Of a DNA stretch of 64,000 nt, positions 1 to 64,000 are shown in pieces. Both the position numbers and the translations under genes were made by a program. How positions within the stretch are numbered: position 1 is the stretch's first letter; the number at the start of each line of letters is the position of its first letter. The notes under the pieces were generated by a model that worked only from the letters and a program-made list of their open reading frames with translations, had not been told where the DNA came from and searched no databases. The DNA is from Arenicola marina (Eukaryota > Annelida > Polychaeta > Arenicolidae), in contig OZ025260.1 in assembly GCA_964019135.1 (NCBI GenBank), positions 28,824,254 to 28,888,253 on the forward strand, written 5' to 3'.

Positions 1-1026
1 ATAAAACCCCTATCGCTGGGCGCCATGAAGGCGGCGTGTGATATGTATACAACCCCTATCGCTGGGCGCCATCAAGGCAGCGTGTGATATGTATACAACC
101 CCTATCGCTGGGCGCCATCAAGGCAGCGTGTGATATGTATACAACCCCTATCGCTGGGCGCCATTAAGGCGGCGTGTGATATGTATACAACCCCTATCGC
201 TGGGCGCCATCAAGGCAGCGTGTGATATGTATACAACCCCTATCGCTGGGCGCCATGAAGGCAGTGTGTGATATGTATACAACCCCTATCGCTGGGCGCC
301 ATGAAGGCGGCGTGGGATATGTATACAACCCCTATCGCTGGGCGCCATGAAGGCGGCGTGTGATATGTATACAACCCCTATCGCTGGGCGCCATGAAGGC
401 AGCGTGTGATACGTATACAACCCCTATCGCTGGGCGCCATTAAGGCAGCGTGTGATATGTATACAACCCCTATCGCTGGGCGCCATGAAGGCGGCGAGTG
501 ATATGTATACAACCCCTATCGCTGGGCGCCATCAAGGCAGCGTGTGATATGTATACAACCCCTATCTCTGGGCGCCATTAGGGCAGCGTGTGATATGTAT
601 ACAACCCCTATCGCTGGGCGCCATGAAGGCGGTGTGTGATATGTATACAACCCCTATCTCTGGGCGCCATGAAGGCGGCGTGTGATATGTACAACCCCTA
701 TCGCTGGGCGCCATAAGAGGCGGTGTGTGATATGTATACAACCCCTATCGCTGGGCGCCATGAAGGCAGCGTGTGATATGTATACAACCCCTATCGCTGG
801 GCGCCATCAAGGCAGCGTGTGATATGTATACAACCCCTATCGCTGGGCGCCATTAAGGCGGTGTGTGATATGTATACAACCCCTATCGCTGGGCGCCATA
901 AGAGGCGGTGTGTGATATGTATACAACCCCTATCGCTGGGCGCCATGAAGGCAGCGTGTGATATGTATACAACCCCTATCGCTGGGCGCCATGAAGGCAG
1001 CGTGTGATAAATATACAATCCCTATC
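1..1026. repeat. 46-bp minisatellite, about 22 copies, cut by window edge
   Basis: Core CCCCTATCGCTGGGCGCCAT repeats every 46 bp with few substitutions (gaaggcgg, caaggcag, taaggcag variants); two units carry ataagaggcgg and one is shortened to gatatgtacaac. The array continues left of the window. Confidence 0.97.
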
Positions 1027-3301
1027 TTCAGCCGGTGGTGTGCGGTCTGAGGCTCAGCAATTTTCTTATGAAGACAGTCGGCTTGCCAAGATGATGCTCG
1101 CGCTGTTATTGGCTCCCTTGGACTCCCTGATATGGAAAGTCCATGGACAGTCACGACAGGCTTCCAGTATGAAAGCCACACCTTCACGGCGAATAATAAA
1201 AATCCAGGCTTCATATAATAAAGCGTCAATCTAAAAGCTTTGAAGCGTCCTGATCGTCTGCTTCGTGCCAACCGTCGGGGTGGTCGCTGCACTATATTTA
1301 ATGCTTGATCAAGATCAGTGCATCATTATCTGTTGACGCTTGCCGACATAAGCCATCGGCTCGGCTTTAACATACCATACGTTTATAGTTGACAATTTAA
1401 TTCTTAATTCAATATTAATTGCCAGTTGGGGGTAGCAGTTGGATGCCACGTATTGCTCAAGGAGTCCGTATTATATGAAGGCCTCGGACCGGAAATCAGT
1501 GATGCGCCATGCGTGATACCAGTGCAGACCTGCACCAGATAGTCTGTTTTCAGTCATCTGCACTGCATGTCTAATCCTCGGTACCCGTTGCCCTTTGTCT
1601 ACGTCGTTTGTATTTTGACAGAAATTGAGCCTATTCTTACAACATATGACACATTTGAAAAAGACGCTCACGCTCCGTAGGCCTACCATGATGTAACTGC
1701 CCTCTGATAATCCGATGGGAAGCATTCGATCGAAAGGAATATTAATCAGAGCTGACACATAGAAAATGTTACAAAATATCCGACAGCAATACAACCATTT
1801 TATCGTCGTCGATGATGATACGCGCAAAAATGACGATCAGCGAAAAGTAACGTGTACACCAGGATGACCGACCAACATAGCTTGATAGAATATTGATATT
1901 CATCGGTTATTTCTTTACTCACCAAACTTTCGCTTCATGCGATGTAAATTTGTGCATCTCATTTGTGATGAAAACATAAAATTTAAATCTCAAATCAAAT
2001 TATATTTGGATTAAAAATTATAAAATATTTACTCTTAAGAAAAAATAACTGAAAGCTTGACTTGAAAGCTGAAAAAATACTCTCCGTGTGTTTGCAGTCG
2101 GCCGTCTTGCTCCATCGCCAACACAACCAGGTCCGGCACAACCGCTAAGACATGCAAACTTAGAATCTGCACCAGAGACATGAGCTCGAGGAGGTCATGC
2201 TGCGAAGTTGCTGACTATTTTCTATGCTCATTACCTCTCCGCTGAATCTGCTTCCATGCTCATTAATTTTTAGGAAGGCAAGAGTCCGTTTTGCGCCATT
2301 TCATGAATACAGCAGACGACATAAACGATGGCGTCGCGTGACACCATGGTACCGACAAAAAACGACGCTATCAGAACGCTTTCCCGCAGCGGGTGCAATG
2401 GCGGTGTGTTGTGGGGTGGGGGGGAAGGTAAGGATCCGATAACATCTAGGCGGGAAGCGGGAAGGGGACGGGCAGGGGTTAGGAGCGTGGTAACCTTTGT
2501 CACGAATACCTAGCCGCCAGACAGCTGCCACGACACCCCGTGGATCTCACCTGTAGCGACATGGCGTGTGTCTGGGGCCCGCACAGCACGTGCGCCATCG
2601 ATGACTGCCGTGGCTGTCCAAGTGAGGCGGCCATTATAGGGAGTGGAGTCATGGGCCGGGTGTGTCAACTGATCGCTCGCATCCGATGTCTCCGTCATGT
2701 ACTTCATGTCCACTTATTCCTGTCGCTCGTTAGGTCTGTCACGTCATCTATTGGTGGACACTACACGGGATGACGCATAGTAAATTTCTGGATAGATTTT
2801 GCGCACTCTTTCACAGATTGGGTAAACACGTAACTATATTGAAATTCTGCTTGGTTTTTTGCGCAATCTTTCACAAATTGGTTATCAATTTATATTGAAT
2901 TCTGCATCGATTTTGTGCCGGGGCTTTAGCCATAATGTCATTGGATCCTAGATCCCCATGAGTAAACCAGAAAACTTCATCGGGGGATTTTTTAAGAGGG
3001 TTGCATTATATAAAGAGCAGCGGTTGATGTGTTGTCAATGTTTGACTTGGGTATCATGTATTGGAAGAAGCACGAGATGTTGTCAATAAACGGAAACCCT
3101 TTCAGGAAGACAGAAAAAGGATTGCTGAGGATTGGTGAAATACATCGGCCACGACCCGCTATTTGCCTTATTTGAATTAGTGGCAACGAAGAACTCACCT
3201 TGGCGGTAAATTCGTGGCAAATAATTCCCAGTGAACACAATAGAGTGAAGTCATTATAGGTTAGATTACACCCCCCCCCCACCTCTCCCTCCTCCAACCA
3301 A
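1027..3301. other. Intergenic, no gene recognised
   Basis: Unique-looking DNA, AT-rich at 1900-2090 and GC-rich at 2330-2700. A short imperfect direct duplication lies at about 2795-2925 (TTTTGCGCA-CTTTCACA motifs). Open frames of 60-120 codons on both strands show no recognisable domain or splice structure. Confidence 0.5.
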
Positions 3302-4857
3302 ATCATCCTCCATCGTCCTGAGAGGTTCCTTGGCCCAGTTCATCCTCCATCGTCCTGAGAGGTTCCTTGGCCCAGTTCATCCTTCATCGTCCTGAGAGGT
3401 TCCTTAGCCCAGTTCATCCTCCATCGTCCTGAGAGATTCCTTGGCCCAGTTCATCCTCCATCGTCCTGAGAGGTTCCTTGGCCCAGTTCATCCTTCATCG
3501 TCCTGACAGGTTCCTTGGCCCAGTTCATCCTCCATCGTCCTGAGAGGTTCCTTGGCCCAGTTCATCCTTCATCGTCCTGAGAGGTTCCTTAGCCCAGTTC
3601 ATCCTCCATCGTCCTGAGAGGTTCCTTGGCCCAGTTCATCCTCCATCGTCCTGAGAGGTTCCTTAGCCCAGTTCATTCTCCATCGTCCTGAGAGGTTCCT
3701 TGGCCCAGTTCATCCTCCATCGTCCTGAGAGGTTCCTTGGCCCAGTTCATCCTCCATCGTCCTGAGAGGTTCCTTGGCCCAGTTCATCCTCCATCGTCCT
3801 GAGAGGTTCCTTGGCCCAGTTTATCCTTCATCGTCCTGAGAGATTCCTTGGCCCAGTTCATCCTCCATCGTCCTGAGAGGTTCCTTGGCCCAGTTCATCC
3901 TTCATCGTCCTGAGAGGTTCCTTTGCCCAGTTCATCCTTCATCGTCCCGGGAGGTTCCTTGGCCCAGTTCATCCTCCATCGTCCTGAGAGGTTCCTTGGC
4001 CCAGTTCATCCTCCATCGTCCTGAGAGGTTTCTTGGCCCAGTTCATCCTCCATCGTCCTGAGAGGTTCCTTGGCCCAGTTCATCCTCCATCGTCCTGAGA
4101 GGTTCCTTGGCCCAGTTCATCCTCCATCGTCCTGAGAGATTCCTTGGCCCAGTTCATCCTCCATCGTCCTGAGAGGTTCCTTGGCCCAGTTCATCCTCCA
4201 TCGTCCTGAGAGGTTTCTTGGCCCAGTTCATCCTCCATCGTCCTGAGAGGTTCCTTGGCCCAGTTCATCCTCCATCGTCCTGAGAGGTTCCTTGGCCCAG
4301 TTCATCCTCCATCGTCCTGAGAGGTTTCTTGGCCCAGTTCATCCTCCATCGTCCTGAGAGGTTTCTTGGCCCGGTTCATCCTCCATCGTCCTGAGAGGTT
4401 CCTTGGCCCAGTTCATCCTCCATCGTCCTGAGAGGTTCCTTGGCCCAGTTCATCCTCCATCGTCCTGAGAGATTCCTTGGCCCAGTTCATCCTCCATCGT
4501 CCTGAGAGGTTCCTTGGCCCAGTTCATCCTTCATCGTCCTGAGAGGTTCCTTTGCCCAGTTCATCCTTCATCGTCCCGGGAGATTCCTTGGCCCAGTTCA
4601 TCCTCCATCGTCCTGAGAGGTTCCTTGTCCCCGTTCATCATCCATCGTCCTGAGAGTTTCCTTGGCCCAGTTCATCCTCCATCGTCCTGAGAGGTTGCTT
4701 GGCCCAGTTCATCCTCCATCGTCCTGAGAGGTTCTTTGGCCCAGTTCATCCTCCATCGTCCTGAGAGGTTCCTTGGCCCATTTCATCCCCCATCGTCCTG
4801 AGAGGTTCCTTGGCCCAGTTCATCCTTCATCGTCCTGAGAGGTTCCTTGGCCCAGTT
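3302..4857. repeat. 37-bp minisatellite, about 42 copies
   Basis: Core CATCGTCCTGAGAGGTTCCT at strict 37-bp spacing, with point variants shared by groups of units (ttcatcg, agattcc, tttcttgg). The variant blocks around 3900-3990 and 4520-4600 (tttgcccag followed by tcccggga) are near copies, so a multi-unit segment was duplicated. Confidence 0.97.
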
Positions 4858-6400
4858 TCGCTATTGTGTCCACAACATCTGGGTAAAAATACTAATTCAG
4901 TTCATTTCCCGCGCCAAAATGTATCAGTGCGGTGCGAACCAGACTCAACTAATCACATGTATGAACAGTTCAAATATTTTAATCGCTGTAAATATTGAAA
5001 CGCAGGATTAAATTACCTTCTTCACAGTTTGTTGCGATAGTGGATGCAAATAGCAAATAAACGCGAATAAAGCGTCTGACCTGACAAAATGGGGGCGTTT
5101 GGGGCACAATTACGCAGTACAGTGGTACTGTAAGTGCATTTGCCTATTTATTTAGATTCCTCGCGCGTTATCGGCTTCAAACAGCTGGCCATTGTACAGG
5201 GCAGCGTACAGACGAGAAGGCTGGACCTATTGGACACACACCCTTCGGATGTCTCACTATCGACCGGCGCTGGAAATAACTCTTTCTTCTGTTACATGTC
5301 GGACAATGCCTCATCTACTTCTAAATTTATACACTAACATTGGGGAAGCTATCGATTACGTCGTAAATAGCGAGGATGTAGAGCGTTCCTCTGTTTATGG
5401 AAAGATTCAAGACGCGAAAAATGGCTGGAAATAACCCTTTTTTCTGTTATATGTGGGACAATGCCTCATCTACTTCGCAGACGACATCTATCGCAAGTAT
5501 GTATAAATATAGAGATGCTCAGTGCTGTTGATAATCAATAAGAACAATTCTAAATGTATACACTAATATTGGGGAAGATATTGATGACGTCGTAAATAGC
5601 GATGATGTAGAGGTTATCTGTGTTTAAGGGATGATTCACAAACGCGACCACCATGAGATCTGTCGCGTCATCGCTGGCCTCGTATTAGGTTTACCGTAAA
5701 CCGTTGCCATGGCAGCGACCTCCGCAGAGGACGCCACTCTCCAAGGTGACCTTGTATCCCAATCTCAAGGTTGGCACTGTGCGAACGTCGACCTGGTAAA
5801 AATGTCAGCGAACAGAACAGTGTAACGCCTCCAATGGCTGAAATTATGAACGATTAACCATTTATGCCTATTAGCCAATCGTGACTAGGCTTATTACCTG
5901 CCCGTATCCTGTAGGCTCGGGGAGGTGTGTGTGGGGGGGGGGGGGGCAAGCAGTTACATTTAGCTTTCTGAAAAATTTGTATTTACTGGCAGAGATTTAT
6001 GAAATAATTTACTGTATCTGTTTAGAAGCTACACCAGGCGGAAACAATCGTTAATAATTGACTGTCTAAATGTCTGTCCCGATGGTGCATGTGTTTGCGC
6101 ATGCGTTTGCGCATGCGCATCGACTGTAAGTTAATTATTGATGTCACTTTCGGCGCCAGTCAATAAAACTATAAGAGGGAATTTACGGATCGAGGCGGCG
6201 TGCTGAAATGATACGCGGCTGTGTCAATACAACACGCGGCGTGTCGTTGAAACAGATTGTCTGTATTGACTGGGGAAAAGCTCGGCCAGAGCGTAGACGC
6301 TGTGGGAAGAGCGTAGTAGGTTCGCGGGGAGAGATGAGCAGTAGAGCTAGAGTGAGAGGCAAACGGTGAGACAGTGACAAACAGAGAGAGATCGGAAAAG
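4858..6400. other. Intergenic with a local duplication at 5268-5645
   Basis: The segment from gctggaaataact (about 5268) to acgcgaaaaat (about 5422) is followed by a diverged copy (about 5422-5645) split by some 80 bp of extra sequence; both hold CGTCGTAAATAGCGA. A G17-class homopolymer lies near 5932-5947. No gene seen. Confidence 0.6.
6092..6120. promoter_or_regulatory. Two adjacent NRF1-type palindromes
   Basis: TGCGCATGCG at 6096-6105 and TGCGCATGCGCA within 6108-6119 match the NRF1 (sea urchin P3A2-like) consensus of CpG promoters. CpG-rich DNA follows to about 6350. No transcript can be assigned. Confidence 0.4.
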
Positions 6401-6409
6401 CTGAAGCAA

Positions 6410-7865
6410 TTGGGGCAGAGAGAGAGAGAGAGAAAGCGGGAGAGAGCGCGTCAGACAGGGAAGGGGGAGGGGTAAAGGGGGGCCGAGCCCTGCCCAGAGG
6501 AAGGCGAGAAGCAGGTTACAGGACGGGGCAGGGGCCGAGCTCTTCCCAAGGAGGGGGAGGGCCAGAGGAGGGGAGGGGGAGGGGCAGAGGAGGGGAGGAG
6601 CTCAGCCTGGAGGAGGGGAAGGGGCAGGTTTAAAGAGGGGCCGAGTCCTGCCCACAGGAGGGGGAGGGGTAGAGGATATACCGAGCCCTACCTAGAGAAA
6701 GGGGGAGGGGTAGAGGAGGAGAGGGGCGAAATCCCTGCCCACAGGAGGGGGAAGGGTAGAGGGGGCCCGAGCCCTACCTAGAGGAGGGGGAGGGGTAGAT
6801 GAGGAGAGGGGTGAAGCCCTGCCCACAGGAGGGGGAGGGGTAGAGGGGGGGCCAAGGCCTGCCCAGAGGAAGGGGAGGGGTAGAGGAGGGGCTGAACCCT
6901 GCCCACAAGAGGGGGGCAGGTTAGAGGAGGGGCCAAGCCCAACCCAGAGGAGGGGGAGGGGTAGAGGGGGGCCGAGCCCTGCCCAGAGGAGGAGGAGGGG
7001 TAGAGGAGGGGCCGAGCCTAACTCAGAGGAGGGGGCAAGTTAGAGGAGGGGCCGAGCCCAACTCAGAGGAGGGGGATGGGTAGAGGAGGGGCCAAGGCCA
7101 ACCCAGAGGAGGGAGAGGGGTAGAGGAGGGGCCGAGCCCCGCCCACAAGAGGGGGGCAGGTTAGAGGAGAGGCCGAACCCTGTCCACAAGAGGGGGGCAG
7201 GTTAGAGGAGGGGCCAAGCTCAACCCAGAGGAGGGGGAGGGGTAGAGGAGGGGCCGAGCCCTGCCCACAAGAGGGGGGCAGGTTAGAGGAGGGGTCGAAC
7301 CCTGTCCACAAGAGGGGGGCAGGTTAGAGGAGGGGCCAAGCCCAGCCCAGAGGAGGGGGAGGGGTAGAGGGGGGGCCAAGGCCTACCCAGAGGAGTGGGA
7401 TGGGTAGAGGGGGGGCCAAGCTCAACCCCGAGGAGGGGGAGGGGTATAGGATGAGCCGAGCCCTGCCCAGATGAGGGGAGGCAGATTAGCGTATGGGAGA
7501 GGGGCCGAGGCCTGCCAAGAGTAAGGGGGGGGGGGGCTTTCCAGCGAGAGCAGGGGGAGGGGTATAGGCTGAGATGAACCCTGCCCAGAGTAAGAAGGGG
7601 GCAGGTTAAAGGAGGGGGAAGGGGCCGAGCCCTGCTCAAAGGAGGGGAAAGGGTATAGGATGAGCCGAACCCTGCCCCGAGGAACAGAGGGAGCTCGTTA
7701 CAGGAGAGGAGAGTGGCTGAGCCCTGCCAGAGGCGGGGGAAGGGTATAGGATGAGCTGAGCCCTGCCCAGAGGCGGGGGAAGGGTATAGAATGAGCCGAG
7801 CCCTGCCCCGAGAAGGGTGGGGGGAAAGGGAGGTGGGGGGGGAGGCAAGAGGAGGGAAAGGGGTA
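6410..7865. repeat. G/purine-rich degenerate minisatellite, period about 43
   Basis: Loose repeats of GAGGGGCCGAGCCCTGCCC and GAGGAGGGGGAGGGGTAGAG with many indels; the + strand is strongly purine-rich. Long proline-rich frames on the - strand are composition artefacts. Confidence 0.9.
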
Positions 7866-8870
7866 ATGAGACCTCCCCGCGTGCGCGGTATACAACACCT
7901 GATTAGCAGCTCATAAGCCAAGCCCGCGGTCACAGCTTGCTCATCCACTCCCGGCAGTGTCATCAGTGTCAAATATCGCGAGACATAGCGAGGCTTGGAC
8001 CAAGGCCATGTCCGGTATGAAATGCGATGTTGTTGGCCAGCTTGCCGTAGATGTGATGTAGAAGTCCCAGCGACCACACGTATGAAGAGAGCCTTGCTGC
8101 AGTCTGCCTGGCCGCTGGCTTAAACACGATACCGCCCCTAAACCATCGACGGCTAGCTGCGAGTAATCGAGTATTGTTACACGCGCAAAGCTGCAAGTCG
8201 CACTGTGAAAGCCATTTGTTGATCAATTATGGATATATACCAGACCGGATAAGCTTCAAGGTGGGAAATGGATGAGCACTATGCATGGCACAATATGATT
8301 TACAGTTAAAACTGTTAAACCGTAAAACTGTTAAACCGTAAAACGGTTAAACCGTAAAACTGTTGAACCGATTTAAACCGCCAACGCAACGGCAGTTCTC
8401 TAGCAATCGAGGTCTGGCGGTTTAAACGCTATATCATATATAGATCTACATCAATAATGACATTGACGGCTACATTTTCGGTGGGTTTTGTCTGCCTATG
8501 AATCAGGAAGTTGCTTGAGTAATCACTATTGCCATGTGCAGACAGTGAGATATAATGCGATTGGTATATTGAATACGTTTGTTGTTTTTCCACACGGTTA
8601 TGCATTGATATGAAAATCAAAATTATAAAACATTTTAAGGCAAAAACTCGTTTTAACAATTTTTCAAACGGGCGGCCCGTGGTTTATTGATGGAAGCAAT
8701 GAAGGAAGTAAGGTTAAATTTTGCAGTTCGATGGCTCACAAACGTCAGGTTATCGATCTTGGTATTCCAGTCGCTGACAGCGCTGTGTATTAAATATATG
8801 GACGGGCGGCGCGTGCTCCGGGTGCAAGCAACATGGATGGAATCTCACAGTGGACACATGTACGGCACCT
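7866..8870. other. Intergenic, small 16-bp repeat at 8300-8372
   Basis: ACTGTTAAACCGTAAA repeats about four times at 8300-8372. The rest is unique-looking and partly AT-rich; no supported gene. Confidence 0.5.
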
Positions 8871-10022
8871 CTTACCTCACTCCCTATCTCAACCCTTGCC
8901 TCACTCCCTATCTCAACTCTTACCTCACTCTCTATCTCAACCCTTACCTCACCCCCTATCTCAACCCTTACCTCACTCCCTATCTCAACCTTTACCTCAC
9001 TCCCTATCTCAACCCTTACCTCACTCCCTATCTCAACCCTTACCTCACTCCCTATCTCAGCCTTTACCTCCCTCCCTATCTCAACCCTTACCTCACTCCC
9101 TATCTCAACCCTTACCTCACTCCCTATCTCAACCCTTACCTCACTCCCTATCTCAACCCTTACCTCACTCCCTATCTCAACCCTTACCTCACTCCCTATC
9201 TCAACCCTTACCTCACTCCCTATCTCAACCCTTACCTCACTCCCTATCTCAACCCTTACCTCACTCCCTATCTCAACCCTTACCTCACTCCCTATCTCAA
9301 CCCTTACCTCACTCCCTATCTCAACCCTTACCTCACTCCCTATCTCAACTCTTACCTCACTCCCTATCTCAACCCTTACCTTACCCCCTATCTCAACCCT
9401 TACCTCACTCCCTATCTCAGCCTTTACCTCACTCCCTATCTCAACCCTTACCTCACTCCCTATCTCAACCCTTACCTCACTCCCTATCTCAGCCTTTACC
9501 TCCCTCCCTATCTCAACCCTTACCTCACTCCCTATCTCAACCCTTACCTCACTCCCTATCTCAACCCTTACCTCACTCCCTATCTCAACCCTTACCTCAC
9601 TCCCTATCTCAACCCTTACCTCACTCCCTATCTCAACCCTTACCTCACTCCCTATCTCAACCCTTACCTCACTCCCTATCTCAACCCTTACCTCACTCCC
9701 TATCTCAACCCTTACCTCACTCCCTATCTCAACCCTTACCTCACTCCCTATCTAAAACCCTTACCTCACTCCCTATCTCAACCCTTACCTCACTCCCTAT
9801 CTAAAACCCTTACCTCACTCCCTATCTCAACTCTTACGTCACTCCCTATCTCAACCTTTACCTCCCTCCCTATCTCAACCCTTACCTCACTCCCTATCTC
9901 AACCCTTACCTCACTCCCTATCTCAACCCTTACCTTACTCCCTATCTCAACCCTTACACTCTTTACCTCACCCTTTACCTCACCTCTTTACCTCACCCTT
10001 TACCTCACCCATTACCTCACCC
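8871..10022. repeat. 24-bp minisatellite, about 47 copies
   Basis: Core CCTCACTCCCTATCTCAACC at 24-bp spacing. Because 24 is divisible by three and the unit lacks stops, all three + frames stay open (YLTPYLNP, SQPLPHSL and STLTSLPI repeats), including a 453-codon frame from 8687. Confidence 0.97.
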
Positions 10023-11165
10023 ACTCACTCCTATCCCCTGTGTTCTAACAAGGCATGCGGCTGAATACAAACACGGTGCACATTCACATACAATGATGGC
10101 CGACTTCACACACCTACCGACTAAAACCAAACTGTAAGACACGCCTTTATTCGACCTTAGTGACGTATATCCGGTAAAAAGTTCGGACTAGCGGGACTGA
10201 TTGAGTATGCATGGCTTGTGGGACGGATGTGGGCCATGTTGGATTACGGCGGCTGGTTTTGGCATGCGCGATGACACTTCCGACTGTAGACAGTAGACTT
10301 ACGACAGTACACTGTAGACTGGAGACTGTAGTCGGCGTGTCCCGAGTCGCTGGAAGGTCTCTACAGCCCGCGCCATGGTCAGAGTGAATCACCGGCGGGC
10401 GAGATCGGATTTATGATACTTATAAATATTCACAACGCAACCTTTCAGTACTTTTACCAGCCCAACAGGCCTTTAATTCTCTCTTGGATCCCGAAGATTA
10501 CGCGACACCCTGGTCTGGCTCAAAGCAGAGCAGCTGCCAACGCCGAGTGACCTATACAGGAGAGTGTGTGGGTCTGTGTGGGGTGGAGTGGGGGGTGGGG
10601 GGAGGTGGGGGGTGGTAAGTGTGGCCCTGTCACCGTACGAGCCGGGGAGCTGGTGTAATGTGGGCTGGAAGGGGGGCGGGGGTGCTGGAAGGCTTCGTTC
10701 TGCGTCATCCATTGTATCTACCCGCTAACGGTTGCCCCGTGGATCACTGTGACATCAGACACAGCACAGCACACCACGCCCCTTTACAGATTAGCCTACA
10801 ATGCCATCAACAGAACAGCCATCCTCTTGCGCATTTGTGTTACAAGCAACGCTCATAATCCGACGCCGCGACGACACCCTGCAGTGCCGCCATCTCGCGG
10901 GCCACGCCGTGTTTATGATACCGCGAAATGTGCTGCCACCAAGTGGTCGATGCCGTTACGACGTTGCCGCCGGCTATGCGGACGCCGCAGTCTGTAGAAA
11001 GATCTATAGACGCACAGGGCGTAGGTAGTTTCCACATATCACAAATCATACTGGAGGAGGATATTCGATACGGATACAGGTGTGTGTCGGAGTCAAGCAA
11101 AATTGACTGAATTCAATACACGGTTGAAATGATGGGCTGAGTGAGTCACGGCGTCTCGTGCGATT
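10023..11165. other. Intergenic, no gene recognised
   Basis: Mixed-composition DNA, with CpG-rich stretches at 10240-10400 and 10850-11010 and G-rich 10560-10690. I see no conserved protein, splice structure or RNA gene. Confidence 0.5.
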
Positions 11166-11450
11166 CCTAATGTACGGAATGTGATTCATATGGTACGGAC
11201 TGTCGCGATAGGGAATGTGATCCCTAAAGTACGGAATGTGATTCATATGGTACGGACTGTCGCGATAGGGAATGTGATCCCTAAAGTACGGAATGTGATT
11301 CCTATGGTACGGAATGTCGCGATAGGGAATGTGATCCCTAAAGTACGGAATGTGATTCCTATGATACGGAATGTCGCGATAGGGAATGTGATCCCTAAAG
11401 TACGGAATGTGATTCCTATGGTACGGAATGTCGCCATAGGGAATGTGATG
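11166..11450. repeat. 57-bp tandem repeat, 5 copies
   Basis: CCTAAAGTACGGAATGTGAT and GTCGCGATAGGGAATGTGAT alternate at 57-bp spacing. The two halves of the unit resemble each other (tacggaatgt), suggesting an older, shorter period. Confidence 0.93.
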
Positions 11451-11970
11451 AATGTTTGAATGGGGAATGTGAGGTTTGTAATCCCTACACTACTGTGTCA
11501 TTATGGAATATAAAGAAATGGACGCTCATAGAGGGATAAGGTGACATCACCACACATACGTTACCTTATCCCTGTGTGTACACGTCAGTTTTCAACGTCA
11601 GACTCATGCTAATCATCGCGGCACATATCACATCGATATTTCGTAGTTTATGATGTTAAAATGGCAGATGGAAATCGCGGGCGCTTTCGTCATAGTAGCG
11701 TCCGTGGTATAGTAATATCACTTCGGTGGGTCTACTTCCGACGAGCTGATCTGATAGGTCATCATACTGAATAACATTTCGCACTGGCGATCAAGTAAAT
11801 ATGACCTTTAGGACACAGCTTTTACTTTACTTTAATAGGTTAGTTCTGCATTCTTGATGAACAAAAATCGCGATAAAGTTAAAACGACGACACTGGCTAT
11901 GAACTGATTGTAGCTCTACCAGTGCATGATTCACAGCTTATGGCGAAGATTCTATTCGTCATAGATACGT

Positions 11971-12239
11971 TAATAGACCGATTCAGGCTGTCAATCATTC
12001 ACTGTCGTCACTGTTATTTTTATCCAATCATGTGATGCAAAAGGGTCTTCCACGTGCGTTATGTCGGACAAACAAGTCGGACAAACAAAGCAGCATGTTA
12101 CTTTCTTGTCAGTTTCAGAGATGGGTACTTCTCATTTGTCCTACCGTCAGCTATGATTGTCAATTTCATACTCACCTGTGAGGACAAAGGACTCAAGCGT
12201 GGGCGGGGCTTAGCGTCGGAGTGTGGAACGGTCTATTGT
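11971..12239 (+). mobile_element. MITE-like element, copy 1
   Basis: Shares a core (ACAAACAAAGCAGCATGTTA, GTGGGCGGGGCTTAG) with 43319-43532 in opposite orientation. Ends AATAGACCGAT and ACGGTCTATT are imperfect terminal inverted repeats. It is about 55 bp longer than the other copy near its left side. No coding capacity: a non-autonomous DNA element. Confidence 0.7.
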
Positions 12240-12763
12240 CACGCACTTTCATGCGGGTACTTCCATATTAGGGCAAGACATTGCTTCACCATAGCTCACG
12301 TATCGCTCACGCCTACCATTTGCTAAAGCTGTTACTATTTCGCGAGCTGTAACATGACCGAACTGGATCGATAAAAATGACGAAATAATGTTTCTGCTAA
12401 TCCTGCACATTCATAAAGCACTTCCCACGCACTGATTATAATGACCCGGGAGCTGTGGCCAAGTCTAAGTAGCTTCTACGTAGCTTTGGGCAGTTTCCTC
12501 TCAATATGCTATACGCGGGAAGCAATGGTTAGTAACAGCTATAGAGACTATAGAGGTAACTCTTTGAACAGCCCTAACGCGGTTTACCATTCTCCATGGT
12601 GTGACATATGGTACGCCTCTGGTATATATATATATATGAGGGGGCTGGAGGGGTAAATGGCGACACGCGACACAGGCATATTTAAAAAATCGGCATTCGA
12701 CATTGACCTCCAAATTCCGACACTAAGGATCTGAAAAAGTGACATCGACTGATACTGAACTGA

Positions 12764-13100
12764 ACTAACCCGTTGCGGCTAACTCATTGCGGCTAAACCA
12801 TTGGGGGTAACCCGTTGCGGCTAACCCATTGGGGGTAACCCGTTGCGGCTAACCCACTGCGGCTAACCTGTTGCGGCTAACCCGTTGCGGCTAACCCGTT
12901 GCGGCTAACCCATTGGGGCTGACCGGTTGCGGCTAACCCATTGGGACTAACCCGTTGGGACTAACCCGTTGCGGCTAACCCGTTGCGGCTAACCCATTGG
13001 GGCTGACCGGTTGCGGCTAACCCATTGGGGCTAACCCGTTTTGGCTAACCCGTTGTGGCTAACCCGTTGCGGCTAACCCGTTGCAGCTAACCCGTTGCGG
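12764..13100. repeat. 14-bp tandem repeat CTAACCCGTTGCGG
   Basis: About 24 units at 14-bp spacing, alternating between gttgcggc and attggggc variants. Each unit contains TAACCC, a telomere-like hexamer, but the rest of the unit is unrelated to telomere sequence. Confidence 0.93.
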
Positions 13101-13382
13101 GATCAGTGCTACATGCAGCAGTTCTATTAACAGAGCAACATGGTTCTGATACTGATAGTTTTTTTTTTGCGGCATGATGATTTGTTTGCAAGATGGGCGT
13201 TTCCCCGCTGGTTTTATCCGTGTCTGTGTCTGTCATTGGCGCTGAGAGGCTTCGTGACTCACTCGGTGGCACGCTAGTCACAGCCCGACAGATCCGGCCT
13301 CGACCGTCTATTACACTTCTCGTTGAATTCTCGGGCCGTCCATCACTTTCTCGTTGAAGTCTCGGACCGTCTTACCCTTTAG

Positions 13383-13606
13383 TGATTGGTTGGTTGTATA
13401 TTCAGGACATTCTAACCATAGCGCGTTAAAGGGAGAAGGAAGGGAGAGAGGAGCCATGTCCCGGCGGGGGTAACCCCCTACTCTTTGCGAAGGACATAAC
13501 ATGGACACAGACACAGACAAGGCCACAGCGGGGCGCGAACCACTGACCCACGTGCCGTTAGGCGCTCAGGTGGGTGTCCCTAACCCACTGAGCAATCGAG
13601 GCGGCC
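13383..13606 (-). mobile_element. tRNA-derived SINE, near full length
   Basis: Reverse-strand copy of the window's main SINE: head GGCCGCC..TTGCTCAGTGGGTTAG (A box), B box GGTTCGCGCCCC, body AGAGTAGGGGGTTACCCCC, and tail ..ATATACAACCAACCAA. Confidence 0.85.
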
Positions 13607-14262
13607 TCCATCTTTTAGTGCTATTCTCCCGGGATAGTCCACCACCCGAGATTGAACATGGGGTGATCTTGGGGTTGCAGGCGACTGGTGGTAGGGTACA
13701 ATATTTCACACAGAGCCTCGCTACTGCAGACTGCAGCGCCCTCTCTGTGATATGAGCATGGACAATCGGATTACCCGGATGAGATCTCCTTTGGCCGTGA
13801 GGTCCGCAGCTGTGGCGAGGGTCGGGGTAGGGGCTGAGGGGGGGGGGGTGGCGTTTCAGGGCGGGGATGGGGTTGTGGGTGAGGGAGGGGCGGTGGGCTG
13901 GGGCTCGGGGCACTTTTCCTCCCATTGCGGGGGCTTTGCGAGTGCTAATGAGATTAATCAAAATTGGCGTCCGTATTTATCTGCACTGCTCCATATTGTG
14001 CAGTGTTGTAAGCTTTCAAGCCTTCCCGTCCCTCTCTTCGGACCCCCTGCGCGGTTAATGTCTCGCTGATGGCCTCTATCTGCGCCCCCCCTCCGTCACG
14101 CCACCCTTACTGATGGTCTCTGGCTGCGCCCCCCCCACTAACCCTCCTGGTCTCTATCTGCCCCCCCCACCCCAATGCCCCCCCAGCCTCTGTCCACATA
14201 TCGATACAGATAATCCAACCGGCGCACGTGGCGATGGCAGAGCGATGCCCGCTATGACCTTG
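13607..14262. other. GC-rich spacer, no gene recognised
   Basis: G- and C-rich low-complexity DNA with long homopolymers (13840-13850, 14160-14185). No supported gene. Confidence 0.5.
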
Positions 14263-14571
14263 AGCTCTGAGGGGCGCTGTGCGGGGCGCTCTGGGGGGCG
14301 CTCTGGGGGGCGCCTGGAGGGCGGTCTGGAGGGCGCTCTGGGGGGCGCTGTGGGGGGCGCTCTGGAAGGCGCTCTGGGGGGCGCTCTGGAGGGCGCTTTG
14401 GAGGGCGCTCTAGAGGGCGCTCCGGGGGCGCTGTGCGGGGCGCTCTGGAAGGCGCTCTGGGGGGCGCTCCAATGGGCGCTCTGATGGGCGCTCTGAGGGG
14501 CGCTCTGGAGGGCGCTCTTGAGGGCACTCGGGGGGGGGGCGCTCTGAGGGGCGCTCTGAAGGGCGCTCTGC
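14263..14571. repeat. 12-bp GC-rich repeat GGGCGCTCTGGA
   Basis: About 25 units, mostly 12 bp, with gggg/gagg variants and a few indels. Frames through it read Gly-Ala-Leu or Pro-Arg repeats without meaning. Confidence 0.93.
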
Positions 14572-14761
14572 CATTACCACGCAGACGGAAGTCTCGGGGA
14601 AGACTTATTAGATTCGCATAATGGTAACATAATTGTTGGCTCGCCTTACGCCCTCCTGGGAAGAGGTAACAATGTGAAGCGAGAGTGCCGCATTCATAGA
14701 CCATTGGGATCCAAAGCTGTGCGAGCGGTGGATCTCAAGTTCACGGGGGCCTATTGATTGG

Positions 14762-15808
14762 CCAACTCGAGGGGGTTGTCTCCCTGCGTGTGTCTGAGGC
14801 GTCATCCTGGCAACACGAGGAGGTTGTCTCCCTGGGTGTGTGTGAGGCGTCATCCTGGAAACACGAGGGGGTTGTCTCCCTGGGTGTGTGTGAGGCGTCA
14901 TCCTGGCAACACGAGGAGGTTGTCTCCCTGGGTGTGTGTGAGGCGTCATCCTGGAAACACGAGGGGGTTGTCTCCCTGGGTGTGTGTGAGGCGTCATCCT
15001 GGAAACACGAGGGGGTTGTCTCCCTGGGTGTGTGTGAGGCGTCATCCTGGCAACTCGAGGGGGTTGTCTCCGTGGGTGTGGGGGAGGCGTCATCCTGGCA
15101 ACTCGAGGGGGTTGTCTCCCTGGGTGTGTGTGAAGCGTCATCCTGGCAACACGAGGGGGGTTGTCTCCCTGGGCATGTGTGAGGCGTCATCCTGGCGACA
15201 CGAGGGGGTTGTCTCCCTGGGTGTGTGTGAGGCGTCATCCTGGCGACACAAGGGGGTTGTCTCCCTGGGTGTGTGTGAAGCGTCATCCTGACAACACGAG
15301 GGGGGTTGTCTCCCTGGGTGTGTGTGAGGCGTCATCCTGGAAACACCAGGGGGTTGTCTCCCTGGGTGTGTGTGAGGCGTCATCCTGGAAACACCAGGGG
15401 GTTGTCTCCCTGGGTGTGTGTGAGGCATCACCCGGCAACACGAGGGGGTTGTCTCCCTGGGTGTGTGTGAGGCGTCACATGGCAACACGAGGGGGTTGTC
15501 TCCCTGGGTGTGTGTGAGGCGTCACCCGGCAACACGAGGGTGTTGTCTCCCTGGGTGTGTGTGAGGCGTCATCCTGGCAACACGAGGGTGTTGTCTCCCT
15601 GGGTGTGTGTGAGGCGTCACATGGCAACACGAGGGGGTTGTCTCCCTGGGTGTGTGTGAGGCATCACCCGGCAACACGAGGGGGTTGTCTCCCTGTGTGT
15701 GTGTGAGGCGTCACCAGGCAACACGAGGGGGTTGTCTCCCTGGGTGTGTGTGAGGCGTCACCCGGCAACACGAGGGGGTTGTCTCCCTGGGTGTGTGTGA
15801 GGCGTCAC
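14762..15808. repeat. 48/44-bp minisatellite, about 22 copies
   Basis: GGGGGTTGTCTCCCTGGGTG then tgtgtgaggcgtcatcctggcaac; the 5' part uses 48-bp units (atcctggcaac), the 3' part increasingly 44-45-bp units (acccggcaac, acatggcaac). Confidence 0.96.
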
Positions 15809-16398
15809 CTCCTGATGTAACGGCTACAACCAGGGGCGTGGTGCATCCACCGCTGGCGTTTATTAACGCCTGTAGCTGATCATTTATTGTTTTACTAAAG
15901 GTCACTGCCCGAGGAGGGGTGAGTGCGGGATGAGGGCGGAGGGGGTGCGGCAGGAGGGGTGGGTGCGTCATGAGTCAGGGAGGGGTGCGAGAGGATGGGT
16001 GGGTGCGGGATGAGTGGGGAAGAGGTGCGAGGGGTGGGGTATTGAGCTGGAAAGTGGCCACCCCATGGAGTTATGCCCTTCGTTGGCAGCAATAATACCG
16101 GGTTTAGGCTGTGAAGGGCGCTGGGGGGGAGGGGGGGGGCTGTGGGGGGTGACCCTTCACACCATCGGCTGTTCCAATCATTATCACAGGTGGTGTCGTG
16201 GCCCCTGGCTTAGCCAATAGGTCATCTAATTCAGCTATTGCTCCATGTAGCCCATGGACTGTCAACAGGTACCATCATTTGCAATGTATAATGCACAACT
16301 TGGCGTCCTTGGTCACTGTGAACCCCGATGCCCGGCCCCGATGTGTTGGGACAGTACACCTACCCACGCGCATTAAGTGGCTGTTTTTATTGCCCTTG
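15809..16398. other. Spacer upstream of TRPC, no gene recognised
   Basis: G-rich imperfect repeats at 15915-16040 (ggtgggtgcgggatgag) and a G-run near 16118-16138. No promoter for TRPC could be recognised here. Confidence 0.45.
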
Positions 16399-16793
16399 TC
16401 ATGTTTATTACCGATTTGGTAATATCATGTTTATTACCAATTGGGTAATATCATGTTTATTACCAATTTGATAATATCATGTTTATTACCAATTTGATAA
16501 TATCATGTTTATTACCAATTTGATAATATCATGTTTATTACCAATTTGATAATATCTTGTTTATTACCAATTTGATAATATCATGTTTATTACCCATTTG
16601 ATAATATCATGTTTATTACCAATTTGATAAAATCATGTTTATTACCAATTTGATAATATCACGTTTATTACCAATTTGACATCATGTTTATTACCAATTT
16701 GATATCATGCTTTATTATCAATTTCATAATATCATTTTTATGACCAATTTAATAATCTCATGTTTATTACCAATTTCATGATATCATGTTCTT
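16399..16793. repeat. 26-bp AT-rich minisatellite, about 15 copies
   Basis: CATGTTTATTACCAATTTGA at 26-bp spacing; later units are shortened or diverged. It ends about 40 bp before the possible TRPC exon 1 acceptor. Confidence 0.95.
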
Positions 16794-16834
16794 TAAACAT
16801 GGCTAATCGATGATTGTCCTTGACCTTGCTACAG

Positions 16835-16977
16835 ATGTCCTTAAGGGGTCACCAGGCGCGGCCGATCTTTCCTAGCGACAGCAGGACCCCTAACACCCAG
16901 TCAACGCGTGCGGGGGACTGAACAAACACAGTGGTAACTATGGTAACATCACCCATCGTGGACGACGCACCGCCAAG
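16835..16977 (+). other. Probable 5' UTR part of TRPC exon 1, with two upstream ATGs
   Basis: A pyrimidine-rich stretch ending gctacag at 16834 could be the acceptor of this exon, which would imply an upstream noncoding exon that I cannot locate. The segment then holds two short upstream reading frames: 16835-16921 (28 codons plus stop) and 16940-16981 (13 codons plus stop). The stop of the second overlaps the main ATG as ATGA. Both the acceptor and the UTR status are inference. Confidence 0.35.
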
Positions 16978-17889
16978 ATGAGGGGTAGCTCTCGCACCTC
17001 GGGGCGCGCCATCCCCATCCCCCTGGGGCCCCTGAAGGAGGGTCACAGAATGGACCCCCAGGAGCGAATCTTCCTGGAGGCGGCGGAGCGGGGGGACAAA
17101 CACACCCTGGTGCGCTGCCTGCGCGGCCCCACGTCCGTCAACGTCAACTGCACCAACATCCTGGGGCGGTCCGCCATCCAAATCGCCGTCGATAACGAAA
17201 ATATCGAGATCGTCGAGTTACTACTACGCCAAGACGGCGTCAAAATCGGGGATGCTTTACTATACGCCATCCGCGAAGGGGTGTACAGTATAGTGGAGAT
17301 GCTGATTGACCACCCCAGCATCACCCGAGAGATGCTGGGGTCCGATTGGGCGCGGTGCAAACGCACCGAGGAGGAGAGCTCGGATTACTCTCCGGACATA
17401 TCACCCGTGATCCTAGCGGCGCATTGCAACCAGTTCGAGATCCTCCAACTGCTGTTGTCCCGCGGAGCCAAGATCGAGCGTCCCCACGTGAACACATGCT
17501 CCTGCCAGAAATGCCTTAACCAGATGCAGGAGGACAGCTTACGGCACTCCCTGCTCCGGATCCACACATATCGCGCGCTGGCGAGCCCCGCCTGGATCTC
17601 GCTGACCAGCTCGGACCCCGTGCTCACGGCCTTCAAGCTGTCCTGGGAGCTGGAGCATCTAGCCATGCGGGAGAACGAGTTCAAGGACATCTACGCCGAG
17701 CTTAGCGAGCAGTGCAAGAAGTACGTCTGCGACCTGCTGGACCAGTGTCGCAGCAGCGAGGAGGTCATCGCCGTCCTCAACAAGGAGACCGACTCGGAAG
17801 TCGAGGATAGCGACGACGACGACGAGGTGGACCAGGAGAAGATCACCCTAGCCCGCTTCAAGCTGGCCCTCAAGTATCAACAGAAACAG
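16978..17889 (+). CDS. TRPC4/5-like: TRPC exon 1: ankyrin repeats, zinc motif, TRP_2
   Basis: Residues 1-304, phase 0 at the donor (CAG then gtcagt). It carries the N-terminal cytoplasmic ankyrin repeats (for example [20 protein letters not shown]), the [19 protein letters not shown] helix pair, and [11 protein letters not shown], whose H170/C174/C176/C179 reproduce the H-x3-C-x-C-x2-C zinc site known from TRPC4/5 structures. DSLRHS and [19 protein letters not shown] match the TRP_2 (PF08344) core. An acidic stretch ([13 protein letters not shown], about 274-286) precedes [14 protein letters not shown]. The start is uncertain: ATG 16978 follows an in-frame stop at 16891, and ATG 17050 (MDPQER) lies in a stronger context (A at -3, G at +4). 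GC-rich codon use. Confidence 0.95.
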
Positions 17890-20800
17890 GTCAGTGCGCT
17901 CCGTAACCCCTTCCACCCCCTCCACCCCCTCCACCCCCCCTGGGACTGCTCCTGTATCATCGACACAGCGTCGCACTGTCATGGAAAGCGGTTAGGTGAC
18001 AGCAGAATGTTAGGCTCTTCCCAGATAGCATGTAAACGTTAATGTACCGTTAGATTTTGGTTAGAATGGTTACGACGTTAAACAAACGTTTATGTGTCGT
18101 TTACAAATAAATGTTAGCAAGTTAAGCTGAAATTAACGTTAGAAAAACGTTGAAAAAAAAAAACCTAGGATCACAACCAAAAAGTCCATTTCAATATATA
18201 AATTGTTGGTTGAAACAAGGTTTTCGGCTACTTTGCAAAGTTAAACTAACGTTTATTTTTCGTTTACTGATAAACGCTTGCGAGTTAGACTGATAATTAG
18301 CGTTAGAAAAACGTTTACCAAAAAAAGGTCGCAGCTGAAAAGTGATCGAAATTTTAAACATATGGAAAAAGAAGGGCAAATAAAATAATTCATTTCAATA
18401 ATAGTTTTTCGAATACAAGTTTGGAGATTACATAGTCACATAAGATTAATTTTGTCTTTATATTAATTTGAACCATTTGATACAGGTCTAATATAAAGCA
18501 GGCTTCGGTAGGGCAATGGTTAGCTTGCGTGCCTTGGTGGAATCTCGGTGTAATCTCGCGACCGGGTTTCAATTCCCGACCTGGCGGGGATAAACTTTCG
18601 GAGGCCTATGACTTCAACCACCACACTGGTCTAAATGATGACCAACCTGGGGTCACCCTCTTGGGCAATACGCGTGTGTTACGGGATTATCTGTCTATCT
18701 ATTACATCTATTCATGTATTACTGTGGCATCTATGTATCTAGCACTGTAACATCTATGTATCTATTACTTTTAATTAACACATGTATCTATTACTTTTAA
18801 TTAACACATGTATCTATTACTTTTCATTAACACATGTATCTATTACTTTTAATTAACACATGTATCTATTAGCGTAATATCTATGTATCTATTACAACAT
18901 ACTGTCCTCTGTTCCAGTTCGTGGCTCACCCCCACTGCCAACAACTCTTGGCCTCCATATGGTTCGAGGGACTTCCGGGCTGGCGCAAGCGAAACGCCCT
19001 GGCCAAAGTGCTCATCATTGTCGGACTAATCGCGCTACTGCCCATCATGGCGACCTACTACTTATTCCTTCCGCGCAGTAAAATAGGCCAGCTGCTGCGC
19101 ACTCCCTTCATGAAGTTCATGTACCACAGCGCCTCGTTCACGATGTTCCTCTTCCTCCTCATGCTCGCCTCGACCAACGCGAGCAAGGCGGGGGAGGGGG
19201 ACCCCGGCAGGCGGCAGGAGCAGCGGGGGCCGCCCCCCACGGCGCTCGAGTGGCTGATCCTCTTCTACGTCATGGGTAGGTCCACCCCCCTCCCCTCCGG
19301 CAAACTGGGGCTGTATTCATACACCGCGCTTAGGTTACGCCAATCGACGCGTATTACAGGCGCAAGCTACCGCCTCCAAAGAAAAAGATCCCTTGGATCC
19401 AGATTTGACCCCTCGGATCCAGATTTGACCCCTTGGATCCAGATTAGACTCCTTGGGTCCAGATTAGACTCCTCAGATCCAGATTTGACCCCTCGGATCC
19501 AGATTTGACTCCTCGGATCCAGATTAGACTCCTCGGATCCAGATTAGACTCCTCGGATCCAAATTTGACCCCTCGGATCCAGATTAGACTCCTTGGATCC
19601 AGATAGACTCCTCAGATCCAGATTTGACCCCTCGGATCTAGATTTGACTCCTCGGATCCAGATTTGACCCCTCGGATCCAGAATAGGCTCCTCGGATCCA
19701 GATTATACTCCTCGGATCCAGATTTGACTCCTCGGATCCAGATTACACTCCTCGGATCCAGATTAGATTCCTCGGGTCCAGATTTGACCCCTCGGATCCA
19801 GATTTGACCCCTCGGACCCAGATTAGACTCCTCGGATCCAGATTAGGCTCCTCGGATCCAGATTTGACCCCTCGGATCCAGATTTGACCCTCGGATCCAG
19901 ATTTGACTTCATCGAATCCATATTAGACTCCTCGGATCCAGATTTTACCCCTCGCATCCAGATTTGACCCCTCGGATCCAGATTTGACCCCTCGGATCCA
20001 GATTAGACTCCTCGGATCCAGATTTGACCCCTCGGATCCAGATTTGATCCCTCGGATCCAGATTTGACTCCTCGGATCCAGATTAGACTCCTCGGATCCA
20101 GATTTGACTCCTAGGATCCAGATTAATCCCTATAAAACCCGACTGGTACCGTTGAGTAGAGACTTTATCCCTAGGATGCAGATTAAATTGTCGCATCCCC
20201 ATTGGGCCGTATTGCCGTATTCCACGAAAAGTGCATTTTCGTCGTAGCCTCACCAGGTCGCTGTGGTGCTGCTCATAGTCAAGAAATTATATATGATATA
20301 ATTCTAGCACTTGCTTAAGTTAGAAAATCCACCTCTCGGGTGAATACTTCTCTCTTTTAAACCTGATAATCGCTCGAAAAAATGTTCCACTGAGCCCATT
20401 GGCCTAGCCTAAGTTTGGATTATGAATACGGCGCCTGGTAGCTTACGCACGAAAATGCATTTTAGTCCTTAGCCCCACCATTTTAGTATTTAACCGACCC
20501 CAGAGGCGGTATTCCTAATTATAAAATTTACGAAAGTTACGCATGTTATTTTTATCTTTAGAATCGGTCGCACAGTCAGGAACATAAGCTAACACAGAAT
20601 ATATCCTTTCCTCACCTGTTAGTTATATATATATAACGTTTATGTTGAGCCCATGGTATCAGTTCAGTGCAAAGTGCAGTACATATGAGTGCGAAACTTG
20701 AAAGCATTATAGTTATATGTATCGAATGATGATCAAAATAATGAAATGTGAAATGTTAGAGAGTGTCATAAGTCTGTATGTTTTCTTAACAGATCAACTA

Positions 20801-23800
20801 TTAGATAATATGATATGAGCCTACTTGAATGACAATGGGTGAAATATTAGAAAATATGAAACTTCCATACAAAAGCGATACCATATACACATATATGATA
20901 TCAGCCTTACGTTTTCATAACAGATCAAAATTAGGGAATGTGATATATAGGCATACATGAATGATAATTTGGCGAAATATTAGACTTATACCTCATATGG
21001 CTTAAATTTTGAATTGAAAAACGGCTTCTTTAACTAAGGGGGGGGGGTCCGGACCTCCTGGACCCCCCCCCCCTCTCCTCCATCCGCCCTTGCATAATTA
21101 ATATTGAACAAAATAACAGCTGCATATCAGAGTGATAACATGGTACAGTAGACAACATTACACAGACCACCACTCACCGAGTGCTTATGCATGTTTGATG
21201 ATAGCCGGTGAGCTGTATCGGCGCGGGGTGTGTTAGGCAGGCCATGCCTAATGATTTAACTGAGATGGAAGTGGCTGGATGGGGATGTCGAGTGGCTTGG
21301 GGTGGGGGTGTCGGGCGCCGCGGGGTGGGGGTGGGGGGTGTGGGGGGTGTCGGGCGGCGCGGGGTGGGGTGGGCGATAAAAGGGAGCGCCAAGTGACCCA
21401 GCACCTGTCCCGTTCTCTGCTGGTTTATAAGGGGTTAGCGACATGATTTGATGGGAGTATGTTTGCTTCTCGTGCATTATAGACGTCACCTAAGTGGCTA
21501 CCGTGCCTGGGCTATGGGGCCTGGGCTATGGGGCCTGGCTCTCACCTGTGAACCTATGAGGCAGGTACCTGGACAGTGGGATATGAATATAATACTATCC
21601 AGGCTAAGCTTCCATGCTTGGCTAGTGTAGCACATTGATACATAACCCTCGAATGTAGGTTGACCAGATGCAATACGTGCACCTAATATCACTGTTACTA
21701 TTATTTCCCATTTGACTAATCATTGCTTCACTAGTCACTCTCAAACTACTGCATTTTCCATGTATATGTTGTCCTATTGATAATGGTGTCGCTGTATGTG
21801 GGGTTGGGGGGTGGGGGGGTTGGGGGGGCTCATCCGGTGAAGGTAGGGCAATAGTTGACTCAATGGCCAGTGCCCTTATGCCGCGACCGTTTCGAACTTA
21901 CGGACCCAGGCAAGAAGTTAAAGTGATAAACCACGCTTATTAATGCTGAGGCATTGTTGCAATATTGCGTCTTGCGTATGGGGACAACTGGTCTTATGGG
22001 CCGTATTCATCACCCGGACCAATGCCTTCTCGGGTACTGGGATAATGCTAATTAATAAGGTTTATCTCTCACTTCTCTACTACCATCGTGACGCTATGAG
22101 AACATTATACGGGTAATTAGGTAATTAAGGGATAAATCTTATTAATAACGTGTATCTGTCACTTCTCCACTGCCATCCTGATGCTATGAAGGCATTATGG
22201 GGGTAATGAAGTAAGTCATTAATCAATTAATTAATTAACTATTTAATCATGGTGAATTGTTTGCTCTCCTCGTGACGTCATGGGGGTCACGTCAAGTTAA
22301 TCAACCCATTGATGTAAGTTGCCTCTGTAAAACTTTTGAAGCCAATAAAAAAATATATCATGGGGTGATTAATGAATGAATGAATGAATTAATTAATTAA
22401 TCATTGTGAATTGCTTGTTTCCCTCCGACAGGCTTCGTGTGGGCCGAGTGCAAGCAGCTCTGGGACGAGGGACTCAAGGCCTACGTCCGCCAATGGTGGA
22501 ACTGGCTCGACTTCATCATGCTGTCCCTGTACCTGTGCACGTTTTCCCTGCGCCTCGTCGCCTACATCCAGTCGCTGTACCCGGACCGCTACGGCCCCGG
22601 CTTCATGCCGAGGACCAGCTGGCCCGAGGCCGACCCCACGCTCGTCTCCGAGGGCGTCTTCGCCATTGCCAACGTCTTCAGCTTCGCGCGCATCATCTAC
22701 CTGTTCCAAGCCAACCCCCAGCTCGGGCCGCTGCAGATCTCCCTGGGCTGTATGCTCATCGACATCGCGAAGTTCTTCGTCATCTTCTTCCTCGTCATCA
22801 CGTCGTTCGCGTGCGGGTTGAACCAGTTGTATTACTTCTACTCCAACCAGGACGTTATCGTTATGACGCGCACCGACCCCAACGGGACGCAGTATAACGA
22901 GACGGTGCCAGCCGATGTCGACTTCGAGAACGCCTTCGATCCGTAAGTAGATTGATATATTATATTTATATATTTATTATTGTTATATTAAGTATACGTG
23001 ACACCTTTTGCAGTCAGTAAATGCTGCGTGTCATGAGAGGACAATTATTGCGGTCAGTCCTTATTGTATGCAGATCACAGAACATTGTTATTATGCCATG
23101 TGGGATTTGTTAAAATTGATCTTATTTGAGAAGTTGTGTGAGCGATAATGGGGCGTCGTTGCCACGTGGTCGTTGGTTGCTACTTTAATAAGCAACATTG
23201 ATTGTAATAGGCAGATCACAGAATATTATAATTCTGCAATGTCGGAGATGTTAAAATTTATCTTTTTTGAGAGGTTGGGTGAGCGATAATGGGGCGTCGC
23301 TGCCACGTGGTCGTTGTTGCTACTTTAAGTAAGCAACAGTGATTACAATGGCAGGGTGGCTTTATATTAGCCAATTTATTCTTGCCGTTTTAATACTGTT
23401 CAATCATATTTAATGCCTTTAACCGCCCAAAGTATTGTTGTCAAAATGTGGAAATTGCGAATTGTAGCGGACGTCTATGGGTTATGAACAGATTACTGCC
23501 CACTTTGTATTCTCACTAAATAGAAGTTGCCTGGTAGTAAGGCTCTGAGTGTCCACCGCCATGAGGCAAATGTACTACAACAGCTTGAATCGGCGACCTA
23601 TATGAACCGCCCTTACTACACTGACCACCTGGCGCAGTGTAATCAATGACATCCAGGTGTGGAGGGCCTCCTGAGGGACAACCCTGGCTGGATGGCCTCT
23701 TGCCCAGCCTGCTGAGCGCTGTGCAGGTCTGGCAGTCAGCATAGCGGCACATGCACATGCACTGGCTGCGGCATAGGCATAGCATGGCCACTGCATTTCC

Positions 23801-26800
23801 ATCGCATGAATTTCAAAATTTGGAAAATGGAAAAATTAATATCTTCAAATGGGACATCGTAAAAAATATATAGTTTGTTACTTTGGTTAGATGAAACCAG
23901 ATTAGATGAATACTGTTACTATATATACAAATCGCTCTCCCCTGGATTGACAAATTCGGGTGATTTAGTATGATTGCTATGACCACATTAATTGCACCAG
24001 GCACTTTACATGGACGGTGAGTGGCCGCCTCTATAGCTCAGTGGGTTAGAGCGGTCGCTCTGGCCAACTGAGAGCCTAGCGGCGCGTGGGTCGGTGGTTC
24101 GTACCCCGCTGTAGTCATGTCTGTGCGGTCGCAGGAGAACAATTCCATGTCCTTCTTCGCAAAGTGTAGGGGGTTACCCCCGGGGACATGGGTCCGATCT
24201 TCCTTATCCCATTGACGCGATATGACCAGAAGTGGTTAAAGCGTCCTGAATATAAAACAACCAACAGTATGGACGGTGAATATTATGATAGGTCTGCATT
24301 TGACGTCATTGAGGCGCTGTGGTCGCTGCCCTCTGGGAATATTGGTCCCATTCTGAGGACTCTGGGTTTTGCCCTTTGATCGCCGACTGACAAAACCCTA
24401 ACGCGTCAGCTGCGTTGTAATGAGGGTCAATACGTGGACACTATGCTGAGAAACACTGGTATCCCGATGGGCGGCAGCTATGCCAGCGTCAGGTCAACTC
24501 CACTTCAACCCAAAATATACCTAACAATTGGATATGCATTAAATGTCAATGTTCTCCACTCGGGGGAGGGAGGGAGGGAGAGAGGGGAGGGAGTTATCGC
24601 CCTACAGCATGGACCATGTGCTACTTATAGTCGATAATAGAGAATAACCCTACCGACCACGTGCCACTAATAGTCGATAATAGAGAATATCCCTAATGAC
24701 CACGTGGCACTAACGGTCGATAATAGAGAATATTCATCAGAACACTTGCCACTAATAGCCGATAATAGAGAATATCCCTAATGACCACGTGCCACTAATA
24801 GTCGATAATAGAGAATATCCCTAATGTCGTGTATGTTAACCACCCCTCCGTCGCGCCGCCAGGCTGTTGGACAGCTACGGGACGTTGTTCTGGTCGCTGT
24901 TCGGCCTCACCATGTTGGACACGGTCCGTAAGGGCCACATGCAGGCCTACACGAAGACCGTGGGCGAGTCGCTGCTCATGGTCTACCACATGTTGGCCGT
25001 CATTGTGCTCATTAACATGCTCATTGCCATGATGTCTACGTCATTCCAAGAGATCGAGGTAACACTCTCCAACAGGTGGCGCTCACAGCAATCCCTCCAC
25101 GTGTGTTTGTGTCGGTGGATGGATGGATGGCCATGTTCCTTATATACGTGGCCATTTCTATACAAGTCGTGCATTCTCAACCGGTAGATGTCGCTCGCTG
25201 GAAGAATAATTCACGGCATCTGCCATTGCCTCTGTCAGTTGTTTTCTTTCCTTGCGCAAAAACGAAATTGTCAGTAGCGATAATCAATTTTAAAGCTGAA
25301 ATCAATGCAATGGTTCTTGGTCCTGTACACACCACTGATTGCACATCGGGCGACATTTAACAAACGATATCAAAGGCGAGCATAATTACTATTTGATTGA
25401 TTACGCGTCAAGTTCTTTAATTAAATTTGGCCTCAGGACAAATAATAGGTGTAATGCTACCTAACTGGGTCAAAGAACAATATCAGATGTACTGCGACCT
25501 AACTGGGTCAAAGAACAATATCAGATGTACTGCGACCTCAAAGAACAATATCGGATCTACTGCGACCTAACTGGGTCAAGGAATATTATTGTATTGCGAC
25601 CTAACTGAGTCAAGGAATATTAGTGTATTGCGACCTAACTGGGTCACGGAATAGTATTGAATGTATTGCGACCTAAGTGGTCACGGAAGAATAATGGCTG
25701 TATTGCGACCTGTCTGGGTCAATGAAGAATAATGGCTGTATTGCGACATAACTGGGTCAAGGAATAATGGGTGTATTTGGGTCAGTTCAGTGTTGGAGCT
25801 GAATCGAATAGGCGAGAACTGACACAGAGGCGAGCGACATCTGGCGGAGAATTTGCGTGCACTCGTTGAACTTCTGTGTATTATTGTACATACCAGTCAG
25901 TATTCCACTCCAGACAGCCAATGATATAAATCCTGTCACCCCCTGACGCCAAGTCACTTCATCGTATGATGCCTCATTGGATAATTCACTTATTTACCCT
26001 GTGCCTTTTGGTGCAATGCTGCCTGGTTTCATTCTTCGTGTGCCACACTCTGTATCTCACTGTATCGGTATCATCACATCACATTGTATCTGTATCATCG
26101 CATCACATTGTATCTGTATCATCGCATCACATTGTATCTGTATCATCACATCACATTGTATCTGTATCATCACATCACATTGTATCTTTATCATCACATC
26201 ACATTGTATCTGTATCATCACATCACATTGTATCTTTATCATCACATCACATTGTATCTGTATCATCAAATCACATTGTATCTTTATCCTCACATCACAT
26301 TGTATCTGTATCCTCACATCACATTGTATCTGTATCCTCACATCACATTGTATCTTTATCATCACATCACATTGTATCTGTATCCTCACATCACATTGTA
26401 TCTTTATCATCACATCACATTGTATCTGTATCATCACATCACATTGTATCTTTATCATCACATCACATTGTATCTGTATCATCACATCACATTGTATCTT
26501 TATCATCACATCACATTGTATCTGTATCATCAAATCACATTGTATCTTTATCCTCACATCACATTGTATCTGTATCCTCACATCACATTGTATCTGTATC
26601 CTCACATCACATTGTATCTTTATCATCACATCACATTGTATCTGTATCATCACATCACATTGTATCTGTATCCTCACATCACATTGTATCTGTATCATCA
26701 CATCACATTGTATCTGTATCCTCACATCACATTGTATCTTTATCATCACATCACATTGTATCTGTATCATCACATCACATTGTATCTGTATCCCCACATC

Positions 26801-29800
26801 TTACTGTAACGTTATCATCCCGTTGTATCTGTACCACGTCTCACCAGGCTGAGCGTGACACAGTGACCCGCTGTACACATCACCTTTCAATCACCCTTCC
26901 TCCATAAACACCGCTGTACCCATCATCTTTCAACCACCCTTCTTTCATACACACCGCTGTACACATCACCTTTCAATCACCATCCATCCATACACACCGC
27001 TTTGTACATCACCTTTCAATCACCCTCCCTCAATAAACTGTACACATCACCTTTCAATCACCATCCATCCATACACACCGCTGTACACATCACCTTTCAA
27101 TCACCCTCCCTCCATGCACACCGCTGTACATATCACCTTTCAATCACCCTCCCTCAATAAACTGTACACATCACCTTTCAATCACCCTCCCTCCTATCAC
27201 ACCGCTGTGCACCCTTCCTCCATACACGCCGCTGTGCACATCACCTTTCAATCACCCTTCCTCCATAAACACCGATGTACACATCACCTTTCAATCACCC
27301 TTCCTCCATTCACACCGCTGTGCACACCACCTTTCAATCACCCTTCCTCCATAAACACCGCTGTACACATCACCTTTCAATCACCTTTCCTCCATTCACA
27401 CCGCTGTGCACATCACCTTTCAATCACCTTTCCTCCATTCACACCGCTGTGCACATCACCTTTCAATCACCCTTCCTCCATTCACACCGCTGTGCACATC
27501 ACCTTTCAATCACCTTTCCTCCATTCACACCGCTGTGCACATCACCTTTCAATCACCCTTCCTCCTTTCACACCGCTGTGCACATCACCTTTCAATCACC
27601 TTTCCTCCATTCACACCGCTGTGCACATCACCTTTCAATCACCCTTCCTCCATTCACACCGCTGTGCACATCACCTTTCAATCACCCTTCCTCCTTTCAC
27701 ACCGCTGTGCACATCACCTTTCAATCACCCTTCCTCCATTCACACCGCTGTGCACATCACCTTTCAATCACCCTTCCTCCTTTCACACCGCTGTGCACAT
27801 CACCTTTCAATCACCCTTCCTCCTTTCACACCGCTGTGCACATCACCTTTCAATCACCTTTCCTCCATTCACACCGCTGTGCACATCACCTTTCAATCAC
27901 CCTTCCTCCTTTCACACCGCTGTGCACTTCACCTTTCAATCACCCTTCCTCCATACACACCGCTGTACACATCACCTTTCAATCACCCTTCCTCCATACA
28001 CGCCGCTGTGCACATCACCTTTCAATCACCCTTCCTCCATAAACACCGCCGTAAACATCACCTTTCAATCACCCTTCCTCCATGCACACCGCTGTACACA
28101 TCAGCTTTCAATCACCCTTCCTCCATGCACGCCGCTGTGCACATCACCTTTCAATTACCCTTCCTCCATAAACACCGCTGTGCACATCACCTTTCAATCA
28201 CCCTTCCTCCATAAACACCGCTGTACACATCACCTTTCAATCACCCCTCCTCCATAAACACCACTGTACACATCACCTTTCAATCACCCTTCCTCCTTAA
28301 ACACCGCTGTACACATCACCTTTCAATCACCCTTCCTCCATAAACACCGCTGTACACATCACCTTTCAATCACCCTTCCTCCATAAACACCGCTGTACAC
28401 ATCACCTTTCAATCACCCTTCCTCCATTCACACCGCTGTGCACATCACCTTTCAATCACCCTTCCTCCATAAACACCGCTGTACACATCACCTTTCAATC
28501 ACCCTCCCTCCTTTCACACCGCTGTACACATCACCTTTCAATCACCCTCCCTCCATAAACACCGCTGTGCACACCACCTTTCAATCACCCTTCCTCCATA
28601 AACACCGCTGTACACATCACCTTTCAATCACCCTTCCTCCATAAACACCGCTGTACACATCACCTTTCAATCACCCTTCCTCCATAAACACCGCTGTACA
28701 CATCACCTTTCAATCACCCTTCCTCCATAAACACCGCTGTACACATCACCTTTCAATCACCCTTCCTCCATAAACACCGCCGTAAACATCACCTTTCAAT
28801 CACCCTCCCTCCATTCACACCGCTGTGCACATCACCTTTCAATCACCCTTCCTCCATTCACATCGCTGTGCACATCACCTTTCAATCACCCTTCCTCCAT
28901 AAACACCGCTGTACACATCACCTTTCAATCACCCTTCCTCCATAAACACCGCTGTACACATCACCTTTCAATCACCCTTCCTCCATAAACACCGCTGTAC
29001 ACATCACCTTTCAATCACCCTCCCTCCATGCACACCGCTGTGCACACCACCTTTCAATCACCCTGCCTCCATAAACACCGCTGTACACATCACCTTTCAA
29101 TCACCCTTCCTCCATAAACACCGCTGTGCACACCACCTTTCAATCACCCTTCCTCCATAAACACCGCTGTACACATCACCTTTCAATCACCCTTCCTCCA
29201 TAAACACCGCTGTACACATCACCTTTCAATCACCCTCCCTCCATGCACACCGCTGTGCACACCACCTTTCAATCACCCTTCCTCCATAAACACCGCTGTA
29301 CACATCACCTTTCAATCACCCTTCCTCCATAAACACCGCTGTACACATCACCTTTCAATCACCCTCCCTCCATAAACACCGCTGTACACATCACCTTTCA
29401 ATCACCCTCCCTCCTTTCACACCGCTGTACACATCACCTTTCAATCACCCTTCCTCCATGCACACCGCTGTGCACACCACCTTTCAACCACCCTCCCTCC
29501 TTTCACACCGCTGTACACATCACCTTTCAATCACCCTTCCTCCATGCACACCGCTGTGCACACCACCTTTCAATCACCCTCCCTCCTTTCACACCGCTGT
29601 ACACATCACCTTTCAATCACCCTCCCTCCTTTCACACCGCTGTACACATCACCTTTCAATCACCCTCCCTCCTTTCACACCGCTGTACACATCACTAGTA
29701 TCCTCTTGTCATCCCGTGACATCGCTTGTGGACATATCACGTGACTCGAAACTTGTGGTCACGTGATAAATGTTTACCCGGCCACCATCTTGTTCCCTTT

Positions 29801-32800
29801 TCTTCTTCTCCAACGGCTGTGTCATTTGAATGTGCATAGAATTTCGGCTGTTTTTAGTTTTGTCTTTTTTCTTTGTCTTGCAGACTTGACACAGCCGTTT
29901 TAACCATGTTTTGGACGTTATTTGGACTGGTGTCGCTCGTTACCCTGCGAATCCATTTGCACTATATCCAAGGCTTCGGCAAACTTCTCTTCGGGATGTA
30001 TAACGTGGCAGCAAGGATATTGCTTCTCAACATGTTCATAGCTATGATGGCAAAGTCTTTCCACATGATTGTGGTAAGCATTATATGTATAGATGACTCA
30101 AGTGTGACGGTATATAAATATATATTCACTTCAGTTGTTTATTGTACGATTCCCCTTAATATATTTTATATTTTCTTAGATGTTTGTCAAAAAGAAACTC
30201 ATTTCAACCTTTCATGCCATTCTGCGGGGCATTTGCAAAAATACCATACTTCAAATCTACTTTTTGTAGATGAATTTGTAATCTTTTTATTTTGCACCAT
30301 GCCAAATTTATACTTCGGTCATCGAATCTTTTAGTGGTCTCCAGATGAAAAAAAAAATGAAACTTAGTTTAACCTAGCCAACGATTTGTAGTGGACACTT
30401 CTGGGGCAATATCCTTGCGGCCACCTGCCTTCCGACTGGTGCTTCTTACGTTTTACCCTTTTCATTTGTAGACGTTAAAACGTTATGTGGCGAGCTCACC
30501 CTGTCGTAGTTAGTTGGTATGAAGCATGGGTTTATTCCTTAGTCATTGCAGTGGTGTATACATATATATATATAGAATGTCTTCATACTTCGTTGTCGAC
30601 ATAAAACTGCTGGTGTAAATGTTTGTTACCAACGTTGCCAGATGGCAGTTGTATAGACGAAGTTTAAAAGCTTGTATATGCTTCCTTAGAAGGTCGTTAC
30701 CTTGATAACCATTGCCACTACCAAGTAAATATTCTGCAAACACGTTGGTGCAATGGTCTTAACATATATGTCATTTTGAGTGATAACAGCTGATGTAATA
30801 AATATTAATCCAAGTCATACATCGTAATGAAAGTACTACACCAAGTAGATTATTTTTCAATTAAAACATATTGAAGATATTGAAGTTTATATTATGACAA
30901 TAAACTTATGTGATCTGGACTAATACTTGCATTTTGGCCAAGGTATGACGCGTAAACCGTTCTTTGTGTGTGGCTGCCTGCGACCATGACAGGAACACGC
31001 AGACAGAGAGTGGAAGTTTGCCCGCTCCAACCTGTGGATGGGATACTTCGACGAGGGCTGCACGCTGCCCCCACCCTTCAACCTCATCATCAGCCCCAAG
31101 TCCATCCTCTTCTGCCTGGTCAAGATCAAGAACTTCCTGGTGGGACTGTTCCGGGGCAAGCGGCGACAGCCAATCAGACGGCGCTCTGGGGCAAGCGATG
31201 GCGGGGTCAAGGTCAGTGACACAGATGTATGGCAAGCGGCCCGAACTACTTATTGCTCGAATTTAAAATAATGTTTTTTTAAAAAGAATTTGATCAAATT
31301 AGCTGTATTATTTGTGATTACAATTTTCTTAGGATTGGTGTGAGACTTACATAGATGGACTGTTTTCTTTCATCATTTATCCGATCTACTATAATGTACA
31401 TATATCGCATGCCTCTCAACGCGAGTCCATCGCGTGCATGTCCTCATGCGCAGTCATACATTGACCTTAAATTCTCAAGTTAAACTATGGCCTTGCCCCG
31501 CAAATAGGTATAAAATATGACAAGAGCCATAGACAACAATTGTAATTGTAGCGAATGATTATCCCGCATTGAAACCATTATTTTTTTTTGACGCAGGAAC
31601 TAAATTACAAGGTAACGGCATAGATAAACTCCCACATAAGTCACATTAACTAAGTCCCCGCATAGACTTGCAGCAGCGTGTGCATCATATCGTCTCCTTA
31701 ATTGCATGAACGTTTATTGGGAGTTGGTCAAATCGTCAATCGGCATAGATCGACGTGTGAGAATGGATGTCTAGCTGCTACGCGTGACTATTTCAACATA
31801 TGCTGAATAATTTAAATATGCTGTATTTAATGCCTAGCGATGGGAAATATTCTTTGCAAGTATTTTCCGTTGATTTCATTAAGTGCTCATCGTGCTAAGC
31901 GAGTGTTAGGTTAAAAAGTGAGGTTGTGATTAAGGCTATTAGATGCAAGGCATGGCATAACTGACAAGCAGTGATCGCTTCGTGGTTTTGTACACAGATT
32001 ATATATGTTGGCCGCAAATATATAGGATTCATTTTTGGAAAAAAAGTGAGTGAAATAATTTTCAAGTATGATATCGATTAGAAATGGATGATGTTTAAGC
32101 CACAAATTGTGAAGTGTTCTTCCCATCTCTACCTCCCTTGCTGTGTGAATAACCTATAGAGCTGATTATTGCATATCATATTGGCAAATAAGAAACGTTT
32201 GTCTTTCAACAAAGAACTCTTACTTAGTCCTTAAAATCAACTGTTTTTTTTAACTGTCGAAAAGTTGTCAAAAAGTTATCTTTGTCTGCAGCTGTTACCC
32301 GTGGAAAACAATAACAAGAAAGTGAGTTTTCTCGCCCTTGCCCACATATCAAAATCCTTGAATTGGGTGTGGTTTATCGCAACAAAGTTATCGTTTTTGA
32401 CTGCTGCGATTATTTTGCCTAACGTTAAGTTTTTTTCAAGATTTATTTGGCTTCATTCAAAGTTTGGGATATGTTGCTTTGCTCACGTAAGTGAACATAG
32501 ACTATTATATAGCGTTAGTTTGTTCTGCTTTAATTTTCAGCCTTTTATTTGGCGTATGAAGTGTTCTTGTTTTTCTTTGGCATTAGGATATGCCATTACT
32601 AGGCAGTAGTGCGCCCATCCGGTGTGAGCCGCCCCCGCGCACGGTCTATGCATGCCACGTGCTGATCCGCAATCAGTGAATGACAATACTCGGCGGTTTA
32701 GCTTTATGTCTGGACTCAGCATACATACATTTTCTCACAGTGGTGGTAGAAACATCAATTACAATGTAATATAATTCCTACCTTAATTCGGACTGGGCTG

Positions 32801-35800
32801 GTTGCCATGCATGCTTCTGCAAGAACTGGTGGGTGTCATGATACCATTAAAATACGTAATCTCGCAAATGCAAAAATCTCGCAAATGCAAAAATATCGTG
32901 CATGCCATGACCTCGTGCGTGCCATGATGTCGTGCGGGCCATGATCTCGTGACTGCCCTGACCTCGTGCGTGCCATGACCTCGTGCATGCCATGACCTCG
33001 TGCGAGCCATGATCTCGCGCATGCCATGATCTCGCGCATGCCATGAGCGCGTGGGTTGTATGATGTCAAGGATGTTTTGTCCTCGTGGATGATAAGTGTT
33101 TCCTATCGGACGGCCTGCAGGCAGAGGATCACTCCGTGGTAACCCATACGTGTTCCTGGAAGATATTCGATATTGCAATGTTTTCGACAAACACGAACTT
33201 TTGCCATAATGTGATTCTCTTGTGCGCCTGCTTCTTTCCTGGGCGACATGGCGTAACATACACCCCTTGTGTTGTGATGAGTACCCAATTTCGTGCCCAA
33301 ACGAGTTCCGATCCACCCCCAGAGTCCTCTAGCGTCAGATGTCTGAATTATTCCAGAGGAAACCAGACATTGCAGTTGTAAGTTACCCAGACCAGGCCAC
33401 CCAAGGCGGGGCTGGGAGCATGGAGATAGACACTGTTATTGCCAATGAACAGGCGACCAAGACAGACGAAGTTGATGAGGTAACGGATAGGTTGTTTGTG
33501 AGATGATGACGTCATCGTGTCACGTGACCATCAGACGGGTTGTTCATTGTTCGGGCGCACTTCCGTCCATATGGAGTACCGCACGCACCTGTTGCCGTCC
33601 GGAAGTCAACTATTGGCGGCCATGTTGTTTCGTGACTGTTTGCACCGTACTCTGGGTATTTTCTCGTATGTTCCAAACCGTGCCGTTCCAATCTGTTACG
33701 AGGATTTCTCTGGGGTTTTCCAGTGGCACTTACCACTTATACATATATAGTGATGTGTACGCACTCTGTTACACCGTCGCAAATGATGTTGTGTTATCCA
33801 CCCGTTATAAGTTGAGGGTGTCCTCTCTATAATCTCTCTCCGCCCCCCGCCCTCCCTCCAAATTGTTCCTTTCTTCCGGCGCTGTGTTCTCCAAGTCTCG
33901 GCCGCACGGCCACGAGACTTTGGCTGCGGTATCTCCACAACGAATCAGAGTTACTTGTGGAGAAGTCTAAGAGCAGATATTGTAGATGTGGTGTCATCTC
34001 TGGTTGTAGTGTCCCTGGCGTACGCACAACGTATATTTCCCATACATAGTTCGATGTACCACAGGTGGATACTTTATCTTACGCGGACGTCCTATTGGTC
34101 AACACACTGCCGCCTAACGTTGAGGTTGTCGCACTTGTCATTGTATATCGATAACTTTGGACCCAACAGATGTTCTAACAGATCAACTCACGCACATCAT
34201 TGTTAAGATCGTTAATAGCATATTATAATGTGTTACATTTGTTTCAGTTTTCGAATGCTTATCATGTAGTTCTCTTAAGTTGTTTATTTGCATGTTGCCT
34301 GGCTTACTACGACGAATGTTATTTGCGTTATGCTTCTGGCATTGCAAGGGTATATCTAGGATTGACCATATAAACTGGAATTTAAATTTCTTTCAATTTG
34401 CTGTAATTGCTTTATTTAAAAGAAACGTTCTTTAAGTTTAAATCCAATCCTGACTGCACCCTTGCACTGACCCCCTTATTCCGGAAATGTTGTCACTGTA
34501 TCTGTTGTGAGATGTACTATGATGCCATAACGCATGCTATAATCCCTGATCACAGTATCTTCCGCACTATAGTTAGTCCGACCCCTCGCGCATTCCATAT
34601 GATGCCGCCTATTACATACACTACCATTGCTCGACCGGTAACATAGCACGTAGGCCTACCATTACTCGACCGGTAACATAGCCCGTAAGCCTACCATTAC
34701 TCGACCAGTAACATAGCCCGTAGGCCTACCATTACTCAACCGGTAACATAGCCCGTAAGCCTACCATTACTCGACCGGTAACATAGCCCGTAGGCCTACC
34801 ATTACTCGACCGGTAACATAGCCCGTATGCCTACCATTACTCGACCGGTAACACAGCCCGTAGGCCTACCATTACTCGACCGGTAACATAGCACGTAGGC
34901 CTACCATTACTCGACCGGTAACATAGCCCGTAAGCCTACCATTACTCGACCGGTAACATAGCCCGTAGGCCTACCATTACTCGACCGGTAACACAGCCCG
35001 TAGGCCTACCATTACTCGACCGGTAACATAGCCCGTAGGCCTACCATTACTCGACCGGTAACATAGCCCGTAAGCCTACCATTATTCGACCGGTAACATA
35101 GCCCGTAAGCCTACCATTACTCGACCGGTAACATAACCCGTAGACCTACCATTACTCGACCTGTAACATAGCCCGTAGGCCTACCATTACTCGACCTGTA
35201 ACATAGCCCGTAGGCCTACCATTACTCGACCGGTAACATAGCCCGTAGACCTATCATTACTCGACCGGTAACATAGCCCGTAGGCCTACCATTACTCGAC
35301 CGGTAACATAGCCCGTAGGCCCACCATTACTCGACCGGTAACATAACCCGTAGGCCTACCATTACTCGACCGGTAACATAGCCCGTAGGCCTACCATAAC
35401 TCGACCGGTAACATAGCCCGTAGGCCTACCATTACTCGACTGGTAACATAGCACGTAGGCCTACCATTACTCGACCGGTAACATAGCCCGTAGACCTACC
35501 ACTACTCGACCGGTAACATAGCCCGTAGGCCTACCATTACTCGACCGGTAACATAGCCCGTAGGCCTACCATTACTCGACCGGTAACATAGCCCGTAGGC
35601 CTACCATTACTCGACTGGTAACATAGCACGTAGGCCTACCATTACTCGACCGGTAACATAGCCCGTAGACCTACCACTACTCGACCGGTAACATAGCCCG
35701 TAGGCCTACCATTACTCGACCGGTAACATAGCCCGTAGGCCTACCATTACTCGACCGGTAACATAGCCCGTAGGCCTACCATTACTCGACCGGTAACATA

Positions 35801-38800
35801 GCCCGTAGGCCTACCATTACTCGACTGGTAACATAGCACGTAGGCCTACCATTACTCGACCGGTAACATAGCCCGTAGGCCTACCATTACTCGACCGGTA
35901 ACATAGCCCGTAGGCCTACCATTACTCGACCGGTAACATAGCCCGTAGACCTACCATTACTCGACCGGTAACATAGCCCGTAGGCCTACCATTACTCGAC
36001 CGGTAACATAGCCCGTAGGCCTACCATTACTCGACCGGTAACATAGCCCGTAGACCTACCATTACTCGACCGGTAGCATAGCCCGTAGGCCTACCATTAC
36101 TCGACCGGTAACATAGCCCGTAGACCTACCATTACTCGACCGGTAACATAGCCCGTAGACCTACCATTACTCGACCGGTAACATAGCCCGTAGGCCTACC
36201 ATTACTCGACCGGTAACATAGCCCGTAGGCCTACCATTACTCGACCGGTAACATAGCCCGTAGGCCTACCATTACTCGACCGGTAACATAGCCCGTAGGC
36301 CTACCATTACTCGACCGGTGACATAGCACGTAGGCCTACCATTACTCGACCGGTAACATAGCCCGTAGGCCTACCATTACTCGACCGGTAACATAGCCCG
36401 TAGACCTATCATTACTCGACCGGTAACACAGCCCATAGGCCTACCATTACTCGACCGGTAACATAGCCCGTAGGCCTACCATTACTCGACCGGTAACATA
36501 GCCCGTAGGCCTACCATTACTCGACCGGTAACATAGCCCGTAGACCTACCATTACTCGACCGGTAACATAGCCCGTAGACCTACCATTACTCGACCGGTA
36601 ACATAGCCCGTAGACCTACCATTACTCGACCGGTAACATAGCCCGTAGACCTACCATTACTCGACCGGTAACATAGCCCGTAGACCTACAATTACTCGAC
36701 CGGTAACATAGCCCGTAGACCTACCATTACTCGACCGGTAACAAAGCCCGTAGGCCTACCATTACTCGACCGGTAACATAGCCCGTAGGCCTACCATTAC
36801 TCGACCGGTAACATAGCCCGTAGACCTACCATTACTCGACCGGTAACATAGCCCGTAGACCTACCATTACTCGACCGGTAACATAGCCCGTAGACCTACA
36901 ATTACTCGACCGGTAACATAGCCCGTAGACCTACCATTACTCGACCGGTAACAAAGCCCGTAGGCCTACCATTACTCGACCGGTAACATAGCCCGTAGGC
37001 CTACCATTACTCGACCGGTAACATAGCCCGTAGACCTACCATTACTCAACCGGTAACATAGCCCGTAGGCCTACCATTACTCGACCGGTAACATAGCCCG
37101 TAGGCCTACCATTACTCGACCGGTAACACAGCCCGTAGGCCTACCATTACTCGACCGGTAACATAGCCCGTAGGCCTACCATTACTCGACCGGTAACATA
37201 GCCCGTAGGCCTACCATTACTCGACCGGTAACATAGCCCGTAGGCCTATCATTACTCGACCGGTAACATAGCCCGTAGGCCTACCATTACTCGACCGGTA
37301 ACATAGCCCGTAGGCCTACCATTACTCGACCGGTAACATAGCCCGTAGGCCTACCATTACTCGACCGGTAACATAGCCCGTAGGCCTACCATTACTCGAC
37401 CGGTAACATAGCCCGTAGGCCTACCATTACTCGACCGGTAACATAGCCCGTAGGCCTATCATTACTCGACCGGTAACATAGCCCGTAGGCCTACCATTAC
37501 TCGACCGGTAACATAGCCCGTAGGCCTACCATTACTCGACCGGTAACATAGCCCGTAGGCCTATCATTACTCGACCGGTAACATAGCCCGTAGGCCTACC
37601 ATTACTCGACCGGTAACATAGCCCGTAGGCCTACCATTACTCGACCTGTAACATAGCCCGTAGGCCTACCATTACTCGACTTCTGTCCTAGCAGGTACTA
37701 TTATTCCACGTATCATAACTCGACCCCTAACCTCGTTCTGACGGCAGCAGAAAGGGAACCCCCGTGCACACCTCTCACGTGGTACTCACAATAAGTACGT
37801 GTTTAGACATAAGTTTATCTCCTTCCTGTTAGCGAGCAGAGGAACACCAATTAGCCGGCACCGTGGCCTGGCTACCTTTTCTGGCTACACCTTTTGCAGC
37901 TGAATCCAATAGTTCAATCATTCGTATGTAACCTTTTAGTTTATCTGTCAAAAAGGAGGATAAGATACGCGCACCTGGAAAGCTCAGAAGGGTGATAGTT
38001 ATTCATATTTTACGGCCACTTTATACATTTTCTGGATGACATAGCACTTGTTAGCAACATGTAACCTGTACGTATGCATCATGGGCGTTGTGCCTAAAGT
38101 ACTACAATAAAACTATTATTATTATAGCATGTTCCTGAAGAAGTCTGCCGTTAAGCCTCATCAAACTCATGACTGTGTTATGCCTCATCCCCGATATGCT
38201 TTGAGGGCCGCCCCGATGGCTCAGTGGGTTAGAGCGCACGCATTGCGCCCTCTGGCCACCTGAGAGCCTAATGGCACGTGGATCGGTGGTTCGCGCCCCG
38301 CTGTGGCCATGTCTGTGTGGTCGCAGGATAAAAATCCCATGTCCTTCGTCGAAATGAGTTGGGGGTTACCCCTGGGGACATGGCTCCACTCTCCCTTTCT
38401 TCTCCCATTGACGCGATATAAGCAGAATTGGTTAAAGCGTCCTGAATATACAACCAAAACCAACCAACCGAAATGTTGTGATGGCAAATGCAAACGTTTT
38501 TGTTTGCACGTTTCTCTGCACACGACACACTTGCACTCGGTGTTTGGTAGCGCATGGTGTGGATAACACGCACATATATATCACATGATTACTTGCTATG
38601 TTACTCCTGATCTCATTCTCATCTCCTATTGATTATGGACAATATAGCCATTATTAGTATTAATCGTATTTTTAGATCTCACGTAAGCCATAATATATAT
38701 TAAAGGAGTTATTCCCCTCAACGCCAGCGCAGATTGCAGTAACGCGATCGGGGGGGGGAATGGCTTTGTCAATACATAGTATGTCACGATTATCAGAAAC

Positions 38801-41800
38801 GGAAGAACTGACGTCACGGATAAATTGTACGCTAATGTCCTTAATTATCGCTCGTTACATTGTCATTGGTGACCATTACAGCACAACAACACGTACAACG
38901 GCGATGCGAAGGGTTCGCCAAGCTCAGATGGACCGCCGGAGAAGACGAAATACCAGGTGAGTGTGTGGGCAGGCTAAGCCCATTAGTAGGACTTAGCCAA
39001 TAGTGTCTATGTCATTGCGCACTCTGACTAATGGACAGCGGGTTGACAATTGCTCCCAGAGCCGCGTGTTTGTACCTTGGCTGTGGCGATGTCCAGGGGC
39101 CGTATTCATAATCCCCTCGTAAGATACGCACGCAAATAGCATATAGCCTTACTAGCTCATTGCGGAGATACTCATAATTAAGAAATCTTCTTCAATGTAA
39201 TTTTAGCACTTTCTTCATTCAGAAAATCCACTTCTTGGGTGACTATTTATGCATTTTGAGCCCGATAATCGCTCGACAAATCTTCCACTTAGCGCTAAGT
39301 CTAGTGGCGTAGTTTAAGTGGCGATTGTGACTAGGGCCCCAGCACTCTAGCGCGAACATCGTTATAAATGTGACGCGTGACAAAGCCATGTGGAACACAA
39401 ACGAATCTGGAAGAAAGAGGACCTACTTTAACGGACAAATGACAACTTGGTTAGGGTAAATTAGGAAAGAGGAACATATTGGATTGTAGGCTGCTTGCTT
39501 GTCAGTCCCAGATAACGCTCGCCCTTTCACCGGATTAATTGGCTTAATCTAAAAAATATGCTACAACTATCGACGGATTGCACCTGTTTCCTGCATGATT
39601 GGTGTCGAGCCGGTCAAAATGTATCTGTTTGTGACAAGTAATTTGCTTTAAAATATTCTCAATAACGAGCTCTGGTCATTAATCTGTGTCCTATCTGTGT
39701 CTCCGCCCACTTCAACAACCAAGCTCCAGGAACATTTGCGCCGTTATTATGTAAATTAAGTAACGTTTCAAATGAATTACGGGGACACATAAATGTCCTA
39801 TAATTGTAGCTATTAGCGCCTCATGGTACCAGTTAACAGGGAGTTGGGGGGGGGGGGGCAATTGACCTGTTACCATGGCACGCTGACCTGTAGCGTGTTG
39901 GTGGAAGGGGGGGGCACCCCCACGCCCCCCCCCACCTGTGGCCTGCGGCCTGTGTGAGTCCCGCTGTCCGTCTTCTAGGCGCACACCTGAGAGCCTATCG
40001 GCACGTGGATCGGTGGTTCGCGCCCCGCTGTGGCCATGTCTGTGTGGTCGCAGGATAAAGATTCCATGTCCTTCTTCGCAAAGAGTAGGGGGTTACCCCC
40101 GGGGGACATACATGGCTCCACTGTCCCTTCCTTCTCCCATTGACGCGATACGACCCAAACGCGTCTTGAATATACAACCAAGACAACCTAGGCTGACACG
40201 TGATTTTCGCTTGTCGCCCCCAGGAGGTCATGCGGCGCCTAGTCAGCCGCTACATCCACAACTGGAAGAAGCAGATGCGACAAGACGGCGTCAACGAGGA
40301 TGACCTGCTGGAGATCAAGCAGGACATATCCAGTCTCAGGTAAACACCCTCTCATGCCCCTCCCCCACCCCTCACCTCACCTCACTCCTCTCTCACCTCA
40401 CCTCACCCCTCCCCCTCACCCCTCACTTCACGCCCCCCCCCTCCCCTCACCTCAGCCCCGCCCTCACCTCACCCACCCCTCACCTCACCTTACTCCCCTC
40501 TCACCTCACCTCACCCCTCCCCCTCACCCCTCACTTCACGCCCCCCCTCCCCTCACCTCAGCCCCGCCCCCTCCTTCACCCCCGCTCACCTCAACCCCCC
40601 TCACCTCACCCCGCCCCCCCTCACCTCAACCCCCAGCCCTCACCTCCCCCCCTCAGCCCTTTCACCCCGCTCACCTCACCCCACCCTCACGACACCTCAC
40701 TCCCCTCACCCCCCCCCCTCCCCTCACCGCCCCCCACCCCACCCCCACGCAGCTCCTTGGCTGCCCAGCTCTCTGGGCAAGGACCAGGCGCGGCAGAAAT
40801 GAGGTGAGGTACAATGTAGGGAGAAAATGTGAAATTACTGTGATTCATACATAGATAATACATACCGGATATATAATGCAAAAATGCTGTGATTCATACA
40901 TAGATAAGACATACCGGATATATAATGCATAAATACAACACAAAGGTGTAGGTTAAGGTAGAAACAGGGCGCATATACCTCTAGGCAAGGCCTTTATGGG
41001 AATATATTCTGCATAATGCCGTGCGGGGAGCGGGGGGAGGGGGCGCTGAGGCCTCCGTGGGCCAATCACTGAGCAACATTCGTTATGAAGGCTATACCAC
41101 AAAACGTGGTAATGGTGGGTGGGTTATAATATTAATGATATGTCACAGTAGAGCCCTAACGATGGCGCAGCATCAATAGGGTTGTTTTAGGGAACCGGAT
41201 TGATACAGTGAAGGTAAATTGATTCTAAATTGCTCAAGTCAGCAATAAAAGGACTCTCTATGCAAGCTGTGATTTAGATTGAAGGAAGAGTATGGCAAAC
41301 AACGCAAAACCGAATTTTTGATAACATTCCTTGTAGTATTAATAAAAAGCACGTTTTCGCGAATGTTGATGAAAAATTGCATGTGCGGGGTTCGAATCCC
41401 CTCTGTGCAAATGTCTATATTTGTGCAGGGTAAGTACAGCTTACCTTTAGATATATGTCATTTGGCGCAAGGGTAATGACGTTACTCCAGGAGACATATA
41501 GCTCATCTCTACCTTGGCCTTACCCACTGTCGCGATATGACCTACAGACTTAACAAATTAAGCTGGCTGGCCGGGTAGCCAATAGCGCCCCAAATGCTAA
41601 TTCCACAATTAGTTTGCTTGCATTAGATAGCTAGCAGGGGAATGTGCAGGAATCCTGAGGGGGGGGGGCGGGGGCTCTGAACAAAATTGCGACCAGGGGG
41701 TCCACCAATTTCTTGGCGACCAGACATAAACTACGAAGCATTGTGTGGGGGGGGGGGGGCACAGATATACGTTAATGTCTGAAAAGGAGGGGGCACAGAT

Positions 41801-42522
41801 ACATTTTAGGATCTGAAAGGGGGGCACGTGCCCCCTGTGCCCCTTCCCCCCCTGGACACGCCAGTGGCTAGGAATAGCTCAAAGTCACCTGTATGCATAT
41901 ATACGCTTTGGCCATGTCTATGTGGTCGCAGTATAAAGATCCCATGTTCTTCTTCGCAAAGAGTAGGGGGTTACCCCCGGGGACATGGCTCGATCCACTC
42001 TCCCTTCCTTCTCCCATTGACGCGATATGACAGAAAGAGGTTAAGGCGTCCTGAATATACAACCAGCCGTCTATGTATATATAAGGCGTGTGGTTATGTT
42101 ACAGATATGAGATGCGGGAGGACCGGAAGCGAGAGTCGGCTCGGACGGCCAGTCACATGGATCACCTGCGGCGGGAGCTGCTCCACTCCATCCGCCAGTC
42201 CGATTTCTCCGGGCGGGGCGGCGGCGGAGGCGGTGGGGGGTCCGTGGCCTCCAGTTACCCCCCGCACGTGCCCTTTCACGACGACGGTAATGTCTCCCCT
42301 CCCCCCCTCCCTCATTCCGGCTCGGGCATCTTCCTGACGCAACCGGAACTCGACTCTCTCAAGCGAGACATCATCACCAGCCTCAAGTCGGAGATCCGAG
42401 ATTTGGCGCGAGAAATCGCGGGAAGTGGCCCGCCGCCCGGGAGCAGTCCGATGAACATCCCCCCCGCCCTGCCCCCCTCATCTGGGGAGCTGTACCACAC
42501 TCATCTCTACACCCAGCTGTGA
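16978..42522 (+). CDS. TRPC4/5-like: TRPC4/5-type cation channel, whole gene (9 coding exon positions)
   Basis: Receptor-operated, Ca2+-permeable TRPC channel subunit of the plasma membrane, expected to work as a tetramer downstream of phospholipase C. Join: 16978-17889, 18918-19275, 22432-22942, then 24863-25058 or 29884-30073, then 30993-31211, 33357-33479, 38882-38956, 40224-40339, 42105-42522. All introns are GT-AG and phases match at every join; with exon 4a the frame is 2928 nt (975 aa), with 4b 973 aa. Residue landmarks (4a form): ankyrin repeats about 28-165, zinc-type H170/C174/C176/C179, TRP_2 about 190-255, pre-S1 and S1 about 325-385, S2-S5 about 412-560, pore and S6 595-659, TRP box 665-670, CIRB-like about 797-820, C-terminal helix 919-941, PDZ ligand 972-975. 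The match to TRPC4/5 is seen by eye ([27 protein letters not shown]). TRPC1 or an invertebrate TRP-gamma type is less likely. Introns are loaded with minisatellites and SINEs. Confidence 0.95.
18046..18340. repeat. Diverged tandem duplication in TRPC intron 1
   Basis: AACGTTTATGTGTCGTTTAC..AACGTTAGAAAAACGTT at about 18083-18155 recurs as AACGTTTATTTTTCGTTTAC..TAGCGTTAGAAAAACGTT at about 18249-18318. Confidence 0.7.
18495..18690 (+). mobile_element. Possible second tRNA-derived SINE family
   Basis: GGTAGGGCAATGGTTAGC resembles an A box and GGGTTTCAATTCCCGACC a B box. The body (ACTTTCGGAGGCCTATGACT) is unlike the main SINE. A diverged relative may lie at 21842-21925. No target-site duplication seen. 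Confidence 0.4.
18748..18895. repeat. 26-bp AT-rich repeat, about 5 copies, before exon 2
   Basis: ATGTATCTATTACTTTTAAT repeats up to 23 bp from the exon 2 acceptor. Confidence 0.88.
18918..19275 (+). CDS. TRPC4/5-like: TRPC exon 2: pre-S1 elbow, S1, start of S2
   Basis: Residues 305-423 plus one base of codon 424. Acceptor gttccag, donor ATGG then gtaggt. It opens with [15 protein letters not shown], matching the TRPC linker FVAQPNCQQLLASRW, then a hydrophobic pre-S1 elbow ([20 protein letters not shown]), S1 ([20 protein letters not shown]), a charged extracellular loop and the TRPC-typical [17 protein letters not shown] entering S2. It enters in phase 0 and leaves in phase 1, which the next exon completes as Gly. 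A 20-bp minisatellite starts about 110 bp after the donor. Confidence 0.95.
19388..20126. repeat. 20-bp minisatellite in TRPC intron 2, about 37 copies
   Basis: CCTCGGATCCAGATTTGACC with frequent ttagact variant; nearly every unit has a BamHI-type GGATCC. Confidence 0.96.
20204..20440 (+). mobile_element. MITE-like element with GGGCCGTATT ends, copy 1
   Basis: Starts GGGCCGTATTGCCGTATTCC and ends GGATTATGAATACGGCGCC, an imperfect terminal inverted pair. Its middle (CACTTGCTTAAGTTAGAAAA, GATAATCGCTCGA) matches 39096-39343. Non-coding. Confidence 0.65.
20441..22431. other. Rest of TRPC intron 2
   Basis: AT-rich DNA with diverged local duplications at about 20720-20985 (CAGATCAA..ATATGA motifs) and 22047-22215 (TATCTCTCACTTCTC.. 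and TATCTGTCACTTCTCC..), a GC hairpin at 21038-21072, and G-rich 21270-21375. No extra exon recognised. Confidence 0.5.
21038..21072. other. Perfect 13-bp GC inverted repeat
   Basis: Ten G then TCC, a 9-nt loop (GGACCTCCT), then GGA and ten C. It could form a cruciform or RNA stem; such ends also occur on short transposable elements. Confidence 0.6.
22432..22942 (+). CDS. TRPC4/5-like: TRPC exon 3: S2 end through S5 and pore turret
   Basis: Residues 424-593 plus two bases of codon 594. Acceptor ccgacag, donor GATCC then gtaagt. [17 protein letters not shown] continues S2; [14 protein letters not shown] is S3; [20 protein letters not shown] is S4; [19 protein letters not shown] through [11 protein letters not shown] is S5 and its exit. 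The S5-pore turret (about 562-592) has no cysteine, unlike vertebrate TRPC4/5 where a conserved Cys pair sits, and instead holds two N-glycosylation sequons, N574-G-T and N579-E-T. It ends in phase 2 and can join either pore exon. Confidence 0.95.
23070..23350. repeat. Tandem duplication of about 141 bp in TRPC intron 3
   Basis: GCAGATCACAGAACATT (23070) and GCAGATCACAGAATATT (23211) start two copies that both include GCGATAATGGGGCGTCG and GCCACGTGGTCGTT, so each carries one CACGTG. Confidence 0.85.
24023..24268 (+). mobile_element. tRNA-derived SINE with 11-bp target-site duplication
   Basis: Head GGCCGCCTCTATAGCTCAGT, B box GGTTCGTACCCC, body TAGGGGGTTACCCCCGGGGA, end CGTCCTGAATATAAAACAAC. 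ATGGACGGTGA flanks it at 24010-24020 and 24269-24279, proving insertion as a unit. It sits in TRPC intron 3. Confidence 0.92.
24622..24830. repeat. 43-bp repeat, about 5 copies, just before exon 4a
   Basis: The motif TCGATAATAGAGAATATCCC recurs at 24632, 24674, 24717, 24759 and 24802 (spacing 42-43 bp). Most units also carry gaccacgtg, giving intact CACGTG in three of the four spacers. It ends about 35 bp before the 4a acceptor, so it must overlap the branch-point region. Confidence 0.85.
24863..25058 (+). CDS. TRPC4/5-like: TRPC exon 4a: pore helix, filter and S6 (alternative copy 1)
   Basis: 196 nt, residues 594 (split Pro) to 659. Acceptor cgccag, donor GAG then gtaaca. It encodes pore helix [10 protein letters not shown] with the TRPC LFW motif, a filter and outer pore containing Asp ([10 protein letters not shown]), and S6 with [16 protein letters not shown], which lines up with TRPC4/5 LNMLIAMMNNSYQLIA including the gate Gln. 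Codon use is GC-rich like the other exons. The acceptor is preceded within about 35 bp by five copies of a 43-bp repeat. Splicing into 4b instead of exon 5 would read ACT TGA, a stop. This copy is probably the ancestral-type exon. Confidence 0.93.
25059..26047. repeat. Start of intron after exon 4a, with a 38-bp degenerate repeat at 25450-25775
   Basis: TGCGACCTAACTGGGTCAA recurs about eight times with variable spacers (25450-25775). The rest is unique DNA with no exon recognised. Confidence 0.75.
26048..26806. repeat. 24-bp minisatellite in the 4a-4b intron, about 31 copies
   Basis: ATCACATCACATTGTATCTG at exact 24-bp spacing, with tgtatc/tttatc and catc/cctc variants in ordered blocks. Two stretches (about 26270-26450 and 26530-26650) begin with the same run of variants (aaatcac, then cctcac units), a duplicated multi-unit block. 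All frames are open. Confidence 0.96.
26868..29693. repeat. 43-bp minisatellite in the 4a-4b intron, about 65 copies
   Basis: CACATCACCTTTCAATCACC at 43-bp spacing, with ataaaca, attcaca, tttcaca and atgcaca end variants. It separates the two pore exons and ends about 190 bp before exon 4b. Long open frames here are artefacts of a stop-free unit. Confidence 0.97.
29736..29767. promoter_or_regulatory. Perfect inverted repeat with two CACGTG cores ahead of exon 4b
   Basis: ATCACGTGAC (29736-29745) and GTCACGTGAT (29758-29767) are exact reverse complements around a 12-nt loop, ending 116 bp before the 4b acceptor. In DNA these are two E-boxes; in pre-mRNA they can form a 10-bp stem. Function is inference. 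Confidence 0.5.
29884..30073 (+). CDS. TRPC4/5-like: TRPC exon 4b: pore helix, filter and S6 (alternative copy 2)
   Basis: 190 nt, 63 codons after the split Pro. Acceptor tgtcttgcag after a long pyrimidine tract, donor GTG then gtaagc. It encodes [20 protein letters not shown] and S6 [20 protein letters not shown] then SFHMIV. It aligns to exon 4a over its whole length with a two-residue gap near the outer pore, at roughly 40 percent identity by eye, and shares both splice phases. Differences: MFW replaces LFW, there is no acidic residue in the filter stretch, and His stands where 4a has the gate Gln. Codon use is more AT-rich than in neighbouring exons. It is an intact open frame with good splice sites, so I read it as a functional alternative, not a relic. 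Confidence 0.88.
30074..30992. other. TRPC intron between exons 4b and 5
   Basis: AT-rich, unique-looking, with a short (AT)n at 30560-30572. No exon or element recognised. Confidence 0.5.
30993..31211 (+). CDS. TRPC4/5-like: TRPC exon 5: TRP box and proximal tail
   Basis: 73 codons (660-732), phase 0 at both ends; acceptor catgacag, donor AAG then gtcagt. [20 protein letters not shown] contains the invariant TRP box EWKFAR, followed by [17 protein letters not shown], a TRPC signature. A basic segment ([12 protein letters not shown]) ends the exon. The exon must follow either 4a or 4b; joined directly to exon 3 it is read in another frame and reaches a stop early in exon 6. Confidence 0.95.
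31212..33356. other. TRPC intron 5, with 17-bp repeat at 32890-33055
   Basis: Mostly AT-rich unique DNA. CCATGACCTCGTGCGTG repeats about ten times with drift at 32890-33055. The only exon-like segment is the 30-nt candidate at 32292. Confidence 0.6.
32292..32321 (+). CDS. Candidate 30-nt TRPC microexon
   Basis: A pyrimidine-rich acceptor (tatctttgtctgcag) and a consensus-like donor (AAA then gtgagt) flank exactly 30 nt reading [10 protein letters not shown], with no stop, in the phase 0 to phase 0 slot between exons 5 and 6. Inclusion would insert ten residues in the linker after the TRP domain without changing frame. Only splice-site quality and length divisible by three support it; the family has no fixed sequence here, so it remains a prediction. 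Confidence 0.4.
33357..33479 (+). CDS. TRPC4/5-like: TRPC exon 6: cytoplasmic linker
   Basis: 41 codons (733-773), phase 0 to 0; acceptor gaattattccag, donor GAG then gtaacg. It reads [20 protein letters not shown] and continues into an acidic, low-complexity linker ending KTDEVDE. The start RKPD recalls RRKPES in the same place in vertebrate TRPC4. Placement rests on phase, splice sites and position between exons 5 and 7; the sequence itself is not diagnostic. Confidence 0.75.
33518..33630. promoter_or_regulatory. Cluster of promoter-type sites just inside TRPC intron 6
   Basis: GTCACGTGACC (E-box, 33520), CACTTCCG and CCGGAAGT (both ETS-type, about 33558 and 33598) and GGCGGCCATGTTG (YY1-like, about 33615) lie within about 110 bp. 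An internal promoter is possible; no first exon can be shown. Confidence 0.3.
34615..37682. repeat. 35-bp minisatellite in TRPC intron 6, about 88 copies
   Basis: CCATTACTCGACCGGTAACA at nearly invariant 35-bp spacing over 3.1 kb. Rare variants recur at multiples of 35: CTACAATTAC units 210 bp apart (36681, 36891), acaaagcccg 210 bp apart (36741, 36951), and CTGGTAACATAGCACG at 175 and 210 bp steps. This shows recent multi-unit duplications. Confidence 0.98.
37683..38205. other. TRPC intron 6, unique part
   Basis: No repeat or exon recognised. Confidence 0.4.
38206..38470 (+). mobile_element. tRNA-derived SINE, near full length, TRPC intron 6
   Basis: Head GGCCGCCCCGATGGCTCAGT (A box), B box GGTTCGCGCCCC, body and CGTCCTGAATATACAACC tail ending in AACC repeats. 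The best-preserved full copy here. No clear target-site duplication. Confidence 0.88.
38882..38956 (+). CDS. TRPC4/5-like: TRPC exon 7: linker before CIRB segment
   Basis: 25 codons (774-798), phase 0 to 0; acceptor gaccattacag, donor CAG then gtgagt. It is polar and ends EKTKYQ, which joins [10 protein letters not shown] in exon 8 to rebuild the TRPC KYQEV-x-R-x-LV-x-RY block. That rebuilt motif strongly supports this short exon even though most of its sequence is not conserved. Confidence 0.88.
39096..39343 (+). mobile_element. MITE-like element with GGGGCCGTATT ends, copy 2
   Basis: Begins GGGGCCGTATTCATAATCCC and ends near GATTGTGACTAGGGCCCC; middle shared with 20204-20440. Non-coding DNA element in TRPC intron 7. 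Confidence 0.65.
39981..40191 (+). mobile_element. 5'-truncated SINE ending about 32 bp before exon 8
   Basis: Starts inside the tRNA-like head (CACCTGAGAGCC), has B box GGTTCGCGCCCC, body TAGGGGGTTACCCCCGGGGG and end CTTGAATATACAACC. Short CTAGGC direct repeats flank it (39975, 40188). Confidence 0.85.
40224..40339 (+). CDS. TRPC4/5-like: TRPC exon 8: CIRB-like calmodulin/IP3R segment
   Basis: Residues 799-836 plus two bases; acceptor gcccccag, donor CTCAG then gtaaac. [20 protein letters not shown] is the basic helix corresponding to the CIRB site of TRPC proteins, where calmodulin and IP3 receptor compete in vertebrates. [16 protein letters not shown] matches TRPC EENFKELKQDISSFR, the connecting helix of the C-terminal coiled coil. 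The 3' end of a SINE lies only about 30 bp before the acceptor. Confidence 0.95.
40343..40742. repeat. C-rich low-complexity tract after exon 8
   Basis: CACCTCACCTCACCCC-type repeats, including two near copies of about 100 bp starting at about 40376 and 40480. It begins four bases after the exon 8 donor. Confidence 0.85.
41375..41545 (+). mobile_element. Diverged SINE relic
   Basis: B box GGGGTTCGAATCCCC (41388-41402) and a body end (GGAGACATATAGCTCATCTC, CTGTCGCGATATGACC) echo the main SINE but have drifted far. Confidence 0.35.
41904..42071 (+). mobile_element. 5'-truncated SINE ending about 35 bp before exon 9
   Basis: Body from GGCCATGTCTATGTGGTCGC to CGTCCTGAATATACAACC. TATGCATATATA (41892) and TATGTATATATA (42072) form a 12-bp target-site duplication with one mismatch. 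Confidence 0.85.
42105..42522 (+). CDS. TRPC4/5-like: TRPC exon 9: C-terminal tail, VASP-like helix, PDZ ligand
   Basis: Residues 837-975 and the TGA stop; acceptor tatgttacag. [12 protein letters not shown] continues the coiled-coil helix. Next come a Gly8 run (875-882), a Pro-rich stretch, then [19 protein letters not shown] and LAREI (919-941), whose hydrophobic and charged pattern closely follows the Ena/VASP tetramerization helix. A second Pro-rich stretch leads to the C-terminus HLYTQL. YTQL fits the class I PDZ ligand S/T-x-hydrophobic, as TTRL does in TRPC4/5. The tail is much shorter than in vertebrate TRPC4, while the preceding tail exons are longer than expected. Confidence 0.92.
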
Positions 42523-42903
42523 TCCCGACCCCTGGGGGTAGCTGTCTGTGTGATGCCGTCACTGTGAGGCCACACAGACCGGGACAGACCCCCCCACCAC
42601 CCGCCCGTCACACTCACTAAGCAATGAGACTGATCCAGGAACACAAGCAAGGTCATCCGTCGATGTCAAGGTCGAAGGACAAAGAGCTTGGGTCCGGGGC
42701 CATCTACATTAGAGGTCATTCGGGTAGCCAGAACCGGTCTTTGTGCTCCGGTGTTTTTATGAATATGGATATGTATTATGTAGAGATGTCTGTGACTGTT
42801 GCTATTAAACGTGTCAGTCCACACTATGCTATGGTTATACGTGGCTTGCTTGCTTGCAATAACAAAGGCACCGTGGTTTTACTGAGCGTCTTTGCATGCA
42901 TGT

Positions 42904-42942
<39 letters not shown>

Positions 42943-43318
42943 GTTTATATATACACGTATATTACACATTCCCGTAAACCGGAAACATCAGTCCACTCTA
43001 TATAGTCTTTCTGTACTGTGAATAATTTACATTATACTTTACTCACGATAATAGAACATTACATTTCCTGAGAATAGACAGAATTATACTATCACTTTTA
43101 CTATCGCTATCAGTTTTACTAAAGGTATCAGTGGGAAATAATCCATTCGTTGCAAACAGCCGTCCTGAGATTCTTGGCCGTATATACTCATGTAGAAACA
43201 CAACAGATCTTGTCAAACATGATGTACGACGTAACATCTTGTACCCCTCCAAGACCAAGTCCAAACCTCTGCCCTATGTGGTTTTATATTGCTAGCCTTG
43301 TCCTTTGACATGCTTCGG
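42523..43318 (+). other. TRPC 3' UTR and flank
   Basis: No downstream exon is needed. ATTAAA near 42804 and AATAAA at 44151 and 44509 are possible poly(A) signals, none decisive. An (AT)n run of about 35 bp lies at 42907-42941. Confidence 0.4.
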
Positions 43319-43532
43319 CAATAGACCGATCCGCACTCCGACACTAAGCCCCGCCCACGCTTGAGTCCTTTTTCCTTAATCGTGCGTATGAAACTGACAA
43401 TCATAGCTGATGGTAGATACAAAGTGAGAAGTACTCATCTCTGAAACTGACAAGAAAATGACACGCTGCTTTGTTTGTCCGACTTGTTTGTCGTGACGTC
43501 AGTAAATGATTGATAGCCTGATCGGTCTATTG
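43319..43532 (-). mobile_element. MITE-like element, copy 2, with 13-bp terminal inverted repeats
   Basis: CAATAGACCGATC at 43319-43331 and GATCGGTCTATTG at 43520-43532 are exact inverted repeats around 188 bp. Its core matches 11971-12239 in the opposite orientation. No coding capacity. Confidence 0.8.
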
Positions 43533-46500
43533 TATCACCAAAATAATGAAGGCATCTATGTATAAAACCGTGCTTCTGCATATTATTTCTGTACTGTAGT
43601 ACTTACCAAGGTATGTGTATAAAAATAATTCAATTAAAGTGATCGTGAGTTCGTGAAACGTATTCTGCTTTTAGTTATCCGAGATCAGACAACGTTGTCG
43701 CCTCTTGTTGCTCACGAAGACGTCAAATGTCGCTGTGGTTTGCTTACTTGAATGTGCATAATGTGGGTTTTGTACCGTTAGTTGGAGGATTGTATATAGA
43801 CATTTATTCCATGTCCGTATTTTGTATATGCGTTACATACGCGATTGTCAATCTGAAGTATGTATATGGTCGTCGTCCATTGTCGCTGACACTGTGTCGC
43901 TGAGTATCTGGCGAGAGAAACGGTTCAAGGATGGATCTATAGTTTGTTGAGCAACCATTCCATTTTCTTTGTGATAAGAACTTTCTTCTGCTCAAGCGAT
44001 GGCAGTTATATATGCATTGTGTAGTTGTTACAGGTATTCATTTAGATTTATATAATTCCGCAACGTCCACGCACCGTATATCACTATCTGGCGTTAACCG
44101 AACGGTGGTAATTGGAAGGACAAGAGAGGGGGAGTGGGGTTGGGGGCATGAATAAATGCAAATCACAAGAGAAATGCACGGCTGTTTTTGTCAAACCCAG
44201 CTGATATTACAGATAATAAACTATGGAAAACTCAATGCAAGAGACTCACACGGTTGTAATATCTTGAGTTTCCTTAGATTGCAAAGCAATTTCACAAGGA
44301 GACCGCATCGCCTACCCATGGCCCGAACAGAGCCCGGATCGTAGCCGTGCGCAGAACAGCACATTATCAAGGAGAGTTTTATTCCGTCACGTTCCCCTAT
44401 CTAAAGGAAGCCGCCAGCCGGGCCGCTAACGCTGCTATACAGATTCATATAATACCCACTTGTCTATCCTCCAAAATTACAGAAATTTCCGTCTTGGCTG
44501 TAGCTCACAATAAAAGTTAGAAGTGACCGCCAGCCACGATTTCATCGCTGAACCAGGCGGCAGCCGTTTTTGAAAGTGTGTCCGCGATTGACCAATCAGG
44601 AGGCGATACGCCGGAAGTGACGTCTACAGTGACAACAAAGCAAGAGCGCGCACGATCATCGTACAAGTAAATAGCTGCGATTCTAACTCTGATCTTGGGT
44701 GTTTTACCAGAGAGGTTTTACGGCAATAATCATTGCTCGTAAAATATCAATATGTTTGGATGCATTTTCCCATGAAACACTAAGATCAGGGTCTACTGCG
44801 CCGCTTGGTAGTGCCGCAATTCATCCTCAATCGCGGCCCTGGTCTCTCGTTTCACGAGTTTCCCATGAAGGATACCTCCACTGTGAACAGTTAACTTCCA
44901 GTTATAAAGCAAGGCGGCGCCACATGAAGGGTCACAATATACCTCACATCCTCCGGCAAAATGGCGCGCTGCTCGACATTGATGGGGTTGGCTTAATTTT
45001 ATTCTCTTTGTCAGTCGGCCGAAACGCAGCGTTAACACTCGCCAATTTAATTTTAAGATCTAAATTTCGGTGCAGATCACGAATAGATTAGCTTGGACAC
45101 CCGCTTTAAATAGTAGTCCCCAAGCGGTTACATTCAGTCCATGTGTGAGTTCGGGTATGCGAGCTGGGTAGTCGGACTCCGCACAGAGCATAACGAAACG
45201 CGAAGATTGTGGTTCGATACACCCCACCTTACTCCCCACTCAGAGGAGGATCACGAAGATTTCCAAGATGGTGTCCAGGCCCTCAATATGCCAAATATAT
45301 ATAACATTTTTGACTTGCATAGTATCTGAGTGTAAAATAAAGAAAATAATACGTACCTTATATTTTTTGTATGGGACTGTTACCGGTCTTCAATATTTGT
45401 GCAGTTTAACAAGTGCAACATTCATGCGGACCGCGGATTTTGCATGGATTTGGTTTATCTTGATCTGCATACGAGCGGAAAATATAAGTTTGGCTCCAAA
45501 TATCTGCGCCAATTACTCCCCTCGCACACCCAACTCACCTTTATTCACACACGCCGCCTAGCGACTGCTAGAATTACGGACTCACATCATAACGCGGGCG
45601 TACATTACAGTCTTCACTCTATCACGGTTTCATTTCAGTCCCAACGGTTTCAACGCCTACAAAGTAAGTAGTTAGTTGAACTTAAAGGATACCAAATGGG
45701 ACTTTGTCTCGTGTGCAGGAAATAGGGTAGGAGGGGGCCCAATAAATAGTTCCACAAAAACACGAAAAAATGCATGTAAAAGCCTGCGACGTAGGTGACC
45801 GTGGTGCACGTTACGTACTATCAGCACACTTTATACTCGTTGGTAAAATGAAGAAAGAACGCATAAACTATGAAGCTTGATGTATTGCAATATAACATGA
45901 CAGGCTAGGGGGCACAGAATTTGAAAGGGAGTGAGATATATATGAAAGGCGGGCGGAGGGGGAGGGGGAGCACGTGACTCGTAAGCCCCCCCCCCCCACA
46001 CCTCTGGACACGCCTATGGAATTGGCTAAAGGCTTGTTATTAAATTATTTGTTGTTAATTCTAACTGTAGGTAGGTATTTTTTAGATTAGTTATGACATA
46101 TAGCATTGCAATGTCTGTCTCGGCTCCATCCCTTCATATTAGCTGATACATATTACGATATGTATTGTATTGTAATTACCGCCTTCGTGTCTGTCGTTGA
46201 CACTGAACAGCCTGTTTGTCTCATCCAAACAGCCAACAAGTCATTTCTCTTACTGAGCAAGCGAAAGTAAGTAACAGTATGAACTATACGTGGAAAAAGC
46301 CGAGCTTGTCTTTGTGTTGTCTTGCCGCGATACCTTAACCATCACGCCAACACTTGAGTATCTGACAAGAAGAGTTTAATTTCCTAACGTCCCTTAGTTA
46401 TAGAGTAATCTCTTAGCGGTTACATTCACATTCTAAATGATTCCCTCACTTGCGACTGCTGGAGTTACGGAATCTCATCATAACGCACCCGTACATTACT

Positions 46501-46742
46501 GTTTTCACTCTATCTACGTTTCATTTCAGTCCCGACGGTTCCATCGCCTAATACAAGCGAGTCGTTAGTTGAAATTAAAGGATGAGAAATGGGCCGTAGA
46601 TTCGCCTAAGGGCTTGGTATTAAAATATTTGTTCCTATGCCAAACAATTTCTAAGGGTAAGTTACTACTGTTGGGAAGAATATGGAACTCATTCTCAATG
46701 TCTCTCCCCCGGCCCCCTATACCTTTAAGCTGCATTAGTGTA
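43533..46742. other. Intergenic between TRPC and the 23-bp array
   Basis: Holds a promoter-like cluster near 44.6 kb, a 130-codon open frame at 44699-45091 with no recognised domain, and two related segments: 45560-45700 and 46450-46590 (both with CTCTATC..GTTTCATTTCAGTCCC..ACGGTT and TTAGTTGAA..TTAAAGGAT), each followed by GGCTT-G-TATTAAA-TATTTGTT. No gene supported. Confidence 0.5.
44592..44624. promoter_or_regulatory. CCAAT box plus ETS/CRE composite site
   Basis: ACCAATCAGG (44591-44600) is an NF-Y box and CCGGAAGTGACGTC (44611-44624) joins an ETS site to a CRE half, both typical of TATA-less CpG promoters. Direction and transcript are unknown. Confidence 0.45.
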
Positions 46743-49700
46743 TTGTCTGAACACCCGCCCTATCTTTGTCTGGACACCCGCCCTACGCTTGTCTGGACAC
46801 CCGCCCTATCCTTGTCTGAACACCCACCCTATCCTTGTCTGAACACCCACCCTATCCTTGTCTGAACACCCACCCTATCCTTGTCTGGACACCCGCCCTA
46901 TCCTTGTCTGGACACCCGCCCTATCCATGTCTGAACACCCACCCTATCCTTGTCTGAACACCCGCCCTATCCTTGTCTGAACACCCACCCTATCCTTGTC
47001 TGAACACCCACCCTATCCTTGTCTGAACACCCACCCTATCCTTGTCTGAACACCCACCCTATCCTTGTCTGGACACCCGCCCTATCCTTGTCTGGACAGC
47101 CGCCCTATTCTTGTCTGAACACCCACCCTATCCTTGTCTGAACACCCGCCCTATCCATGTCTGAACACCCACCCTATCCTTGTCTGAACACCCGCCCTAT
47201 CCTTGTCTGAACACCCGCCCTATCCTTGTCTGGACACCCGCCCTATCCTTGTCTGAACACCCACCCTATCCTTGTCTGAACACCCACCCTATCCTTGTCT
47301 GAACACCCGCCCTAGCCTTGTCTGAACTCACCCTATACTTGTCTGAACACCTGCCCTATCCTTGTCTGAACACCCGCCCTATCCTCGTCTGAACACCCGC
47401 CCTATCCTTGTCTGCCCCGCCCCCCGTATCCTTGTCTGGACACCCGCCCTATCCTTGTCTGAACACCCGCCCTATCCTTGTCTGAACCCACCCTATCCTT
47501 GTCTGAACACCCACCCTATCCTTGTCTGGACACCCGCCCTATCCTTGTCTGGACACCCGCCCTATCCTTGTCTGAACCCACCCTATCCCTGTCTGAACAC
47601 CCGCCCTATCCTTGTCTGAACCCGCCCTATCCTTGTCTGGACACCCGCCCTATCCTTATCTGAACACCCGCCTTACCCTTGTCTGGACACCCGCCCTATC
47701 CGTGTCTGAACACCCACCCTATCCTTGTCTCAACCCACTCTATTCTTGTTTGGACACCCACCCTATCCTTGTCTGAACACCCGCTCTATCCTTGTCTGAA
47801 CACCCACCCTATCCTTGTCTGGACACCCGCCCTATCCTTGTCTGGACACCTGCCCTATCCTTGTCTTGACACCCGCCCTATCCTTGTCTGAACCCACCCT
47901 ATCCTTGTCTGAACACCCGCCCTCTCCTTGTCTGAACACCCGCCCTATCCTTGTCTGAACACCCACCCTATCCTTGTCTCGACCCACACTATTCTTGTTT
48001 GGACACCCACCCTATCCTTGTCTGAACACCCGCTCTATCCTTGTCTGAACACCCACCCTATCCTTGTCTGGACACCCGCCCTATCCTTGTCTGGACACCT
48101 GCCCTATCCTTGTCTTGACACCCGCCCTATCCTTGTCTGAACCCACCCTATCCTTGTCTGAACACCCGCCCTATCCTTGTCTGAACACCCGCCTTATCCT
48201 TGTCTGGACACCCGCCCTATCCTTGTCTGAACACCCACCCTATCCTTGTCTGAACACCCACCCTATCCTTGTCTGAACACCCGCCCTATCCTTGTCTGAA
48301 CTCACCCTATACTTGTCTGAACACCCGCCCTATCCTTGTCTGAACACCCGCCCTATCCTCGTTTGAACACCCGCCCTATCCTTGTCTGGACACCCGCCCT
48401 ATCCTTGTCTGGACACCCGCCCTATCCTTGTCTGAACACCCGCCCTATCCTTGTCTGAACCCACCCGATCCTTGTCTGAACACCCACCCTATCCTTGTCT
48501 GGACACCCGCCCTATCCTTGTCTGGACACCCGCCCTATCCTTGTCTGGACACCTGCCCTATCCTTGTCTGAACACCCGCCCTATCCTTGTCTGAACCCGC
48601 CCTATCCTTGTCTGGACACCCGCCCTATCCTTATCTGAACACCCTCCCTATCCTTGTCTGAACACCCGCCCTATCCTTGTCTGGACACCCGCCCTATCCT
48701 TGTCTGGACCCACCCTATCCTTGTCTGAACATCCGCCCTATCCTTGTCTGAACCCGCCCTATCCTTGTCTGGACACCCGCCCTATCCTTGTCTGAATACC
48801 CGCCCTATCCTTGTCTGGACACCCGCCCTATCCTTGTCTAAACACCCGCCCTATCCTTGTCTGAATACCCGCCCTATCCTTGTCTGAACACCCGCCCTAT
48901 CCTTGTCTAAACACCCGCCCTATTCTTGTCTAGACACCCACCCTATCCTTGTCTGGACACCCGCCCTATCCTTGTCTAAACACCCGCCCTATCTTTGTCT
49001 GAACACCCGCCCTATCCTTGTCTGGACACCCGCCCTATCCTTGTCTGGACACCCGCCTTATCCTTGTCTGGACACCCGCCCTATCCTTGTCTGAACACCC
49101 ACCCTATCCTTGTCTCAACCCACTCTATTCTTGTTTGGACACCCACCCTATCCTTGTCTGAACACCCGCTCTATCCTTGTCTGAACACCCACCCTATCCT
49201 TGTCTGGACACCCGCCCTATCCTTGTCTGGACACCTGCCCTATCCTTGTCTTGACACCCGCCCTATCCTTGACTGAACCCACCCTATCCTTGTCTGAACA
49301 CCCGCCCTCTCCTTGTCTGAACCCACCCTATCTTTGTCTGGACACCCACCCTATCCTTGTCTGAACACCCACCCTATCCCTGTCTGAACCCACCCTATCC
49401 TTGTCTGAACCCACCCTATTCTTGTCTGAACCCACCCTATTCTTGTCAGAACCCACCCTATCCTTGTCTGAACCCACCCTACTCTTGTCTGAACCTACCC
49501 TATTCTTGTCTGAACCCACTCTATCCTTGTCTGAACCCACCCTATCCCTGTCTGAACCCACCCTATCCTTGTCTGAACCCACCCTATTCTTGTCTGAACC
49601 CAGCCTATCCTTGTCTGAACCCACCCTATCCTTGTCTGAACCCACCCTATTCTTGTCTGAACCCACCCTATTCTTGTCTGAACCCACCCTATCCTTGTCT

Positions 49701-49822
49701 GAACCCACCCTATTCTTGTCTGAACCCACCCTATCCTTGTCTGAACCCACCCTATCCTTGTCTGAACCCACCCTATCCTTGTCTGAACCCACCCTGTTCT
49801 TGTTTGAACACCCGCCCTATCC
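46743..49822. repeat. 23/21-bp minisatellite, about 135 copies
   Basis: CCCTATCCTTGTCTGAACAC with 23-bp spacing, becoming 21-bp units (..GAACCCAC) at about 49385-49800. A block marked by cccac-ctattcttgtttgg and cgctctatcc recurs near 47735, 47985 and 49120, so several-hundred-bp blocks have been copied. Confidence 0.97.
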
Positions 49823-50239
49823 TAAACCACCCCCCAACCACCCAGCCCCCACCCCTCAACTACCCAGCCCCCACCCCCCAACCACCCAGCCCCCATCTTA
49901 TCGGTGTTCGAACGCCAGTCCGAAAAGCATGATCTGCGAACGCCCGCCCTTTCTATTTTTAACCCTCCCCCCCCGCCCTCCCAACCCCACCTTCCGCTCT
50001 CTCTCTCTTCCGCCCATTCCTCTCTCACTTCACCCTGATGGCCGAAGCCGCAGTTGCCATGACACGCCGGCCCTGGGCTATGTGGCGACAACAGACCCCC
50101 GGTACTGGCATTCCGTAACGCTGGCACGTCGGCCGCGTGGCTTGCTTTCGGCATTTAGTCGCCATGGTTCACACCGCGGCAGACGTCAATTGTCAGATCG
50201 AAGTGCGTCAGCAAACGTCGCTTAGAAGTCCGTCCACGG

Positions 50240-50889
50240 CTCTATAACGAGGCGCGCGCATGCGCGGTGTGCACTGTGCGACTGGCGCACGAGAGATTTT
50301 ATTGGACCGATCAAACGGGAATTGAGCAGCCTGCGTTACTTCATTGAAACGCCGCTGGATGAAACATACAAGTTATGACAACTTATGTTTATTATCTGAT
50401 TGACTTTGGTGGATTTGGAAGCTATATTTCGGCGGGAATACGGTTAACGTAGCCGCGCCTGGAACCGTGTACGAAACCGCGTCACTACATGCGGAGTAAT
50501 CCACGGAGAGAGGACTCTTCACGTCAAAACCTTTGTATTCCTACGCGTTCCGTGGTTTTCATCTTGGCGGGACAATATATCTGCTGTTACCGTTAAATTG
50601 TGGATCATATATTGCTCTAGGATTTAACCGGGTCTCCTGAAAGACCACGGAAGTACCCAGCCACCCCTGACCTGAGCCCTGTTTTCCCTGATCCGTCACC
50701 TTCCGGGCGAGTCACTCCTCGCCACCCATGGCATTGTGGTGGTGATGGAGGCCCTGCCGTGATGTGGTGTTTAGTGAGTGCAGACTGTCTAGCGTCCTTA
50801 GCGACCGATCAACCAGACGACAAACTCAGACTCAGACTCAGCCCTAACTACGGATAACACCAGGGATAAAAGAATATTCGTTTAGACGG
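50240..50889 (+). promoter_or_regulatory. Possible promoter and noncoding first exon of a downstream gene
   Basis: GCGCATGCGC (50256-50265, NRF1 type) lies in CpG-dense DNA. Downstream, a segment with only short frames ends TTTAGACG then gtatgt at 50890, which could be a 5' UTR exon and donor. No following exon is seen before the window ends, so this is weak. Confidence 0.3.
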
Positions 50890-51769
50890 TATGTATATTT
50901 GTAGAGTTTCAGTTTATCGCATTTTCTAGATTCGAGTTCCAATGACACTAACCGTAATTAATTATTGCTAACCCACGTTATAAAGAATTGTTTCGCTTAT
51001 AATGTTGAAGACCTGGGCATTGCATGCTGCCGTAGATGTTCCAATAGCATTTTTCCTCAAGAAATATTTTTAATCGTTCAAGTCGTAATCATTGAATGAC
51101 GTCCATATTGCATAAAGGCAATGCTATACTGCGCGGAACAGTGGCGTGCGTGTGTATTACGTCATTATATTATGGGCATTATTCCAAGGTAAGTTTTGCG
51201 AAACGATCTGAGTCGTTGTACAGGGAGAACACTGTTTTCTGAGTCTCGGCGCAATGACCAAATGGTCAACTCCAGTGTTGCCATGCCTGTTGCCCCTGCC
51301 CACCCAATGTGCACCCCCCCCCCCCCAGCCAATGTGTCTTGACACATACCTGAGTGTCCCCTGTGAGTGTCAGTACAACGTGGTGGGACATTTAGGCGCG
51401 ATCTTGTTTTTCTAACTTCATCCGTATTAGGGTCTACTGAATGGAGATTTGAAAAAGGATGTCTATTGGACATGTTGACAGACAGAGGTGAAGCTCTCCA
51501 TGAATTATCAACGCGTTGAATCCACTTCGCGAACGCCACTGGAACACAAAACGCTCACCAACTATCGACGAATATTCTACCATCAAATAAAAATCAGCTC
51601 AACCGATGTTAACGCGGCTATAGTACGAATCAATGTTCATCCATTTTTAACATGCCTCCCAACCTCTGAGTTTTTTAGGTCCCCACCCCTCCCCCCCCCC
51701 CCCCCCCCATTAAGCATCTCGTAGTTATCTACACTTTACGCTTATCACCAATCGTCCCACACACAACCA

Positions 51770-51952
51770 AGTGGATCGGTGGTTCGTGCCCCGCTGTGGC
51801 CATGTCTGTGTGGACGCAGGATAAATATCCCATGTCCTTCTTCGCAAAGAGTAGGGGGTTACCCCGGGGACATGGCTCCACTCTCCCTTCCTTCTCCCAT
51901 TGACGCGATATGAACAGAATTGGTTAACGCGTCCTGAATATACAACCAACCA
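51770..51952 (+). mobile_element. 5'-truncated SINE
   Basis: Starts at GTGGATCGGTGGTTCGTGCC and ends CGTCCTGAATATACAACC-AACC. Similar sequence (AACCTCTGAGTT..TTTT-GGT and CCCACACACAAC) lies on both sides (51659-51768 and 51951-51994), suggesting a duplicated flank larger than a usual target-site duplication. Confidence 0.8.
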
Positions 51953-52257
51953 ACCTCTGAGTTATTTTGGTTATCAGCCCCTCCCACACACAACTATCAC
52001 CTACAGGACGAGTAAATACGTTGCTGACGGAAGGAAACCAAAGGGAGAATGGGACCATAGGCCTAAGTCCCGGCTCTGTCGGTGTCTGGACTCACACGCG
52101 CTGGTCTAACTGGAACCACTCTATGGACTGACGCCTTCGCGGATAATCCCGACCCGCCAATCGATCAGCTCACTCACTTTATTCGCACACGGAATTATCA
52201 ATCATTGACCATCGATTATCGCTCTGATGTTTAATTGTCCACCCGCAATGACCCCGG

Positions 52258-55200
52258 GGAAAGTACCGTCCCGGTCGCCCAGTGTGAGGGACTGCCCTCC
52301 CACGGGGACTGGACCGCCCCGATCGCCCTGTGTGAGGGACTGCCCTACCACGGGGACTGGACCGCCCCGATCGCCCAGTGTGACTGCCCTCCCACGGGGA
52401 CTGGACGGCCCCGATCGCCCTGTGTGACTGCCCTCCCACGGGGACTGGACCGCCCCGATCGCCCTGTGTGACTGCCCTCCCACGGGGACTGGACGGCCCC
52501 GATCGCCCTGTGTGACTGCCCTCCCACGGGGACTGGACCGCCCCGATCGCCCTGTGTCAGGGACTGCTCTCCCACGGTGACTGGACCGCCCCGATGGCCC
52601 TGTGTGACTGCCCTCCCACGGGGACTGGACCGCCCCGATGGCCCTGTGTGACTGCCCTCCCACGGGGACTGGACCGCCCCGATCGCCCTGTGTCAGGGAC
52701 TGCCCTCCCACGGGGACTGGACCGCCCCGATCGCCCTGTGTGACTGCCCTCCCACGGGGACTGGACCGCCCCGATGGCCCTGTGTGACTGCCCTCCCACG
52801 GGGACTGGACCGCCCCGATCGCCCTGTGTCAGGGACTGCCCTCCCACGGTGACTGGACCGCCCCGATGGCCCTGTGTGACTGCCCTCCCACGGGGACTGG
52901 ACCGCCCCGATCGCCCTGTGTCAGGGACTGCCCTCCCACGGGGACTGGACCGCCCCGATCGCCCTGTGTCAGGGACTGCCCTCCCACGGGGACTGGACCG
53001 CCCCCATCGCCCTGTGTCAGGGACTGCCCTCCCACGGGGGCTGGACCGCCCCGATCGCCCTGTGTCAGGGACTGCCCTCCCACGGGGACTGGACCGCCCC
53101 GATCGCCCTGTGTCAGGGACTGCCCTCCCACGGGGACTGGACCGCCCCGATCGCCCTGTGTCAGGGACTGCCCTCCCCCGGGGACTGGACCGCCCCGATC
53201 GCCCTGTGTCAGGGACTGCCCTCCCACGGTGACTGGACCGCCCCGATGGCCCTGTGTGACTGCCCTCCCACGGGGACTGGACCGCCCCGATGGCCCTGTG
53301 TGACTGCCCTCCCACGGGGACTGGACCGCCCCGATCGCCCTGTGTCAGGGACTGCCCTCCCCCGGGGACTGGACCGCCCCGATCGCCCTGTGTCAGGGAC
53401 TGCCCTCCCACGGTGACTGGACCGCCCCGATGGCCCTGTGTGACTGCCCTCCCACGGGGACTGGACCGCCCCGATGGCCCTGTGTGACTGCCCTCCCACG
53501 GGGACTGGACCGCCCCGATCGCCCTGTGTCAGGGACTGCCCTCCCACGGGGACTGGACCGCCCCGATCGCCCTGTGTCAGGGACTGCCCTCCCACGGGGA
53601 CTGGACCGCCCCGATCGCCCTGTGTCAGGGACTGCCCTCCCACGGGGGCTGGACCGCCCCGATCGCCCTGTGTCAGGGACTGCCCTCCCACGGGGACAGG
53701 ACCGCCCCGATCGCCCTGTGTCAGGGACTGCCCTCCCCCGGGGACTGGACCGCCCCGATCGCCCTGTGTCAGGGACTGCCCTCCCACGGGGACTGGACCG
53801 CCCCGATCGCCCTGTGTCAGGGACTGCCCTCCCACGGGGACTGGACCGGCCCGATCGCCCTGTGTCAGGGACTGCCCTCCCACGGGGACTGGACCGCCCC
53901 GATCGCCCTGTGTCAGGGACTGCCCTCCCATGGGGACTGGACCGCCCCGATCGCCCTGTGTCAGGGACTGCCCTCCCACGGGGACTGGACCGCCCCGATC
54001 GCCCTGTGTCAGGGACTGCCCTCCCACGGGGACTGGACCGCCCCGATCGCCCTGTGTCAGGGACTGCCCTCCCACGGGGACTGGACCGCCCCGATCGCCC
54101 TGTGTGACTGCCCTCCCACGGGGACTGGACCGCCCCGATCGCCCTGTGTCAGGGACTGCCCTCCCACGGGGACTGGACCGCCCCGATCGCCCTGTGTGAC
54201 TGCCCTCCCACGGGGACTGGACCGCCCCGATCGCCCTGTGTGACTGCCCTCCCACGGGGACTGGACCGCCCCGATCGCCCTGTGTGACTGCCCTCCCACG
54301 GGGACTGGACCGCCCCGATCGCCCTGTGTGACTGCCCTCCCACGGGGACTGGACCGCCCCGATCGCCCTGTGTGACTGCCCTCCCACGGGGACTGGACCG
54401 CCCCGATCGCCCTGTGTGACTGCCCTCCCACGGGGACTGGACCGCCCCGATCGCCCTGTGTGACTGCCCTCCCACGGGGACTGGACCGCCCCGATCGCCC
54501 TGTGTCAGGGACTGCCCTCCCACGGGGACTGGACCGCCCCGATCGCCCTGTGTCAGGGACTGCCCTCCCACGGGGACTGGACCGCCCCGATCGCCCTGTG
54601 TCAGGGACTGCCCTCCCCCGGGGACTGGACCGCCCCGATCGCCTTGTGTGAAGGACTGCCCTCCCACGGGGACTGGACCGCCCCGATGGCCCTGTGTGAC
54701 TGCCCTACCACGGGGACTGGACCGCCCCGATCGCCCTGTGTCAGGGACTGCCCTACCACGGGGACTGGACCGCCCCGATCGCCCTGTGTCAGGGACTGCC
54801 CTCCCACGGGGACTGGACCGCCCCGATCGCCCTGTGTCAGGGACTGCCCTCCCACGGGGACTGGATCGCCCCGATCGCCCTGTGTCAGGGACTGCCCTCC
54901 CACGGGGACTGGACCGCCCCGATCGCCCTGTGTGACTGCCCTCCCACGGGGACTGGACCGCCCCGATCGCCCTGTGTCAGGGACTGCCCTCCCACGGGGA
55001 CTGGACCGCCCCGATCGCCCTGTGTCAGGGACTGCCCTCCCACGGGGACTGGACCGCCCCGATCGCCCTGTGTGACTGCCCTCCCACGGGGACTGGACCG
55101 CCCGGATCGCCCTGTGTGACTGCCCTCCCACGGGGACTGGACCGCCCCGATCGCCCTGTGTGACTGCCCTCCAACGGGGACTGGACGGCCCCGATCGCCC

Positions 55201-55415
55201 TGTGTCAGGGACTGCCCTCCCACGGGGACTGGACCGCCCCGATCGCCCTGTGTCAGGGACTGCCCTCCCACGGGGACTGGACCGCCCCGATCGCCCTGTG
55301 TCAGGGACTGCCCTCCCACGGGGACTGGACCGCCCCGATCGCCCTGTGTGACTGCCCTCCCACGGGGACTGGACCGCCCCGATCGCCCTGTGTCAGGGAC
55401 TGCCCTCCCACGGTA
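52258..55415. repeat. 48/44-bp GC-rich minisatellite, about 68 copies
   Basis: CCCACGGGGACTGGACCGCC followed by ccgatcgccctgtgt, then either cagggactgccct (48 bp) or gactgccct (44 bp). The two lengths come in runs; 54190-54480 is nearly all 44-bp units. CpG-dense. Frames stay open on both strands without meaning. Confidence 0.98.
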
Positions 55416-55892
55416 ACCATTTTTGACTGGCCCTTTATATCCACTCCGTACTTAAATCTGTCTAATTCAATGTTCAGGATCTGTACTTATTGAGACGTGA
55501 AGTACACTTGGCGCCACAGATACATCAGAGTGATACATGGTCCAAGCCGGGTTTCCGCGAGCACAATTGTGCGCAAACATAGTAGGCCAATACATGTTTT
55601 ACAGGTTATGGCCAGGTTATGTACGGCACATGTCAATGGTAAAGATCCTGGGAACACTACTACACATGGTCCTGAGCCAACGGATACATATTTTATTTAG
55701 CTGCAGTCCCTATTTATTTGCCCATGAATCCGAGAAGGCAAGGGTTATAAATCCATGGTCAGTGCTGCTTCATTATTATATGTTTGCAGACATGGCAGCT
55801 AAGGAAACTGGGGGTCAATGGAGTGCTGTCCCAACCGAGGGAACATTGTGAAGTCGACATTAAATGTGAATGACGTTTCCTGCCAGCTAGAC

Positions 55893-56348
55893 GCGGTATT
55901 CATAAACCGCACGTAGCTTACCTATGGAACGTCCAAGAGTCAATTTACAGCTACCGACCCACGGACAGAGGTCTTCTATAGGCCGATTCAATTAGATATG
56001 ATAGTAGTAGCGACATATACAATAGTCACGGCGTCAGTAAATGTATGCTGAGCATGCCATACGTGTGTGGAGGTCTAATACGTCCATTGGCCTTATCTGT
56101 CACTCATGCCCAGTTTATTGTTAGGGTCGGGATTTGGGGATTAGGGGTCAGCGATTCGGGATTAGGGATCAGGGAGTAGGGGTCAGGGATTGGGACGAGA
56201 GTTGGATAGGGCCTATGGCCTAAGGATAGGGTTTCGATTTAAGGCCCACCGCGTGGCGCCACGTTGCGGGTGGAACTGTGACAAGGTACAGCTAAGGCCC
56301 GGAGACACATAAGGCCCCAACATACTTGTGGTTTATGAATGCGGCCCC
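55893..56348. mobile_element. Possible MITE, about 456 bp
   Basis: GCGGTATTCATAAACC at the left and GGTTTATGAATGCGGCCCC at the right form an imperfect inverted pair of the same GGCCGTATTCAT type as the other MITE family. No flanking duplication confirmed. Confidence 0.45.
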
Positions 56349-56517
56349 TCGACGGGAATGCAGTGGTCTGTGACACACAGGCATCCATTCGCTCATACCC
56401 ATAGCCCAGCCGTCGCCAAGGCGATGGGCATTGCCGGTCACGTCCAGCCTGATACAGACCCTTATAGTCTCCCTGAACGTCCCGCCTAGTAAAGACCCTT
56501 AGTCTACCTGAACGGGG

Positions 56518-56757
56518 GCCGGCCAGGTAGCTCAGTAGGTTAGAACTTTCGCCTTGAGTGCTCTGGCCACCTGAGAGCCTAACGGCCCGTGGATCGATGG
56601 TTCTAGCCCCTGTGTGGTCGCAGCATAAAGATCCCAGGTCTTTCTTCGCAAAGAGTAGGGGGTTTACCCCCGGGGACATGGCTCCACTATCCCTTTCTTC
56701 TCCCATCGATGCGATATGACCAAAAGTGGTTAAAGCGTTCTGAATATACAACTAACC
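56518..56757 (+). mobile_element. SINE inserted into a small tandem repeat
   Basis: Head GGCCGGCCAGGTAGCTCAGT, a short deletion after the B box (GGTTCTAGCCCC), body TAGGGGGTTTACCCCCGGGG, tail ATATACAACTAACC. The flanks on both sides are units of a roughly 45-bp repeat (GTCTCC-TGAACGTCC), so it landed inside that array (56450-56850). Confidence 0.85.
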
Positions 56758-57018
56758 AATCTGCCTGAACGTCCAACATAGAACAGACCCCTAGTCTCCG
56801 TGAACGTCCAGTCTAGTACAGTCCCCAAGTCTCCGTGAACGTACCTCTCCCTATGACAACAAATCCACGACAAAAGCCTTTATCGACGTACATATTAAAA
56901 AAAATATTGCCTGTCTAGCTTGCGCCAGACAATCAATGGTTTGGTGCAAGGCAGTTAAAATTTTAAAAAAAACACCACTTGAAGGAACAAAGAAGGTTCC
57001 ACGGCTTTGGCTCACCTT

Positions 57019-57039
57019 GTCACGTGACCACGTGGTGAC
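57019..57039. promoter_or_regulatory. Adjacent E-box pair, near palindrome
   Basis: GTCACGTGACCACGTGGTGAC holds two CACGTG cores 9 bp apart, with CCGGAAG 60 bp on. It looks like a promoter element; no transcript assigned. Confidence 0.35.
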
Positions 57040-58424
57040 GTATCTCTTAGCGTCCTGCGTCCTGCTTTGCATCTGGAGGAGGGAGGAGCGTTTCACACCG
57101 GAAGAGAGCTAATCGATGGATCAATACAGGCTTTGTTGCCGTTTTGGAGAACTATAGGCCATTACAAACTCCTCAGCAAGCCATGGGTGCTAGTTAGCTA
57201 GCCGTGCGTACAGGAAGTAACGTTGAAATACGATAGGGAATAAATTTGCTTAAAAATTGTGCATGTTAATAATAAATAAGACGTTCAGCGAATAAAAATC
57301 AGGCCTTTTATTTAGAAAGCTATGGGTGGAAGGTTGTGACAAAACGTATTCCCCAAGCATCAAAGTTACCCAGTTTGTTTTTGGAAAGCTGCGCCAGTAT
57401 TTGACCGTCTTTAAGGTACTCGCTCGATGAAGTATTCGCCAGGAGTTACCCGTTATAAAGCCACACAGTTGTTGTCGGTGAAAGCGCCTGCAACGATCCT
57501 AGTTGGCGTGCATAAGGGTTGGTGTTATAAATAGTGGTCTGGCAATGGGGGTTCTACCGTCGATTTCTTAAAATTCTCAGCGTCGAATGTCAATTTTTCG
57601 CCATGCTGTGTGTCGCTTTTTGGCTAGGCACAGTGTGTTTTTTTTTTCTAAAATATCACTATCTTTGTCGATGTCGCTTTTTCGGATCAATGTCAAATGC
57701 CCCTATAGGTAAAACTAAAAAAACACGACATATAAAGACCATCAATCGAGACGCCCCCCCCCCCTGCCCCCTACCCACACCCACTCTGCCTCTCTCTCGC
57801 CCTTCCTTCTTTCTCTTTCCCTTTCTCTTTCTCTTTCTTTCTTTCTCTCTCTATCTCTATCTCTATCTCTATCTCTATCTCCCTCTCACACCCACTCATC
57901 CCCCTGTCGGTCATTGACCTTTCGGTGGTCATTAACATGCCTCCCCCCCCCCACCCGCCTCCCTTTGCCGTGGTAGGCTTCCCATCATAGGGAGCTCCAT
58001 TTCCTGAAAAAAACCACACCTTGTTTGACTGAATTAGCAATACAAACAACCTTTGAAACCACCACGGCTGGCCACGAAACGCCGGTCTTCGTGAGAGTTG
58101 TTTAAAACGTCGGGTCCCGCCGCCATCGCCGAAAAGCATAACACAGCATCGACATTACGCATCAATAGGGCGTGCGTGACACAGGTCACCTGGTGTGATC
58201 ACATCCCCCCCCCCCCCCCCACCCGCCCGATCCGCCTGGGCTATTCACCCACTCGGCGCCCCTGGTTAATAGAAAAATCATTGCAAACTGCCGGGCAATA
58301 TCTCGAATGGGATATCACCGAGGTATCCAGTGAACCTCACATGCGTTGTTTTTATTTCCTTACCCAGTTGGCATTGTTTATTTGATGTTCCATCAAACAT
58401 CGTACAAGGCACGCAAGGTGAACA

Positions 58425-61400
58425 TGATTCATGTTTTATAGGATTGAACATAACATTATTGCTGTACTGTGGATCAAAGGCGCGTTTTATAGGATAGAAC
58501 ATAACATTATTGCTGTACAGTGGATCAGAGGCGCGTTTTATTGGATTGAACATAACATTATTGCTGTACAGTGGATCAGAGGCGCGTTTTATTGGATTGA
58601 ACATAACATTATTGCTGTACAGTGGATCAGAGGCGCGTTTTATTGGATTGAACATAACATTATTGCTGTACAGTGGATCAAAGGCGCGTTTTATTGGATT
58701 GAACATAACAATTATTGCTGTACAGCGGATCAAAGGCGCGTTTTATTGGATTGAACATAACATTATTGCTGTACTGTGGATCAGAGGCGCGTTTTATTGG
58801 ATTGAACATAACATTATTGCTGTACAGTGGATCAGAGACGGATTTTATAGGATAGAACATAACATTATTGCTGTACAGTGGATCAGAGGCACGTTTTATT
58901 GGATTGAACATAACATTATTGCTGTACAGTGGATCAGAGGCACGTTTTATTGGATTGAACATAACAATTATTGCTGTACAGCGGATCAAAGGCGCGTTTT
59001 ATTGGATTGAACATAACATTATTGCTGTACTGTGGATCAGAGGCGCGTTTTATTGGATTGAACATAACATTATTGCTGTACAGTGGATCAGAGACGGATT
59101 TTATAGGATAGAACATAACATTATTGCTGTACAGTGGATCAGAGGCACGTTTTATTGGATTGAACATAACATTATTGCTGTACAGTGGATCAGAGGCACG
59201 TTTTATTGGATTGAACATAACAATTATTGCTGTACAGCGGATCAAAGGCGCGTTTTATTGGATTGAACATAACATTATTGCTGTACAGTGGATCAGAGGC
59301 ACGTTTTATTGGATTGAACATAACATTATTGCTGTACAGTGGATCAGAGGCACGTTTTATTGGATTGAACATAACATTATTGCTGTACAGTGGATCAAAG
59401 GCGCGTTTTATTGGATTGAACATAACAATTATTGCTGTACAGCGGATCAAAGGCGCGTTTTATTGGATTGAACATAACATTATTGCTGTACTGTGGATCA
59501 GAGGCGCGTTTTATTGGATTGAACATAACATTATTGCTGTACAGTGGATCAGAGACGGATTTTATAGGATAGAACATAACATTATTGCTGTACAGTGGAT
59601 CAGAGGCACGTTTTATTGGATTGAACATAACATTATTGCTGTACTGTGGATCAAAGGCGCGTTTTATTGGATTGAACATAACATTATTGCTGTACAGTGG
59701 ATCAGAGACGGATTTTATAGGATAGAACATAACATTATTGCTGTACTGCGGATCAGAGGCACGTTTTATTGGATTGAACATAACATTATTGCTGTACAGT
59801 GGATCAGAGACGGATTTTATAGGATAGAACATAACATTATTGCTGTACAGTGGATCAGAGGCACGTTTTATTGGATTGAACATAACATTATTGCTGTACT
59901 GTGGATCAAAGGCGCGTTTTATTGGATTGAACATAACATTATTGCTGTACAGTGAATCAGAGACGGATTTTATAGGATAGAACATAAAATTATTGCTGTA
60001 CAGTGGATCAGAGGCACGTTTTATTGGATTGAACATAACATTATTGCTGTACTGTGGATCAAAGGCACGTTTTATTGGATTGAACATAACATTATTGCTG
60101 TACAGTGGATCAGAGGCACGTTTTATTGGATTGAACATAACATTATTGCTGTACTGTGGATCAAAGGCACGTTTTATTGGATTGAACATAACATTATTGC
60201 TGTACAGTGGATCAGAGGCACGTTTTATTGGATTGAACATAACATTATTGCTGTACAGTGGATCAGAGGCGCGTTTTATTGGATTGAACATAACATTATT
60301 GCTGTACAGTGGATCAGAGGCGCGTTTTATTGGATTGAACATAACATTATTGCTGTACAGTGGATCAGAGGCACGTTTTATTGGATTGAACATAACATTA
60401 TTGCTGTACAGTGGATCAGAGGCACGTTTTATTGGATTGAACATAACATTATTGCTGTACAGTGGATCAGAGGCACGTTTTATTGGATGGAACATAACAT
60501 TATTGCTGTACTGTGGATCAGAGGCACGTTTTATTGGATTGAACATAACATTATTGCTGTACAGTGAATCAGAGACGGATTTTATAGGATAGAACATAAC
60601 ATTATTGCTGTACAGTGGATCAGAGGCACGTTTTATTGGATTGAACATAACATTATTGCTGTACTGTGGATCAAAGGCACGTTTTATTGGATTGAACATA
60701 ACATTATTGCTGTACAGTGGATCAGAGGCACGTTTTATTGGATGGAACATAACATTATTGCTGTACTGTGGATCAGAGGCACGTTTTATTGGATTGAACA
60801 TAACATTATTGCTGTACAGTGGATCAGAGGCACGTTTTATTGGATTGAACATAACATTATTGCTGTACAGTGGATCAGAGGCACGTTTTATTGGATTGAA
60901 CATAACATTATTGCTGTACAGTGGATCAGAGGCGCGTTTTATTGGATTGAACATAACATTATTGCTGTACAGTGGATCAGAGGCACGTTTTATTGGATTG
61001 AACATAACATTATTGCTGTACAGTGGATCAGAGGCACGTTTTATTGGATTGAACATAACATTATTGCTGTACAGTGGATCAGAGGCACGTTTTATTGGAT
61101 GGAACATAACATTATTGCTGTACTGTGGATCAGAGGCACGTTTTATTGGATTGAACATAACATTATTGCTGTACAGTGGATCAGAGGCGCGTTTTATTGG
61201 ATTGAACATAACATTATTGCTGTACAGTGGATCAGAGGCACGTTTTATTGGATGGAACATAACATTATTGCTGTACAGTGGATCAGAGGCGCGTTTTATT
61301 GGATTGAACATAACATTATTGCTGTACTGTAGATCAGAGACGCGTTTTATTGGATTGAACATAACATTATTGCTGTACTGTAGATCAGAGGCGCGTTTTA

Positions 61401-64000
61401 TTGGATTGAACATAACATTATTGCTGTACTGTAGATCAGAGGCGCGTTTTATAGGATAGAACATAACATTATTGCTGTACAGTGGATCAGAGGCACGTTT
61501 TATTGGATGGAACATAACATTATTGCTGTACAGTGGATCAGAGGCACGTTTTATTGGATTGAACATAACATTATTGCTGTACTGTAGATCAGAGGCGCGT
61601 TTTATAGGATAGAACATAACATTATTGCTGTACAGTGGATCAGAGGCACGTTTTATTGGATGGAACATAACATTATTGCTGTACAGTGGATCAGAGGCAC
61701 GTTTTATTGGATTGAACATAACATTATTGCTGTACTGTAGATCAGAGGCGCGTTTTATTGGATTGAACATAACATTATTGCTGTACTGTAGATCAGAGGC
61801 ACGTTTTATTGGATTGAACATAACATTATTGCTGTACAGTGGATCAGAGGCGCGTTTTATTGGATTGAACATAACATTATTGCTGTACAGTGGATCAGAG
61901 GCGCGTTTTATTGGATTGAACATAACATTATTGCTGTACTGTAGATCAGAGGCGCGTTTTATTGGATTGAACATAACATTATTGCTGTACTGTAGATCAG
62001 AGGCGCGTTTTATTGGATTGAACATAACATTATTGCTGTACTGTAGATCAGAGGCGCGTTTTATTGGATTGAACATAACATTATTGCTGTACTGTAGATC
62101 AGAGACGCGTTTTATTGGATGGAACATAACATTATTGCTGTACAGTGGATCAGAGGCGCGTTTTATTGGATTGAACATAACATTATTGCTGTACTGTAGA
62201 TCAGAGACGCGTTTTATTGGATTGAACATAACATTATTGCTGTACTGTGGATCAGAGGCACGTTTTATTGGATTGAACATAACATTATTGCTGTACTGTA
62301 GATCAGAGGCGCGTTTTATTGGCTGAACATAACATTATTGCTGCACAGTGGATAAGAGGCGCGTTTTATTTGATTGAACATAACAATTATTGCTGTACAA
62401 CGGATCAAAGGCGCGTTTTATTGGATTGAACATAACATTATTGCTGTACAGTGGATCAGAGACGGATTTTATAGGATAGAACATAACATTATTGCTGTAC
62501 TGTGGATCAGAAGCACGTTTTATTGGATTAAACATAACATTCTTGCTGTACTGTGGATCAAAGGCGCGTCTTATTGGATTGAACATAACATTATTGCTGT
62601 ACAGTGAATCAGAGACGGATTTTATAGGATAGAACATAGCATTATTGCTGTACAGTGGATCAGAGGCACGTTTTATTGGATTAAACATAACATTCTTGCT
62701 GTACTGTGGATCAAAGGCGCGTCTTTCTGGATTGAACATAACATTATTGCTGTACAGTGGATCAGAGACGGATTTTATAGGATAGAACATAACATTATTG
62801 CTGTACTGTGGATCAAAGGCGGGTTTTATTGGATTGAACATAACAATTATTGCTGTACAGTGAATCAGAGACGGATTTTATAGGATAGAACATAGCATTA
62901 TTGCTGTACAGTGGATCAGAGGCACGTTTTATTGGATTAAACATAACATTCTTGCTGTACTGTGGATCAAAGGCGCGTCTTTCTGGATTGAACATAACAT
63001 TATTGCTGTACAGTGGATCAGAGACGGATTTTATAGGATAGAACATAACATTATTGCTGTACTGCGGATCAAAGGCGCGTTTTATTGGATAGAACATAAC
63101 ATTATTGCTGTACTGTGGATCAAAGGCGCGTTTTATTGGATTGAACATAACATTATTGCTGTACTGTGGATCAGAGACGCGTTTTATTGGATTGAACATA
63201 ACAATTATTGCTGTACAGCGGATCAAAGGCGCGTTTTATTGGATTGAACATAACAATTATTGCTGTACAGCGGATCAAAGGCGCGTTTTATTGGATTGAA
63301 CATAACATTATTGCTGTACAGTGGATCAAAGGCGCGTTTTATTGGATTGAACATAGCATTATTGCTGTACAGTGGATCAGAGACGGATTTTATAGGATAG
63401 AACATAACATTATTGCTGTACTGTGGATCAAAGGCGCGTTTTATTGGATTGAACATAACATTATTGCTGTACAGTGGATAAGAAGCGCGTTTTATTGGAT
63501 TGAACATAACAATTATTGCTGTACAGCGGATCAAAGGCGCGTTTTATTGGATTGAACATAACATTATTGCTGTACTGTGGATCAGAGGCACGTTTTATTG
63601 GATTGAACATAACATTGTTGCTGTACTGTGGGTCAGAAGCGCGTTTTATTGGCTGAATATAACAATATTGCTGTATAGTGAATAAGAAGCGCGTTTTATT
63701 GGATTGAACATAACAATTATTGCTGTACAGCGGATCAAAGGCGCGTTTTTGTAGGATTGAACATAACATTATTGCTGTACTGTGGATCAGAGGCGGATTT
63801 TATAGGATAGAACATAACATTATTGCTGTACTGTGGATCAGAGACGGATTTTATAGGATAGAACATAACATTATTGCTGTACTGTGGATCAGAGACGGAT
63901 TTTATAGGATAGAACATAACATTATTGCTGTACAGTGGATAAGAAGCGCGTTTTATTGGATTGAACATAACAATTATTGCTGTACAGTGGATCAAAGGCG
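58425..64000. repeat. 51-bp minisatellite, about 109 copies, runs off window
   Basis: GAACATAACATTATTGCTGT then acagtggatcagaggcgcgttttattggatt, 51 bp; some units are 52 bp (aacaattattg). The 52-bp units fall at 58707, 58963 and 59219, exactly 256 bp apart (4x51+52), a five-unit higher-order repeat. From 59395 to 62280 every unit keeps length modulo 3, leaving a 961-codon open frame on the - strand. Confidence 0.98.

What the first reader, a model, noticed from the sequence alone, without database searches (positions are those of the whole stretch)
24863..30073. Two alternative pore exons in one TRPC gene (candidate mutually exclusive splicing)
Exons 4a and 4b both encode pore helix, selectivity filter and S6, share entry phase 2 and exit phase 0, have good splice sites, and align end to end at about 40 percent identity by eye. 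One gene could thus make two channels with different pores. I know of no described TRPC gene that swaps its pore this way; that novelty statement is from memory.
Basis: partly seen in the sequence, partly recalled or inferred. Interest (0 to 1): 0.93.

Follow-up and report, generated by a model that had tools for sequence, protein, structure and literature searches.

The report
TRPC channel gene, two pore exons
An animal (probably annelid worm) ion-channel gene carries two different, neatly interchangeable exons for the pore through which ions pass, so one gene could build two channels that differ in their pore; the second exon looks conserved but has not been shown to be used.

Summary
Window 16978-42519 (+) holds one TRPC gene (TRPC4/5- and C. 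elegans trp-1-like), probably annelid. Only its pore exon was found twice: 4a 24863-25058 and 4b 29884-30073. Both enter in phase 2, leave in phase 0 and align end to end (28 of 63 residues identical, BLASTP 3e-14). Including both puts a stop at codon 2 of 4b; skipping both shifts the frame.

4b is not a plain decayed copy: differences concentrate at third codon positions, and its TRPC-pore profile score (60.5 bits) exceeds all 5000 simulated neutral relics (maximum 54.9). But it scores below all 124 real pores, has an arginine inside S6 and lower GC3.

New here: decapod TRPC proteins of different species are 95-97% identical before this exon but 44% within it, and two Penaeus gene models (2 of 164 fetched proteins) contain both versions. 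So the pore pair is not unique to this window. Ten full-text searches listed no description in TRPC; NALCN has a published equivalent. Mutually exclusive splicing is the best explanation. No transcript data were available, and the search of the window's genome did not complete.

The parts
16978..17889 (+). Exon 1 (ATG at 16978; a second ATG at 17050): ankyrin repeats and TRP_2 domain
   Evidence: Pfam PF08344 1.9e-28 and Ank_2 7.4e-13; boundaries by splice sites and homology
18918..19275 (+). Exon 2: first part of the membrane domain
22432..22942 (+). Exon 3: further transmembrane helices up to the pore turret; ends in phase 2
   Evidence: Ion_trans PF00520 9e-17
24863..25058 (+). Exon 4a: pore helix, filter FGLT, S6, start of TRP-helix linker (65 codons)
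   Evidence: 45/64 identical to the leech pore
26054..29695 (+). Two minisatellite arrays (24-bp unit about 31 copies; 43-bp unit about 66 copies) filling most of the 4.8 kb between 4a and 4b
29884..30073 (+). Exon 4b: alternative pore helix, filter FGLV, S6 (63 codons)
30993..31211 (+). Exon 5: TRP box ([11 protein letters not shown]...), common to both forms; starts in phase 0
40221..40340 (+). Downstream coding piece ([13 protein letters not shown]...[10 protein letters not shown]); boundaries by homology only
   Evidence: 90% identical to chiton P0001 over 40 residues
42103..42519 (+). Last coding piece, ending [11 protein letters not shown]; boundaries by homology only
   Evidence: three of the four relatives; not the leech

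Best explanation
Exons 4a and 4b are a tandem duplicate pair in one TRPC gene and are spliced mutually exclusively: 3-4a-5 or 3-4b-5. Each encodes pore helix, selectivity filter and S6 of the same channel. Shown from sequence: both exons are intact and interchangeable in phase; joining both puts TGA as the second codon of 4b, 184 nt upstream of the 4b/5 junction; skipping both shifts the frame. Inferred: double-inclusion transcripts are removed by nonsense-mediated decay, so frame incompatibility (not intron length or splice-site type) makes the choice effectively exclusive, and both pores are made. Inferred consequence: the 4b pore is more basic (1 acidic and 7 basic residues, His included, against 5 and 5), changes the residue after FGL from T to V, and changes a Gln near the end of S6 to His, so permeation, block or pH sensitivity should differ.
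For: Same distance from each exon end to the FW and SF motifs; both exons of length 3n+1. Double inclusion stops at codon 661, skipping shifts the frame. Identity by codon position 33/45/22 of 63, position 2 versus 3 McNemar p 0.0002, 1 versus 2 p 0.017, 1 versus 3 p 0.10; pairwise ML dN 0.52, dS 4.7, ratio about 0.11 with dS saturated. 4b profile score 60.5 bits against 5 x 1000 neutral simulations, maximum 54.9. Third-position GC 38/63 above its upstream flank of 0.425, p 0.003. 4b keeps 12 of 14 columns that are at least 95% conserved and 13 of 18 at 80%. Only this exon was found twice, so 4b is not part of a second gene. The same exon exists in two versions in decapod TRPC: Cherax or Procambarus against Homarus, 97% and 95% identical before the pore, 44% in it, 86-88% after it; both versions stand in one Penaeus monodon and one Penaeus chinensis gene model.
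Against: No RNA evidence. 4b has the longest end branch of 51 pores (3.27 against a median of 0.22) and scores below all 124 real pores (lowest 70.6). It carries Arg inside S6 where 124 relatives have I, L, M or V (121) or S or Q (3), and loses a Gln held by 117 of 124. GC3 is 0.60 against 0.82-0.92 in the other five exons measured and not significantly above 0.5 (p 0.065). Neutral simulation from 4a alone leaves 13-19% stop-free, and the BLOSUM score alone is not decisive (9-10% reach the observed value). No protein in the database was retrieved by the 4b region. The leech Helobdella model has a 4a-like pore only. The decapod comparison is between species; in scorpion and spiders the two pore types look like separate genes. 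No exact intron complementarity over 13 bases was seen among the flanks tested, so no docking/selector structure.
Confidence: 0.62

Rival explanations
1. 4b is an old alternative pore exon that was functional for most of its history but is now decaying and is little or not used; the working gene is 3-4a-5.
For: Very long branch, score below all 124 real pores, Arg in S6 and loss of the conserved Gln, GC3 0.60 against 0.82-0.92.
Against: No stop or frameshift in 63 codons, intact AG and GT at the matching positions with a long pyrimidine tract before 4b, codon-position pattern and profile score above simulated relics. These tests show past constraint and do not exclude recent relaxation.
Confidence: 0.24
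2. 4b is used, but mainly as a regulatory or dominant-negative exon: inclusion beside 4a gives a premature stop that lowers channel amount, or 4b subunits co-assemble and silence the channel.
For: Double inclusion gives a stop 184 nt before the next junction; Arg in S6 and a basic pore could impair conduction.
Against: A poison exon need not keep a pore-like reading frame in phase 2, yet 4b does and scores as a TRPC pore. This does not speak against a dominant-negative role.
Confidence: 0.09
3. 4b was inserted from a different TRPC paralogue (or is an assembly error) and is not a duplicate of 4a.
For: The pore tree does not place 4b with 4a, and its identity to ten lophotrochozoan pores is similarly low, 34-48%. 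Long minisatellites precede it, where assemblies can err.
Against: No other exon of a second gene was found. Boundaries and phases match 4a at both ends. The AU test does not reject 4a+4b as one clade (p 0.249). A copy from a paralogue would still work as an alternative exon. The window's genome could not be searched for paralogues.
Confidence: 0.05

Closest known systems
NALCN exons 15a/15b and 31a/31b (Senatore et al. 2013, PMC3557258; passages seen; also PMC4436565, passages)
   Same: Tandem, mutually exclusive exons covering pore helices and selectivity filter (exon 15 also the start of S6) in one cation-channel gene; reported in annelids, molluscs and others; one copy lost in some lineages (exon 15a in the leech Helobdella).
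   Different: NALCN is a four-repeat channel, so one of four pore loops changes; in a tetrameric TRPC all four pores of a homomer would change, and the two exons here differ at more than half of their residues.
Decapod TRPC ('transient-receptor-potential-like') pore versions A and B, in public proteins and gene models
   Same: Same exon position (after ..AFNT, before DHADQEWK), about 44% identity between versions, both in one gene model of two Penaeus species.
   Different: Both arthropod versions are well conserved across species (A 49-65 of 65, B 46-65 of 65), while no relative of 4b was retrieved; whether 4b shares their origin is unresolved (AU p 0.536 with B, 0.216 with A).
Lymnaea Cav3 T-type alternative exons in Domain II (PMC4436565, passages)
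   Same: Alternative splicing near the pore alters selectivity in an invertebrate channel.
   Different: Changes the extracellular loop before the pore helix, not the filter and S6.

Membership tests
TRPC channel family (TRPC4/5 and trp-1-like branch) | N-terminal ankyrin repeats plus TRP_2 domain, Ion_trans domain | tested here: met
   PF08344 1.9e-28, Ank_2 7.4e-13, PF00520 9e-17
TRPC channel family (TRPC4/5 and trp-1-like branch) | Overall similarity and TRP box after S6 | tested here: met
   69% identical to chiton P0001; TRPC4 PDB chain 6e-195; exon 5 [11 protein letters not shown]
Mutually exclusive exon pair | Tandem homologous exons with identical phases inside one gene | tested here: met
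Mutually exclusive exon pair | Double inclusion or double skipping breaks the frame | tested here: met
   Stop at codon 2 of 4b on double inclusion; frameshift on skipping, with no stop inside exon 5
Mutually exclusive exon pair | Transcripts contain exactly one of the two | not testable with these tools
   No RNA data available
Mutually exclusive exon pair | Both exons conserved in related species | tested here: inconclusive
   4a-like pore in leech (45/64); no 4b relative retrieved (29 candidates, none at E<=1); no annelid genome DNA available
Mutually exclusive exon pair | Competing intronic RNA pairings (one known mechanism, recalled; not required) | tested here: inconclusive
   Only exact matches of 12 bases or more were sought, outside the minisatellites: 12 between intron 3 and the 4b downstream flank (an AT run), none between the 4a downstream and 4b flanks

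The most novel reading that the evidence does not exclude
A TRPC gene of early protostomes (or bilaterians) already carried two tandem pore exons. The pair survives in decapod crustaceans and in this annelid, was split up or lost elsewhere, and lets one gene make channels with two different ion pores chosen by splicing. Hints: in the pore tree the A clade unites crustaceans with chelicerates, insects and an onychophoran, and the B clade unites crustaceans with chelicerates and a myriapod; and the Owenia model has an odd pore: 75% identical to the window before the pore, 46% to 4a, 48% to 4b, up to 61% to arthropod type A. Grouping 4b with A, with B or with Owenia is neither supported nor rejected.
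Probability: 0.3. Interest if true: 0.8.

Novelty: new variant of a known kind. Interest (0 to 1): 0.6.

Why it matters
Swapping the pore by splicing would give cells a switch of ion selectivity or block in a TRPC cation channel without a second gene. It is described for NALCN; for TRPC the 10 full-text searches listed no description. The decapod data make it testable at once in cultured animals, and natural pore pairs of the same channel are a ready-made experiment on what sets TRPC permeation and gating.

Tried and rejected
Separate second gene: rejected, only the pore exon was found twice. A third pore copy in the window: none below E 2. Exon 4b as a plain neutral relic of 4a: disfavoured by codon positions and profile score, although the BLOSUM score and stop-free test alone were weak. 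Placing 4b in the pore tree: unresolved; AU p 0.199 with 4a and leech, 0.249 with 4a, 0.39 with Owenia, 0.536 with arthropod B, 0.216 with A. Intronic pairing between the two exon flanks: nothing beyond a 12-base AT run between flanks and 13 bases within one flank. Retrieval of 4b relatives from the protein database: none. The third protein search was mis-aimed: residues 536-625 of P0012 cover S5 and only the start of its pore, so a proper search for Owenia-like pores was not made, although it brought in P0130. Phage DNA search was uninformative. Structure prediction was not run: it would only repeat the homology.

Limits: the protein searches listed the best 120 of 2594 and the best 120 of 1792, 164 different proteins in all. 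Simulations had no indels and unknown ancestors (five stand-ins, 1000 draws each). The 124 pore segments were selected with a motif for the S6 end, so conservation of those columns is partly by construction, and 4b would fail that motif at one residue. Of the two double-pore models only the first pore entered the profile. The pore tree used 47 proteins that I chose from the 164, two segments of P0130, and 4a and 4b; the labels A and B were given by me by eye before the tree. One more protein, P0088 (Branchiostoma), has repeated pore-helix pieces but a single S6 and was not counted. Part of the C-terminal region (about residues 715-758 of P0001) has no match in the window, so the gene model may lack a piece there.
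Full report
What is there. The window carries one TRPC gene on the + strand, from start codon to C-terminus. Exons: 16978-17889, 18918-19275, 22432-22942, then two pore exons 4a 24863-25058 and 4b 29884-30073, exon 5 30993-31211, and C-terminal coding pieces at 40221-40340 and 42103-42519 ending in [11 protein letters not shown]; a short variable stretch between exon 5 and 40221 has no match. Pfam finds ankyrin repeats, TRP_2 and Ion_trans. The best database relatives of the 4a form are invertebrate 'transient-receptor-potential-like' proteins, a chiton first at 69%; the best solved structures are TRPC4 and TRPC5. A quick tree without the pore places the window next to the leech Helobdella (SH-aLRT 97), and 4a alone does the same (97/97), so the animal is most likely an annelid (inference).

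The observation. Both enter in phase 2 and leave in phase 0; they align over their whole length at 28/63 identical residues, BLASTP E 3e-14. 4b alone finds TRPC3/4/5/6 structures. tblastn of four relatives finds no other exon twice. The 4.8 kb between the two exons is largely two minisatellite arrays.

Reading-frame logic. Either exon gives an open frame into exon 5. Both together give ACT TGA at the start of 4b, a stop 184 nt before the next junction; neither gives a frameshift, without a stop inside exon 5. In this arrangement double inclusion cannot make the channel, and the common frame is kept only by one-or-the-other. That double inclusion is destroyed by nonsense-mediated decay is inferred.

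Is 4b under constraint? For: no stop in 63 codons; identity at codon positions 1/2/3 is 33/45/22 of 63, position 2 against 3 p 0.0002, 1 against 2 p 0.017, 1 against 3 p 0.10; pairwise ML dN 0.52 and dS 4.7, the latter saturated. If 4b had been free since the duplication and 4a constrained, a ratio near 0.5 would be expected (my estimate, not computed in a call); about 0.11 was found. A profile of 124 real TRPC pores gives 4b 60.5 bits; 1000 neutral drafts from each of five stand-in ancestors, matched for identity, reach at most 54.9. 4b keeps 12 of 14 columns conserved in at least 95% of pores and 13 of 18 at 80%; 4a keeps 14 of 14 and 18 of 18. Against: 4b scores below every one of the 124 real pores (lowest 70.6; 4a 99.0), has the longest branch of the pore tree (3.27), Arg within S6 where none of 124 relatives has it, His for a Gln held by 117 of 124, and GC3 0.60 against 0.82-0.92, though above its upstream flank of 0.425 (p 0.003; against 0.5 p 0.065). 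Stop-freeness alone (13-19% of drafts from 4a) and BLOSUM score alone (9-10%) are weak. Together: long constrained, fast-evolving; recent relaxation is not excluded.

The same exon elsewhere. Among the 164 proteins listed, arthropod pores fall into two types. In the pore tree A (9 rows) is a clade at 98/83 and B (11 rows) at 100/100. B holds crustaceans, chelicerates and a myriapod; A holds crustaceans, chelicerates, mayfly, damselfly and an onychophoran. Cherax (A) and Procambarus (A) against Homarus (B) are 97% and 95% identical before the pore but 44% in it; these are different species, so this alone does not show one gene with two exons. P0061 (Penaeus monodon, labelled LOW QUALITY) and P0130 (Penaeus chinensis) contain a B pore followed by an A pore in one model, with odd linkers around them: 2 of 164 fetched proteins. 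I read these as gene models that joined two alternative exons (inference). In scorpion and two spiders A and B proteins lie on contigs of different length and are 81-87% identical before the pore, so there they look like separate genes.

Origin. The place of 4b in the pore tree is unresolved, and none of five tested groupings is rejected. Owenia, an annelid, has an unusual pore: 75% identical to the window before the pore, yet 46% to 4a and 48% to 4b, and up to 61% to arthropod type A. One reading is that its model uses another exon of an old pair; its genome was not available.

What it would do. Both exons keep the FW pore helix and FGL filter. 4b has T to V after the filter, 1 acidic residue against 5 in 4a, 7 basic (His included) against 5, and Gln to His near the S6 end. 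From recalled structural work on TRPC4/5 that Gln lies at the lower gate, so gating or pH dependence could differ; this is conjecture.

Known work. NALCN has mutually exclusive pore exons 15a/15b and 31a/31b (PMC3557258, passages; PMC4436565, passages). A crab TRP survey lists four TRPC transcripts and, in the passages I saw, reports splice variants only for PKD2-like and TRPML (PMC10795286). A decapod transcriptome paper reported no TRPC (PMC5096308, passages). Ten full-text searches (three of them with no paper at all, and one showing 15 of 420) listed no paper on alternative pore exons in TRPC, judged from titles and abstract starts; subscription papers are mostly not held, so this is not proof.

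Verdict. Real, well-formed and probably functional alternative pore exon; a new variant, in the TRPC family, of a principle known from NALCN. RNA evidence is missing and would decide.

Noticed in passing
window about 8750-10050, 14600-15970, 26054-29695, 49320-49930, 52180-55450, 58280-63800: Six stretches of long minisatellite-like repeats, seen as repetitive ORFs in several frames; only 24500-31500 was measured with a repeat finder (about 66 copies of a 43-bp unit inside the TRPC gene).
   Followed up: partly
P0012 (Owenia fusiformis), pore exon: Pore unlike the ten lophotrochozoan pores compared (46-58%) although the part before it is 72-75% identical (62% to leech); nearest to arthropod type A (up to 61%). 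Its genome may hold a second pore exon.
   Followed up: partly
P0061 and P0130 (Penaeus): Gene models that contain two complete TRPC pores in a row, probably two alternative exons wrongly joined by annotation.
   Followed up: yes
P0034 (Procambarus) and P0130 (Penaeus chinensis), just before the pore: An extra 11-residue stretch (DGGEYKGGFKT / DSGEYMGSFKT) ahead of the pore exon, absent from Homarus P0039: possibly a further optional micro-exon in the turret.
   Followed up: no
window about 24030-24115: A stretch reading TCTATAGCTCAGTGGGTTAGAGCGGTCGCTCTGG..., which looks like a tRNA-derived SINE (from memory; ARAGORN reports no tRNA).
   Followed up: no
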